NCBI RefSeq assembly: GCF_027579695.1
Contig: NC_083571.1
Location: 36,236,943-36,300,942, forward strand
DNA length: 64,000 bases
Source: Neoarius graeffei
Taxonomy: Eukaryota; Chordata; Actinopteri; Siluriformes; Ariidae
Direction of reading: 5' to 3'
Below the pieces are notes generated by a model. The model saw only the letters and a list, made by a program, of their open reading frames with translations. It made no database searches and was not told the DNA's origin. The first letter of the stretch is position 1. Every line of letters begins with the position of its first letter. Of the stretch, positions 1 through 64,000 are shown in pieces. Made by a program: the position numbers and the translations under genes.

Positions 1-357
1 CACTCTATGGAACAGAGAGACCTGTATAAACTGATTTGGGGGCGGGGCTCGATTGGTGATGTCGCTAAGTAAGCTCAACCGCTTTGACCCGGTCACGGTT
101 CGATATGCAAATTAGGAACAGGATCATGTCGATCCTGCTTAGCCAGATCGTGAATGTAGTTAATGGTAGTAATGAAACAAGCCATATTTGCCGTGATAAC
201 TGTGTTTTTATTATTTTCTCAGCAGTCTCAGTAAGAAATCCTGCATTCTGATTGGCTGTTGCCAGGCCGCGGAACAGTCCGTATTTTCCCATCTCTGACC
301 GTGGTCCGAGCTCGCTTATCTTGGCTGAGATGTTCAGCTTCGCTGTTGCAACTTCAT
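1..357. other. No gene recognised; left flank of the first transposon nest
   Basis: I see no ORF with family resemblance and no terminal repeats here. The segment runs directly into the 8 bp target duplication of the hAT element at 366. It may be the 5' flank or upstream part of the Crypton-like element whose coding remnant appears at 4245, because removing the two intervening hAT insertions joins these segments without a gap. Confidence 0.4.
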
Positions 358-809
358 TGTTGAACTAGGGCTGTGCAATTAATCAAATTTTGATCACGAT
401 TTCGATTTTTGTGTCAAACGATCTCAAAATTCATATAATCGAGTTGAAACGATTATTTTGCCATTTGTCGGGGACGCGCACACGCAATACATTTCCTTCC
501 CGCGGGCCCATGCGCAGACTTGCCGACAACACTCAGGCGGCGGAAGCGGTGTGTGTGTCTCTATGGCTCTCCACTCACGCAGCTGAAAGGAGGAGAGATT
601 GTGAATTGTTTGGCGCAAGGTAGGCTCGCAAGATGACAGAAGGAGGGCAGAATCGGTTGGTCGACAAAAAGGGACGAAAAACGTCTGTAATATGGGATCA
701 CTTTGGATTCGAAGAATCCGACGTGGAACAGAAGCGCATCGTGTGTAAGATTTGCAATAAGTAGGGCTGGGTATTGATCAAAATTTTTCGATTACGATAC
801 CGATACCAG

Positions 810-1184
810 GGGCGGCACGGTGGTGTAGTGGTTAGCGCTGTCGCCTCACAGCAAGAAGGTCCGGGTTCGAGCCCCGTGGCCGGCGAGGGCCTTTCTGTGC
901 GGAGTTTGCATGTTCTCCCCGTGTCCGCGTGGGTTTCCTCCGGGTGCTCCAGTTTCCCCCACAGTCCAAAGACATGCAGGTTAGGTTAACTGGTGACTCT
1001 AAATTGACCGTAGGTGTGAATGTGAGTGTGAATGGTTGTCTGTGTCTATGTGTCAGCCCTGTGATGACCTGGCGACTTGTCCAGGGTGTACCCCGCCTTT
1101 CGCCCGTAGTCAGCTGGGATAGGCTCCAGCTTGCCTGCGACCCTGTAGAACAGGATAAAGCGGCTAGAGATAATGAGATGAGAT
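810..1184 (+). mobile_element. tRNA-derived SINE, full length
   Basis: The copy begins GGCGGCACGGTGGTGTAGTGG. The head carries a pol III A-box-like stretch (GTGGTGTAGTGGTTAGC) and a B box (GGTTCGAGCCC). A unique body follows, with a tail ending in TAATGAGATGAGAT. It is inserted in the inner hAT near 762 and is the third level of the nest. Pol III would transcribe an active copy. Other members of the family are listed below. Confidence 0.88.
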
Positions 1185-1316
1185 ACTGATACCTTCATTT
1201 CGATACCGGTTCCTGAACGGTACCTTTTTCGATTCCTAATTTATAATATTAATCCTGGAAAAAATGAAAATTTCATTACACATTCTGTTGCACATATTGG
1301 AGTATATTTATTCAAG

Positions 1317-2435
1317 TTATTTCCAGTGCAAAAAGAACACACACACACACACACACTGTGCCACACTGGTCCACTCATCCGCGGTTACAGCCACATCCCT
1401 GACGTCTTTCAATTCTGTCTTGACCCTTTCCTTCTCAGCTGCATACCAGGCAGGTATGCATGTGTTTGCCAGCATGTCTCTGCTGGGGGGCTGATAGCTG
1501 GGGTTAAGGGTTCTTATCATCTCCCTAATTGACAAACATTAGACAAAACATCAAAAATAACAGTTATGTTCTCATTGCTTAAAAACACATCACTTAAAAT
1601 ACATCTAGGCTTAATTTAGATAAAGGATTACAGATAAATATAAACGAAGGATTTATTCAACAATATCCTGTACAGCCAACTTACAGTACCTAAACCACGG
1701 AGTCTCCATTGTAGAAAAAGGCAGCAAACCTTTCACCACAAACTGTGTCGCTGCCCTGTGGCACTCGGCTTGTTTCTCTTTGGTCATTTTGGCCTTTTCT
1801 GCTAGTGTGAATGGATTTACGGTAGCTGCCTGCCTTTTCCTCCTCACATCAGGGACCTGGGCAGAGGCTGTGAAGGTTTTATACGTTAAGTTTTTGAGCC
1901 TAGAGGGAGGTGAATATTTTTTTTAAATAACACTCATGCACGCACGCACACATACAGGCAGCCTACCCAATGATGGAGCACATTTTAAAAGCTAGCATTT
2001 AGATAACTTTTCACTTGGCTAGTTAATAGCCATTAAACAAAGTTAGGCGCTAATATCTTACTGTACCGTTAGCTATACATAAACTTACAACAACCTAGCT
2101 CTTACCGTGACAAACAAAGCAGTTCAACGGAATTCACGGAACAACTTACCAGATGAAATATCAGACACGACGCTGTGCTCGGTACTTTCAGATGAATCCG
2201 AGTCTGGTGGTAAAACGTCCTGCAGAGAAGTCGGGGGTGGCGAAGGTGCATAAGTTGGTGTGTGAGAGAAGATGGTGCAACTCTCCGCTCTCAGATTTAT
2301 TCCATGCACCGTCAAATGCTTTAGGAAATTTGAAGTGTTGCTTGACTTGCAGGTGATGCTCTTGTCGCATATATTGCACCGCGCAGTATTGTTATCGCTA
2401 TTGCTAAAATATAACCAAGCTTTCGACTTCGGCAT
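1317..2435 (-). pseudogene. Fragments of a ZBED-type hAT transposase
   Basis: Three - strand segments read in transposase order. 2435-2124 holds a BED finger (ARCNICDKS, then FLKHLTVH, a C-x2-C/H-x3-H pattern). 1847-1653 carries VVKGLLPFSTMETPWFR, resembling the block after the finger in hAT transposases. 1535-1317 carries PSYQPPSRDML and VAVTADEWTS, the region that leads into the first catalytic Asp. Stops and frame changes separate the segments, and the rest of the catalytic core is missing. Whether the gaps are old introns or decay cannot be told from one copy. Confidence 0.65.
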
Positions 2436-3289
2436 TTTGTAGGCATTGACGACGCAACAAAGTAGCGCTCCCTACAACATGGGAAACATGCTTTTTCATG
2501 CACGCGAACGTTTCAGCCAATCACAGGTGGCATTATCGGGTCATAAGCACGCCAGCACGGATCAGAGCCCACTCCACTTTACACGTGATTAACCTCTGGG
2601 AACCGAAACGTGGAACCGAAAGGCGAGGCATGTTTCAATACCCAGAAGAACCGTAACATTTCGGTCGGTGCCACGAAGGAACCGAATTTCGGTGCCCAGC
2701 CCTAGCAATAAGGTAGTATCTGCGCCTCTTGGCAACACTACAAACCTCTTCAACCACCTGAAACTGAGCCATAAAGTTATTCACGACGAAACAATAAAAA
2801 ACAAACAAAAAGATAAAGCCGATGCCGCCACAACCAGCAAGACAATGCAGCCATCCATTTCAGCCACTCTCTACAATGCCACTCCGTATGCCACGAGTTC
2901 GGAGAGGCACAACGCACTCACAGCATCCATCGGATATTATTTAGCCAAAGACATGCAGCCTATGTACATTTGTTTTTCTCTGTCTTATGTCAAAAGAATA
3001 TTTTTATTTTGTTTTATACATCGCAAACTTAAGTTTTTCTAGACTATATTTATTTTCAGTTTGAAAGAAAGGTGAACGTAAATGATCAATAACAGAGTTT
3101 TTTTTTTTTTAAAGAGAAATGCTGAATAAATGCATTGTTTCAAAAAATCGTTTGAATAATCGTGATTTCAATATTGACTGAAATATTCGTGATTATTATT
3201 TTTTCCATAATCGAGCAGCCCTATGTTGAACAGTTGCGAGTTTTTCGGTGTAATTTCCCGACAGCAGCACTAAAAAAACGGCTTCAGAC

Positions 3290-4236
3290 TAGAGCCCTGC
3301 GCTCCCGCGGGAGTCCCGCGGGACCCGACGCAAAGCAGTGCAGCGCGGGACAAATTTCGAAAGCTCATTGCGGGCGGGAGAGGTGATAAGCTGCAGTCCC
3401 GCTAACTAAAAACATGTTTAAAATAACATTTATAAATTATTAATTTATGTCTATCATATATAATTTGTGCTGGATATTTTATTTGGCATTAATAAAAACA
3501 TTTTAAGATGCCTAAATTTGCGGATGTGGTCTAATCTCGCGTACGTTTCCGATTCCTTTCCGCTCTTCCGTGTTTGAGATCTCCGATCATGGCAGAAGAG
3601 CAGAGCTCCTCTAGTGAAGCTCACAGTGCTTCAGAAGTAAGTGCTGCTTTAAAAAGAGGTACATTTACCGTTAAAAAGTCGAGTATTAGTCCTAAGTATT
3701 AAAAAGTATTAACTAGTCTTAAAAAGGACTGTGTATCGCACAGATTGTTCAATTTAAAGCTAGAAATAGACAGTGTATAATCAGGAGCTGGTTGTGGTTG
3801 CGTAGCACTTCATATGAGAGGAGAATGAAATCGCGGTTGGAATCATAACGCCACAGACTCGGAAGTGGGAGTGCGAGAGCTGTCAATCAAAGCGAGAGCT
3901 GTCAATCAAAGCGAGAGCTGTCAATCATGAGCGCATGCAGCGCTCAACTTGGAATGTGTCAGCAGAATGTCAGAGTCTAAACAATAAACTTACAATAAAT
4001 GAAGGATCGGTCAGTGGAGAGCTCAGCTAAGCTCAGCATGTTTAATTCCCCAAGCCAATGACAAGAACTTTCGTGAGAAATAACGCGAACGTCTGCATCG
4101 TGCGGGATTTGCGGGCGGGAGCGGGACAAAATATGGCAGGCGGGAGCGGGACTGAAAATCATAATTCTTGGTGGGAGCGGGACTGCACAATGCGGGCGGG
4201 AGCGGGACTGAAAAGTCTGTCCCGCGCAGACCTCTA
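3290..4236 (+). mobile_element. hAT MITE, GCGGGAC-rich family, copy 1
   Basis: The ends are TAGAGCCCTGCGC (3290) and GCGCAGACCTCTA (ending 4236). The perfect 8 bp duplication CTTCAGAC lies at 3282-3289 and 4237-4244. Sub-terminal regions are rich in GCGGGAC / GCGGGCGGGAGCGGGAC motifs, and the middle is AT-rich with no transposase. A second member with opposite orientation lies at 9618-11015. Confidence 0.85.
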
Positions 4237-4244
4237 CTTCAGAC

Positions 4245-5010
4245 CAAGACGAACAGCACAACGAAAGTAAACTTTACTATCCTGATGAAAAAGAGAAATC
4301 CCAGGAAAAAGTGAAACAATAAGAATTTATGAGCGAAGTTCAGAATTTTATCGAGCAACAAAGGCCAGAAAACATGAAAAAGAAAACTGCTTGGGACGAT
4401 TAACACGTGGAAAAGGCAGCTGCGATCATTCGGTGAACACAGAAATATCGAAGACATACCTGGGGAAGAGCTCATCGTCCTTATCTGCCGCTTCTTCATG
4501 GAAATGAAGAAAGATGGCAGCCATTACGAGCCCACTACCCTGACAGCATTTCATCGCAGTCTTCAGCGCCATCTTAACGACCACGGTTCAAAGCTGGATA
4601 TCCTTAACGGTAAAGAGCTTTCGAAATCCAGGGAGGCTCTGTCGTCGAGAAAAAGGCAGATAGTTCATGAATTTGGAAAGGGTAATCACCCTCAAGCGGC
4701 TCATCCACTGACCGAGGCGGAGGAAGATCTGAAAATGGTGAATTTGGCGAGCAGAACCCCGAGTTTCTACAGCGAACTGTTTAATGGCTCCTTGCGCTGC
4801 ATTTCAGATTCAGCGCTAAAGACGAAACAAAATGATGAAATGGGGAGAGGTACAGCTCCAACGTGACAGCGAAACTGGGAAAGAAGTGCTGGTTTGGGTC
4901 ACCGAAAGAGGCTCAGAAGTCTGTAATGGCGAAGGTCCTGGCAGAGCTTTCAGTCCAAAAGCACAAGCAAACAACAACAAACGGTGCCCTGTTCGCCGTT
5001 ATAAAGCCTT
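4245..5010 (+). pseudogene. Crypton-like tyrosine recombinase fossil (KIAA1958/DUF3504-like)
   Basis: A broken reading frame holds successive blocks that resemble the recombinase-derived domain of KIAA1958/QRICH1/ZMYM proteins and fish Cryptons. These are SKLYYPDEKE near 4265; IEDIPGEEL and CRFFMEMKKDGSHYEP (about 4450-4530); FGKGNHPQAAHPLTE (about 4670); then, after a shift, WGEVQLQRDSETGKEVLVW and GRAFSPKAQANN up to about 4980. There are in-frame stops before 4430 and at least one deletion near 4830. The two neighbouring hAT elements (366-3223 and 3290-4236) appear to have landed in this element's 5' part. The family is known to be a source of domesticated vertebrate genes. This copy is dead. 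The assignment rests on recalled motif similarity. Confidence 0.62.
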
Positions 5011-5119
5011 CTTCGCTATTGTCGTCGTCGGTTTTGCACATTTTTTATTTATTTATTTTTTTCCAGAAACGCTGAAGAATCAGTTATTTTATAGTGGAGA
5101 AAATAAGTTATTTGCCAGA

Positions 5120-5216
5120 TTAAGGTCGGTCCGTATAGGGAAAAACTGTGACTTTGGCCTTGGTCAGTATTTTGCAGACCTCAGTCACAGTTTTTCCCTA
5201 TACGGACCGACCTTAA
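5120..5216. repeat. Perfect 33 bp hairpin
   Basis: Positions 5120-5152 are the exact reverse complement of 5184-5216, around a 31 nt loop. The stem includes GGTCGGTCCGTATAGGG. A related half-stem occurs at 35290-35344 beside the second Crypton-like remnant, so the hairpin may belong to that element. Confidence 0.85.
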
Positions 5217-5436
5217 AAATGACTTCAGTTCTCCTTTAAACTTGCGTTATTTCTTAATTAACGTGTTATTCAGTTACGTTTTTGGTTTTAGTAACCTTAT
5301 ATCGTGACTCATTGGCAACGAATTGCAATTAAATATTATACTTATTGGCTTATTCGGTTTTCAGCCATGTTGAATTTGGTTCATTTGGTCCACAGCAGGT
5401 GTCGCTTATCCGCGCGATCTTCACGTGACTTAGAAG

Positions 5437-6275
5437 CAGGGCTTTGAACCAGAATTTTTTTCCTATTGGTCCGTTCCGAACAGAAACGGAATTTTAACGT
5501 TTCTGGTTTTGGGTTCCACCATTAAATAGGCGTTCCCGAACCGGTTAGAACAAAAAAATTCCGTTCCCGGAACGGTTAATTACGTTCCCTGCCAGCTGTT
5601 TAACAAATGGCTATAAAATGATGTCTCTGTCTCATCCAGCTTAAGCCAAATGTAGGCTAATTCTATTACAACCTTCATTAAATAAGACAAGAAATAATTC
5701 AAAACAGTTATTATTTCAAATGTTGGCGATTTGGATTCTCAGTATGTCTTCCCATCTACACAAACAGAAAAAGTGCCAAAAATTAAAGATAATTCATTTA
5801 GTGTGTTACCAAAGGCTAGTCAGGCCCTATGCATTGATAGGCTAACAGAGGTTAACGTCATTTAATGTTCGCGAGCCTCTCATTAACGTGGACAAATATA
5901 TTGATATCGTGTTTTAAATTGACGTTTTTTGAATAACGATAGACTGCAATAGTTACCTCTTATTTAAGATGTGGAGGCGTGATAGTAGTCCACCCTCCCG
6001 CTCTCTCCATTCAGTCAGCGAACGTCACACAGGAAGTGAACCCCAGCGGGTCATAGAAACTTGCGCAGGAGAAGAATGACTTTTTTATTTGTAGGCTGCG
6101 GAAACTTTGAGGAACGAAATAAAAACCGGTATTAACCGGTTACCATTATTTTTAATAAGCATTTCTGTTCCGGAACATAAAAAATAATAAAGTTTCTGGT
6201 TTCGTTTCTGTTCCATGTGAAATAGAAAAAGTTCCCGGTTTTCGTTTTCGTTCCTTGAACCGGTTCAAAGCCCTG
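5437..6275. mobile_element. hAT MITE with CAGGGCTTTGAACC ends
   Basis: The ends are CAGGGCTTTGAACC and GGTTCAAAGCCCTG, exact inverted repeats. The 8 bp duplication CTTAGAAG lies at 5429-5436 and 6276-6283. The sub-terminal parts repeat GTTCC / GGAAC and ACCGGTT motifs. There is no coding capacity. Confidence 0.88.
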
Positions 6276-6283
6276 CTTAGAAG

Positions 6284-6708
6284 CGTCAAGTGTCAGCCAG
6301 CTGTCAGCGCTGCCATTGTGAAAACTGTTTTCCAAACGAAATATTGCACAAAAACGAGTTTAAATGACGATTACTGCCGCCTCCTTTTTTTTTTTTTTTT
6401 TTTCCAAACTTTCCTGATTGCTATCAAAACAAACAAAATTTTCGGCTCGATTACGTCAGCATTCGAAAGAGGGCGCGCGCGTCTTTTGACAACGTTGGCC
6501 ACTTTGATTTCCGCCGTACATTTTACTTCCATCCTACAACGTCTCGCACAGGTCTCAACGAATCTCGTTTAACAGCAACTGCTTCGACATCCGGACTGAT
6601 ATATTACAGAGCATATTTCAAACACTCATTACTCACTATAGCAGCGACAAAACAGCTGTCAGAAATGCATTCCGATATTTAATAAAATGAGAAATAGAAT
6701 TGTGCTAA
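6284..6708. other. No gene recognised
   Basis: The segment contains a poly-T run near 6386-6405 and otherwise unique-looking sequence. It directly continues the flank that was interrupted by the MITE at 5437-6275. Confidence 0.4.
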
Positions 6709-7121
6709 TACAACCCCAATTCCAAAAAAGTTGGCATGCTGTGTAAACTGTAAAGAAAAACAGAATGCAATAATTTGCAAATCATGGAAACCCCATATTT
6801 CATTGAAAATAGTAAAAAGATAACATGGCAAATGTTGAAGCTGAGAAATTTTATTGTTTTTTGAAAAATATATGCTCATTTTGAATTTGATGTCAGCAAC
6901 ACGCTTTAAAAAAGTTGGGACAGGGGCATGTTCACCACTGTGTTTCATCACCTCTACTTTTAACACTCTGTAAACGTTTGGGAACTGAGGAGACCAATTG
7001 CTGTAGTTTTGAAAGAGAAATGTTGTCCCATTCTTGCCTGATATACAATTTCAGTTGCTCAACAGTTCGGGGTCTCCTTTGTCATATTTTGCACTTCATA
7101 ATGCGCCAAATGTTTTAAATG

Positions 7122-8274
7122 TTTTTTTGGGGGTTTTTTTCTCCGTGCTTCCACGGAAGGCGGTCGCATTTTTCTGCTCTCCCCCTCCCTCCTTTTTTCC
7201 CTGCTTGTGCTTTTATGTTTTGTCTCGTCTGCTTTTGAAGAGACTCTTCCTGCATTACTTTCTAAACTAAAAAAGTATGGAATTGATAAATTGGTCTCCT
7301 AACGAAATTGACACAGTTTTGGGTTCGGGGGAACCCATTTGTCTTGCCGGAACGTTTGCGGCTGGTTACACGATGGATGCATGGGAGCGTTGGCGGGTCG
7401 TGTGCCTGGCGATTCTTTCTCTGGAGGACATTGAAGATATCTACCTATTCGGAACCATGATTACAGGACTTTTGCTGATTGGATTAGGCATTGCCCTGGT
7501 ATATCGAGGAAATCAGACAACGGTGACAGCTGTTCAAAGCCCCACAAAGCTGCCCTATATTGGAGTGGTGGGCAAAGCTGTTGGCACTCGAACTGTGGAC
7601 ATTCAAAACTTTAACCACAAAATGGTTGTTATCTCGGAGCAGCTTCCAGCTTTGCAAGGAATACGTTTTTCGGAGATGAATTTGAACAGAATGGACAGAT
7701 ATAGACGAGCGGTGAGGACGTGCAAAGACTTGCGTCTGGAAAGACCAAACAATTCATATCTTATCGACATTCGGCGCCCTGAGACAGCACCAGCTTTGTT
7801 TTAGGCCGTTGCTGAGAAAACATTTCCCCCTGAAGGTCAATGCCGGGAGACGCTCTCATTCCTCGCATTCCTCTCTAACTCTCCGCGGTCGCCATTTTTA
7901 CCTCCAGTGTGACAAGCGGGTGTGTGACTAGCGCCTTCATGGCTGCAGGAGCGGACGGCTGCTTGCTTGCGCTGGATTACCTCCTCCCCCCCTTACTCCC
8001 CCCCTCAAGTCCCGTGTTTAAAGTGTACCTGTGTTGTAGTTGTGCTTATGCAAGTTTTTTTTTTTAAATGTTCCCACACTGTATTCCTGACAGGAGCATA
8101 GTGTGGGGGTGTTCTTTTTTTCCTTATCTCTCTCATGTTGTGTTTTTCTTTTTATTTTTATTCCTGTCTTCCTGTCCTGTCTACCCTATGTCAACTGTAT
8201 GTTATATATGTACGGACAGGTTGACGGCTAATTTCGCTGGTACATGTGACTAGTGACAATAAAGGGCATCATCA
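7122..8274 (+). mobile_element. Unclassified 1.15 kb insertion carrying one ORF
   Basis: The flanking Tc1-like sequence is duplicated as TAAATG (7116-7121 and 8275-8280). The insertion begins with a T-run/G-run/T-run and ends with an AATAAA signal and CATCATCA. That 3' end looks like a retroposon tail. If the boundary is shifted by two bases the insertion begins TG and ends CA with a 4 bp duplication, as a solo LTR would. It contains the 175-codon ORF at 7277-7804. I cannot assign a family. Confidence 0.6.
7277..7804 (+). CDS. Unrecognised 175-aa protein with one membrane segment, inside a mobile insertion
   Basis: The ATG has A at -3 and G at +4, a strong context. The frame is open for 175 codons to a TAG at 7802. 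Residues about 55-76 (FGTMITGLLLIGLGIALVY within it) form one clear transmembrane segment. The N-terminal part is acidic and Trp-containing (MDAWERWRVVCLA). The C-terminal part is basic, with several Arg residues (NRMDRYRRAVRTCKDLRLER). No catalytic motif, zinc finger or protease/RT motif is visible. The ORF sits in an insertion within a dead Tc1 copy, so it belongs to the inserted element rather than to a host locus. An intact frame in otherwise decayed surroundings suggests recent arrival or constraint. I do not know its function. Confidence 0.5.
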   Translation: MELINWSPNEIDTVLGSGEPICLAGTFAAGYTMDAWERWRVVCLAILSLEDIEDIYLFGTMITGLLLIGLGIALVYRGNQTTVTAVQSPTKLPYIGVVGKAVGTRTVDIQNFNHKMVVISEQLPALQGIRFSEMNLNRMDRYRRAVRTCKDLRLERPNNSYLIDIRRPETAPALF

Positions 8275-9183
8275 TAAATGGGAGACAGGTCTGAACTGCA
8301 GGCAGGCCAGTTTAGCACCCTGACTCTTTTACTACGGAGCCATGCGGTTTTAATATGTGCAGAAAGCAGTTTGGCATTGTCTTGCTGAAAGAAGGAAGGC
8401 CTTCCCTGAAAAACATTTTGTCTGGATGGCAGCATATTGCTCTGAAACGTGTAAATATCATTCAGTATTAATGATGCCTTCCCAGATGTACAAGCTACCC
8501 ATGGCATGTGCACTAATGCCCCCTCATACCGTTACAGATGCTGGCTTTTGAACTGTACACTGATAACAAGCCGGATGGTCCCTCTCCTCTTTAGCCTGGA
8601 GGACGTGGTGCCCATGATTTCTAAATAGAATTTCTACTTTTGATTCATCAGACCTCGGGACAATTTTCCACTTCGCCTCAGTCCATCAAAAAAGAGCTCG
8701 GGTCAAGAGAAGGTGGCAGTGTTTCTGGATATTGTTTATATCTGGTTTTAACTTGCATTTGTGGATGCAGTAATTAACTGTTTTCACAGACAATAGTTTC
8801 CTCAAGCATTCCTGACCCCATGCAGTGATTTCCAATGCAGACACGTGTCTGCTTTTAATGCAGTGTCTCCTGAGGGCCTGAAGATCGCAGGCATCCAATG
8901 TCAGTTTTCAGCCTTGTCTCTTGTCTACAGAGATTTCTCCAGATTCTCTGAATCTTTTAATGATATTATGGACCATAGATGATGTGATCCCCAAATTCTC
9001 TGCAATTTTACATTGAGGAACGTTATTCTTAAATTGTTGCACTGTTTGCCTACGCAGTTTTTCCACTGAATGGTGAACCCTGCCCCATCTTTTGCTTCTG
9101 AGAGATTCAGCCTCTCTGGGATGTTCTTCCCCAATCATGTTACTGACCTGTTGCCAGTTAACCAAATTATTATTTTTTATCAT
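8250..9183 (-). pseudogene. Degraded Tc1-like transposase
   Basis: 9183-8908 reads as the N-terminal helix-turn-helix region (VPQCKIAENLG and [18 protein letters not shown]). 8898-8686 and 8513-8250 are displaced fragments of the following parts, the last with FFQQDNAKLLSAH, WPACSSDLSP. Frameshifts and the insertion before 8275 destroy the frame. Confidence 0.7.
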
Positions 9184-9421
9184 TACACAACTTTTTCAGT
9201 CTTTTGTTGCCCCTGTCCCAACTTTTTTAAAATCTGTTGCTGACATCAATGTCAAAATGAGCATATATTTTTCAAAAAACAATGCAATTTCTCAGTTTCA
9301 ACATTTGATATGTTGTCTTTGCACTATTTTCAATGAAATATAGGGTTTCCATGATTTGTAAATTGTCATATTCTGTATTTGTTTTACACAGTGTCCCAAC
9401 TTTTTTGGAATTGGGGCTGTA

Positions 9422-9609
9422 AAAAAAATTTGCCTTCAGTTCCCCTTTACGCCGGTGAATAACACGCACGTTTCAACTTTAATTTAAACACCTTGTAACT
9501 GATTTGCGTGTTTATGCATATTCATTAATTATTAATGAGCTACATTTTATTCCCTATTAGGAAACCATGAAACAGTTTATGACGAACTTAAAACGGCGAG
9601 GCTTAGCAA
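9422..9609. other. Short AT-rich spacer, no gene
   Basis: Unique-looking sequence between the Tc1-like element and the next hAT MITE. Nothing is recognisable. Confidence 0.4.
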
Positions 9610-9617
9610 ATACCAGA

Positions 9618-11015
9618 TAGAGGTCTGCGCGGGTCGGATTTTTCAGTCCCGTCCGCGCCCGCATTGTGCAGTCCCACTCCCGCCCGCGCCCGCAAAGAAT
9701 TATGATTTTCAGTCCCGCTCCCGCCCACGCCCACAAAAAAATTATGATTTTCAGTCCCGCTCCCACCCGCGCCTACCATATTTTGTCCCGCTCCCGCCCG
9801 CAAATCCCGCATGATGCAGACGTTCGCGTTATTTCTCAAGAAAGTTCTTGTCTTGACACAGCGTGATGGTGCCCCGCCCCCTACTTTGAGTGGATTTGAG
9901 CATAAATATCTACAGCTCACGTTTGTTATTATTTACCTTCTTTCTGAATTCAGCATGTAGTGTCTCTAATAATAATTAGTGCTGTCAAGCAATTAAAATA
10001 TGTAATCGCGAATCGCACATTTTTATCACATGAGAAACCATTGTAATTCTCTGATCAGCATAAAAAAGTGAATGGGCTTGCTTCGTACCAATGGTGTTTT
10101 CTTCTTTTTTTTTTATTGCAAAGCAGAGCTAGTAAGAGAAGTGAATTGATTTACTTGTTGCGTTAGTCTACAACTTTAATCAGAGAGACAGATTACACAG
10201 TGACGGTAGGCTTGACTCAATGCTATCCCAGAAATCCTTCCTGTAATATGCAAATTTGGCTGTCCAATCAGAGGCGGCCAAATTTGCATATTACAGGAAG
10301 GATTTCTGGGATAGCATTGAGTCAAGCCTACCGTCACTGTGTAATCTGTCTCTCTGATTAAAATTGTAGACTAACTCAAGCAGTAAATCAATTCACTTCT
10401 CTTACTAGCTCTGCTTTGCAATAAAAAAAAAAACACCACACACCACCATTGGTACAAAGCAAGCCCATTCACTTTTTTATGCTGATCAGAGAATTACAAT
10501 GGTTTCTCATGTGATAAAAATGTGCGATTCGCGATTAAATATTTTAATCGCTTGACAGCACTAATTATTATTAGAGACACTACGTAACTCAAGCAGTAAA
10601 TCACTTCATTCATGGTTCTCTTGCTAGCTGGGTGTGAACTGCGAGTCATTAGAGTGATCAAAGAATTTCCCGTTAGGGTGATCAATGGCAAATTTAAGAT
10701 GCCATTCCTCACTCAATCTGGCAATCTGACTCTCTCTGTAAATTTAGGCATCTTAAAATGTTTTTATTAATGCCAAATAAAATATCCAGCACAAATTATA
10801 TATGATAGACACAAATTAATAGCTTATAAATTTTAGTTAGCGGGACTGCAGCTTATCACCACTCCTGCCCGCGCCGCATATGTGCACTCCCGCTCCCACC
10901 CGCACGCGCATATGTGCACTTCCGGTCGCGCCCGCAATGAGCTTTCAAAATTTGTCCCGCGCCGCACTGCTTTGCGGCGGGTCCCGCGGGACTCCTGCGG
11001 GAGTGCAGGGCTCTA
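9618..11015 (-). mobile_element. hAT MITE, GCGGGAC-rich family, copy 2 (with fold-back inside)
   Basis: The ends are TAGAGGTCTGCGC (9618) and GCAGGGCTCTA (ending 11015). The 8 bp duplication ATACCAGA lies at 9610-9617 and 11016-11023. It is in opposite orientation to copy 1 (3290-4236), with the same GCGGGAC-rich ends. The 625 bp fold-back at 9958-10582 is inserted in it. The right end lies 35 bp before the first vps37a exon in this window, so the element abuts the splice acceptor region. Confidence 0.85.
9958..10582. repeat. Near-perfect 300 bp-arm inverted repeat (fold-back)
   Basis: 9958-10260 and 10277-10582 are reverse complements with only scattered differences, around a 16 nt loop. 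Within the arms, TAGTGCTGTCAAGC resembles the end of a known fish hAT family. The outermost 15 or so bases (TAGTGTCTCTAATAA) are also inverted. Transcribed in the vps37a intron, it would form a long double-stranded RNA hairpin. Confidence 0.88.
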
Positions 11016-11049
11016 ATACCAGAGCGTGTGTGTGTGTGCGCGTATGCAG

Positions 11050-11197
11050 TGTGTCTCAGCTGAAGGACATGAACGATAGCGAAGATGTGCTGCTGGAGTG
11101 TTTTGCGAGTCTGCCTCAGCTCAAGCAGGTCTCCAGTGATAAAGAAGAGCTGGCGAACAACATCATCACTGTGGCCAGTGAGTCGATACACAAGCAG

Positions 11198-11246
<49 letters not shown>

Positions 11247-11442
11247 GAATGTGAAATATGTGGTCATTGTGTTTGTGCAGAAAAAAATTTGCAGCTGGAA
11301 CCTCAGCTGGAAGGGAAGAGACAGGAGATGCTGTACAAAGTGAGTCCACACACACACCGCACCTTTAAGGAATACAGTACACACTAACTGCATGGTGTTA
11401 TGCGGTCATATGATTTCTTCTTGTGGTTTGAGCATGTGCCTT

Positions 11443-11494
<52 letters not shown>

Positions 11495-11994
11495 CAGTAT
11501 GAGCAGCTGACACAGATGAAGTCAGCGTTCCAGACCAAGATGCAGAGACAGCATGAGCTCAGTGAGGTAAACTATAGGCTGATTTCTTCACTCAATACAC
11601 CATCAGACCAAAAAAAAAAAAAATCTGAACGTCTGTCTCTCTTCACCTCTCTCTCGCCCGCTCCTCGTTCAGAGCTGCAGCCTGAGCGCTCTGCAGGCAA
11701 GGTTAAAGGTCGCGGCCCATCAGGCCGAGGAGGAGTCCGAGGAGACGGCCGAGAGCTTCCTGGAAGGAAAGATGGAGATCGACGACTTTCTCACCAGCTT
11801 CATGGAGAAGAGGACGGTACTGTCAGGGAGCTAGTGATAATGTATTACAGTTGGTTTAACTGGTTTTCTGGTTAGTTGGATTTCTGTTCCATCTTCTGTT
11901 GGATTTCTTGTAGCTTTGCCACAGCAGAAGAGCAAAAGAAGAAAAACTTCAGCAGTCCATGTCTGCGCACGGACAGTTCCCGACTGCGCACTAG
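11050..11994 (+). CDS. vps37a: vps37a, ESCRT-I subunit, 3' half (five coding exons)
   Basis: Coding exons are 11050-11177, 11281-11339, 11498-11566, 11673-11816 and 11914-11994 (stop TAG 11992-11994). All have AG/GT borders and join in phase. The product matches the C-terminal Mod(r) domain of VPS37A: LLECFASLPQLKQV, KNLQLEPQLEGKRQ, YEQLTQMKSAF, KMQRQHELSE, SALQARLKVAAH, FLEGKMEIDDFL, FMEKRTLCHSRRAKEEK, each close to the human protein as I recall it. The Mod(r) coiled coil packs with TSG101 and VPS28 in ESCRT-I, which sorts ubiquitinated cargo into multivesicular endosomes. The N-terminal UEV-like domain and linker are not found upstream in the window. The first exon begins with the last base of a split codon, so this is a partial gene. 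Two acceptors are preceded by TG repeats. Confidence 0.93.
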
Positions 11995-12005
11995 ACTCAC
12001 TACCG
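11995..12005 (+). other. vps37a: Probable 3'UTR start and donor of a 3'UTR intron (vps37a)
   Basis: Eleven bases after the stop, TACCG|GTGCGT offers a 5' splice site that would pair with the acceptor before 15242. A junction this near the stop would not be expected to trigger nonsense-mediated decay. Confidence 0.45.
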
Positions 12006-12353
12006 GTGCGTTTCAGACCGACGCTTCTTCTCATCTTCATCACTTTTTTTTTTTTTATACGAGTTCTCATAAATATAAACGACTAATACGGCTGCTGTAG
12101 ACGAATTAGATTAGACAGCAAGTCGTTGGTTTTGGTTTTACTGGTTAATTAGACGGGCAGGGTGTTCAGTGGATGGACATGTCGATGAGGAGAGTTGCTG
12201 GTTAACTAGTTGGTGAGTGGGTGGTTGTGTCAGTCAGATGGTTAGTGAGACAGTACATGGGTGGTTCGATGGATAGTTAGGAGTTGAGTGGGATGTTGGT
12301 TAGTTGGCGAGTGGGTAGTTACTGTTGGTTTAAAGGATCGCTGGTTAATATGA
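12006..12353. repeat. Degenerate GGTTAGTTGG-type short repeat
   Basis: The intron sequence from about 12120 is built of imperfect GGTTAGT / TGGTTGG / GATGGTTAG words. The same texture resumes at about 13320-13600 and 15010-15160. The two inverted-repeat elements between these stretches appear to have inserted into one original low-complexity array. Confidence 0.55.
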
Positions 12354-13301
12354 GAGCCGTTCCACCGAATTAGTGCCGTTTCCGTCCCTAGAAAATTATA
12401 TGTATAAATGCGCATAAAAATGTACTTTTAAAATACATTTCCTTATTACGCAGAATGTCCTGCACATTGATCTGATTTCAAATTTAAGATATATAATTGT
12501 AAGGATTAATAAAAACGACCTAAAACACTGAAAAATAGCATGTGTTACCTGTCCCCGCACTCTAACTCTATACTTAACTATGAAATATTATGATTAAAAT
12601 CCTTCAGAAACAGTATTTCTTTTGCACTGTTGTGTGACTCCATATCCTATCCATGGTTTAAATCTATTTTTTTCATAAGAAATCCACAATATCTTAGTTA
12701 AAATACACATTTTAGTCGTGTCCCTGGGTTTTCACTCAGTCCTGTTACCCAAACATATTACCCCATCTGACAAATTTGGAGCATTCCATAAATCTCATGC
12801 TCAACAGGAAGTTACATCAGCTGTGTCTTCTGAAGGCCATGGGAAGACCAAAAGTTAGTTCTCTCATTTACTTTTCTGTATATTTGATGATTTTTTAACT
12901 TTGACTGATAAGGTCAATGTCAACATACTGTCCTGTTACTTAAATTATTTCTTAGATGATATTTGTTTATTTTAAAAATACAGATTTTTGGTAAATCACT
13001 AGAATGTGCCAAGTGTGGTCATGCTATTAGCGATGACGCCATGTGGCTTAATTCCATGTATTAGCTAATCCTAGGCTAAAAACTCAGTCCTGTTACTCAT
13101 ATAAAGAGTATGCAGCCATCTTTGACTTCCAAACCTTGTAAAAAAATAAATAACGTAGCCTGAGGTTGACCAATACACATTTTGAATAGTTAAATGTGTG
13201 TGTTGTTATAATCAGTGTTGAAAAGATATAACAAATTTAAGTTTAATTTGGGAGTGGTACAACAAGCAAATGGCACCCATTCGGTGGAATGTCCCATGAT
13301 A
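12354..13301. mobile_element. Non-autonomous DNA element with imperfect TIRs
   Basis: The left end has CCGTTCCACCGAATTAGTGCC. The right end has the reverse complement of GACATTCCACCGAATGGGTGCC. These are clear but imperfect inverted repeats of about 25 bp. The interior is AT-rich and non-coding. A target duplication is not evident, so the superfamily is unassigned. Confidence 0.5.
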
Positions 13302-13609
13302 GTGAGGCTCGCTTGTTATAATTAAATGGTTCGAGGGTGGTTCCTTAGGTTCGATGGTTCCATTCGATTAGATGTTAGTTCTAATGAATTGGTTGGATGA
13401 TTAGTTATGAAATTATTAGCAGTGGCTGTTATGTGGTTAAATAACGGGTTGTTGGACGGTTGGACAGTTGGCTGGTTGCGTGGTGGTAGATGGTTAGAGT
13501 AGATTGTTATATTGGTTGGTTCGATAATGATGTAGGTGAGTAAGTTTGGATATTTTGATAATCCTCCGAGTTGATATTTGAATTGTTACACGGTTAAGTG
13601 GTTGTTTAA

Positions 13610-15008
13610 TGCTGTGTTCACACTTATACCGGTACGAAAGTGGTATAACTGTATCGATACAAAGTATACCGGTACAGTTTAGTGCATCTGTCCACACTAG
13701 CGAGAAATGTTTGCAGTTTTCTTTCGCGGAAGTTGAAATGCGCGTGCGCAAAATGTTTCCGTGGTTACCGAGTAACTTCCTTCCGAGAATATGGCGGATG
13801 AAACAATGTGTGTGTGCTTTTTGTTGTCAATGTACAGTCTGTATTTCTGGTGGTCATTTATTCAGTCGAATCGTATAAAACGCGCGAGGCAGTTGAGAAA
13901 GAAACAAAGAAAACGAATCTCCCTTTCTCCTCCCTCACTTTCTCCCTTTTCCCCTCTTCCTCCTTTCTTCCTCCCTCCTTTTCCCCCCTTTCTTTGCTCC
14001 ATGTAGCTCCACGGTCATTTTGACGTTTTATTTACAGCTGGAAAGCACGTGCGTATTGCCGGAAGACGTAGGAATGGTTCATTGTGCATGCGCATTATAT
14101 TTGTATCGATACAGAGCCGCTTCATCTGTCCACACTACAGCGAAGCACTACAGTACCGATACTGTACCGGTACGAAACCCATACATTTGTGGGTTTCGTA
14201 CTGATACAGTTAGGCCAAGTTTACATTAGACCATATCAGCGGATCATCAGATTAACGTTTTTAAAACGATTAACGTGCACACAGCAACGCCAATACACGA
14301 TTCGCGTGCACACAGCAACACCAGTACACGGATACGCTCGGCTCCGCAGGCATCCTGCGTTCCAAATCACTCCACCCTGAACAGCGAGTGCCCTCTGGAG
14401 GGTGCGCACTCCGGCCTTGCGCAGCTCACAGAGCGCGCGAGTGAAGCGCACGAGCCACGATTCGGGACTGAGCCACTGTGTGTGTGATCCCAGCGCATAT
14501 CACTTACCACTTGCAAGTGGAAGGATGGCAAGCCTAAAGACAATCATAACTACACAATGGGCAGTATTTGCATCAGTATTTGCAGTATTTTCATACTTTT
14601 ATACTCTTTAATGAAAGGTGATACAAGGCGGAAGTCCGCGCCGTTTTTCAGCAGTCGCGTCACATGACCAACGCCAGCGAATCAGGAAGGTGGATGTCAC
14701 AGTGACGTTGTCCAATGACGACGCCAGCTAGAGCTCAGCACAGCGTATCCGCGTATTCTCAATATTTACACAGCACCGGAGCTGACACGATCTGGATTGA
14801 ATACGTGGACCCTGGCGGATTCCCGTTTCCCGGCGTTTCCAGGCGGTTTAATGTAAACGGACAGTGCATCCACGAAGAAAACGAGACAGATACGGTCTAA
14901 TGTAAACTTGGCCTTATACCGCTACAGTACCGGTATAGTTGCTAGTGTGGACAGGTGTTGCGGTACGAAAGTAGTATCGTATCGGTACAAAATCCCTAGT
15001 GTGGACAG
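13610..15008. mobile_element. Outer element with TACCGGTACGAAAG-type repeats, host of a nested element
   Basis: Stretches of CCGGTAC / CGGTACGAAAG / GATACAG and CTGTCCACACTAG recur at 13616-13705, 14100-14210 and 14917-15008, partly inverted. They flank a TC-rich middle and the nested 14213-14913 element. This looks like a non-autonomous DNA transposon. Exact ends are uncertain. Confidence 0.45.
14213..14913. mobile_element. Harbinger-like non-autonomous element (TTA target duplication)
   Basis: GGCCAAGTTTACATTAGACC at 14213-14232 is repeated exactly in inverse at 14894-14913. The 701 bp element is flanked by TTA at 14210-14212 and 14914-14916. Three-base TWA duplications and GGCC-like starts fit the PIF/Harbinger group. 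There is no transposase. It lies inside the element at 13610-15008 and thus inside the vps37a 3'UTR intron. Confidence 0.62.
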
Positions 15009-15241
15009 GGTACAAGTTAGACAGTGGGAGGTTTTGTTGGTTGAATAGGTAGAAACTAATTGGTCAGATGGTTGGATAACTCGTTAAGTTGAACCATGGT
15101 TATTAATTAGGTGATGGGGTTGTAAGTGAGAAGAATGGTTAGTTAATTGGACAGTTATTCTTCACTAAGATTTGCTCCAATATTTGTCACTTTGCAGTTT
15201 TTAAAAATAAGACCCTGTTCTCCATTTGTTTTTCCTCCCAG

Positions 15242-15680
15242 GTTTCGGTACTAAAGCAGAACGCTCAGCCTCATGACAAACACACAGCCATGCAGATCCA
15301 CAGTCCTCCTGATACCGAGTGGAACCTGAGAGTCAGCTAAGGAGCAGATGCTGAATTTACTGAGTAAAGAAACAACCGACGGTGTTCTGGAGCCGTTTGG
15401 CGTTCCAGAGGGGCTTCAGCGAGGCTGTAGCAGGGTGTTATTTCAAGTATTAGGCAGCCTTTTTGCGTTCTTATTAGCACACACTTTGAATATTGATAAG
15501 GGTTTCCTTTTGGTTTGGACCTTCCTTGCACTTGACAGAGAAACTGAAATTTGCCAATGCTGCCAGACACCACAAAAAAATACTGTATTTAATAATGTTG
15601 ATGATAGGCTTTATTATAATCAGACCTTGTATTATAAGTTTATTTAATTTGATAGGCTAATAAAATGTTTCCAGTAATCA
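15242..15680 (+). other. vps37a: Probable last (3'UTR) exon of vps37a with poly(A) signal
   Basis: A strong acceptor (TTTTTCCTCCCAG) precedes 15242. The following 440 bases have no transposon resemblance and end shortly after AATAAA at 15659-15664. Position, strand and spacing fit the terminal untranslated exon of vps37a. No transcript evidence is available, and it could instead be an unrelated short gene end. Confidence 0.45.
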
Positions 15681-16326
15681 CTCTGTCAGAGATGTCTGAG
15701 TTTTTTGTTTGTTTTTTTTGGCCGAAAAATAGCCAAAAGAAAACATGGATTGAAGAATGTTTAAATCATCTGCTGGTGCGTTGAGGAGTGTTTTCAAAAA
15801 GAAGAAACGTCATCCAAGGAGCACAAGCTGAACAGTCATAGGCTACGCTCCAAACCGTTTCCAGACAAGTCACGTGTGAAAGTGTCCGATAAGTGTACAC
15901 CTACTGTACGTCATCTTGTTTTGTTGCATACGCTGGGCATGTCCATTTTATAGAGTTTGTGTTTTTGGTGTCCCAAACTGTTTCACAGCCACCTCGATGC
16001 AGAAACCGTGTCTGTACTGTGTACAATCGTCCAGCTTTTCTTCTGGTACTAACGGGTAGGTTTCCGTTTCCACTGCAGGACTCCTATCAGGAACGCAGGA
16101 GGAACGTTTTACCTCCTGCTCCATTTTGCACCTAAATTGCCAGTTTTCTGGAACGGTTCAGGAAATGTCAGTTTCTCGTTTAAGATCCCCTTAGTTCCAG
16201 GGAAACTTTGTCAGAAACATATATTGTGTACCAATAATCTTAAATTTGGTCTCATCGTATAATTTCACAAGCGTTTTGGTCTCCAGGTGCCAGAAAAAAT
16301 TTCATCCTGCTCAGGCTCGCAGGGGA
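15681..16326. other. Intergenic, nothing recognised
   Basis: Unique-looking sequence between the vps37a poly(A) signal and the Tc1-like element. Reading frames are short and without motifs. Confidence 0.4.
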
Positions 16327-17775
16327 AAGTGGTGCTTGAAAGTTTGTGAACCCTTTAGAATTTTCTGCATAAATATGACCTAAAACATCAGATTTTCACA
16401 CAAGTCCTAAAAGTAGATAAAGAGAACCCAGTTAAACAAATGAGACAAAAATATTATACTTGGTCATTTATTTATTGAGGAAAATGATCCATTATTACAT
16501 ATGTGTGGCAAAAGAGCAGGGATCTATCAAAGTCTGACCTTCACAACACGTTTGTGGAAGTGTATCATGGCACGAGCAAAGGAGATTTCTGAGGACCTCA
16601 GAAAAAGCGTTGTTGATGCTCATCAGGCTGGAAAAGATTACAAAACCATCTCTAAAGAGTTTGGACTCCACCAATCCACAGTCAGACAGATTGTGTACAA
16701 ATGGAGGAAATTCAAGACCATTGTTACCCTCCCCAGGAGTGGTCGACCAACAAAGATCACTCCAAGAGCAAGGCGTGTAATAGTCGGCGAGGTCACAAAG
16801 GACCCCAGGGTAACTTCTAAGCAACTGAAGGCCTCTCTCACATTGGCTAATGTTCATGAGTCCACCATCAGAAGAACTCTGAACAACAATGGTGTGCATG
16901 ACAGGGTTGCAAGGAGAAAGCCACTGCTCTCCTAAAAGAACATTGCTGCTCGTCTGCAGTTTGCTAAAGATCACGTGGACAAGCCAGAAGGCTATTGGAA
17001 AAATGTTTTGTGGACGGATGAGACCAAAATAGAACATTTTGGTTTAAATGAGAAGCGTTATGTTTGGAGAAAGGAAAACACTGCATTCCAGCATAAGAAC
17101 CTTATCCCATCTGTGAAACATGGTGGTGGTAGTATCATGGTTTGGGCCTGTTTTGCTGCATCTGGGTCAGGATGGCTTGCCATCATTGATGGAACAATGA
17201 ATTCTGAATTATACCAGCCAATTCTAAAGGAAAATGTCAGGACATCTGTCCATGAACTGAATCTCAAGAGAAGGTGGGTCATGCAGCAAGACAACGACCC
17301 TAAGCACACAAGTCGTTCTACCAAAGAACGGTTAAAGAAGAATAAAGTTAATGTTTTGGAACGGCCAAGTCAAAGTTCTGACCTTAATCCAATGGAAATG
17401 TTGTGGAAGGACCTGAAGCGAGCAGTTCATGTGAGGAAACCCACCAACATCCCAGAGTTGAAGCTGTTCTGTACGGAGGAATGGGCTAAAATTCCTCCAA
17501 GCCGGTGTGCAGGACTGATCAACAGTTACCGCAAACGTTTAGTTGCAGTTATTGCTGCACAAGGAAGGGGGTCACACCAGATACTGAAAGCAAATATTGG
17601 ATCATTTTCCTCAATAAATAAATGACCAAGTATAATATTTTTGTCTCATTTGTTTAACTGGGTTCTCTTTATCTACTTTTAGGACTTGTGTGAAAATCTG
17701 ATGATGTTTTAGGTCATATTTATGCAGAAATATAGAAAATTCTAAAGGGTTCACAAACTTTCAAGCACCACTGTA
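16327..17775 (+). mobile_element. Tc1-like transposon, nearly intact
   Basis: The ends read GTGGTGCTTGAAAGTTTG at the left and CAAACTTTCAAGCACCAC then TGTA at the right. They continue into sub-terminal inverted repeats with the CATTTGTTTAACTGGG motif. One transposase gene fills the interior. The left tip is slightly degenerate. The same family occurs at 30046 and 49502. Confidence 0.9.
16567..17625 (+). pseudogene. Tc1-like transposase with a single nonsense codon
   Basis: The frame runs from ATG 16567 to TGA 17623 without a shift (352 codons), broken only by TAA at 16933 (codon 123). The related copy at 30046 has a lysine codon there. The N-terminal paired-type HTH carries KEFGLHQSTVRQIVYKW and the GRPTKITPRA linker. 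The DDE core has WTDETKIEHFG (first Asp), [11 protein letters not shown] (second Asp) and [13 protein letters not shown] (Glu, 34 residues on). All three catalytic residues are present. It would cut and paste its own element at TA sites. One base change separates it from an open frame, so its loss is recent. Confidence 0.9.
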
Positions 17776-18740
17776 CATCCGCAGCAAAAAGTTCATATCG
17801 ATAAATCAAATTTAATCTTGATGTAGTTCCTCTCAGGAAGGTAACAACCGGGCGGAACGGTTCCTACTAATCCTGCATCATCCCTTCGAAGTCCCCGCCG
17901 TAGGTTTTATCCTCCGATGAAGTTTAAATGTTTGGGTGAGAAATCCCTGTCAGAAGCACAATAACTCAAACGTGTTGTATAGTGAATATGAAATTTATTC
18001 TACTGTTGTACAGTGTTTTACATACGATTTAACAGACCTAAAACTTCGCACAGTACTGTATTGGAGTATGTATAAAGTCTGGAAAGTTTCCTCGTTCCAA
18101 ACTTGGAGGCTTGCAGCCCTTATTTACACTCGGGTTGGAAAAAAGTCCTGTAGGGTTCAGGGCACCATTTGCGGAAAGGGTGAAAGGGGTCGACTGAGCT
18201 TTGGTGGTTATGTGTGTATGTTTATGTAGATAATATCTGATTTAAAATATGAAATGCAGAAGATGATCAAAGCTGAAATGATCTAATTTGCACAATGTTC
18301 CCTTGATCCCAAATGTATTTAATCAACCGATGTGTATTTGTTCTTCACTTTAGCACTGAAGTGAACATGTTTTGCTGAGGTAAAAGGTTTAAAAAAAAAA
18401 CATAGCCAAACATCCCCAATCCATTGGTTTCCGTTATAATGAGAACCGGCTTAAGGTTTTCCATCAGGAACAATCTGAAACATCAAATTCATACGCAATT
18501 CAACAACCATCAGAAACGCGCTGAACCTGTTCGGAACTCGACGACGTGTCTAATCAGGAAGGTGCTATTTGCACTCGGGTGTCTGTAGCCAACCAGCATA
18601 GTAAACCCAACCTGGTTATGAATAGCTGATGTATGACTATTCTCACCCAGACACAAATATTATGATTATTAATTTGAGCAGGGTGGGGTACTGGGAAAAT
18701 TGTGTACTTTTGATTGATCTCTAAACCATTTATTAAACTA
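17776..18740. other. Intergenic, nothing recognised
   Basis: AT-rich unique-looking sequence between the Tc1-like element and the SINE, in the gap between the convergent ends of vps37a and mtmr7. No ORF with family resemblance. Confidence 0.4.
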
Positions 18741-18750
18741 ATATTTAAAT

Positions 18751-19130
18751 AAAGGCGGCACGGTGGTGTAGTGGTTAGCGCTGTCGCCTCACAGCAAGAA
18801 GGTCCGGGTTCGAGCCCCGTGGCCGGCGAGGGACTTTCTGTGTGGAGTTTGCATGTTCTCCCCGTGTCCGCGTGGGTTTCCTCCGGGTGCTCCGGTTTCC
18901 CCCACAGTCCAAAGACATGCAGGTTAGGTTAACTGGTGACTCTAAATTGAGCGTAGGTGTGAATGTGAGTGTGAATGGTTATCTGTGTCTATGTGTCAGC
19001 CCTGTGATGACCTGGCGACTTGTCCAGGGTGTACCCCGCCTTTCGCCCGTAGTCAGCTGGGATAGGCTCCAGCTTGCCTGCGACCCTGTAGACCAGGATA
19101 AAGCGGCTAGAGATAATGAGATGAGATGAG
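18751..19130 (+). mobile_element. tRNA-derived SINE, full length
   Basis: A full copy of the family, flanked by a perfect 10 bp duplication ATATTTAAAT (18741-18750 and 19131-19140). This defines the ends: AAAGGCGGCACGG at the head and TAATGAGATGAGATGAG at the tail. Confidence 0.92.
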
Positions 19131-19344
19131 ATATTTAAATTTAAAAAAATCAGCACTGTTTTTGATAGTTCTGAAGACTCTGTGCTCATAAATATTTAGT
19201 CATAAAACAGTCATTTGAAAATAATATAAATAAATTAAAATACTATTTTTAACCCTTGTCTTAACCGACATCCTGCAATCCGATGACTGTCCAGTGATCA
19301 ACTATACAGTTATCCTGTCTCTATTTTTTTTTATTTTAAATCTG

Positions 19345-22300
19345 TCAGGCGCTCGCATAAGCTGCCTCGTCCAGATGAGGGTCTTTTGCGTCATCGCACG
19401 AGCTGGAGGCGTGGCTGCTGAGGTCGGCGACGCCTGACTCGAGGTCGCTGCAGACAGAAAGGTCGTCAGCGTCGGTGGCTTTGGGGGTCGTGGGTGATTT
19501 CAGTGGTAGTGTGAAGTAGGACGGGGTGTGGCTTTCTGTCCCGGCAGCAGGGCAGATGCAGGTGGGGTAATCCTGAGGGTTGCCGACCTCGTTTCCTTTC
19601 AGCAGCGTCCGGTGCGAATGTTCAGTCGCTCTGTTGTTCTTCATTTTTCTCGTTTTGTTCTCGAGCAGCTGAGCAAGTCTCTACAGCGGGGCAGAGAATA
19701 CGAGTTAGAGTAAAGCGTTTTATTTCATTCAGCACGTATGATCGTTAACACAAAAATCTGGAACCAAAAAGGGACAAAAAGTTTTACACACACACACGGG
19801 GTTCTGGTTCGGATCATCTAGACATATAGTTTTTAAGATCTGATTCCGTATGTTAACAAATTTTCCTTTCAAATGAGTGAGAGGTCACAGGAATTCTGTC
19901 TACAGTACAGTAGCACTGAGGATGAGCTTGAACACCAAGACATTACACGATTTCAGGTGTATTTATGTTCGTGAAGGCGGGACATACACATTCTAGACAG
20001 CATTTCATTGGATGCTAATGCAGTACGTGGCAGCCCAGGGGGCGTGGCTAACTGTAAACGTGTGTTTTTACGAAGCGAGTATGTATGCCTTGTCCATCGT
20101 CGTTCTCCCGTGGTACCTCCTGGTGGGTGTTAAGCTCCTCCTCCAGCTGCTGTGACTCCTCCTTCACGGCGGTCAGCCAATCAGAAGGTGACTGATGCGA
20201 GGCCCTGCCCCTTTCCACAGAACTGTACATGCCTTTCCAGAATCTGGAGTCACACGCAGGATAAACGTTTAATTTTAAAACAATGGATACAGTTTCTCAG
20301 CTTAACGTTAGTTGATCCCAGGTAGCTGTGAGATATTTTTAGCCATTAGCGAGCTACTGAAGGCTACAGCAAGGTGTTAAAATCTTTTCTTTTCTTTTGG
20401 GAGAAGGCACTCACTTGAAGCAGTAGGGCGTGGTCAGGGGTCTCAACACGCCCTGAGTCTGACTGTGGTCTGATCTGTACAGAGGATTGATAAACTCGGA
20501 TCTGTTCTCCCAAAGACACGGCCAGAGCGAGTGAGTCCGCTCGCGCATCCTACACACACACACACACACACGGGTCAACATTCCGGTTGCTCAGTTTGTT
20601 GGAATCTTATTTTCACATGAACGTTCGGACCTCAGGTCCCGGCGCTCTCTCTGGCTGTTGCCGATGAAGTTGCCGTACTGGCAGGAGTGGACGTGTGTGT
20701 GCAGCTGAAGGAGGAAGCGCTCGTTAAACTCAAAGGCGCAGGGGAACTGCTCCATCAGCTGCCAAACACACTCCAGGAACTGGTCCAGAACAGGGGACAC
20801 CTCTTTAGGATCTCCGTCCAGGTGAGCGTACCTGCAGGGTGAAGAAAAAAAGTTCCACATGACTGCGTTACACTCCGGTATGTAAAGTTCATTATGTTTC
20901 TTTTTAATATTAAGTGAAAAAAAATTTTTTACTTCATGCTTTTGATTTAATGCATTTCAGAAGGAAAAAAAAATCTACTTCCTGTGCTCTACATACAGGA
21001 GGAAAGGAAAGAAAGTTCTGACCTGTAGAAGTTTTAAATGTACAGTTATTTACACATTTCAATGTACAGATGTTTATATATCCAGGTGTTTTGATTTCAG
21101 TAGGCAGATATTTAGATATGCAGATGTTTCAAATGTACAGTTTACGTGTTGATGTGCAGATATTAATATGTACAGATGTTTAGATCATTTCCAAAGATGT
21201 TTAGACATACAGATATTTCGATGTCCACACATACAGATGTTTCGAATATACAGTTGTTTACATGCATCTGTGCAGATGTTTAGATGTGCAGGCATTAATA
21301 CATACAGATGTTTAGGGGTTTGCTTTGATGTTTCAATTTCAGTTGTGCAGATGTGTAGGCAGATCTTTTGATGCACAAACGTTTTTGGATGTACAGATGT
21401 TTAGATGTGCACACGTTAATACGTACAGATGTTTAGAGGTACAGATGTTTTGATTTCAGTTGTACAGATGTTAAGACATACAGATTTTGATGTGCAGAGA
21501 TACAGATGTTTCAAATGTACAGTTGTTTACATGTGTTGATGTTCAGATGTTGAGATGTACAGATGTTTCGATGTGCAGACATTAATACATACAGATGTAT
21601 GGATGTTTGCATGGTTTAATGTACAGATTTTTTTATCTCATTTTTACAGATATTTAGACGTAGATATTCCGATGCGCAGACATACAGATGTTTCAAATGT
21701 ACAGTTTACATGCGTCTGTGCAGATGTTTAGACGTGCAGACGTTAATATGTACAGATGTTTACATCTTTAGATGTACAGATGCTTTGATGTTTCAATTTC
21801 AGCTGTGCAGATGTGTAAGCAAATGTTTTGATGTACAAATGTTTTTGGATGTACAGACGTTTAGATGTGCAGACATTAATACGTACAGATGTTTCGATTT
21901 CAGTTGTATGGACGTTAAGACAGACAGATATTTTGATGTGCAGAGATGCAGATGTTTCAAATGTACAGTTGTTTACATGTGTTGATGCGCAGATGTTTCG
22001 ATGGGCAGATATTAACACATACAAATGTATGGATGTTTTGCATGTTTTAACGTACAGATGTTTGGACGTACAGATATTCTGATGTGCAGACATACAGATG
22101 TTTCGAATGTGCAGACGTTAATAAGTACAGATGTTTAGAGGTACGGATGTTTACGTCTTTTAGATGTACAGATGTTTTTGATGTTTCAATTTCAGTTGCG
22201 CAGATGTGTAGACAGATGTTTTGGATGTACAAACCTGTGTGAGAACTTGTGTCCAAACGACACCCAGTCTTTCTCTATCAGCACCTACAGACACACAGCC

Positions 22301-22625
22301 AGATGTTATATGAGAGCAATGCTCACTGATCCAAACCACATATATAAAAACACCGAGTGGGAGGGGCTAGAAATGACACACGCTGAGTGGGCGGAGCTTC
22401 ATCTTCATTAACATGGTGTTTGAGTGCTATAGTGATGTTTGTGGTGCGTTATGTCGCAGATGTTGGCGTGTTTATCCCGTGTCGTCGGCGTTATTACCAT
22501 GAATCCTTTAATGGTTCTGTAGTACGGGTCCAAGAGCACGCTGGCTACGGAGCAGGTCTGAGCCGTACGATCCCATCCATCAGAGCAGTGTACCAACACA
22601 CTCACCCCTTCCTCTGCTATAGCCT

Positions 22626-22656
<31 letters not shown>

Positions 22657-25600
22657 TCATGTGGATTGTGTTGCACTTCCCGTTTTTAAACACAGCTTCA
22701 CCAATCTGAGCTGAAACCTCAACCTTTGGTTAAATCTGAGATCACTTCTTCCCTTTAAAAGAGAAAAGTCATTGCGCTCAGTGAAACCTCCTCATCTGAC
22801 CCGAGAGAAACATGAACTTCTGCAGTTTACTGAAAATGATTCCAGTCTCGGCTGAAAGTAACGGAGTGAGCGTTAATCGGTTTACTGTGAAACTAAATAA
22901 AAGTGGCATCAGTGAAATCATGATTATCTTTCAAGCAGGTTTACAGTTTGGTGCAGAAGTGGAGAGTAACGAAGTACATTTACTTGAGTACTGTATTTAA
23001 GTACACTTCGAGTATCTGTACTTTACTTGAGTATTTTTTTTTTTGGAAACTTATGACTTTAACTTCACTACATTTGAAAGGCAAATATCATATTTTTAAC
23101 TCCACTATGTTTCTATCAGGTCCTCGTTACTATGAAGCAGCCTTGAAAGTGGATGTTTTTTTCTTTTCTTTTCTAAAATGTGATTGATTTTTTCGCAGGC
23201 GACACTGAGACAGCCGATCAGTAATCACTAGGGTCACGTCACATCCATAGACTGTATAAAATCAAGTTCGATGATTTCTCAGCAGCGTTATTTAAACACG
23301 ATCAGTTGATGGCAGAATGGAAGGAGGCGGTTCTTCTGGGGAATGCACGCACCCACGGCCCATGAACCCATGTTTCAGTTTTCTGAAAGGAATAAACAGT
23401 CGTTTAATTTTAAATATTTGCCGAAAACGAACCACATCACGGCCTACAAAACTCGCCATCCGACCTGCGGGAGCATATTGAGGTATATAAACGTTTTATT
23501 CCAAGAGAAAGCTTTCAACGAAGTTGTCTGTACTTTTAGAGCTAGCGATAACGTTGCAATAGCTATGCGGTCTGGTTAGTCACATGACTTTCTATGGCTT
23601 TGCCCGCCAAGTTGCCATCGCCTTGTCCACAGCTAACGTTAACACATAGCTAGTTAACTTGGACACTGTTAGTTAGCATGTAAAAACGGAGTTACGCTAA
23701 CATGAATAACGTTAACTTATCTGAAGTCCTTTCAGAAATATGTTTGAGCATAATCTTGCCAAATAAACAGAATGTAGAAATGTTTCTTTTCTAGTAGCGT
23801 TAGCTACCCAATATGACTAAGAGTTTGAAAAGAGTTTGCTAGAAGTCAGGTGGAGTTTCACTGACTAGCTAGCTTAACATTAAACCACCATGATGGCACA
23901 GCACGCATTCATTTTGTGAATTCACATTTCTGTCTTTGGTAACGGCGTTAGGTTTTGTAAACGTTGTGGCAATAATACAACAATGCATTGACAGAAAATG
24001 TACTTTTAATACTTAAGTATTTTTAAAAGCAAGCGCTTCAGTAAAAATGTAACTGGACAATTTTCACTTGTATCGGAGTAACATCTGACCAGTGGGATCT
24101 GTACTTTGACTTAAGTAATGAAGTTGGGTACTTTGTCCACCTCTGGTTTGGTGTGACGTCAGTAACGCATAAAAACTAATTTAATCCGAGTTAAAGTCTT
24201 ATTTATCGTCTTACTGCACAAAACCTAGTCTAAATCTTCATTTATTTATAAAAACGTGACAGATTTAAGCTAAGGCTGTTTATCTCATGGAGCTCTGAAG
24301 TGTTAAAGGGCTGATGACACGAACATGACTCTATGCAATTTCTTAAATAAACTATACAACATGGCAAACATGTTAGATTTCTGTTATAATTACGTGAAAA
24401 GAAGCTGTTGTTACGCGAATATCCAACTTTTAATTGCACAGCGCAAGAAAACTGGGTCCGTGGCTCGCGGCCATGTTGTGACGTCAGCGGAAGAAAACGC
24501 TCTGGTTCACTGGCTGTTCTACTCTGGTTCTACTCAATGGAAATGGCGCATGAAAACGCCGGTGAACTCTCTAGTGCTAGCTCTTCCTCTTCTGGGAGTC
24601 TAGAATTGTGTTGATCTCTTCCGAATAGAATCTATGATAGCCTACCCTCTTTACCCTTTGCCTCTCGTTGCTAGGCGGCAGTTACATGAAAGCCGCAAGC
24701 TTTCACAAGCAAATACAGGACTGATATCACGCCGACTTTATGATTACATTTATGATTATCATGTAGAATCTATAGCTCTACGTACCTTTATCTTATGTCG
24801 TTTCACAACACATGTTCTGACAGGAGGACTGTCTTTGGATCCGGCATAGCTACTAGTAGACCCTCTCCGGAATACTGGCAGTGTTGCCAGATTGGGAGGT
24901 TTCCCGCCCAGCTGGGCTGTTTCAAGTGCATTTTGGTGGGTTTTGAACATATTTTGGGCTGGAAAACGTCAGCAGTATCTGTTGCCAGATACTGCTGACG
25001 TTTTCCAGCCCAAAATATGTTCAAAACCCACCAAAATGCACTTGAAACAGCCCAACTGGGCGGGAAACCTCCCAATCTGCCAACACTGTGTAGGCACTGC
25101 TGATGGTAGTAACACACGTTTGTGCTGAACTGAACACCCAAGATATTCCTTTAAGCTGGGAAGGGTGTCAAAACAATCCAAATCGAAGTGTTCAGAGCAC
25201 AGGACGGATGTTGGTGAGGGCTCCCACTTGTCACGAGTGCGCCTGACTTGCTTCACCCACTTCGCATGCAGCTCGGGATCTCTGGGAAACTTGAATAAAC
25301 TTACCCCATCCTTGTGGGTTTTGGAGCAAAAGCCGGCAACACAACGTGAAGGCATAATAACTATATATGTATATGTGTATAATAAAAATACTAATAATGA
25401 TAAACTGAACACCTGTTGCATCAACAACAAACTGGTAAGTGAGGAGGAAGGTTCTTTCGCTGACGTCATATAGCTCCTCCTCCTTTTTCGTCTCCTGGGT
25501 GCTGCAGCCCCGTCAAATTTGCCCAAATAGCTGCTTTTTTTATCATAACTTGTAAAATAGGCGCCTTCGTGAATTAATATATGGATCATCGGGAATTACT

Positions 25601-28600
25601 TTTTATGTTATAAAACATCGCCAAAGATGTCAAAAACGTGTCATCAGCACTTTAATAGACCAGTCTTAGTCACTACACACACACACACACACACACACAC
25701 TGCTGGTGTGTACCTTGGCGATGAAGACTCCGGCGTCCAGCACTGCTTTGATGTGTTTGAGCCACCCGGAATTCTCCAGACCCCACAGGAAGTCTCCCAT
25801 CGACGGAGACCTGAGATCACCGACTGCAACAGAGAACCGACGGCGTTGATTCATTTTCTATAACAGCAGTTTGTACTCGTGATCGTTTCTATAGCGACGG
25901 CTCACTGATATGGACTCGTACGTCCGAATCAAACGCTCCGGGACGTGCTGTTATAGGAAAACGATCGACTTGCGGGCGCGAACAGAAACTCATTGTTTTG
26001 ATGTCACTACACACCCTCGATGAGTTTCTGCTGGCTGCTCCTCATCACGTGGATGTTCTCGATGCCGATGAACTGCAGGCGGATGTTCGTGTAGTGGTCC
26101 TCGTTCTCATAGCCTTTTCCTGCCGCCCGATTGGCCATCGCGTTCAGCTAGACACACACACACACACACTTCATATATTGAAAGTATAAATATAGCTTTT
26201 ACACACTAATGCATTTCCGTGAGCCCTTACCTTCGGCCGTGTGTCCACCACGTACATGTACTCACTGGCGGGATTGGACTTCATGATGGCCTGCAGCATC
26301 TGTTCATCCTCCGGAGAACGAGTGCTGAAACCGGAGAGAGGCTGACTGCTGCGGCACACTGCAGCCTGGGGGGTGGGGAGGATAGAGAGGGGGGAATTTG
26401 AGACAGTTGGGTGTAAAGTCACTGATTTGTGCTCTGTAAAGTGCACTTTGTAGGCAGCATGGGGTGGATGAATGGAGAAATGGCACATACACCAGTGTCC
26501 CTGTGGAAGTAGGAGAGAACAGGAAGTCGCCCTCGGCTCCTGAATTTGGCGCTGCCCACGATAATGGCGGGAGATGCTGACTTCGGCACGAACAGCTCCG
26601 AGGGGTACGTATCGCACACCTGTCTCCCACACACAGAAGTAGTAGAAGAAAATACTTTTGGTGAATGGTAACATTACTCAGTACTCAGTACTCACTCTGT
26701 ACTCGTGGTTGGCCGGAGTGACGTGCCAGAGGTTGCTGGGAATTCCCATCCGGCTAAACTCAGAACGCAGATCCAGGAAACTCCAGGCCTTTTCTCTTTC
26801 CTCTTTAGCCACGCTGGGCAAGTACGAGAAGCAGAAGAGCTCTCCGTAACGCTCTGAGAGGGGAAGATAGAATGAGAAACAGAGAGCTGAACTAGTTTTG
26901 TCGTTCCGTCATATGATCAGATCTGTGATTGGCTGCTCAGTTTCAGTGTAAGCTCCGCCCATTTTGACCTAATCACCTGCCAAAGTCAAGATTTCTGTGT
27001 GTGTCCTCACCTGGATGGGACAGGTGTGCGAGTGACTCCTGGACGTCCAGACATTCTCTCTCAAGTGGCAACACAAACTGAAACACCTGGAAGTTCTTAC
27101 ATCGTAGGATGAGATGACTTCCTGTGGGCGTGGCCGGGGTGCGATCGACACTACTGATCAGACTGTGCAGGAGCTAACACACACACACACACACACACAC
27201 TACTCAGTGATTCTCATCATTACAGATATTCTGGAATGTTCCGTCACTCTACAGGAAGTTGGTGTAATTACAGGGAATCCTGACTTCCTGTTGCTTGTGC
27301 AACGAGTCCTGTGCCACATGACATGAAAGAGGATGTTAGTCAGTTTTTACTTCCTACCCACGTCTCTTTGCGTGTGTCCGAGTTCTCTACGAAGATGGTG
27401 TGTGTGGAGGAGAGGTACAGCGTCCCCACCGTGGACTTGCGGGGAGTCAGCCTGTCGATCAAACGCACGTTCTCCACCTGCCAGGACGCAGGAACACACA
27501 GGAAGCTCGATTTCACACGACACGATACAATTGTGACTGACAGAAGCTCGAACCTTCTGCATCACCACGTGAAATGAAACACTTTATTAACCTCAAGGAC
27601 ATTCACAATGAAAAAGTGACTTCAAATCTGAATGGATGGCAATCAAACAAGAAAACATGCTCAAAATAACAGTGAATAATGTCGTTAAAACTAATACTTC
27701 AAATCTTCAATAATTCAAATGTTCGTGATCGTTTCTATAGCGACGGCTCACTGATACGGACTTGGACGTCCGAATCAAACGCTCCGGGACGTGCTGTTAT
27801 GGGAAAATGATCGACTTGCGGGTGCAAACAGAAGCTCATTGTTTTGATGATGTCACTACACACCCTCGATGAGTTTCTGCTGGCTGAAAACCAGCAAAAA
27901 AATAGCCAAAATATCATGAAAAAATATTTCAGGAACAAATATGAAAAATAGAAACGTAACAATACAACATAGAATGCATTACAAATATATTACATTTATG
28001 GTTAATGTCAATAAACAGGTAATATGTTAAAAAACATTCATAGTAATGACCTGAAATCATTTTGGAGTCGATGTAATAATAATAATAAAATAGGCACAAA
28101 AAAAGGATGGACTGATTCATGAATGAATTAATTAATTAATGAATGAAGGTAAAATAATAAATAAAATTTATTTAATAAATTTTATTTATTAAATAAATAA
28201 ATTTAAATAAATTTAGTAAAATAAATTAATAAACAAGTAAACAAATCAAAATAAATACACCATTGAAGAGAAAAAAAACATTTATGAAAATAAATCAGAC
28301 AGACAGGTCACGTGATCTCTGCAGCCAGTAGAATAAAAAGAGGATAATGAAGGGAGGGGTGGAGTAAGTGGGGGGGAGGGATGAGTGGGGAGGATGAGTG
28401 GGGGGGTGAGGGATGAGGGGGGTAAGAGATGAGAGGGGAGGGGGGGTGATAAGGGATGGGGTAAGAGATGAGAGGGGGTGATAAGGGATGGGGGGGTGAT
28501 AAGGGATGGGGGTAAGAGATGAGAGGGGATGGGGTAAGAGATGAGGGGGTGATGGGGGGTAAGAGATGGGGGGTAAGAGATGAGAGGGGGTGATGGGGGT

Positions 28601-29583
28601 GATGGGGGGTAAGAGATGAGAGGGGGTGATGGGGGTAAGAGATGGGGGGGTAAGAGATGAGAGGGGGTGATGGGGGTAAGAGATGGGGGGGTAAGAGATG
28701 AGGGGGTGATGGGGTAAGAGATGAGAGGGGGGTAAGAGATGAGGGGGTAAGAGATGAGGGGTGATGGGGTAAGAGATGGGTAAGAGATGGGGGGTAAGAG
28801 ATGGGGGGGTAAGAGATGAATAAGAGATGGGGTAAGAGATGAGGGGGGGTAAGAGATGGGGGAGTAAGAGATGGGGGAGTAAGAGATGAGGAGGGTGTAA
28901 GAGATGGGGGGTAAGAGATGGGTAAGAGATGGGGGGGTAAGAGATGGGGGGTAAGAGATGGGGGGGGTAAGAGATGGGGGGTGTAAGAGATGGGGGAGTA
29001 AGAGATGAGGGGGGTGTAAGAGATGGGGGGGTAAGAGATGAGGGGGGTGTAAGAGATGGGGGGGTAAGAGATGAGGGGGGTGTAAGAGATGGGGGGGTAA
29101 GAGATGAGGGGGGTGTAAGAGATGGGGGGGTAAGAGATGGGGGGTAAGAGATGAGGGGGGTAAGAGATGGGTAAGAGCTGGGGGGGTAAGAGCTGGGGGG
29201 GTAAGAGATGGGGGGTAAGAGATGAGGGGGTAAGAGATGGGGGGGTAAGAGATGGGTAAGAGATGAGGGGGGGTAAGAGATGAGGGGGGGTAAGAGATGG
29301 GTAAGAGATGAGGGGGGGTAAGAGATGAGGGGGGGTAAGAGATGGGTAAGAGATGAGGGGGGGTAAGGGGGGGGTAAGAGATGGGTAAGAGATGGGGGGG
29401 GGGGGGGGTTGAAGGTTGTGGGCTGCGAGCCAATAACGGCCTGTCGCTGCGCTCGTGCTGCCAGATGGCGCATTCTGTGCATCCACCCGGTTCCTGTAGA
29501 CGCGTCAGAGCGCGAGAGCAGCCGGAATGCTGCTGCTGCTGCTGCGCGAGCTCCGGTACCTTCGGTGTTCTGATGTTCTCCAT
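19345..29583 (-). CDS. mtmr7: mtmr7, myotubularin-related phosphoinositide 3-phosphatase (complete, 14 coding exons)
   Basis: Exons in transcript order: 29583-29560, 27477-27358, 27173-27011, 26853-26696, 26619-26491, 26365-26231, 26147-26015, 25823-25714, 22623-22498, 22284-22235, 20831-20631, 20549-20415, 20243-20117, 19680-19345. All borders are AG/GT and all phases agree, giving 648 codons (human MTMR7 is about 660). Residues 1 to about 100 form the PH-GRAM domain ([24 protein letters not shown]). The phosphatase domain carries [30 protein letters not shown] and the P-loop HCSDGWDRT, with Cys337 and Arg343. A coiled coil ([14 protein letters not shown]) lies near residue 530. The family hydrolyses the 3-phosphate of PI3P, and MTMR7 also acts on Ins(1,3)P2, in partnership with the inactive MTMR9. 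The coiled coil serves dimerisation. The catalytic residues are intact. The C-terminal 100 residues are Ser-rich and variable. Confidence 0.95.
21050..22230. repeat. Degenerate ACAGATGTTT minisatellite in mtmr7 intron 10
   Basis: About 1.2 kb of imperfect 10-30 bp words based on TACAGATGTTTAGATGTGCAG with ATTAATACGT variants. Longer blocks such as CAAATGTACAGTTGTTTACATG recur at about 21129, 21243, 21514, 21694 and 21957, so there is a higher-order arrangement. Several short ORFs on both strands are by-products of the repeat. Confidence 0.85.
22498..22623 (-). CDS. mtmr7: mtmr7 exon 9, catalytic P-loop
   Basis: Forty-two codons, phase 0 at both ends. The exon encodes the Cys-x5-Arg signature in [14 protein letters not shown] and the following [11 protein letters not shown] helix. 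Active myotubularins share this Cys/Asp/Arg pattern, whereas pseudophosphatase members lack the Cys. The acceptor is preceded directly by a long (TG)n run on the transcribed strand. Confidence 0.93.
22954..24145. mobile_element. hAT MITE with CAGAGGTGG-type ends
   Basis: The left end is CAGAAGTGGAGAGTAACG and the right end CTTTGTCCACCTCTG. The exact 8 bp duplication GTTTGGTG lies at 22946-22953 and 24146-24153. Sub-terminal parts are rich in AAGTAC / ACTTAAGTA words. There is no transposase. It lies in mtmr7 intron 8. Confidence 0.88.
24879..25088. repeat. Perfect-type fold-back, about 100 bp arms, 4 nt loop
   Basis: The arm 24879-24981 is the reverse complement of 24986-25088 with only a few mismatches, around TTGC. 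The arms contain TTTGGTGGGTTTTGAACAT and CCAGATTGGGAGG. It sits inside the Kolobok-like element, directly against the end of the THAP frame. Confidence 0.88.
25089..25355 (-). pseudogene. THAP-domain exon (89 codons) of a transposon
   Basis: From ATG 25355 the frame gives [39 protein letters not shown] and a terminal LLPSAVPT. This is the C-x4-C ... C-x2-H zinc-binding pattern with the FP and AVPT motifs of the THAP domain. The domain binds specific DNA. The frame then runs into the fold-back at 24879-25088, so the rest of the protein is missing. It may have been the first exon of a longer transposase gene, and no splice donor is obvious at the border. Confidence 0.7.
25877..26037 (-). repeat. 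Source of a local duplication (exon 7 3' end plus intron 7)
   Basis: This 161 bp segment is repeated in direct orientation at 27723-27886 in mtmr7 intron 1. It contains the last 23 bp of exon 7 (26015-26037), its 5' splice site and 138 bp of intron 7. Confidence 0.9.
27723..27886 (-). repeat. Duplicate of exon 7 donor region in mtmr7 intron 1
   Basis: A direct duplicate of 25877-26037 with a handful of substitutions and one 3 bp insertion. On the mtmr7 strand it presents the exon 7 tail CTCATCGAGG followed by GTGTGTAG, so it places a decoy donor in intron 1. Confidence 0.88.
27887..28349. other. AT-rich intron 1 sequence, nothing recognised
   Basis: The segment contains AATTAATTAATGAATGA and TTTATTTAATAAATTTTATT runs, with a short palindrome near 28160-28200. 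No coding signal. Confidence 0.4.
28350..29413. repeat. G-rich GGGGTAAGAGATG minisatellite in mtmr7 intron 1
   Basis: About 1.06 kb of units of 13-22 bp, variants of GGGGGGTAAGAGATGAG on the + strand. The array ends in a run of about 16 G. On the mtmr7 transcript it is a CTCTTACCCCCCAT polypyrimidine array. All three - strand frames stay open over it for about 440 codons because the repeat lacks stops. These are not genes. Confidence 0.92.
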
Positions 29584-29703
29584 CCTCGCGCTCCACAGCT
29601 TCAATCCCGGGGATCACCGCGCGCGCCCCGTGTCCGACACCCCATCCGCGCGCGCTCTGCCTCTCAACGCGTTTAACGGAACCGGAAACGGCACTGCATA
29701 TGA

Positions 29704-29737
<34 letters not shown>

Positions 29738-29870
29738 AGCCTATGTAAATGCGGCGCGTGCTGTTCCCTGCTCTCCCGGTTCCGTGTCGGAGTGACCGTG
29801 ACTCCGCCGAGCCGAACACACCGCACGCGCCCGCACCGCAGAGACGCGAATTATTCTTCCGGGTTGCCAG
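29584..29870 (-). promoter_or_regulatory. mtmr7: CpG-rich 5' region / putative promoter of mtmr7
   Basis: The bases just upstream of the ATG at 29583 are dense in CpG (CGCGCGCG, GCGCGCTC), unlike the AT-rich surroundings. A CpG cluster at the first exon is typical for vertebrate housekeeping-type promoters. A (TA)n/(TG)n run lies within it at about 29703-29737. No TATA box is evident at a fixed distance, and the start site cannot be placed. Confidence 0.45.
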
Positions 29871-30155
29871 ATTGATGCTCTTTCAGCTGTAATGGCGGAA
29901 CCGCAGTGTCGATATTCTACTGTTTACACAACAATTCCACCTTCATCCATTATCTGTAGCCGCTGATCCTGTGCAGGGTCGCAGGCAAACTGGAGCCGAG
30001 CCCAGCTGAGCAAGTCACCAGATCATCACAGGATACACCGACACATACAGTGGTGCTTGAAAGTTTGTGAACCCTTTAGAATGTTCTATATTTCTGCATA
30101 AATATGACCTAATATTACATATCTGTGAGTGGCAAAAGTATATGAATATTTGCTT

Positions 30156-31115
30156 TCAGTATCCGGTGTGACCCCCCTTAATTAAACGTTTGCGGTAACT
30201 GTTGATCAGTCCTGCACACCGGCTTGGAGGAATTTTAGCCCGTTCCTCCATACAGAACAGCTTCAACTCTGGGATGTTGGTGGGTTTCCTCACATGAACT
30301 GCTCGCTTCAGGTCCTTCCACAACATTTCGATTGGATTAAGCTCAGGACTTTGACTTGGCCATTCCAGAACATTAACTTTATTCTTCTTTAACCATTCTT
30401 TGGTAGAACGACTTGTGTGCTTAGGGTCGTTGTCTTGCTGCATGACCCACCTTCTCTTGAGATTCAGTTCATGGACAGATGTCCTGAGATTTTCCTTTAG
30501 AATTGGCTGGTATAATTCAGAATTCATTGTTCCATCAGTGATGGCAAACCGTCCTGGCCCAGATGCAGCAAAACAGGCCCAAACCATGATACTACCACCA
30601 CCGTGTTTCACAGATGGGATAAGGTTCTTATGCTCAAATGCAGTGTTTTCCTTTCTCCAAACATAACGTTTCTCATTTAAACCAAACAGTTCTATTTTGG
30701 TCTCATCCATCCACAAAACATTTTTCCAATAGCCTTCTGGCTTGTCCACGTCATCTTTAGCAAACTGCAGATGAGCAGCAATGTTCTTTTTGGAGAGCAG
30801 TGGCTTTCTCCTTGCAACCCTGCCATGCACACCATTGTTGTTCAGTGTTCTCCTGAACATGAACATTAGCCAATGTGAGAGAGGCCTTCAGTTGCTTAGA
30901 AGTTCCCCTGGGGTCCTTTGTGACCTCGGCAACTATTACACGCCTTGCTCTTGGAGTGATCTTTATTGGTCGACCACTCCTGGGGAGGATAACAATGGTC
31001 TTGATTTCCCTCCATTTGTACACAATCTGTCTGACTGTGGATTGGTGGAGTCCAAACTCTTTAGAGATGGTTTTGTAACCTTTTCCAGCCTGATGAGCAT
31101 CAACAATGCTTTTTC
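30156..31115 (-). pseudogene. Tc1-like transposase, frameshifted
   Basis: The catalytic half is open from 30866 to 30156, with [22 protein letters not shown] and [13 protein letters not shown]. The HTH half (31023-30757) is in another frame and carries GRPIKITPRARRVIV. The C-terminus is altered to a premature end after SYRKRL. The N-terminus is removed by the SINE. Confidence 0.85.
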
Positions 31116-31329
31116 CTCGCTCAAGGGCACCTCAGCCCAAGGTCGTCCCATATTAACCTAACCTGCATGTCTTTGGATTGTGGGGGAAACCGGAGCACCC
31201 GGAGGAAACCCATGCAGACACGGGCAGAACATGCAAACTCCACACAGAAAGGCCCTTGCCGGCCGCTGGGTTCGAACCCAGAACCTTCTTGCTGTGAGGC
31301 GACCGTGCCAACCACTACACCACCGTGCC
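31116..31329 (-). mobile_element. SINE head with short alternative tail
   Basis: The tRNA-like head and first body half (CACGGTGGTGTAGTGG when read on the - strand) is joined to CTTGGGCTGAGGTGCCCTTG instead of the usual tail. It is inserted in the Tc1-like element. The same junction is seen at 39495-39874. Confidence 0.72.
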
Positions 31330-32003
31330 TTCCACAAACGTGTTGTGAAGATCAGACTTTGATAGATCCCTGTTCTTTAAATAAAACAGGGTGCCCACTC
31401 ACACCTGATTGTCATCCCATTGATTGAAAACACCTGACTCGAATTTCACCTTCAAATTAACTGCTAATCCCAGAGGTTCACATACTTTTGCCACTCACAG
31501 ATATGTAATATTGGATCATTTTCCTCAATAAATAAATGACCAAGTATAACATTTTTGTCTCATTTGTTTAACTGGGTTCTCTTTATCTACTTTTAGGACT
31601 TGTGTGAAAATCTGATGTTGTTTTAGGTCATATTTATGCAGAAATATAGAAAATTCTAAAGGGTTTACAAGCTTTCCACCACCACTGTACGGTCAATTTA
31701 GAGCCACCAATTAGTCTAACCTGCCTGTCTTTGGACTATGGGGGGAAACCAGAGGAAACTTGGACTCGAACCCAGAGCCTTCTTGCTGTGAGGCGATAGT
31801 GCTAACCACTACACCACCGTGCCGTACACACTTTATCAATAATTTTATTTCACGGTCACTCTGCACAGTGTTTACTGAGCTTTGTATTTAAACACCACCA
31901 CCCCCAGAATGATCCGTTTCCATGGAAACAGATGAAGCTCATAGAAAGTGCCATTTTTGTCAGGTCATGGAGTAAACAACAACAAAGAAAAAAGAAAAAC
32001 AAC

Positions 32004-32703
32004 CTGAAGGCGAAAGTGATAGCGGTATGGAAGAAAGGATGAATTAAACACTCACTCACTGCTGTCCTTGTCACCGGTGACAATTGGTAACCCTGTCGGC
32101 TTGTCGGTTGTGTCATCTGTGGCGTCTGGCCTCAGCTCTTTCTGCAAGCTTCATCTCAACCAGTGCTTTGCCCTGTCTTAGTTTGTTTCACCATGCATCA
32201 AGTTTTGATGTTTCCTCGTACCAGTTTTTGCCAAATCCACAGATGTTCAGATCCTCTTTGGCACTTTTTCTTGGGTGCCCTCTGGACCTGGTTTCACTGG
32301 CTAATTCACCAATTAGGAGCTGTTTGGGAATTCGGTTGTTATCCATGCGACAGACATGGCCAAGCCAGCGTAGGCGGTTGGTTCTGATGGTGGTCTCTAT
32401 GGTGGTGCAACTAGCTCTTCTTAGAACCTCCATGTTTGTGATATGTTGCCACCAACTGATTTTGAGTATGTGCCATAGTGATCTTTGGTGGTACATTTCC
32501 AGCATATGTAGGTGGTGGGCTAGGGTAGGCCATATTTCGCTGCCGTAGAGGAGTGTTGGCAATATGATGGCTTTGTAGACTGCCAGCTTGGTGTTGATTG
32601 ATGGACCTTTTCTGTCAAAACATCTGGTAGCAAGAGAGCGAAAGGTACTGGCTGCTCTGAAGGCGAAAGTGATAGCGGTATGGAAGAAAGGATGAATTAA
32701 ACA
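32004..32703 (-). mobile_element. 5'-truncated LINE flanked by 47 bp duplications
   Basis: A 606 bp insertion (32051-32656) lies between two exact 47 bp direct repeats (32004-32050 and 32657-32703). On the - strand it encodes a reverse-transcriptase C-terminal region (KLAVYKAIILPTLLYGSEIW, RWLGHVCRM, RSRGHPRK). It ends in a short GTGA-type tandem tail, as in non-LTR retrotransposons. Confidence 0.78.
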
Positions 32704-32938
32704 ATTTGATAAATTAATGAAACAAAGACTTATCGGAAGAAAAGGGTGGAAATAAGACAGAAACAGGAAGTTCGAGAAAAACAAAAGCAAGAAAAAAAAG
32801 CACAGAAAAGTAAAAAAAAAAAAAAAGAGAAACCAAAAGAGAAAGAATAAAAATAGAGGAGTCAAATGAGGGGATGTGAGAGAGAAGAAAGTTAGCATCA
32901 TCCCAAGATATTAAAGTGCTGTGAGTGTGATAGAAGTC

Positions 32939-33314
32939 TCATCTCATCTCATTATCTCTAGCCGCTTTATCCTGTTCTACAGGGTCGCAGGCAAGCTGGA
33001 GCCTATCCCAGCTGACTACGGGCGAAAGGCGGGGTACACCCTGGACAAGTCGCCAGGTCATCACAGGGCTGACACATAGACACAGACAACCATTCACACT
33101 CACATTCACACCTACGGTCAATTTAGAGTCACCAGTTAACCTAACCTGCATGTCTTTGGACTGTGGGGGAAACCGGAGCACCCGGAGGAAACCCACGCGG
33201 ACACGGGGAGAACATGCAAACTCCACACAGAAAGGCCCTCGCCGGCCATGGGGCTTGAACCCGGACCTTCTTGCTGTGAGGCGACAGCGCTAACCATTAC
33301 ACCACCGTGCCGCC
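32939..33314 (-). mobile_element. tRNA-derived SINE, full length
   Basis: A full-length copy flanked by a perfect 12 bp duplication GTGATAGAAGTC (32927-32938 and 33315-33326). Confidence 0.92.
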
Positions 33315-33326
33315 GTGATAGAAGTC

Positions 33327-33689
33327 ACTAATAATAATAATAATAATAATAATGTCGAGGGATGTTTTTAGAGGTTATTAATAACATTTAAAACATAAAA
33401 GAAAGCTCAATGTGTTTCTGACTTCTGTAGGAGAAATATAGATAACTGTTCAGATAAAAATTGGAAATTTTCCTATCTGGCAACCTTAACTCCACTTCCG
33501 CGCATGCGCAGCTCGGTCGTGTGCAACGTTCGAAGTGCACACAATGACACGCAACGCTTTGCAGTGACCTTTAATAACAGACTCCATTATTATTTAATTA
33601 CTAGTAACATTTACTCCTACTACTGTTACTACTACTACTACTACTAATAATAATAATAATAATAATAATTATTATTATTATTATTATTA
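33327..33689. other. AT-rich spacer with (TAA)n runs
   Basis: (AAT)n lies at about 33332-33352 and again at about 33640-33690. No ORF or transposon end is recognisable between them. Confidence 0.4.
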
Positions 33690-33692
33690 TTA

Positions 33693-33746
<54 letters not shown>

Positions 33747-34483
33747 CCTTTAATAATCCTTTACAGGAAATTACAGTGTCACAGCAGCACAACATTCAGA
33801 CATCACATCACACATTACCTCACCGCAAACTCTAATAATTGAATACTACTATTAATAGGTTAAAATAGATAAATAAATAATAATACTAAAGCAGAAGGAG
33901 TGCAGTTACTTTTGTGCATTATAGAACCTTATAGCAGCTGGTATAAAGGACTTCCTGAATCTCTCTGTTTGACATATTGGTGCAATCAGTCTCTGACTGA
34001 AACTGCTATTGTTAACCACTTTCAGGGCATGGAGTGGGTGTTGAGAATTGTCCAAAATTGCCCTCAATTTACTCAGGGATCTGGCCTCTGTCACCTGCTG
34101 AACTGTTGGGAAAACAGTCCCTACCACTGATCCCGCCTTCCTGATTAGCTTGTCCAGTCTTTTGTTGTCAGCAGCACAGGCTCCCACACCCCAACATACA
34201 ACAGCAAAGAAGAGGGCACTTGCCACCACTGAATAGTAGACACTGCATAGTAGGGGCTGACAGATATTAAAAGATCGCAGCCTTCTTAAAAAATAAAGTC
34301 GGCTTTGGCCCTTCCTATACACAGTCTCCATATGACTCCTCCAGTCCAGCCCACTATCCAGCTGCAGTCCCAGGTACCTATGGTTGGCAACCACCTCCAC
34401 CTCAGTGCCTCTGATGGTAATTGGTGTTGGCTGAGTCCTTTTCCTCCCCTTCCTGAAGTCCATAATAATCTCCTTGGTTTTTG
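33690..34483 (-). mobile_element. 5'-truncated LINE with (TATC)n tail
   Basis: On the - strand the segment encodes the C-terminal part of a fish LINE polyprotein (RYLGLQLDSGLDW, YRKGQSRLYFLRRLRSF, ASALFFAVVCWG; frame 34463-33906, stop at 33906). It ends in a 3'UTR and a (CTAT)n tail at about 33696-33745. Only the last quarter of the element is present. Confidence 0.75.
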
Positions 34484-35094
34484 TGGTTATTATTATTATA
34501 TTATTATTATAAAATGTACAATAAGATTAAATATTGTATTATTTATTATTATTTGTTATTTATTAGAGATGTTACTTATATTTAATCCAATAAAAGATCA
34601 GTACAGGAATGACTCATTGTACGAATTAAAGCAGTTGTATCACATTACCTTTGTTTTTTACTTGTAGGATCTTTACTTGAACACCAGGGGGCAGTGTAGT
34701 GTGTGAAATGATACCCACACTAGCACATAGAAGCTGTGTCCGAAATCACTCACTCGTTCACTACTCCCTACTCACTATATAGGGAATTCTATATAGAGGA
34801 CTATATAGTGAGCTCGCTGGTATTTACGTCATTACTGTCACACAACTCAAACGTGCCAGCTCAGTCGGCTGGTGGGTTTTCAAAATAATAAATACATGCA
34901 TTTTTTTTCGCGGTCTGGTTTCCATCAAATCGTGTGCTCTGATTGGTTCGCAAGCGGTCCAGAATCCTACAATCCGGACCCCGGTTACAGACCTTTGGCG
35001 ACTCATTCGTTCACAACAACAACAAACATAGTAGTAATTTTTGGTCAACATTTATTTTCGCATTTCTCAGTATAATAGCATTAATTTTACAGCA
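34484..35094. other. Spacer with an ACTATATAGTGAG-type palindromic motif
   Basis: TCACTATATAGGGAATTC and ACTATATAGTGAGCTCG near 34785-34815 belong to a short palindromic repeat also seen near 37425-37530. The rest is unassigned and may be the upstream part of the Crypton-like element starting at 35095. Confidence 0.4.
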
Positions 35095-35216
35095 TGGATA
35101 GCGATAACGACAGCGTTCACAGCAAAAGCGAGTTTTACTACCCTGATGAAGACGAAATAAAAGAAAACTTTTCAGGAGAAAGCCGAAAACGAGCTTGTAG
35201 CAGGTTTGTTCTAAAT
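35095..35216 (+). pseudogene. Second Crypton-like remnant, first exon only
   Basis: From ATG 35095 the frame reads MDSDNDSVHSKSEFYYPDEDE and continues to SRKRACSR before a possible donor (AGCAG|GTTTGTTC). SEFYYPDEDE corresponds to SKLYYPDEKE in the fossil at 4245. The downstream half-hairpin at 35290-35344 also matches the first copy (5120-5216). A Tc1-like element begins at 35345 and nothing of the recombinase core follows. Confidence 0.5.
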
Positions 35217-35539
35217 ATAGTTTCCCTTTCGGGCGCTCTCATTTTCTGTTAGAATTTGATAAAGAAAAAATAAATATATTATTTACCAGCTTAAGGTCAG
35301 TCCGTATCATGAAATACCGTGACCTCGGCCTTGAAATACTGACCGATCCCTTGCTGATTTTGTAAGTTTGTCCACTGACAAAGAAATTAACATTCTATCA
35401 TTTTAATGGTAGGTTTATTTTAACTGTGAGAGACAAAACATCAAAAAGAAAATCCAGAAAATAACTTCATATAAAAGATATAAACTGATTTACATTTCTT
35501 TGAGTGAAATAAGTATTTGAACCCTCTCGCAAACAAGAC

Positions 35540-36881
35540 TTAGTATTTGGTGGCAAAACCCTTGTTGGCAAGCACAGCGGTCAGACGTTTCTTATAGTTG
35601 ATGACCAGGTTTGCGCACATGTCAGGAGGAATTCTGGTCCACTCCTCTTTGCAGATCATCTCTAGATCATTAAGGTTTTGAGGCTGTCGCTTCGCAACTC
35701 GGAGCTTCAGCTCCCTCCATAGGTTTTCTATGGGATTAAGGTCCGGAGACTGGCTAGGCCACTCCATGACCTTAATGTGCTTCTTCTTGAGCCACTCCTT
35801 TGTTGCCTTGGCTGTATGTTTTGGGTCATTGCCGTGCTGGAAGACCCATCCACGACCCATTTTCAGTGTCCTGGCAGAGGGAAGGAGGTTGTCACTCAGG
35901 ATTTTACGGTACATGGGCGCGTCCATTCTTCCGTTGATGCGGTGAAGTAGTCCTGTGCCCTTAGCAGAGAAACACCCCCAAAGCATAATGTTTCCACCTC
36001 CATGCTTGACAGTGGGGATGGTATTCTTCAGGTCATAGTCAGCATTTTTCTTCCTCCAAACAAGGCAAGTTGAGTTAATGCCAAAGAGCTCGATTTTGGT
36101 CTCATCTAACCACAGCACCTTCTCCCAATCACTCTCAGAATCAGTGGCGGCTGGTAGTCTTTCAAACAGGGGAGGCTGGTCGGTTACGAAATTTCCAGAT
36201 TTTAAAAGAAAAAACATCAATTTTGCCCATACTCTTGCCTCTGATCTGGCTGATTGTTGGCAGGGTCACAAACTGTGAAATAACAGGTTCTTTTGGCCCA
36301 TTAGCCTACTATCCAATATACATGATGGTGGTGTTGGGGGGGGGGGGGTATATTTTAACAATTTATATTTTAAAATTGTGGCATGTTTAAAAATTAATGC
36401 CAAAGAGCTCGATTTTGGTCTCATCTAACCACAGCACCTTCCCCCAATCACTCTCAGAATCATTCAGGTGTTCACTGGCAAACTTCAGACGGGCCTGCAC
36501 ATGTGCCTTCTTGAGAAGGGGGACCTTGCGGGCACTGCAGGATTTTAATCCATTACGGTGTAATGTGTTACCAATGGTTTTCTTGGTGACTGTGGTCCCA
36601 GCTGCCTTAAGATCATTAACAAGCTCCTCCCGTGTAGTTCTAGGCTGATCTCTCACCTTTCTCGTGATCACTGATACCCCACGAGGTGAGATCTTGTGTG
36701 GGGCCCCAGACCGAGGTCGATTGATGGTTATTTTGTATTTCTTCCATTTTTGAACTATTGCACCAACAGTTGTCTCTTTCTCACCCAGCTTCTTGCTTAT
36801 GGTTTTGTAGCCCAGTCTAGCCTTGTGCAACTCTACAATCCTGTCCCTGACATCCTTAGACAGCTCTTTGGTCTTGCCCAT
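35540..36881 (-). pseudogene. Tc1-like transposase interrupted by duplication and insertion
   Basis: The N-terminal half (36881-36387) starts [19 protein letters not shown], carries the HTH and ends just after [13 protein letters not shown]. The C-terminal half (36220-35540) repeats [13 protein letters not shown] and contains QHGNDPKHT and [13 protein letters not shown], so all three DDE positions exist. The two halves are separated by foreign sequence and share a duplicated stretch, so no single frame remains. Confidence 0.88.
36076..36464. repeat. 70 bp direct duplication around a 250 bp insertion
   Basis: 36076-36145 and 36394-36464 are near-identical transposase sequence. The intervening 250 bp starts GTGGCGGCTGGTAGTC, resembling another fish DNA-element end, and includes a G12-14 run. 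Confidence 0.82.
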
Positions 36882-37248
36882 GTTGGAGAGGTTGGAGTCT
36901 GATTGATTGATTGATTGATTGATTCTGTGGACAGGTGTCTTTTATACAGGTATCAATTTAAGACAGCTGTCTTTAATGCAGGTAACGAGCTGATTAGGAG
37001 TGTCTAACTGGTCTGTGGGAGCCAGAACTCTTAATGGTTGGTAGGGGATCAAATACTTATCTCACTCAATGAAATGCAAATCAATTTATATATTTTATAA
37101 AATGTGATTTCCTGGATTTTCTTTTTGATATTCTATCTCTCACTGTTAAAATAAACCTACCCTTAAAATTATAGACTGTTCATATCTTTGCCAGTGGGCA
37201 AACTTACAAAATCAGCAAGGGATCAAATAATTATTTGATCCACATTAT

Positions 37249-37304
37249 ACTGAGCGTATTTCCCACATTAATCAATACAAGTACTTTGTGTCTGCTGCAT
37301 CTTT
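37249..37304. other. Short spacer
   Basis: Nothing is recognisable between the Tc1-like element and the inverted LINE-tail pair. Confidence 0.3.
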
Positions 37305-37861
37305 TATTTCTTTTAAATCAAGGCTGAACACTTTCTTTCTTCTTTGCCACTGCCTTTTATTAAATCAAACCTGAGGCTTTTGATTAATTCCTCACTCTAC
37401 ACTGTAACTTTTACCCTGTGTCTGAAATCACTCACTACTCACTATACAGTGGACTATATAGTGAGTTCGCCATTGTGTAGTGCTGTCCGAATATATAGTG
37501 AGAATTATCACACCCTATATAGTGCACTCAAAGTATCCCACAATGCATCACGAAAAGTAACGTACAACCGATGGTCACTAACCAAGAAATATATCTCATC
37601 ATGCATTGCAGTCGCACTGAAAGGAAAAAAAAGTGTGTTGGGGTGAATGGATGGAGGAAGAAACACATCATAAACTGACATTCAAGTCCAATTAAAAATA
37701 GTAAGAGAATAGACAAAAAAAGCTAAACTAGAATAAGACAGATAAAATACAAGAATAGAAGTTACAGTGCAGAGTGAGGAATTAATCAAAAGCCTCAAAT
37801 TTGATTTAATAAAAGGCAGCAGCAAAGAGCAAAGTATTCAGCCTTGATTTTAAAAGATTCA
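37305..37861. repeat. Inverted pair of LINE 3'-type fragments around a palindromic MITE
   Basis: 37305-37405 (TTTAAATCAAGGCTGAACA ... GAGGAATTAATC-type) is about the reverse complement of 37757-37861. Between them lies the ACTATATAGTGAG repeat (37425-37530). The arms resemble the C-terminal coding/3' end of fish LINEs. Confidence 0.7.
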
Positions 37862-39051
37862 TTAACTTCAACACTGAATCACTGAACAAAAGAGGAGTGA
37901 ATCTTGGTCACAACCCAAACAAGTGTTGCCAGGCAAAACAAACCTCGCCCGATAGCACTTATGATGAATATGAAGGAAGATATCGTGAATAAAATAGGTA
38001 CCCTATGGGTACATGTGGCTACTGCTTATAAATAAATTGTTTTCTGATACCATGTCCATACAATAATATAGCATATATATTTACTCTATGAGGCAGTAGC
38101 CACAAAATAAAGCGTCATCCAAAAATGAACCTTTTAAAAAAACACAGAAGTAAAATATACCAAGTGTCTGTACTTTATATTATTCTACTCTTACCTCTTA
38201 CAGTTTTCGAACTGAAACCTCCAAACCGAGGCTGACATACACACACTGTCGCCATGACCCAAACTCTTATTTCCTGGAAATGGCCTGGCGCTAGAGCTCA
38301 GTGGAACGCATTTTCCCTCTGTAATTAGCATAAACATGTCTGAAAGCGATTTCTTTAGTCTAGTCCATTTATTTCGAATGGTGAACCGAATTGTATACAC
38401 TCACCGGACATTTTAATCAGAACATGTGTATGCACAGTGCGCAACTGTTACATTGTTACATTCTTACAGCACGATGACATTGTAGCTAGCGCCTCTACAC
38501 TACCATTTAAAAGTTTGGGGTCACCCAGACAATTTTGTATTTTCCATGAAAAGTCACACTTTTGGCGGCACGGTGGTGTAGTGGTTAGCGCGGTCGCCTC
38601 ACAGCAAGAAGGTCCGGGTTCGAGCCCCGTGGCCGGCGAGGGCCTTTCTGTGCGGAGTTTGCATGTTCTCCCCGTGTCCGCGTGGGTTTCCTCCGGGTGC
38701 TCCGGTTTCCCCCACAGTCCAAAGACATGCAGGTTAGGTTAACTGGTGACTCTAAATTGACCGTAGGTGTGAATGTGAGTGTGAATGGTTGTCTGTGTCT
38801 ATGTGTCAGCCCTGTGATGACCTGGCGACTTGTCCAGGGTGTACCCCGCCTTTCGCTCATAGTCAGCTGGGATAGGCTCCAGCTTGCCTGCGACCCTGTA
38901 GAACAGGATAAAGCGGCTAGAGATAATGAGATGAGATGAGATGAAAAGTCAGCAGCAAAGAAGAAAGTATTCAGCCTTGATTTAAAAAGATTCATTAACT
39001 TCAACACTGAATCGCTGAACAAAAGAGGAGTGAATCTTGGTCACAACCCAA
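37817..39051. repeat. 105 bp direct repeat 1.1 kb apart
   Basis: 37817-37921 and 38948-39051 share about 105 bp (from GCAGCAAAG through GAATCTTGGTCACAACCCAAA) with few differences. The second copy begins at the target duplication of the SINE at 38557-38940. The sequence between (37922-38556) has no recognised content. Confidence 0.8.
38557..38940 (+). mobile_element. tRNA-derived SINE, full length
   Basis: A full-length copy with the 11 bp duplication ATGAAAAGTCA at 38546-38556 and 38941-38951. Confidence 0.9.
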
Positions 39052-39494
39052 ATGATTCATTTGCCGAACAAGAGAGAAGCAAAACCACAATTTTCACCAA
39101 AATGATTCAGTGAGTCAAATACTGAAGCCCATCAGCAGCAATAGATCCTGATTCATTCACCTTCAGAAAGACAGAATCATTCACGAATGAATCATGTCTT
39201 GTGGGTGTGTATGGGTGTGTGGAGTGGGGTTGGCAGCATAGAAAGCAACGTTTCTGCTCGGAAATAGATTAAAATGTCATAAATGTGTGAGAGAGACAAT
39301 GACAGAGCGATGTGTGTGTATCAGTGTTGTGTGTGTTAATTATACACTAATATCAGAACACAGCTGCTGCTTTCCTGTGATAATAAAACCAGCAAAGCTT
39401 ATCAGTGTTTAGATGCTATTCAGAGTGACTCTCTCTCTCACACACACGCACTAGAAATCCTGTCAGGAATGTTCATGTTAGCCAGCTAACTAGT
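39052..39494. other. Spacer, nothing recognised
   Basis: AT-rich sequence with short CA/CT runs. No ORF resemblance. Confidence 0.35.
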
Positions 39495-39874
39495 GTTAGA
39501 AGAAGAAACCTTTATTTGTTACATGCAGACTTCAAGCACAGTGAAATTCATCCTCTGCATTTAACCCATCTGAAGCAGTGAACACGCACACACACACACC
39601 CAGAGCAGTGGGCAGCTGTACTACAGCACCCGGGGAGCAGTCAGGGGTTCGGTACCTTGCTCAAGGGCACTTCAGCCCAAGGCCGCCCCATGTTAACCTA
39701 ACTGCATGTCTTTGGACTGTGGGGGAAACCGGAGCACCCGGAGGAAACCCACGCGGACACGGGGAGAACATGCAAACTCCGCACAGAAAGGCCCTCGCCG
39801 GCCACGGGGCTCGAACCCGGAACCTTCTTGCTGTGAGGCGACCGTGCTAACCGCTACACCACCCTGCTGCCGTT
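39495..39874 (-). mobile_element. SINE with a different 3' tail
   Basis: On the - strand the usual tRNA head and first body half (to TAACATGGGGCGG) continue into a tail with AAGGTACCGAACCCCTGAC, CAGCTGCCCACTGCTC and a final AACAAATAAAGG. The tail differs from the GATAATGAGATGAG tail of the other full copies. The shared head with two tails is typical of SINE families that swap LINE-derived 3' ends. Confidence 0.72.
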
Positions 39875-40381
39875 AATCACAGCGCTTGCTCAGAAATCCA
39901 TTTTAGCTTAATTAGCCAGCAAGTTTAAGTCCATTAGCGAATATGACTTTAAAATCCTGTCAGGTTAGCTCAATGCTAATTGTAAACTGAATTCAGGTTC
40001 CAATCCTCTCAGCAATGAGTTGCTTCACGTTACCTAGCGAGTCTTAGCAGCCGAGAATATGAATAATTATAATATTACTTAAAATGCTCTCAGAAATCCT
40101 GTCAGGTTAGCGCATAGTCATGGTAGCGCTAGTTAATATTAGCAGTGAAGATTCTGAACCGGTTCAAATCCTGTCAGAAATGAGTTATCTCACGTTAGCT
40201 AGCCGGTGTTAGCAGTGACGATTATGAACCCTGTCAGACATTATGAACATTTATAAACAACACATATAAAATCCTCTCAGAAGTCCTGTCAGGTTAGCGA
40301 GCAGCTAACAATCTGGGAAATAAGCATGTTTTGCTTTTTGACTTGTCAGTCGTCGCTATTTTGTGTCGTAGAATTTATCTT
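39875..40381. other. Spacer with CTCAG/TCCTGTCAGGTTAGC repeats
   Basis: Short phrases such as AATCCTGTCAGGTTAGC recur several times between about 39950 and 40310. It looks like a degenerate tandem repeat. No coding signal. Confidence 0.4.
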
Positions 40382-40395
40382 ATTCGCATCTTTAT

Positions 40396-40752
40396 CTCAT
40401 CTCATTATCTCTAGCCGCTTTATCCTTCTACAGGGTCACAGGCAAGCTGGAGCCTATCCCAGCTGACTACGGGCGAAAGGCGGGGTACACCCTGGACAAG
40501 TCGCCAGGTCATCACAGGGCTGACACATAGACACAGACAACCATTCACACTCACACCTACGGTCAATTTAGAGTCACCAGTTAACCTAACCTGCATGTCT
40601 TTGGACTGTGGGGGAAACCGGAGCACCCGGAGGAAACCCACGCGGACAACATGCAAACTCCGCACAGAAAGGCCCTCGCTGGCCCCGGGGCTCGAACCCA
40701 GGACCTTCTTGCTGTGAGGCAACAGCGCTAACCACTACACCACCGTGCCGCC
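40396..40752 (-). mobile_element. tRNA-derived SINE
   Basis: Near full length with small internal deletions. A 14 bp duplication ATTCGCATCTTTAT lies at 40382-40395 and 40753-40766. Confidence 0.9.
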
Positions 40753-40766
40753 ATTCGCATCTTTAT

Positions 40767-40967
40767 TTCTGACAATATTTGTAGTTTTAGGAATTTAACA
40801 AAAGAATTATTCAGCATAACATCACATGAAACAGAACTGTTTGTAATGTTTTATTCATCAGCGTGCTGGTTCGGACACGCACACAGACCTGGCAACCCGA
40901 TTTATCACCTGGTCTTCACTTAAAGAAGCCTTAGTTGCTTAGCAAAGGAATACAAATAAGGCCATTA

Positions 40968-41005
<38 letters not shown>

Positions 41006-41196
41006 TCTCTCACTATGTGAACTTAACACTGCGGCTTAGTAACTTATCAACAATCCCTGCTTAGCTTTAAGACCTTGGACTCTATAGAGGTGTGTGTGTG
41101 GGTGTGTGTGGGTGAGAGAGAGAGTAAGAGACTCTTCTGAGACAGCCATGGAATGTGTTTTCCCCCTTACTGAGAGCCCTTTGCACCAGTGTTTAC

Positions 41197-41250
<54 letters not shown>

Positions 41251-42947
41251 GTTGGTGTTACTGCAGCACGACTTGGCTGCAAGCTGAAGTCCAGGAGGGA
41301 GGGCTCTCTCTCTCTCTCTCTCTGCATTGCTCTCTCACCCTCCCTCTTGTCATGCTCTCATTCTCGGTATTAACCAGTGTGATCAGAGATATATGTTAGA
41401 CAGGCATGTCTCTTTTCCAGCACCACAGCTAAGTGTGTGTGTGTGAGAGAGAGAGAGACATCATAAGAAGACATTCTCCCCATCCGACAGCATTTGACTT
41501 CTCTGTCTTCTATTAGGTGAGTTATGAATATGTGTGTGTGTGTGTGTGTGTTATTACAGCCCTCATTGAAGCTAATGCAGCATGACATTAATGTACTAAT
41601 ATACTAACGTTTGTTAATATGTTGTTTTTCTTATGAAGGTTATATGTAGGAAATTCTCACACATCGTGTTGGTGTGTTGATCTGTGACATGTGTAACTCA
41701 GATGCATGGTGTGTGTGTGTGTGTGTGTATCTGGGTGATTCCTGTGTGATGTTGGAGAAGCGATCGAATGGGCTATGCACAATGACATGGCATCAACCTG
41801 CCAGCTCGTGTGCGTGTGTCTCTGTCTCTGTGTCTCTGTGTGTGTCTTGGCACATCTCCCCAAGGAAGCTAAGAACTGCTGACTCATATTTTGCCCCAGA
41901 ACTATATACTTATTTTATCGTTGTCTGTCATAATTCTATGACTTTTGGTCTTTAGAACCTTCTAGATTCTGTCATTCTCTCCTAAAATGTTGAATGTCAA
42001 AACATTATCAGAATTACGTTTGGAAAAACATGAAATACCTCAGAACAGTTAATATTTAAAATATATATTTATAGATTGAAAATTAAAATCTCTAAACATT
42101 ACCAGTGTGGGAAATAAGGAATTTTAAGCCTTAGGGCGCCGGAAGCTGTAGGGCTTTAGATGCCTGGAGATGGCTTCTCAGCTATTTCCCGGCACATTTT
42201 TGTGATCTTCAAAGGCCAAATTATATTAGACATTAGTTGCTAATTACACTACAAATTGAATATAATTTACAAGAAAATGTCAAAAGATTCAAGAAAAACA
42301 TGCTTAAAATTCTACCCAAGAAAACAGTAGCACACAGAGGTCAGTTCCATGTCTAGAGAAAAGTATGAGGAGCCAAGGATGTTCCAGTTAGTTAAAGCTT
42401 ACTGGTCCTCATATATAGGTACTATAATAACACTCAGGAAACATTATGTCAAGAGTGACTATTTTATACTATGTTTATAATAAGTCTATAAGAAATTTAA
42501 TATTTAACAACGCAACTATTCTTACATAATTGAGTTAAAATTTTGAGTTCCAGATTCCAAGTAACTTTGTAACAAAATGACTCAAAACTAGACGTGGTCA
42601 TATCATTTGGCATTCAGATTAAAATCTGCTGAACTAGAGCTTAGAAAATAGAAGAAAAATAAAAACTCTATTAAAATATAAATCATCATCATACAAAGCA
42701 TACGAGTAGGACTGTCATTCTTATTATGAATAAAAAAATGCACATAATAATAACATAACCATTGATTGCCAGTTTGGCACTTAACATAATAACGTACTGC
42801 AAAGTTTCATGTAAACTGAACTCTTAATCGACCAACTGGATCGATCAGACCCTGTCAACCCGAAAACACTAATTCAGCTGCATCGTGCAATAAAAACAAC
42901 AATGAATACTGTGTGTATTATGATTGTTTTATTTAGTGTGTCACTCA
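40767..42947. other. Microsatellite-rich, no gene recognised
   Basis: (CA)n at about 40970-41003, (TC)n(AC)n at about 41200-41246, (TC)n near 41307, and (GT)n near 41533 and 41710. From about 41900 the sequence is AT-rich with no ORF of interest. Confidence 0.5.
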
Positions 42948-43562
42948 GGGAGAGGGAGGTGCCTGTGAATTTTTAATTTTGGCAGGGGTAGAACCGTTGG
43001 TGGCTGAGTTATGAATTTTTAAAGGCTGGCTTGAGCCACGGCTCATATTAAAGTTTTCGGCGAGCAGCGCTTGTGCAGGGGAGTTCAGGGGCGAATAACG
43101 GGTTGAAGCAGGGTTGTATTGGGCCGTGCCTGGGCTGGTTCGAAAGGTCTCTGGGAGAGGGAAGTGCCTGTAAAGTTTGACAGGGCTAGAACATTCGGTG
43201 GCCAAGTTATGAATTTTTAAATCCCCATGCAAGACAGCGGCTGGAGCAAGGGCTCGTGCTAAAGTTTTCTGCAATCCGATGTCGGATCAGGCTGAGCCTG
43301 GGCTTATTTGAAAGGTCGCAGGGATACAGAGGTGCCCGTAAAGTTTGGCGGAGCTGGGACTTTGGTTGGTTGAGTTATGGATTTTTAAAGGCTGGCTCAA
43401 GCCAGGGCTTGTGTTAAAGTTTTTTGGGGGCGAATAGCAGGCCGAGCCATGGTCATAGCAGACCGTGCCTGGCTGGTTCGAAAGGGATCAGGGAGAGGGA
43501 GGTGTCAGTAAATTTTGGTGGGGCTAGGCCTTTGGGTGGCCAAGTTATGAATTTTTAAAATC
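42948..43562. repeat. Tandem repeat of about 170-205 bp, 3-4 units
   Basis: Units start with GGGAGAGGGAGGTGCC-like sequence at 42948, 43153, 43321 and 43491. Each contains GAGTTATGAATTTTTAAA (or GCCAAGTTATG) and GCTGGTTCGAAAGG near its end. The identity between units is imperfect but obvious. It has no resemblance to the other repeats in the window. Confidence 0.82.
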
Positions 43563-44157
43563 AGGCCTACGGGTTACGACATAATGTATTCGTCCAGTGT
43601 AACATTTAGAAGAAAATTAGAAGTAGATTAGACCCATATCTTTACAGTTTTTCATGGGCCATCCAGTTTGATGCTTTTGAAATACAGACGGACAAATGTG
43701 AAAATTACCGGTAACTGTCTGCCAGTCCGGCTTTATTTCTCACTCTGATTACACTCGAACAATAGAAATGAGAATTTTCACTTGATAAGGTTTAGCTAGC
43801 TTTACCACAGGAAGTTACTGCTAGCTACAGTTGTAGATAACTTTGCTAAATAGAGTTCTGTCACAATTAATGTTCAAAAGAGCATCCACATTAATCACCA
43901 TCATCACAAATCAACAAATATCTCGTGCCTTAAATTTTGGAATTTAAATTTTAACACATTTTAGGTCAAATAAACAAACTGAAAAACAACAACAATACCA
44001 TTAGTCACAATATTGTTCCAGTGAATTATATGGTTAAATACATTTATAAATATACAGTATCTCCTGTTTTTATTGTGACTGGTCACATATTTCGATGTTA
44101 TATTGTCTAACCAGAACAAATTAATTAGCAAACTAGGATTTAACTATTTAGCGAGAT
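43563..44157. other. AT-rich spacer, nothing recognised
   Basis: No ORF or repeat end is visible. Confidence 0.35.
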
Positions 44158-44169
44158 AACCTGTTAGCT

Positions 44170-44550
44170 GGGCGGCACGGTGGTGTAGTGGTTAGCGCGG
44201 TCGCCTCACAGCAAGAAGGTCCAGGTTCGAGCCCCGTGGCTGGCGAGGGCCTTTCTGTGTGGAGTTTGCATGTTCTCCCCGTGTCCGCGTGGGTTTCCTC
44301 CGGGTGCTCCGGTTTCCCCCACAGTCCAAAGACATGCAGGTTAGGTTAACTGGTGGCTCTAAATTGAGCGTAGGTGTGAATGTGAGTGTGAATGGTTGTT
44401 TGTGTCTATGTGTCAGCCCTGTGATGACCTGGCGACTTGTCCAGGGTGTACCCCGCCTTTCGCCCGTAGTCAGCTGGGATAGGCTCCAGCTTACCCGCGA
44501 CCCTGTAGAACAGGATAAAGCGGCTAGAGATAATGAGATGAGATGAGATG
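44170..44550 (+). mobile_element. tRNA-derived SINE, full length
   Basis: Flanked by a perfect 12 bp duplication AACCTGTTAGCT (44158-44169 and 44551-44562). Confidence 0.92.
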
Positions 44551-44562
44551 AACCTGTTAGCT

Positions 44563-45301
44563 TGTCACTGGTAAAATGTGAACACAAAACATTTATTTTT
44601 ATTTTTCAAAAAATGCAACTATTTTGTACTTCCTTTTATATACACATATTGTTCGAGTGCAGATGAAGGAATGAGTAATCACTAAGAAATGTGTTCCTGA
44701 GCCTTGCGTGTTGGTGGTGTTGTGCGACTGATGCTAAACATGACTAAGCAGGTTATCTCCATGGCAACCATTTGGTTCAAAAGTGTGTCTGGGATTTTGG
44801 AGGAAATGATATCATATCATAGCTCTCAGAGTTCCTGATAAAAACAACAACAGCAAACCAGTGCAAACCAGTAGGAAAATCTCAAAACGGATTCCATCAA
44901 GTTCCTGTAGGATTCCAGTAGAGGTTTTCTGGTTGTGATTAAATCTCACCTCAACCCAGTATGGTCTCTGCCATAAATGGATTGTCTCAGAAAAATGATC
45001 TAAGTAGATCATAAATTATTAATTTTATTAGGATCCGGTATGAACAGACTGCAAGAAATCATTTAAAACCCATTAGAGACCACTAGAAAATGGTAATGGT
45101 TTCTTTTTTTTGTTTTCTTTTTTAAATTATTCCCAAATAGTGACTACCACTGATTTATATAAAGTATTTGCAGTTTGATAAGTACTATCTGTTTGGCTTA
45201 GAGAACATTTCTATGATGTTTTATCTAAATAACGTAAAAACATGCAAAAAAAAAATCAAATTCTGTGACAAAATTACAGACCTGGCAACCCTGTTTAAAA
45301 T
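44563..45301. other. AT-rich spacer, nothing recognised
   Basis: No ORF or repeat end is visible. Confidence 0.35.
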
Positions 45302-45677
45302 CTCATCTCATCTCATTATCTGTAGCCGCTTTATCCTGTTCTACAGGGTCACAGGCAAGCTGGAGCCTATTCCAGCTGACTACGGGCGAAAGGCGGGGTA
45401 CACCCTGGACAAGTCGCCAGGTCATCACAGGGCCGACACATAGACACAGACAACCATTCACACTCACATTCACACCTACGGTCAATTTAGAGTCACCAGT
45501 TAACCTAACCTGCATGTCTTTGGACTGTGGGGGAAACCGGAGCACCCGGAGGAAACCCACGCGGACACGGGGAGAACATGCAAACTCTGCACAGAAAGGC
45601 CCTCGCCAGCCACGGGGCTCGAACCCGGACCTTCTTGCTGTGAGGCGACAGTGCTAACCACTACACCACCGTGCCGC
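45302..45677 (-). mobile_element. tRNA-derived SINE, full length
   Basis: A full family match on the - strand (tail at 45302, head ending CCACCGTGCCGCC). A target duplication is not obvious. Confidence 0.88.
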
Positions 45678-46030
45678 CCTTTCAAATCAATATTAGACTC
45701 AAATTTTTTTCGTCTCAAGGTTAACTTTTATTAACACTGAACAAACCCGATGACTTTCCTTTACTACTTGTGCTTCTCTCATAGAAATTATTTTGATTCA
45801 TTAGCAGCGTTGTTCAATTTAAATTTATTCACATATTTATTTTTTCCATCACAGGGTTAAGTTTTATAAATACCCAAGCAAATAGACAACTCACCGCTGC
45901 TTGGGCCGCTTGCATTGCTACTTACAGTCCTATGAGCCATTTATAAATTGAAGCATCCTAATTGGTTATTATTTATTACTAATTATCTTGGGGAGTTTTG
46001 TTATTAGTGGTGTGAGACATATAAATAGAA

Positions 46031-46612
46031 ACACATTCGCCGGCCACTTTAATAGGAACACCCCTACATCCACCTGCTGTTTTCTGCAGTTCTCTAATCA
46101 GCCAATCGCTTGAGAGCAGCACAATGCATCAAATCATGCAGATACAAATCAAGAGCTTCAGTTCATTAATGCTGACTTCAAACATCAGAACAGGAAAAAA
46201 TTGGGATCTCAAAGTGTGACTTTCTTTCACTGTGGCATGGGTGTTGGTTTGAGCCAGATGGACTGGTCTGAGTATTTCAGAAACTGCTGATTTCCTGGGG
46301 TTTTCACACACAATAGTCTCTAGAGTTTACACAGAATGGTGCGAAAAACAAAAAAACATTGAGTTGAGTGAGCGACAGTTCTGTGGGTTGAAACAAGCGC
46401 CTTGTTGATAAGAGAGGTCAGAGGAAAATGGCCAGATAGGTTTGAGCTGCCAGGAAGGATAGAGTAACTCATATAATCACTCTTTACAACCATGGTGAGC
46501 AGAAAAGCATCTCAGCATGCAACAGCAGAACAACACATTGGGTTCCAGTCCTGCAGCCAAGAACAGGAATCTTAGAATCAACAACAAGTTCCTATTAAAG
46601 TAGCCGGGGAGT
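46031..46612. mobile_element. Non-autonomous element with GGCCACTTTAATAGGAACA ends
   Basis: The left end, CGGCCACTTTAATAGGAAC, is mirrored at the right by GTTCCTATTAAAGTAGCCGGGG. The 580 bp interior is a conserved-looking, non-coding sequence. I recall this as a common fish repeat but cannot name its superfamily from one copy. Confidence 0.62.
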
Positions 46613-46918
46613 GTGTATAGATAGAAAGCGTGAACTCAAATTAAACTGTGGTCACACCGAACATCCGCCTCACTGTTATTTGGAGCATCTTGTAGTGATA
46701 TGGATTTAATTTTGAAGGAAGATGGTGCTCGTGTTAGCTAGCTAGCTGGTCTGGGTGTTTAAAACTGTCTAAGACAAGTGACATCTCCTTTCCCATTCAA
46801 ATTAATCAGCATGTTTTTGGCAGGCAAATTTTTTCGCAGGCCATCCACTGCCTTAATTGGCATTGGTAGGAACTACAAATTCACATAATGCCTGATTATA
46901 TATTGTGGGTTTTTTTAT

Positions 46919-46976
<58 letters not shown>

Positions 46977-47082
46977 TTTAATGCCCTCAGGCTAAGAATT
47001 CTTGTGCCTGTAGATTCCACTCTCTGTTTAGCTGCTCAACTGTAATGAGCTCAAAGTTAAAATATGCACTTGTTTCTAATCC

Positions 47083-47137
<55 letters not shown>

Positions 47138-47322
47138 GTAAGCCATAGAGCTTTAGTAATTAACAATCTGTGACTTCTAAAGTTAGAAGATTTCTTTACA
47201 CCTCACTGAGCAGCAATGACAGGAGCTAAGCCCCAAAGGTAAATCAAAGAGTTTATGGTCATTAAAATTATTATACATTTTATACATTTTATAACAAACC
47301 ATTATTTGTGTGTGTGTGTGTG
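46613..47322. repeat. Spacer with long (GT)n and (CA)n tracts
   Basis: (GT)n at about 46921-46974 and (CA)n at about 47084-47134, only 110 bp apart and complementary. They could pair as a stem. No gene is seen. Confidence 0.6.
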
Positions 47323-48924
47323 TACAACCCCGATTCCAAAAAAGTTGGGACAAAGTACAAATTGTAAATAAAAACAGAATGCAATGATGTGGAAGTTTCA
47401 AAATTCCATATTTTATTCAGAATAGAACATAGATGACATATCAAAAGTTTAAACTGAGAAAATGTATCATTTAAAGAGAAAAATTAGGTGATTTTAAATT
47501 TCATGACAACAACACATCTCAAAAAAGTTGGGACAAAGCCATGTTTACCACTGTGAGACATCCCCTTTTCTCTTTACAACAGTCTGTAAACGTCTGGGGA
47601 CTGAGGAGTCAAGTTGCTCAAGTTTAGGGATAGGAATGTTAACCCATTCTTGTCTAATGTAGGATTCTAGTTGCTCAACTGTCTTAGGTCTTTTTTGTCG
47701 TATCTTCCGTTTTATGATGTGCCAAATGTTTTCTATGGGTGAAAGATCTGGACTGCAGGCTGGCCAGTTCAGTACCCGGACCCTTCTTCTACGCAGCCAT
47801 GATGCTGTAATTGATACAGTATGTGGTTTGGCATTGTCATGTTGGAAAATGCAAGGTCTTCCCTGAAAGAGACGTCGTCTGGATGGGAGCATATGTTGCT
47901 CTAGAACCTGGATATACCTTTCAGCATTGATGGTGTCTTTCCAGATGTGTAAGCTGCCCATGCCACACGCACTAATGCAACCCCATACCATCAGAGATGC
48001 AGGCTTCTGAACTGAGCGCTGATAACAACTTGGGTCGTCCTTCTCCTCTTTAGTCTGAATGACACGGCGTCCCTGATTTCCATAAAGAACTTCAAATTTT
48101 GATTCGTCTGACCACAGAACAGTTTTCCACTTTGCCACAGTCCATTTTAAATGAGCCTTGGCCCAGAGAAGACGTCTGCGCTTCTGGATCACGTTAGATA
48201 CGGCTTCTTCTTTGAACTATAGAGTTTTAGCTGGCAACGGCGGATGGCACGGTGAATTGTGTTCACAGATAATGTTCTCTGGAAATATTCCTGAGCCCAT
48301 TTTGTGATTTCCAATATAGAAGCATGCCTGTATGTGATGCAGTGCCGTCTAAGGGCCCGAAGATCATGGGCACCCAGTATGGTTTTCCGGCCTTGACCCT
48401 TACGCACAGAGATTCTTCCAGATTCTCTGAATCTTTTGATGATATTATGCACTGTAGATGATGATATGTTCAAACTCTTTGCAATTTTACACTGTCGAAC
48501 TCCTTTCTGATATTGCTCCACTATTTGTCGGCGCAGAATTAGGGGGATTGGTGATCCTCTTCCCATCTTTACTTCTGAGAGCCACTGCCACTCAAAGATG
48601 CTCTTTTTATACCCAGTCATGTTAATGACCTATTGCCAATTGACCTAATGAGTTGCAATTTGGTCCTCCAGCTGTTCCTTTTTTGTACCTTTAACTTTTC
48701 CAGCCTCTTATTGCCCCTGTCCCAACTTTTTTGAGATGTGTTGCTGTCATGAAATTTCAAATGAGCCAATATTTGGCATGAAATTTCAAAATGTCTTACT
48801 TTCGACATTTGATATGTTGTCTATGTTCTATTGTGAATACAATATCAATTTTTGAGATTTGTAAACTATTGCATTCAGTTTTTATTTACAATTTGTACTT
48901 TGTCCCAACTTTTTTGGAATCAGG

Positions 48925-48930
<6 letters not shown>
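47323..48930 (-). mobile_element. Tc1-like transposon (TACAACCCCGATTCC family), copy 1
   Basis: TACAACCCCGATTCC at 47323 and GGAATCAGGGTTTTA at the right, with long sub-terminal inverted repeats (AAAGTTGGGACAAAGTAC). A (TA)n tract adjoins the right end. The transposase is on the - strand with one frameshift. Confidence 0.9.
47545..48620 (-). pseudogene. Tc1-like transposase with one frameshift
   Basis: The N-terminal frame 48620-48189 contains [14 protein letters not shown] and [18 protein letters not shown] (HTH). It ends early just after SSKKKPYL. The catalytic frame 48192-47545 carries [23 protein letters not shown] and [10 protein letters not shown]. Comparison with the copy at 59672 shows that a single lost base near 48190 causes the break. 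DDE residues are intact. Confidence 0.9.

Positions 48931-49000
<70 letters not shown>
48930..49000. repeat. (TA)n microsatellite
   Basis: About 35 TA units, directly at the right end of the Tc1-like element, whose target is TA. Confidence 0.95.
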
Positions 49001-49005
<5 letters not shown>

Positions 49006-49501
49006 CTCCTCAGGGTGTTAGCAACAAAGGAGATCACACAGCAGATTTGTGACTTTCATGCAGTTGCATTAAAGATATTTAAAAATAAAATTAAAGAAGA
49101 TACAGAATAATAATCATTTCAACAATATTACACATTTTAAAATGAACAAAAATGAAAAGAAAAGGAAATATTGTCCCTTTCTTGTTATCTAAACAAAAAA
49201 AAAGAAGAAGAAAGAGGCATGCTTCCAAAAGAAATGGCACACCTACCATGTCCAGGTAGCTACAAAGAACACAAATATTTATTCATAGAGCGCATCTTTT
49301 TTTTTTTTTTAAATGAAGCACAAGTTGCGAATTTATGAAATTCAATTTTCAGGTTCAAAGGCTGGCTGAAATATTGTCCAAAATGAATAACTTCTAGTCT
49401 GTCATTTGTTGTTAGCTGTGGAAAAATGGAATTAATGGGTAAAAATAGTATTAAATAAATGAATAAGGGAATGAATGAGCCTCACCTAGTTTGCAGCCTA
49501 G
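49001..49501. other. AT-rich spacer, nothing recognised
   Basis: No ORF or repeat end is visible. Confidence 0.35.
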
Positions 49502-49827
49502 TACAGTAGTGCTTGAAAGTTTGTGAACCCTTTAGAATTTTCTATATTTCTGCATAAATATGACCTAAATCATCCTCAGATTTTCACACAAGTCCTAAAA
49601 GTAGATAAAGAGAACCCAGTTAAACAAATGAGACAAAAATATTATACTTGGTCATTTATTTATTGAGGAAAATGATCCAATATTTGCTTTCAGTATCTGG
49701 TGTGACCCCCTTGTGCAGCAATAACTGCAGCTAAATGTTTCCGGTAACTGTTGATCAGTCCTGCACACCGGCTTGGAGGAATTTTAGCCCATTCCTCCAT
49801 ACAGAACAGCTTCAACTCTGGGATGTT

Positions 49828-50106
49828 ATAATAATAATAATAATAATAATAAATTTTATTTGTAGCGCCTTTCAAGGTACCCAAGGACACTTTACAGTAC
49901 AGAATGTTAAAATACTAGAATGTTAAAACAATAGCAAGATGGGTAATAAAACAATAAAAAATACAGGTCAGCAATATATGTAAAAGGAAAAGAAACAAAT
50001 AAAAATCAATAAGTACATGGTAAAAGGCATTGTATCATGATACAAAATAAAATCAGAGAAAGAAGCAAATAAAATAAAATAAATGGGATAAAATAATAAA
50101 ATAAAT
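49828..50106 (-). mobile_element. LINE 3'-end fragment in a transposase
   Basis: A 279 bp insertion with a target duplication ATGTT (49823-49827 and 50107-50111). It starts with (ATA)n and TTTATTTGTAGCGCCTTTC, a common fish LINE/SINE 3' end read on the - strand. It is A-rich on the + strand and non-coding. Confidence 0.72.
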
Positions 50107-51246
50107 ATGTTGGTGGGTTTCCTCACATGAACTGCTCGCTTCAGGTCCTTCCACAACATTTCCATTGGATTAAGGTCAGGACTTTGACTTGGCCATTCCA
50201 AAACATTAACTTTATTCTTCTTTAACCATTCTTTGGTAGAACGACTTGTGTGCTTAGGGTCGTTGTCTTAATGCATGACCCACCTTCTCTTGAGATTCAG
50301 TTCATGGACAGATGTCCTGACATTTTTCTTTAGAATTCGCTGGTATAATTCAGAATTCATTGTTCCATCAATGATGGCAAGCCATCCTGGCCCAGATGCA
50401 GCAAAACAGGCCCAAACCATGATACTACCACCACCATGTTTCACAGATGGGATAAGGTTCTTATGCTGGAATGCAGTGTTTTCCTTTCTCCAAACATAAC
50501 GCTTCTCATTTAAACCAAAAAGTTCTATTTTGGTCTCATCCATCCACAAAACATTTTTCCAGTAGCCTTCTGGCTTGTCCACATGATCTTTAGCAAACTG
50601 AAGATGAGCAGCAATATTGTTTTTGAGGAGCAGTGGCTTTCTCCTTGCAACCCTGCCATGCACACCACTGTTGTTCAGTGTTCTCCTGATGGTGGACTCA
50701 TGAACATTAACATTAGCCAATGTGAGAGAGGCCTTCAGTTGCTTAGAAGTTACCCTGGGGTCCTTTGTGACCTCACCGACTATTACACGCCTTGCTCTTG
50801 GAGTGATCTTTGTTGGTCGACCACTCCTGGGGAGGGTAACAGTAGTCTTGAATTTCCTCCTTTTGTACACAATCTGTCTGACTGTGGATTGGTGGAGTCC
50901 CAAATCTTTACAGATGGTTTTGTCTCCTTTTCCAGCCTGATGAGGATCAAGAACACTTTTTCTGAGGTCCTCAGAAATCTCATTTGTTTGTGCGATGATA
51001 CACTTCCACAAACATGTGTTGTGAAGATCAGACTTTGATAGATCCCTGTTCTTTAAATAAAACAGGGTGCCCATTCACACCTGATTGTCATCCCATTGAT
51101 TGAAAACACCTGACTCTAATTTACCTTCAAATTAACTGCTAATCCCAGAGGTTCACATACTTTTGCCACTCACAGATATGTAATATTGGATCATTTTCCT
51201 CAATAAATAAATGACCAAGTATAATATTTTTGTCTCATTTGTTTAA

Positions 51247-54200
51247 TCAAAAATCAAATCAAGTTCATTTGTATAGCGCTTTTAACAATAAACATTGTCG
51301 CAAAGCAGCTTTACAGAATTTGAATGACTTAAAACATGAGCTAATTTTATCCCTAATCTATCCCCAATGAGCAAGCCTGTGGCGACGGTGGCAAGGAAAA
51401 ACTCCCTCAGACGACATGAGGAAGAAACCTTGAGAGGAACCAGACTCAAAAGGGAACCCATCCTCATTTGGGCAACAACAGACAGCCTGACTATAATATT
51501 AACAGTTTTAACAGGTATAACCCTCAACTGTCCTCATGGGGCCGTCCTTCACAGGAGTGGTGCGATAAAACTCCGACCAGACACAGGGCACCAGGATGGA
51601 TCAAGCAGGTCCGAGGGGCAGAAGAGGCCAGCATCTCAATCCCAGGATCAACATGTAACTCAGAGGGACAGATGGGGGGGAAGAGAGAGAGAAAGAAAAC
51701 ACGTTGTTAGGTATGCCCTAAAAATGACAAGTATTAAATCTGTGTGGTAGGCTCGCAGAGACGAGAGTCTTTACATCAGGCATAACACACAACAATGGCA
51801 TGTTAATATGGTCAAATATATCATGACCTGCTCTGGCTGGATGCTTGATTGGGTGATGGGAGCACACTCCTCAGCAATGATGAGATGCAGATGGGACCCT
51901 TAGGGCTGGCCAAGACAATTCAGTTACATTTCACCGGGTCTGGGACATGCGACAGAATGTCTGACAGCTGATTCCCTGCAGGCTATGATAGCCAGTCAAG
52001 GTCTCCACCCTCTCCACCAAAAGATTTCCTGTTGACTCCATGTAACTCAGAGGGACAGATTTGGGTTGGGGGGGAGGGAAAGAAAACACAGGTGGTTAGG
52101 TATGCCCAATGTCACCTGAATAAGTAGGAACAGTATACATATTGCACCGAGTACAAGCAGGGACTCCGGCAACTAACTATGACAGCATAACTAAAAGGAG
52201 AGAGCCAGAAGGTAACACAGGCATGAGGGAGCCCCGGGACATAAAGCAGCCAGCCACTACACCGTCAACAAACTCGAGTGAGCAAGCGAGTGGGGACTGA
52301 CAGCATCCATACATCCCAGTTTACCAAAACACTCTATGTCTGAGGACCTTCCAGATCTACTCCTTTACCTCATAAACACCATTAACAAAAGGCTTGACTA
52401 AACAGATATGTTTTCAGCCTAGACTTAAATGCTGAGACTGTGTCTGAGTCCCGAACATTACTTGGAAGGCTGTTCCATAACAGTGGGGCTTTGTAAGAAA
52501 AGGCTCTGCCCCCTGATGTAGCCTTCACTATACGAGGTACCAGCAGATAGCCTGCACCTTTTGATCTAAGTAGGTGTGGCGGGTCATAGAGGAGCAGAAG
52601 TTCACTCAGGTACTGTGGTGCGAGACCATTTAGTGCTTTAAAGGTCAATAGTAGTATTTTATAATCAATACGAAATTTGATTGGGAGCCAATGCAGTGTG
52701 GATAAGACAGGTGTGATGTGGTCATATTTTCTAGTTCTAGTAAGGACTCTTGCTGCTGCATTTTGAACTAACTGGAGCTTGTTTATGCACTTATTGGAAC
52801 ATCCAGACAGTAAGGCATTACAATAATCCAACCTGGAGGTAACGAAAGCATGGACTAGTTTTTCTGCATCATGCAATGACATTAAATTTCTTATCTTTGC
52901 AATATTTCTGAGATGAAAGAAGGCTATCTGGGTGATGTTATCAGTGTGAGTTTCGAATGAAAGACTGGGGTCAATAATCACTCCGAGGTCTTTTACTGCT
53001 GCACGTGAAGAAACAGAAAGGCCATCCAGAGTTACTGTGTAATCAGAAAACTTACTTCTAGCTGTATGTGGTCCTAGTACAAGTACTTCAGTCTTGTCAG
53101 AGTTAAGCAGAAGGAAATTAATAAGCATCCATTGTCTAATGTCCTTAACACATTCCTCAATTCTATTAAGCTGGTGTCTCTCATCAGGTTTTGCAGAGAC
53201 ATACAACTGTGTGTCATCAGCATAACAGTGGAAACTAATACAATGTTTACGAATAATATCGCCCAGAGGTAACATATATAAAGAAAAAAGCAGTGGACCC
53301 AAGACAGAACCTTGTGGAACACCAAACTTTACCTCGGTACGTCTAGAAATATCACCATTTATATCAACATACTGATAACGATCAGTTAGATAAGACCTGA
53401 GCCAGGAGAGGGCCATTCCCTTAACTCCCACAACATTTTCTAGTCTATCCAGAAGAATGGAATGATCAATGGTATCAAATGCTGCACTAAGGTCAAGCAA
53501 CACAAGTAGCGAGACACAGCCCTGATCAGACGCCAACAGTAGGTCGTTTACTACTTTAACCAGTGCTGTCTCTGTGCTATGATGAGGTCTAAATCCTGAC
53601 TGATACATTTCATGGATGTTATTCCTATGTAAATATGAGCATAACTGCTGTGCCACAGCTTTTTCAAGGATCTTGGAGATAAAGGGGAGGTTTGATATTG
53701 GCCGATAATTGGACAGCTGACAGGGATCAAGGTCAGGTTTTTTAATCAGGGGTTTGATAACTGCTAGTTTAAAGGATTTGGGTACATAGCCAATCATAAG
53801 AGAAGAATTTATTATTTTTAGAAGCGGTTCAATTACTCCAGGCATTATCTGTTTGAATAGATGTGTCGGTAAGGGATCTAGTACACAAGTTGAGGCTTTT
53901 GATGTAGAGATTAATGAAAGTAATTTAGTTTCTTTTAGGGGAGTAAAACATTCTAACTGATGATCTGATACAGTTATATTGTTAACTACAAGGTCACTTT
54001 CATTGTCTAACCTTAAATTAGTAGTTTGAATTTTTTGTCGGATATTCTCAATTTTGTCATTAAAAAAATTCATGAAGTCGTTACTACTACATACTGCAGG
54101 TGTGCATGTGTTGATAGTGGACTTATTCCTGGTTAATTTTGCTACAGTATTAAATAGGAATCTAGGATTATTTTTGTTATCTTCTATTAGGGAGGAGAAA

Positions 54201-54312
54201 TATGTTGATCTCGCAGCACTAAGAGCTTTTCTATACTTCAGGAAGCTCTCCTTCCAAGCTAATTTGAACACTACCAATTTTGTTTGACGCCATTTATGTT
54301 CCAATTTTCGAG
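51247..54312 (-). mobile_element. L2-type LINE, 5'-truncated, 3.07 kb
   Basis: Target duplication TTTAA (51242-51246 and 54313-54317). A reverse-transcriptase ORF lies at 54304-52382. A 1.1 kb 3'UTR follows, ending in TTGTATAGCGCTTTTAAC-type sequence near 51280. The endonuclease and ORF1 are missing, as expected of incomplete reverse transcription. Confidence 0.85.
52382..54304 (-). CDS. L2-type LINE reverse transcriptase, open over 640 codons
   Basis: RT motifs appear in order: [49 protein letters not shown] (the first catalytic Asp region), [24 protein letters not shown] (the YxDD active site), then [14 protein letters not shown]. The C-terminus has [29 protein letters not shown]. The frame is uninterrupted, so insertion is recent, but the N-terminal endonuclease is lost by 5' truncation and the piece is not autonomous. 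The enzyme copies LINE RNA at a nicked target. Confidence 0.85.
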
Positions 54313-54432
54313 TTTAACTGGGTTCTCTTCTACTTTTAGGACTTGTGTGAAAATCTGATGATGTTTTAGGTCATATTTATGCAGAAATATAGAAAATTCT
54401 AAAGGGTTCACAAACTTTCAAGCGCCACTGTA

Positions 54433-55661
54433 CAGTACATGTTTACCATGCTGTTATTTAATCAGTGATGGTACATTGTGCTTAAGCCTCGTTATTGGTG
54501 CCAACATTTCAGCTACATGTTTTAATTAGTTATCCGAAGCTGACCGTGCTGAGTTCATCGCATTCACACTCTGTGTGCTGATCTGAGTTTCCACTGATCT
54601 TCACATGTATAGTTCAAGTAAACAAGCTCACCATGCTGGGACACCAAGTGCACTTCAGTCCTCATGGGACACCAAGTGCACTTCAGTCCCAGGTTTATAT
54701 GAAAAGCTGAAAGAAGCGATAAATGGTGAAGCTGTTCAGCCTGAGGCCTGTTGCTTTTAAAGCTTTGTGTTTGCTTTGTCGCTTTGTGAGTGGCATTACT
54801 ACAGCTAGTCCATTTTCCACACTCTGGGATGGTTGTCATGCAAGAATCCCTCAGGAGCCTGAAGATAGAAGAGACGAAGTGATAGAGAGCGAGAGGGAAG
54901 GAAGCATCGCCCTGATAAACTGAGAGAAAGTCTGACTTCTAGCGGAAAATTAGGGACAGTTGTGTAATGTTCAGGGTGTGTTGTATTACAGAGGTACGTG
55001 GAATTACATAGCGGCCTTTTGGAATGAAATGGTTAATAAGTAAAAACTAATAAAAAAAATTTAAATTGTAAAGCTGCTGATATCGAGAGTACAGAAATAC
55101 TTTCAGGTATTCACAGACGTGTGATGTGGGCTCTATGTCATCTAAAAGTCTGAATCTGCTAAGACCATATTTATCTCTTAAATTAGTACAGTAATAATAC
55201 AGAAGATAGAAGTTTGCTCTTCTTTATTTTATGAATTATCATTACTGCTTTCAGCCAGTTAAATCACAATTAGTGAAGAAAGAAATACAATCTGAGTAGA
55301 AGCTATGCCTTTTCATGACCTTGTACCATAAAGCTGTATCTTTATCCCTTTTATCGGGAAACTCATTGATCGGATTAAAAAGCAGCGACTGCACCTGAAA
55401 TACGAACTCTGTCCTGAGAGAAGACAACGCTGATGTAAACAAGTTCATCACATCACGTTTGTTGATATTATTTATACTGCATTATACATATATAATGTTT
55501 TATTGCCTAAAATCTTATATATAGTCATTTAGATATACTGTACTGTATACTGTATCATGTGTTTTGTAAGATAAAACAAATTACATTCTACTGTAGGAAA
55601 ATAATCAGCAACAGAGTGGTGTGATGCAACCTGACACAAAGTGGATTCTTTAGGCTCACAT
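54433..55661. other. Intergenic, one short tandem duplication, no gene
   Basis: The phrase TGGGACACCAAGTGCACTTC is tandemly repeated around 54637-54690, about 27 bp apart. The rest is AT-rich with no transposon end or ORF of note. Confidence 0.45.
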
Positions 55662-55813
55662 CAGTGATTTGATTCTTCTGACTCAGAGTGACTCGATACA
55701 TTTGACTCACAATAGTATTTGACTCTCATCTTACATTAGTGATTATATCAGTGATTCAATTGTTTTGACTCAGAGTGACTCAATACATTTGACTCACATT
55801 AGTATTTGACTCT

Positions 55814-56193
55814 TAAGTCAAGTCAAGTCAACTTTATTGTCAAATATGCTATACATGCTCGACATACAGCACAGATGAAATTTCAGTCCTCTCTGATCCA
55901 CGGTGCAAACAGGCAAAGCAATAAATAAAAATAGAATAACTGAAATAAACAATATAAACAGTATAAACACTCTAGATGAGAAATAGACATAGACTAAACA
56001 CTCACAGGTATACACATACATACACACATACAGTCAAGGGCACTTGAGGTATAGCAGGTAAACAAGAAATAAGCAATATAAACAATAAACTAATAGCTGT
56101 TAAGGTGAGGCAGTGCAAATGAGCAAGGTAAAGTGAAATGTGCAGACCCTGAGTTCAGTGTGCGAATGAATGTTGAGAGTATATGTGTGCGTG

Positions 56194-56233
<40 letters not shown>

Positions 56234-57762
56234 GGGGGGGGGACTGTGAGGGTGACATGATGTCAGATGCTGAAGGGGGGGCAGGGAGGTGTGCAGGCAG
56301 ATTCTGTGGCAGGGGGCGGGGGGGAGGAGGGGCAGAACAGGGAGGGAGTTGAGCCTCCTGACCACCTGGTGAAAGAAACTGTCCTTGAGCCTGCTGGTTT
56401 TGGCTTGGAGACTCCGCAGTCTCCTCCCCGATGGCAGCAGGCTGAAGAGGCTGTGAGATGGGTGGGTGGGGTCACCTGCAATCCTGATGGCTTTTTGGGT
56501 GAGGCGGGAGTTATAGATATCCATAAGAGAAGGGAGAGAGACACCAATGATCCTCTCAGCTGCTCTCACGATGCGCTGCAGAGTCTTGCAGCAGGACATG
56601 GTGCAGGCGCCGTACCACATGGTGATGCAGCTGGTCAGGATGTTCTCGATGGTGCCTCCGTAGAATGTGTGCATGATGGAGGCCGGGACTCTTGCTCTCC
56701 TCAGTTTGCGGAGGAAGTACAGATGCTGTTGGGCTTTTTTGGCCAGTGATGCGGTGTTGTTGCTCCAGGACAGGTCTTCAGAGATGTGCACACCCAGAAA
56801 CTTGGTGCTGCTCACCCTCTCCACTGCAGCACCATCGATAGTTAGTGGAGCATGCTGGGTGTGCACTCTCCTGAAGTCCACAACAATCTCCTTCGTCTTC
56901 TCCACGTTCAGGCGGAGATTGTTGTCCTTGCACCACATGGCCAGGTGGCTCACCTCACTCCTGTAGGTTGTCTCATCGCCATTGTTGATGAGACCCACCA
57001 CAGTCATGTCATCCGCAAACTTAATGAAGAGGTTGGAGCTGGATGTTGGTGTGCAGTCGTGGGTCAGCAGAGTGAAGAGGAGGGGGCTCAGCACACATCC
57101 TTGGGGGGCCCCTGTGTTCAATGTGATGGTGCTGGAGGAGTTGCTGCCGACCCATACAGCCTGTGGTCTCCCCGTCAGGAAGTCCAGCAGCCAGTTGCAC
57201 AGGGAGGTGTTGAGTCCCAGCTGGTCCAGTTTATGAATGAGCTGCTGAGGAATGATTGTGTTGAATGCTGAGCTGAAGTCTATGAACAGCATTCTGACGT
57301 ACGAGTCTTTTGTCTCCAGGTGGGTGAGGGCTAAGTGGAGGGCAGTGGAGATGGCATCATCGGTCGAACAGTTGGACTGATATGCAAACTGGAAAGGGTC
57401 CAGGGTGGGGGGGAGGGCAGACTTGATATGCCACATGACTAGCCACTTAAAGCACTTCATGAGGATGGGAGTGAGTGCGACCGGGTGGTAGTCATTGAAG
57501 CAGGAGGGAGACGGCTTCTTCGGGACGGGGATGATGGTGGTGGCTTTGAGGCACGTGGGGACAACAGCCTGGCTCAACGAGATGTTGAAGATGTCTGTAA
57601 AGACATCTGTGAGCTCCTCGGCACAGTCTCTCAGGACACGACCAGGAATGTTATCAGGACCCAGGGCTTTCTGTACATTTGTCGTCCTGAGAGCTCTCCT
57701 CATGCTGTCTGGGGACAGCGTCAACACCTGGTCGCCGGGAGGTGGTGGGGTCTTCTGTGCCG
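55814..57762 (-). mobile_element. Rex1-like LINE, 5'-truncated
   Basis: Inserted in the 87 bp array with a TGACTCT duplication (55807-55813 and 57763-57769). The 3' tail on the + strand side begins TAAGTCAAGTCAAGTCAACTTTATTG, so the tail unit is TTGAC. It encodes an RT on the - strand. Confidence 0.82.
56090..57762 (-). CDS. Rex1-like LINE reverse transcriptase fragment
   Basis: The frame is open from the insertion border to 56090. Motifs: [77 protein letters not shown] (the FADD active site), [29 protein letters not shown], and [18 protein letters not shown] near the end. This is the CR1-clade Rex1/Babar type common in fish. The C-terminal extension after about residue 500 reads through (CA)n and is an artefact. 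The endonuclease is missing. Confidence 0.8.
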
Positions 57763-58200
57763 TGACTCTCATCTTACATTGGTGATTATATCAGTGATTC
57801 AATTGTTTTGACACAGAGTGACTCAATACATTTGACTCACATTAGTATTTGATTCCGATCTTACATTAGCGATTATATCACTGATTTGATTCTTTTGACC
57901 CAGAGTGACTCAATACATTTGACTCACATTAGTATTTGATTTTGACCTTACATTAGTGATTTTTTCATTGATTTGATTCTTTTGATTCAGAGTGACTCAA
58001 TACATTTGACTCGCATTAGTATTCAGCTCTGATCTTACATTAGTGATTATATCAGTGATTTGATTGCTTTGACTCAGAGTGATTTGATACATTTGACTCA
58101 CATTAGTATTTGACTCTCATCTTACATTGGTGATTATGTCAGTGATTCAATTGTTTTGACTCAGAGTGACTCAATGCATTTGACTCACATTAGTATTTGA

Positions 58201-58566
58201 TGGCACGGTGGTGTAGTGGTTAGCACTGTCGCCTCACAGCAAGAAGGGCCTGGGTTCGAGCCCAGCGGCTGATGAGGGCCTTTCTGTGTTGGGTTTGCAT
58301 GTTCTCCCCATGTCCATGTGGGTTTCCTCTGGGTGCTCTGGTTTCCCCCAAAGACATGCAGGTTAGGATAACTGGTGGCTCTAAATTGACCGTAGGTGTG
58401 AATGTGAGTGTGAATGGTTGTCTGTGTCTATGTGTCAGCCCTGCGATAACCTGGTGACTAGTCCAGGGTGTACCCTGCCTCTCGCCCATAGTCAGCTGGG
58501 ATAGGCTCCAGCTTGCCTGCGACCCTGTAGGACAGGATAAGCGGCTACAGATAATGGATGGATGGA
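58201..58566 (+). mobile_element. tRNA-derived SINE, diverged copy
   Basis: Head TGGCACGGTGGTGTAGTGG at 58201, tail GCGGCTACAGATAATGG at the right. It is more diverged than other copies and was inserted in the tandem array. Confidence 0.88.
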
Positions 58567-59132
58567 TTATTTTGGTTCCCTTTAGTAATTTAATACTTTG
58601 GGCTTACATTAGTGATTTGATTCTTTTAGTTTACAACAGCGGCTTGATTTTTTTTTTTTGGCTCATGTTAGTAATGTAATAGTTCTGGCTTACATTAGTG
58701 ATTTGATCCCTTTTTTTTTTTAGCTTAGATTAGCTCCTTACAGAAGATTTTGCCATATTCTGGATTACACACATTTTTTTCACCACTACACAAAACCCTG
58801 TGAATGTGAAGGAGTTGTTTGGAAAGAATCCTGTGAAGGCATCATCGAACACAAGGCCAATATGTCCTGCAGTTTCTGTTTCAGACAAGAGACGGAGAAA
58901 CTCTGCCCTGGTTATTAAGATAAAATTGGAGCTCCATTTAATAGCTTCATTCTGACCCACATTAGCTCGAGCAGTTTGAAGGACAGGTGTGGTTAAACGT
59001 GTGGCCTTAGGCGGGTGCGTATGTGGACGTTATTTAATCTGAATCTGATCTGAATGTTTATTGAGGACATCTACATTTAGGCCAAGGAAGATATGACTAC
59101 TGAGTGTTTGAGTTAGACCAGTAGAAGGCAAC

Positions 59133-59193
<61 letters not shown>

Positions 59194-59671
59194 CCGCACA
59201 CACACTTTTCCGATTTTCATTTGGCTGACTTTAGTGATTAAATTATTTTGGCTCAGATTGATTATTTGATTCTTTGGGCTCACTTTAGTGATTCAATTAT
59301 TTTGGCTCACTTTAGTGCCACAATTCTTAACTTCAAAGTGATTTGATTCTTTTACCTTGCATAAGTAATCTGATTTTTTTTCGCTTACATTCCTTTTTTG
59401 ATTTGATTATTTAGACTCACACTGGTGATTCAATTCTTTTGGCTCACTAATGACTTACCTTTTTTTTGGCTCGTGTAAGTTATTTGACTCTTCTAGCTTA
59501 CATTAGTGATTAGTGATTTACAATTCTTTTGACTCCCTTCAGTAGTTCAGTTCTTTTGGCTTGCTTTAATTATTTGATTGTTGTGGCTCACTTTACTGAT
59601 TTGATTCTCTGGACTTGCAATAGTGATTTGATTCTTTTTGTAACCTTTATTGATTCTTTTGGCTTGAGAAG
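58567..59671. repeat. Degenerate TTACATTAGTGATTTGATTC repeat
   Basis: Shorter, more diverged units of about 25-35 bp (CTTACATTAGTGATTTGATTC, TTTTGGCTCAC) continue the word set of the 87 bp array for another 1.1 kb. They include a (CA)n tract at about 59138-59191. The Tc1-like element at 59672 interrupts it, and the same words resume at 61276. Confidence 0.72.
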
Positions 59672-61275
59672 TACAACCCCGATTCCAAAAAAGTTGGGAC
59701 AAAGTACAAATTGTAAATAAAAACGGAATGCAATAATTTACAAATCTCAAAAACTGATATTGTATTCACAATAGAACATAGACAACATATCAAATGTCGA
59801 AAGTGAGCCATTTTGAAATTTCATGCCAAATATTGGCTCCTTTGAAATTTCATGACAACAACACATCTCAAAAAAGTTGGGACAGGGGCAATAAGAGGCT
59901 GGAAAAGTTAAAGGTACAAAAAAGGAACAGCTGGAGGACCAAATTGCAACTCATTAGGTCAACTGGCAATAGGTCATTAACATGACGATATAAAAAGAGC
60001 ATCTTGGAGTGGCAGCGGCTCTCAGAAGTAAAGATGGGAAGAGGATCACCAATCCCCCTAATTCTGCACCGACAAATAGTGGAGCAATATCAGAAAGGAG
60101 TTCAACAGTGTAAAATTGCAAAGAGTTTGAACATATCATCATCTACAGTGCATAATATCATCAAAAGATTCAGAGAATCTGGAAGAATCTCTGTGCGTAA
60201 GGGTCAAGGCCGGAAAACCATACTGGGTGCCCGTGATCTTCGGGCCCTTAGACAGCACTGCATCACATACAGGCATGCTTCTGTATTGGAAATCACAAAA
60301 TGGGCTCAGGAATATTTCCAGAGAACATTATCTGTGAACACAATTCACCATGCCATCCGCCGTTGCCAGCTAAAACTCTATAGTTCAAAGAAGAAGCCAT
60401 ATCTAAACATGATCCAGAAGCCCAGACGTCTTCTCTGGGCCAAGGCTCATTTAAAATGGACTGTGGCAAAGTGGAAAACTGTTCTGTGGTCAGACGAATC
60501 AAAATTTGAAGTTCTTTATGGAAATCAGGGACGCCGTGTCATTCAGACTAAAGAGGAGAAGGACGACCCAAGTTGTTATCAGCGCTCAGTTCAGAAGCCT
60601 GCATCTCTGATGGTATGGGGTTGCATTAGTGCGTGTGGCATGGGCAGCTTACACATCTGGAAAGACACCATCAATGCTGAAAGGTATATCCAGGTTCTAG
60701 AGCAACATATGCTCTCATCCGGACGACGTCTCTTTCAGGGAAGACCTTGCATTTTCCAACATGACAATGCCAAACCACATACTGCAATTACAGCATCATG
60801 GCTGTGTAGAAGAAGGGTCCGGGTACTGAACTGGCTAGCCTGCAGTCCAGATCTTTCACCCATAGAAAACATTTGGCGCATCATAAAATGGAAGATATGA
60901 CAAAAAAGACCTAAGACAGTTGAACAACTAGAATCCTACATTAGACAAGAATGGGTTAACATTCCTATCCCTAAACTTGAGCAACTTGTCTCCTCAGTCC
61001 CCAGACATTTACAGACTGTTGTAAAGAGAAAAGGGGATGTCTCACAGTGGTAAACATGGCCTTGTCCCAACTTTTTTGAGATGTGTTGTTGTCATGAAAT
61101 TTAAAATCACCTAATTTTTCTCTTTAAATGATGCATTTTCTCAGTTTAAACATTTGATATGTCATCTATGTTCTATTCTGAATAAAATATGGAATTTTGA
61201 AACTTCCACATCATTGCATTCCATTTTTATTTACAATTTGTACTTTGTCCCAACTTTTTTGGAATCGGGGTTGTA
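59672..61275 (+). mobile_element. Tc1-like transposon (TACAACCCCGATTCC family), copy 2
   Basis: TACAACCCCGATTCC at the left and GGAATCGGGGTTGTA at the right, exact inverse. Long sub-terminal inverted repeats. One transposase gene on the + strand. Confidence 0.92.
60034..61053 (+). pseudogene. Tc1-like transposase with a single nonsense codon
   Basis: From ATG 60034 to TAA 61051 the frame is uninterrupted for 339 codons except TGA at 60898 (codon 289). The copy at 47323 has CGA there, so this is a CpG-type transition. Motifs: [14 protein letters not shown] (HTH), [32 protein letters not shown]. All DDE residues lie upstream of the stop. The missing C-terminal 50 residues are probably needed for stability, but this is not certain. 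Confidence 0.9.
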
Positions 61276-61866
61276 ATTTAATTCTTTTGGCTGTTGCATA
61301 CCAAACTTTTTTTTTGAATTTTTTTGAATTGAATTGAATTTATTTTTTATTTTTGAACATGTATAAAAAAATGTATGTAACTATTTGTACATACAAAAGA
61401 AAGAAAACGAGAAATTAACAAAAAATAAATAAAATAACATAAAGAGCTAAGACATTACAAAACACCGCACATTGTTCGAAAAAGGAGTGGGAAGAAGTAC
61501 AATACTTATCAAAATGGCTTCCCGAGCTCCACCTATAATTACAACATTTAGACCAAGAACTTGTGATGATTCTTGTGATGATTGACAAATTAAGCTAGCA
61601 TGAACCCTTATTAATAATGTCTAAATAATGAACATGAGAAGATTCTGTCTGGTTTTTAATATGTTTGGTGTTAAACCATTTTCTTTTCTTTTTTTCTAGG
61701 TTCCTTGTTAAGGACTGGAAGTGACATGATGGGCTTCCAGCAAATGCCAGAATACTACGATCTTCAGAATCATCCCTCCAAAGGGTTTTATTCAAGCGTT
61801 CTGTGACCAGTTGGACATGTGGCATTGCTCGCTGGCTAATCTCTGACTGGTATTGTTGTGTTTCAG
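61276..61866. other. LINE-like 3' tail, AT-rich sequence and upstream part of mtus1
   Basis: 61310-61520 resembles a fish LINE 3' end (GAATTGAATTTATT, GAACATGTAT, CGAAAAAGGAGTGGGAAGAAG). 61700-61866 precedes the mtus1 exon. It contains a polypyrimidine tract and AG at 61699, and a 26-codon frame 61726-61806 that would act as an upstream ORF if transcribed. Confidence 0.4.
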
Positions 61867-63547
61867 TGGAAACATGAGTGAACTTCCTCCATCTGCTCCA
61901 ACCATGAAGCCCCAGGATAGGGTTCACCAAAGCATGTGTCTACAGTTACAGAACAACAATGATTTCCATAAGTCCTCCTCCTCCTCCTCATCATCATCAT
62001 CGTCATTGTCACCGGACTCCATGTACAGTCTTAGTAGTCTGGACGTGGAAGTGCCAGAGGGGATGATGGGAAGGAAAGCAGCTGCCAGCGAAGATGACTC
62101 AGGGATCCAGAGTCCAGATTGCAAACCCAATGACAGTGACAACTCGGTTTCCGTTTACTTAGATGCCACTGAAGAAGGCTGGCAAGCCGAATGTGATGAT
62201 CTAGATAATGTCACAATAATTCAAAATCATGAGAGTGACAATGTCTTCAGCGATGCTGGTGTTGGTGGAGAGCAAGGACGACGAGGCTCAAGTGACTCTT
62301 CGGCAACAGAGGCACAGCTGTTCTCCTCTGAGGATGAGGAGGGTGAGGATGAAGAAGAAGATTCTTTTCTGTCACTGAGGTCTGCTGATGTAGTGATGAG
62401 GAAACAAAGTGAGCCTGAGGAAGTCCAGATGCGCAGCTCAAACAAGAGGCCCACTGTGGGCCCTGTGATTGAACTCCATCAAGAGACTTTTCAGGATTCA
62501 GTGTCTCCTCCCAATGAGGAGGTCCAGATGTCAAGCTCAGCCATGAGGCCCAGTGTGGGCCTTGAGAGTGAGCTCCACCAGGAGACTTCTCAGGTGTTTT
62601 ACAATCACAAAAGCAAGATGCAGACATCAACCAAAAGGACTGATGTGGATCTTGGGAGTGAGCTTCACCGCAAGGCTCATCAGGAGTCAGTAGAGCTACA
62701 CAAAAAGAAGGAGCAGATGCAGTGGTCAAACAGGAGTCTGGATATGGCCTCTGTGAGTCAGGAGGTTCTTCAGGAGTCAATGGAGCTATACAACAAGGAG
62801 AACCAGATCAAGAGCTCAACCAAGAGGCCCAGTGTGGATCTTGTGAGTGAGATCCACCAGGAGTCTGTGCAGTCAACCATTGCTCTTTCCACTGAGAAAT
62901 TTCCATCTCAACCACCTGCAGAATTATTTCCAAATCAGACAATGTCTCCTTTGGTTTCCCAAGATGATTCTCCATGTACATCCATTCAAAACATCACAGA
63001 TCCTCCATGTTTTCCTAAAGGAAACATCTCACAAAATACCAATGATCCTTCAGATCTATCTCACACCAGGTCCCCCATGGAACCCCCTAAAATCAAATCC
63101 ACCAAAGTGGAGCTAAAACGGTTTTCTCGACTTAATCTAAAGGACATCAAACCTAAAGTCATCTCAAGGGCCACTTCCACTTCAAGATCAGTGAATACTG
63201 ATCACAGCCAATCATCTGCAGGCTGTGAGAAAAAGTCCCTAATCACTAGAAGTAGAGCAGCCAACAGGAGAGACCAAAGTGATGATGGAGTGAAGAAGAA
63301 GCGTGCATCCTCTGCTCAGGCAAGAGCAACCATGCCCATAACAATTCCAGATTCTGACAGCAAATCTACATGGCCAACAATGGCCAAAAATCAACCACCA
63401 GAGTTCCTGAGGTCAAAGGTTGACACAAATGGCTGCCATTTACAGACTGCAAGTTCGAAGCTCACTGAAACTGTGAGAGATGAAAGAGAGAGCCACGAAG
63501 AGGAAATGGTAGTAAAAGAGACTTCCAGAGATGGAGATGTGGACCCG
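61867..63547 (+). CDS. mtus1: mtus1-like large 5' coding exon
   Basis: The acceptor TTGTGTTTCAG is before 61867, the first ATG is at 61874 (a second is at 61904), and the donor CCCG|GTAAAT follows 63547. It encodes 558 codons, ending in phase 0. The product is disordered: a Ser run at residues about 35-46, DDSGIQSPDCKPNDSD, an acidic block SSEDEEGEDEEED near 155, and five imperfect 30-residue repeats at 184-333. RLNLKDIKPKVISRA near residue 425 matches the conserved basic block NFKNVKAKVMSRA of human MTUS1 as I recall it. Long MTUS1 isoforms associate with microtubules through such basic N-terminal parts, and the C-terminal coiled coil (EB1-related functions) would lie on later exons outside the window. 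The paralogue mtus2 is possible, but the neighbouring vps37a/mtmr7 favours mtus1. Confidence 0.72.
62423..62872 (+). repeat. Five imperfect ~30-codon repeats in mtus1
   Basis: The core is Q-[MI]-x-S-S-x-x-R-P-[ST]-V-x-L-x-S-E-[LI]-H-Q-E-[ST]. Examples are SSNKRPTVGPVIELHQET, SSAMRPSVGLESELHQET and SSTKRPSVDLVSEIHQES. The middle units are most diverged. Confidence 0.8.
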
Positions 63548-63787
63548 GTAAATGATTAGATTTTTTTTTTTTTTGCTTAATTGTCTCAACTGATACCTCT
63601 TTTCTACCTGGTTCTGGTGCACCAACAAATCTACAAACAGTGTAGAATCCCAGGATGCAGGAGCTGTTGTTCAGACCATACATGCTGGTCCACTGGAAAA
63701 TATCTTTGCAGCTCTGGCACCAAAATATGTCGACTCTGGTACTGGGAATCATTGACATCAAGATTTTGGGGGTGGTTTAGGGGGTAG

Positions 63788-64000
63788 AGTTATTGCCTTG
63801 CAGCTTCAGGGTTCGGTCCTGAGCTCAGGTTGCTGTCTGCGTGGAGTTTCACATCTTCTCTCCAAGTTTCCTCTGGGTTCTCCAGTTCCTCTCTCTTCCC
63901 AAAAACATTCCAAGAAGGTGACATGACTATGCTAGTTGAGAATGAGTGTGTGCAGGTTACTAGCATCACATCTCATCCATCCATCCATCCATCCATCCAT
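63788..64000 (+). mobile_element. Diverged SINE-like sequence and (ATCC)n at the window end
   Basis: TAGAGTTATTGCCTTGCAGC, GGGTTCGGTCCTGAGC and CTGCGTGGAGTTTCACATCTTCTC follow the order of the SINE head and body, but with many changes. (ATCC)n starts at about 63975. It lies in the first mtus1 intron visible here. Confidence 0.55.

Follow-up and report, generated by a model that had tools for sequence, protein, structure and literature searches.

UG microsatellites in the place of the pyrimidine tract at acceptors of mtmr7 and vps37a in Neoarius graeffei

In human APOA2 (apoA-II) the polypyrimidine tract of an acceptor is replaced by a GU repeat; the splicing of this gene was reportedly the subject of a study by Mercado et al. 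in 2005. CFTR keeps a T tract between its TG repeat and the AG. AC-GT introns are described from zebrafish (Lin et al. 2016); in this form a donor AC tract pairs with an acceptor GT tract and replaces U2AF2, according to excerpts of PMC6093180, PMC7404189 and PMC9198270, the first of which puts about 10% of zebrafish introns in this form. The (TG)m(T)n acceptor of CFTR exon 9 is bound by TDP-43, and the UG repeats at APOA2 splice sites are given as TDP-43 sites (PMC3985631, excerpt). UG-tract acceptors have been described before in zebrafish and in humans, and the phenomenon itself is not new; among the literature matches listed, no count of UG tracts at the acceptors of fish was noticed.

The genes considered here lie in a window of 64,000 nucleotides from Neoarius graeffei (NC_083571.1, positions 36,236,943 to 36,300,942), the whole stretch of DNA that was analysed, numbered from its first letter:

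19345..29583, minus strand: coding span of mtmr7, with 14 exons that encode 648 aa and are free of internal stops
11050..11994, plus strand: five exons of vps37a up to the stop codon, with acceptors at 11050, 11281, 11498, 11673 and 11914

The 14 mtmr7 exons, rebuilt from the window, form a single open reading frame of 648 aa, and residues 1-510 of the product align with the MTMR6 structure 2yf0 (730 bits); none of the pattern matches in genome_contigs (31) and viral_contigs (7) was a relative of mtmr7 by tblastn. Four of the vps37a exons match Pfam Mod_r; upstream exons of this gene were not found within the window with the probes used. All 16 introns examined start with GT and end with AG. 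The acceptors total 18, 13 from mtmr7 and five from vps37a, and some comparisons are made with n=17, vps37a 11914 being left out. Continuity of the coding sequence suggests that the coding exons use the UG-tract acceptors, which are given below with the other tracts near splice sites:

27178..27199, minus strand: (TG)11 then TTAG, acceptor of mtmr7 exon 3 (first base 27173)
26153..26168, minus strand: (TG)8 then TCTAG, acceptor of mtmr7 exon 7 (first base 26147), after an 83-nt intron
25676..25699, minus strand: (TG)12 beside the donor of mtmr7 exon 8, 14 nt into intron 8
22627..22652, minus strand: (TG)13 then TAG, acceptor of mtmr7 exon 9 (first base 22623), which encodes CSDGWDR
20553..20570, minus strand: (TG)9 then TAG, acceptor of mtmr7 exon 12 (first base 20549), after an 81-nt intron
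11027..11038, plus strand: (TG)6 followed by CGCGTATGCAG, acceptor of the vps37a exon at 11050
11199..11242, plus strand: (TG)22 beside the donor, 21 nt into the vps37a intron 11178-11280
11347..11356, plus strand: (CA)5, 7 nt into the vps37a intron 11340-11497, for which pairing with the acceptor (TG)22 of the same intron is predicted
11445..11488, plus strand: (TG)22 followed by CGCGCGCAG, acceptor of the vps37a exon at 11498

Two TG tracts adjoin donors (mtmr7 intron 8 and vps37a intron 11178-11280) and had escaped the first-pass annotation of this DNA, as had the donor-AC/acceptor-GT form of vps37a intron 11340-11497; a shorter (TG)5 lies inside mtmr7 intron 13, 106 nt from the acceptor.

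The same annotation had placed (TG)n at the acceptors of mtmr7 exons 3, 7, 9 and 12, and all four are found there, with a gap of 1-3 nt between the end of the tract and the AG; exon 9, which it had called catalytic, does contain CX5R. Its figure of about six acceptors in 18 depends on the cut-off: tracts of (TG)6 or longer ending at most 12 nt from the exon occur at 6/18 acceptors, vps37a 11050 now being included, and tracts of (TG)8 or longer ending at most 10 nt from the exon at 5/18 (mtmr7 exons 3, 7, 9 and 12, and vps37a 11498).

Such repeats are common here, since 18 TG/CA tracts of at least 8 units occur in the window, and TG tracts might adjoin acceptors by chance from microsatellite density alone. 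Frequency against that density had been set beforehand as the test, and in this window an excess over density is seen both by Fisher's test and by random placement. For a pattern chosen before testing, in a sample of two neighbouring genes and one window, the (TG)8 cut-off is reached by 11/7933 other AGs on both strands of the window (0.00139; Fisher p 1.4e-10), and the (TG)6/12-nt cut-off by 0.00240 of other AGs, again on both strands (Fisher p 9.2e-12). When the seven tracts were placed randomly in their own introns, a mean of 0.69 fell at acceptors and five were reached in 0/20000 trials; random placement over 16 introns likewise put five at acceptors in 0/20000. All seven intronic TG tracts of at least 8 units start at most 21 nt from the donor or end at most 10 nt from the acceptor. 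On these tests chance placement is rejected for position in the window, and is considered extremely improbable.

The reading favoured here, with a probability of roughly 60%, is that the acceptors are of the ordinary GT-AG kind, and that a UG microsatellite generated by slippage occupies the place of their pyrimidine tract and acts as a weak U-containing signal. With U at every second position (UG)n would provide a weak, spaced-U tract and, because it contains no AG, would create no false acceptor between the branch point and the exon. The tracts probably grew by slippage from short UG seeds, which many acceptors of both genes carry; the major spliceosome would handle these introns, and factors presumably bind at the UG tracts. 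The open frame of mtmr7, the enrichment, the bias to TG over CA on the sense strand, the kept U content and the UG seeds support this reading, as do the predicted donor-acceptor duplex of vps37a intron 2 and the human precedent at APOA2; against it stand the few branch-like sites, the shorter AG-free stretch and the presence of TCTC seeds as well.

Pyrimidines make up 9.4/18 in the five tract acceptors and 13.2/18 in 12 others (p 0.006), which agrees with the original proposal that TG tracts replace the classical polypyrimidine tract; U content is 8.4/18 against 7.2/18 in the same two sets (p 0.29). Since pyrimidines come to only about half, the tract acceptors are poor tracts by the usual consensus, and UG expansion could be imagined as neutral drift, tolerated while other signals hold the exons and the UG tract contributes nothing. 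This is thought unlikely; among tracts of at least 6 units on the sense strand of 17 introns (8756 nt) there are seven of TG and none of CA, and this bias, together with the kept U content, suggests that the sequence still matters.

With regard to seeds, TGTG occurs within the last 30 nt of 6/12 non-tract acceptors versus 11% of interior intron windows, in a test whose windows overlap, so that its p is approximate; CACA occurs within the last 30 nt of 0/12. TCTC, too, is commoner at non-tract acceptors (5/11) than in intron interiors (18%), and the seeds are therefore not UG alone. A yTnAy branch-like site is present 15-70 nt upstream of 2/5 tract acceptors versus 8/11 non-tract acceptors. The AG-free stretch averages 32 nt at six tract acceptors (11050 included) versus 44 nt at 11 others; being shorter on average, it indicates that the tracts do not lengthen it.

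The likeness to the AC-GT introns of zebrafish lies in the GT tract that closely precedes the acceptor, which is found at 5/18 acceptors (at least 8 units within 10 nt), and it could be supposed that every tract intron belongs to this class, with AC-GT pairing replacing U2AF2. The case for this is made by vps37a intron 2 (11340-11497), which shares both the donor AC tract and the predicted donor-acceptor duplex; its (CA)5 seven nt in and its acceptor (TG)22 form a strong predicted bridge (duplex -48.1 kcal/mol, fold z -2.54). Sense CA tracts of at least 4 units are also confined to two in 16 introns, each starting 7 nt in. However, an AC tract follows the donor of the same intron in just 1/5 tract introns, the vps37a one; a CA tract is missing from mtmr7 introns 2, 6 and 11, and intron 8 shows GTACACACC only, which amounts to three AC units. 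The predicted folds of mtmr7 introns 2, 6 and 11 give z of -0.07, -1.16 and +1.65 (intron 8 is too long for whole-intron folding), and the own donor ranks 9, 7, 14 and 3 of 16 for the acceptors of introns 2, 6, 11 and 8, respectively; the intron 8 donor-acceptor duplex, third of 16, is weak at -26.7.

Across the 16 introns, own donor-acceptor duplexes average -17.4 versus -16.2 for all pairings, and the 12/16 introns folded (those of at most 220 nt, with 100 shuffles each) give no general fold signal. The tract-free controls are not clean, as vps37a intron 3 has a z of -2.10 and mtmr7 intron 1 a duplex of -31.7; tract-free mtmr7 introns 3 and 13 are also first of 16 for their own acceptor, so rank alone says little. 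AC-GT pairing is rejected as a general explanation, the AC partner being absent in 3/4 mtmr7 tract introns, and its extension to every tract intron is very improbable; mtmr7 introns 2, 6 and 11 do not conform to the AC-GT class and intron 8 is a poor fit. Under the favoured weak-signal reading, the UG tract of vps37a intron 11340-11497 may in addition pair with the donor AC tract in the zebrafish fashion.

UG runs at acceptors and donors alike also resemble the RNAs that adopt a pUG fold, which takes at least 12 uninterrupted UG repeats and could be proposed to form at these splice sites. Alternating runs of 12, 14 and 22.5 repeats are present at 3/5 tract acceptors, and of 13 and 22.5 repeats at two donors; the remaining 2/5 acceptor tracts, of 9 and 10 repeats, fall below 12, a difference from the known pUG RNAs, which come from other species. 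In excerpts of the sources, the in vitro half-life of the fold is at least 13 min, slow for splicing (PMC12276007), and the fold is prevented by TDP-43 binding (PMC12697283). It is highly unlikely that this fold accounts for the tracts.

The tracts may instead be regulatory, with TDP-43 or CELF on the UG repeat competing with U2AF and setting exon inclusion, and with repeat length as a dial, in analogy to CFTR exon 9. Part of that analogy, drawn earlier, stands, in that a UG repeat lies near the acceptor of the exon in both; the other part does not, as the mtmr7 repeats reach to 1-3 nt from the AG with no T tract, unlike CFTR, in which the T tract follows the TG tract. APOA2 resembles the present genes in having its UG repeat at the polypyrimidine-tract place of a coding-exon acceptor (as judged here by coding continuity), and differs in number, four acceptors being found here in one gene and one or two in its neighbour; the APOA2 acceptor is a TDP-43 target, and the acceptors here would be candidates for such a role. 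Skipping of mtmr7 exon 9, which holds the only CX5R, or of exon 12 would be in frame, as suits such regulation; skipping of exons 3 or 7 would shift the frame and lead to an early stop, an argument against their being freely used as cassettes. At 8-22 units the tracts are longer than the six repeats given as the minimum for high-affinity TDP-43 binding (PMC3985631), and the affinity for (GU)6 is picomolar (preprint PMC12697283); these two sources, in excerpt, uphold the earlier statement that TDP-43 binds UG repeats of such length. Tuning of splicing by TDP-43 or CELF through the UG tracts is considered possible by analogy, though rather unlikely as the explanation of the tracts.

The case of mtmr7 suggests that AC-GT pairing does not account for every such UG tract. 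It is a doubtful extension that in this lineage unpaired UG tracts have come to stand in commonly and generally for the polypyrimidine tract, distinct from AC-GT introns, and that a UG-binding protein would take over from U2AF2 in recruiting U2 snRNP. Because acceptors with a microsatellite in place of the pyrimidine tract can change length quickly, ordinary repeat variation would be linked to splicing. With four UG-tract acceptors, one of them before the catalytic exon, mtmr7 is a compact natural test between weak tracts, TDP-43 switches and structural elements.

The acceptors considered here belong to two neighbouring genes, and two further TG tracts of these genes lie beside donors:

29583 to 19345, minus strand: mtmr7 coding span, whose 14 exons together form one open frame of 648 aa, uninterrupted by stops
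11050, 11281, 11498 and 11673, plus strand: acceptors of vps37a exons that jointly encode the Mod_r domain (Pfam)
11199-11242, plus strand: (TG)22, beginning 21 nt into a vps37a intron, donor side
25676-25699, minus strand: (TG)12, beginning 14 nt into mtmr7 intron 8, donor side

Among solved structures searched with phmmer, the top match of the mtmr7 product is MTMR6 (2yf0; residues 1-510, 730 bits), followed by MTMR8, MTMR2 and MTMR1; Pfam assigns it a PH-GRAM_MTMR6-like domain and a myotubularin phosphatase domain, and among MTMR6, MTMR7 and MTMR8 we chose mtmr7 by the human sequence and the adjacency of vps37a (synteny). A fifth vps37a exon (acceptor 11914), in frame through to a stop codon, matches a human probe (E 3e-8). 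Human probes for the N-terminal, UEV-domain exons of vps37a gave no convincing match in the window (best E 0.08 and 0.03), and none was recognised upstream in 1-11049; this portion of the gene may have been lost, may have diverged beyond the reach of the probes, or may sit beyond the window's edge. A long G-rich minisatellite (28371-29400; units of ~15 and ~33 nt) occupies part of mtmr7 intron 1, and an open stretch in intron 8 (24972-25595, minus) resembles a THAP-type C2CH zinc finger; at 56093-57790, 47548-48629 and 50271-51074, also on the minus strand, lie a long open stretch similar to a LINE-type reverse transcriptase and several Tc1-like transposase stretches.

The arrangement of TG tracts at acceptors is real and strongly non-random. 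The first-pass annotation had counted about six such acceptors among 18. Of the 18 analysed here (mtmr7 13, vps37a 5), five carry at least (TG)8 with its end no more than 10 nt from the exon, namely mtmr7 exons 3, 7, 9 and 12 (alternating runs of 12, 9, 14 and 10 repeats) and vps37a exon 11498 (22.5), while the sixth, 11050, has just (TG)6 ending 11 nt away. Elsewhere in the window, 11 of 7933 AGs on both strands (0.139%) have (TG)8+ within 10 nt (Fisher p 1.4e-10), so the acceptors exceed the local microsatellite background, a comparison devised, like the placement trials, after the pattern was noticed and in a sample of two genes. The defined introns hold seven tracts of at least 8 units, of which five sit at acceptors and two beside donors. 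When tracts were placed at random 20000 times across 16 introns (a 17th, vps37a intron 4, has no tract), five never fell at acceptors, and again 0 times in 20000 when each tract was confined to its own intron. On the sense strand of the 17 introns (8756 nt), TG tracts of at least 6 units number seven vs no CA tracts; the interior of mtmr7 intron 13 holds one (TG)5.

UG-tract acceptors are a known kind. According to PMC6093180, ~10% of zebrafish introns carry a (GT)n run next to the acceptor that base-pairs with an (AC)n run following the donor, so that U2AF is not needed; PMC7404189 and PMC9198270 describe this AC-GT class more briefly. One tract acceptor lies in an intron of this form: vps37a intron 11340-11497 has (CA)5 from 7 nt into the intron, (TG)22 at the acceptor and a predicted duplex of -48.1 kcal/mol, its own donor being the best of 16 for that acceptor (fold z -2.54). 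In contrast, mtmr7 introns 2, 6 and 11 contain no CA tract to serve as donor partner (fold z -0.07, -1.16 and +1.65; own-donor rank 9, 7 and 14 of 16), and intron 8 has merely ACACAC near the donor (-26.7 kcal/mol, rank 3). Tract-less controls are not clean, as vps37a intron 3 reaches z -2.10, mtmr7 intron 1 forms a duplex of -31.7, and mtmr7 introns 3 and 13 also rank first; one of five tract introns is therefore AC-GT in form, three are not, and intron 8 is doubtful. With (TG)12 beside its donor, intron 8 has UG tracts at both ends. Intron 3 carries (CA)4 from 7 nt past its donor (26996-27003, minus), so that with the (TG)11 before exon 3 it is the exon, not an intron, that is flanked by complementary repeats.

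Between positions -20 and -3, five tract acceptors (11050 excluded) have fewer pyrimidines than 12 others (9.4 vs 13.2 of 18, p 0.006) and no less U (8.4 vs 7.2, p 0.29). UG tracts as such lack AG, and the AG-free stretch upstream of the five spans 19-63 nt; its mean is no longer at tract acceptors (32 nt at six, 11050 included, vs 44 nt at 11 others). Branch-like yTnAy sites 15-70 nt upstream occur at 2/5 tract acceptors vs 8/11 non-tract ones, which tells against the former as strong sites. Acceptor 11050 has such a site at -34; a repeated stretch (10926-11015, 93% identical to 3290-3379 on the opposite strand) ends ~34 nt upstream of this exon, whose branch region may thus border on or derive from the repeat. 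Most likely the UG tracts serve normal splicing as weak tracts that contain U (probability about 0.6). Neither the branch-site nor the AG-zone comparison favours a strong signal, which makes this reading slightly less likely and neutral drift, in which the UG tract itself contributes nothing, slightly more so, the latter still being improbable.

Normal acceptors of the two genes already hold UG seeds: the final 30 nt contain TGTG at 6/12 non-tract acceptors and TGTGTG at 3/12, vs 11.1% and 0.7% of 30-nt windows taken from intron interiors; CACA occurs there at 0/12, and TCTC at 5/11 vs 18% inside introns, as expected for pyrimidine tracts. The UG runs form a graded series of lengths, which suggests that the long tracts arose from such seeds by slippage.

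As regards regulation, PMC3985631 states that high-affinity TDP-43 binding requires about six UG repeats and improves with length, and the preprint PMC12697283 gives picomolar affinity, with binding and the pUG quadruplex mutually exclusive. Skipping of mtmr7 exon 9 or 12 is predicted to stay in frame, and that of exon 3 or 7 to give an early stop. Exon 9 (126 nt, codons 325-366) is indeed the phosphatase catalytic exon, as had been proposed, encoding the sole CX5R (CSDGWDR at 337); given this motif and the in-frame skip, tuning of exon 9 splicing by repeat length is possible.
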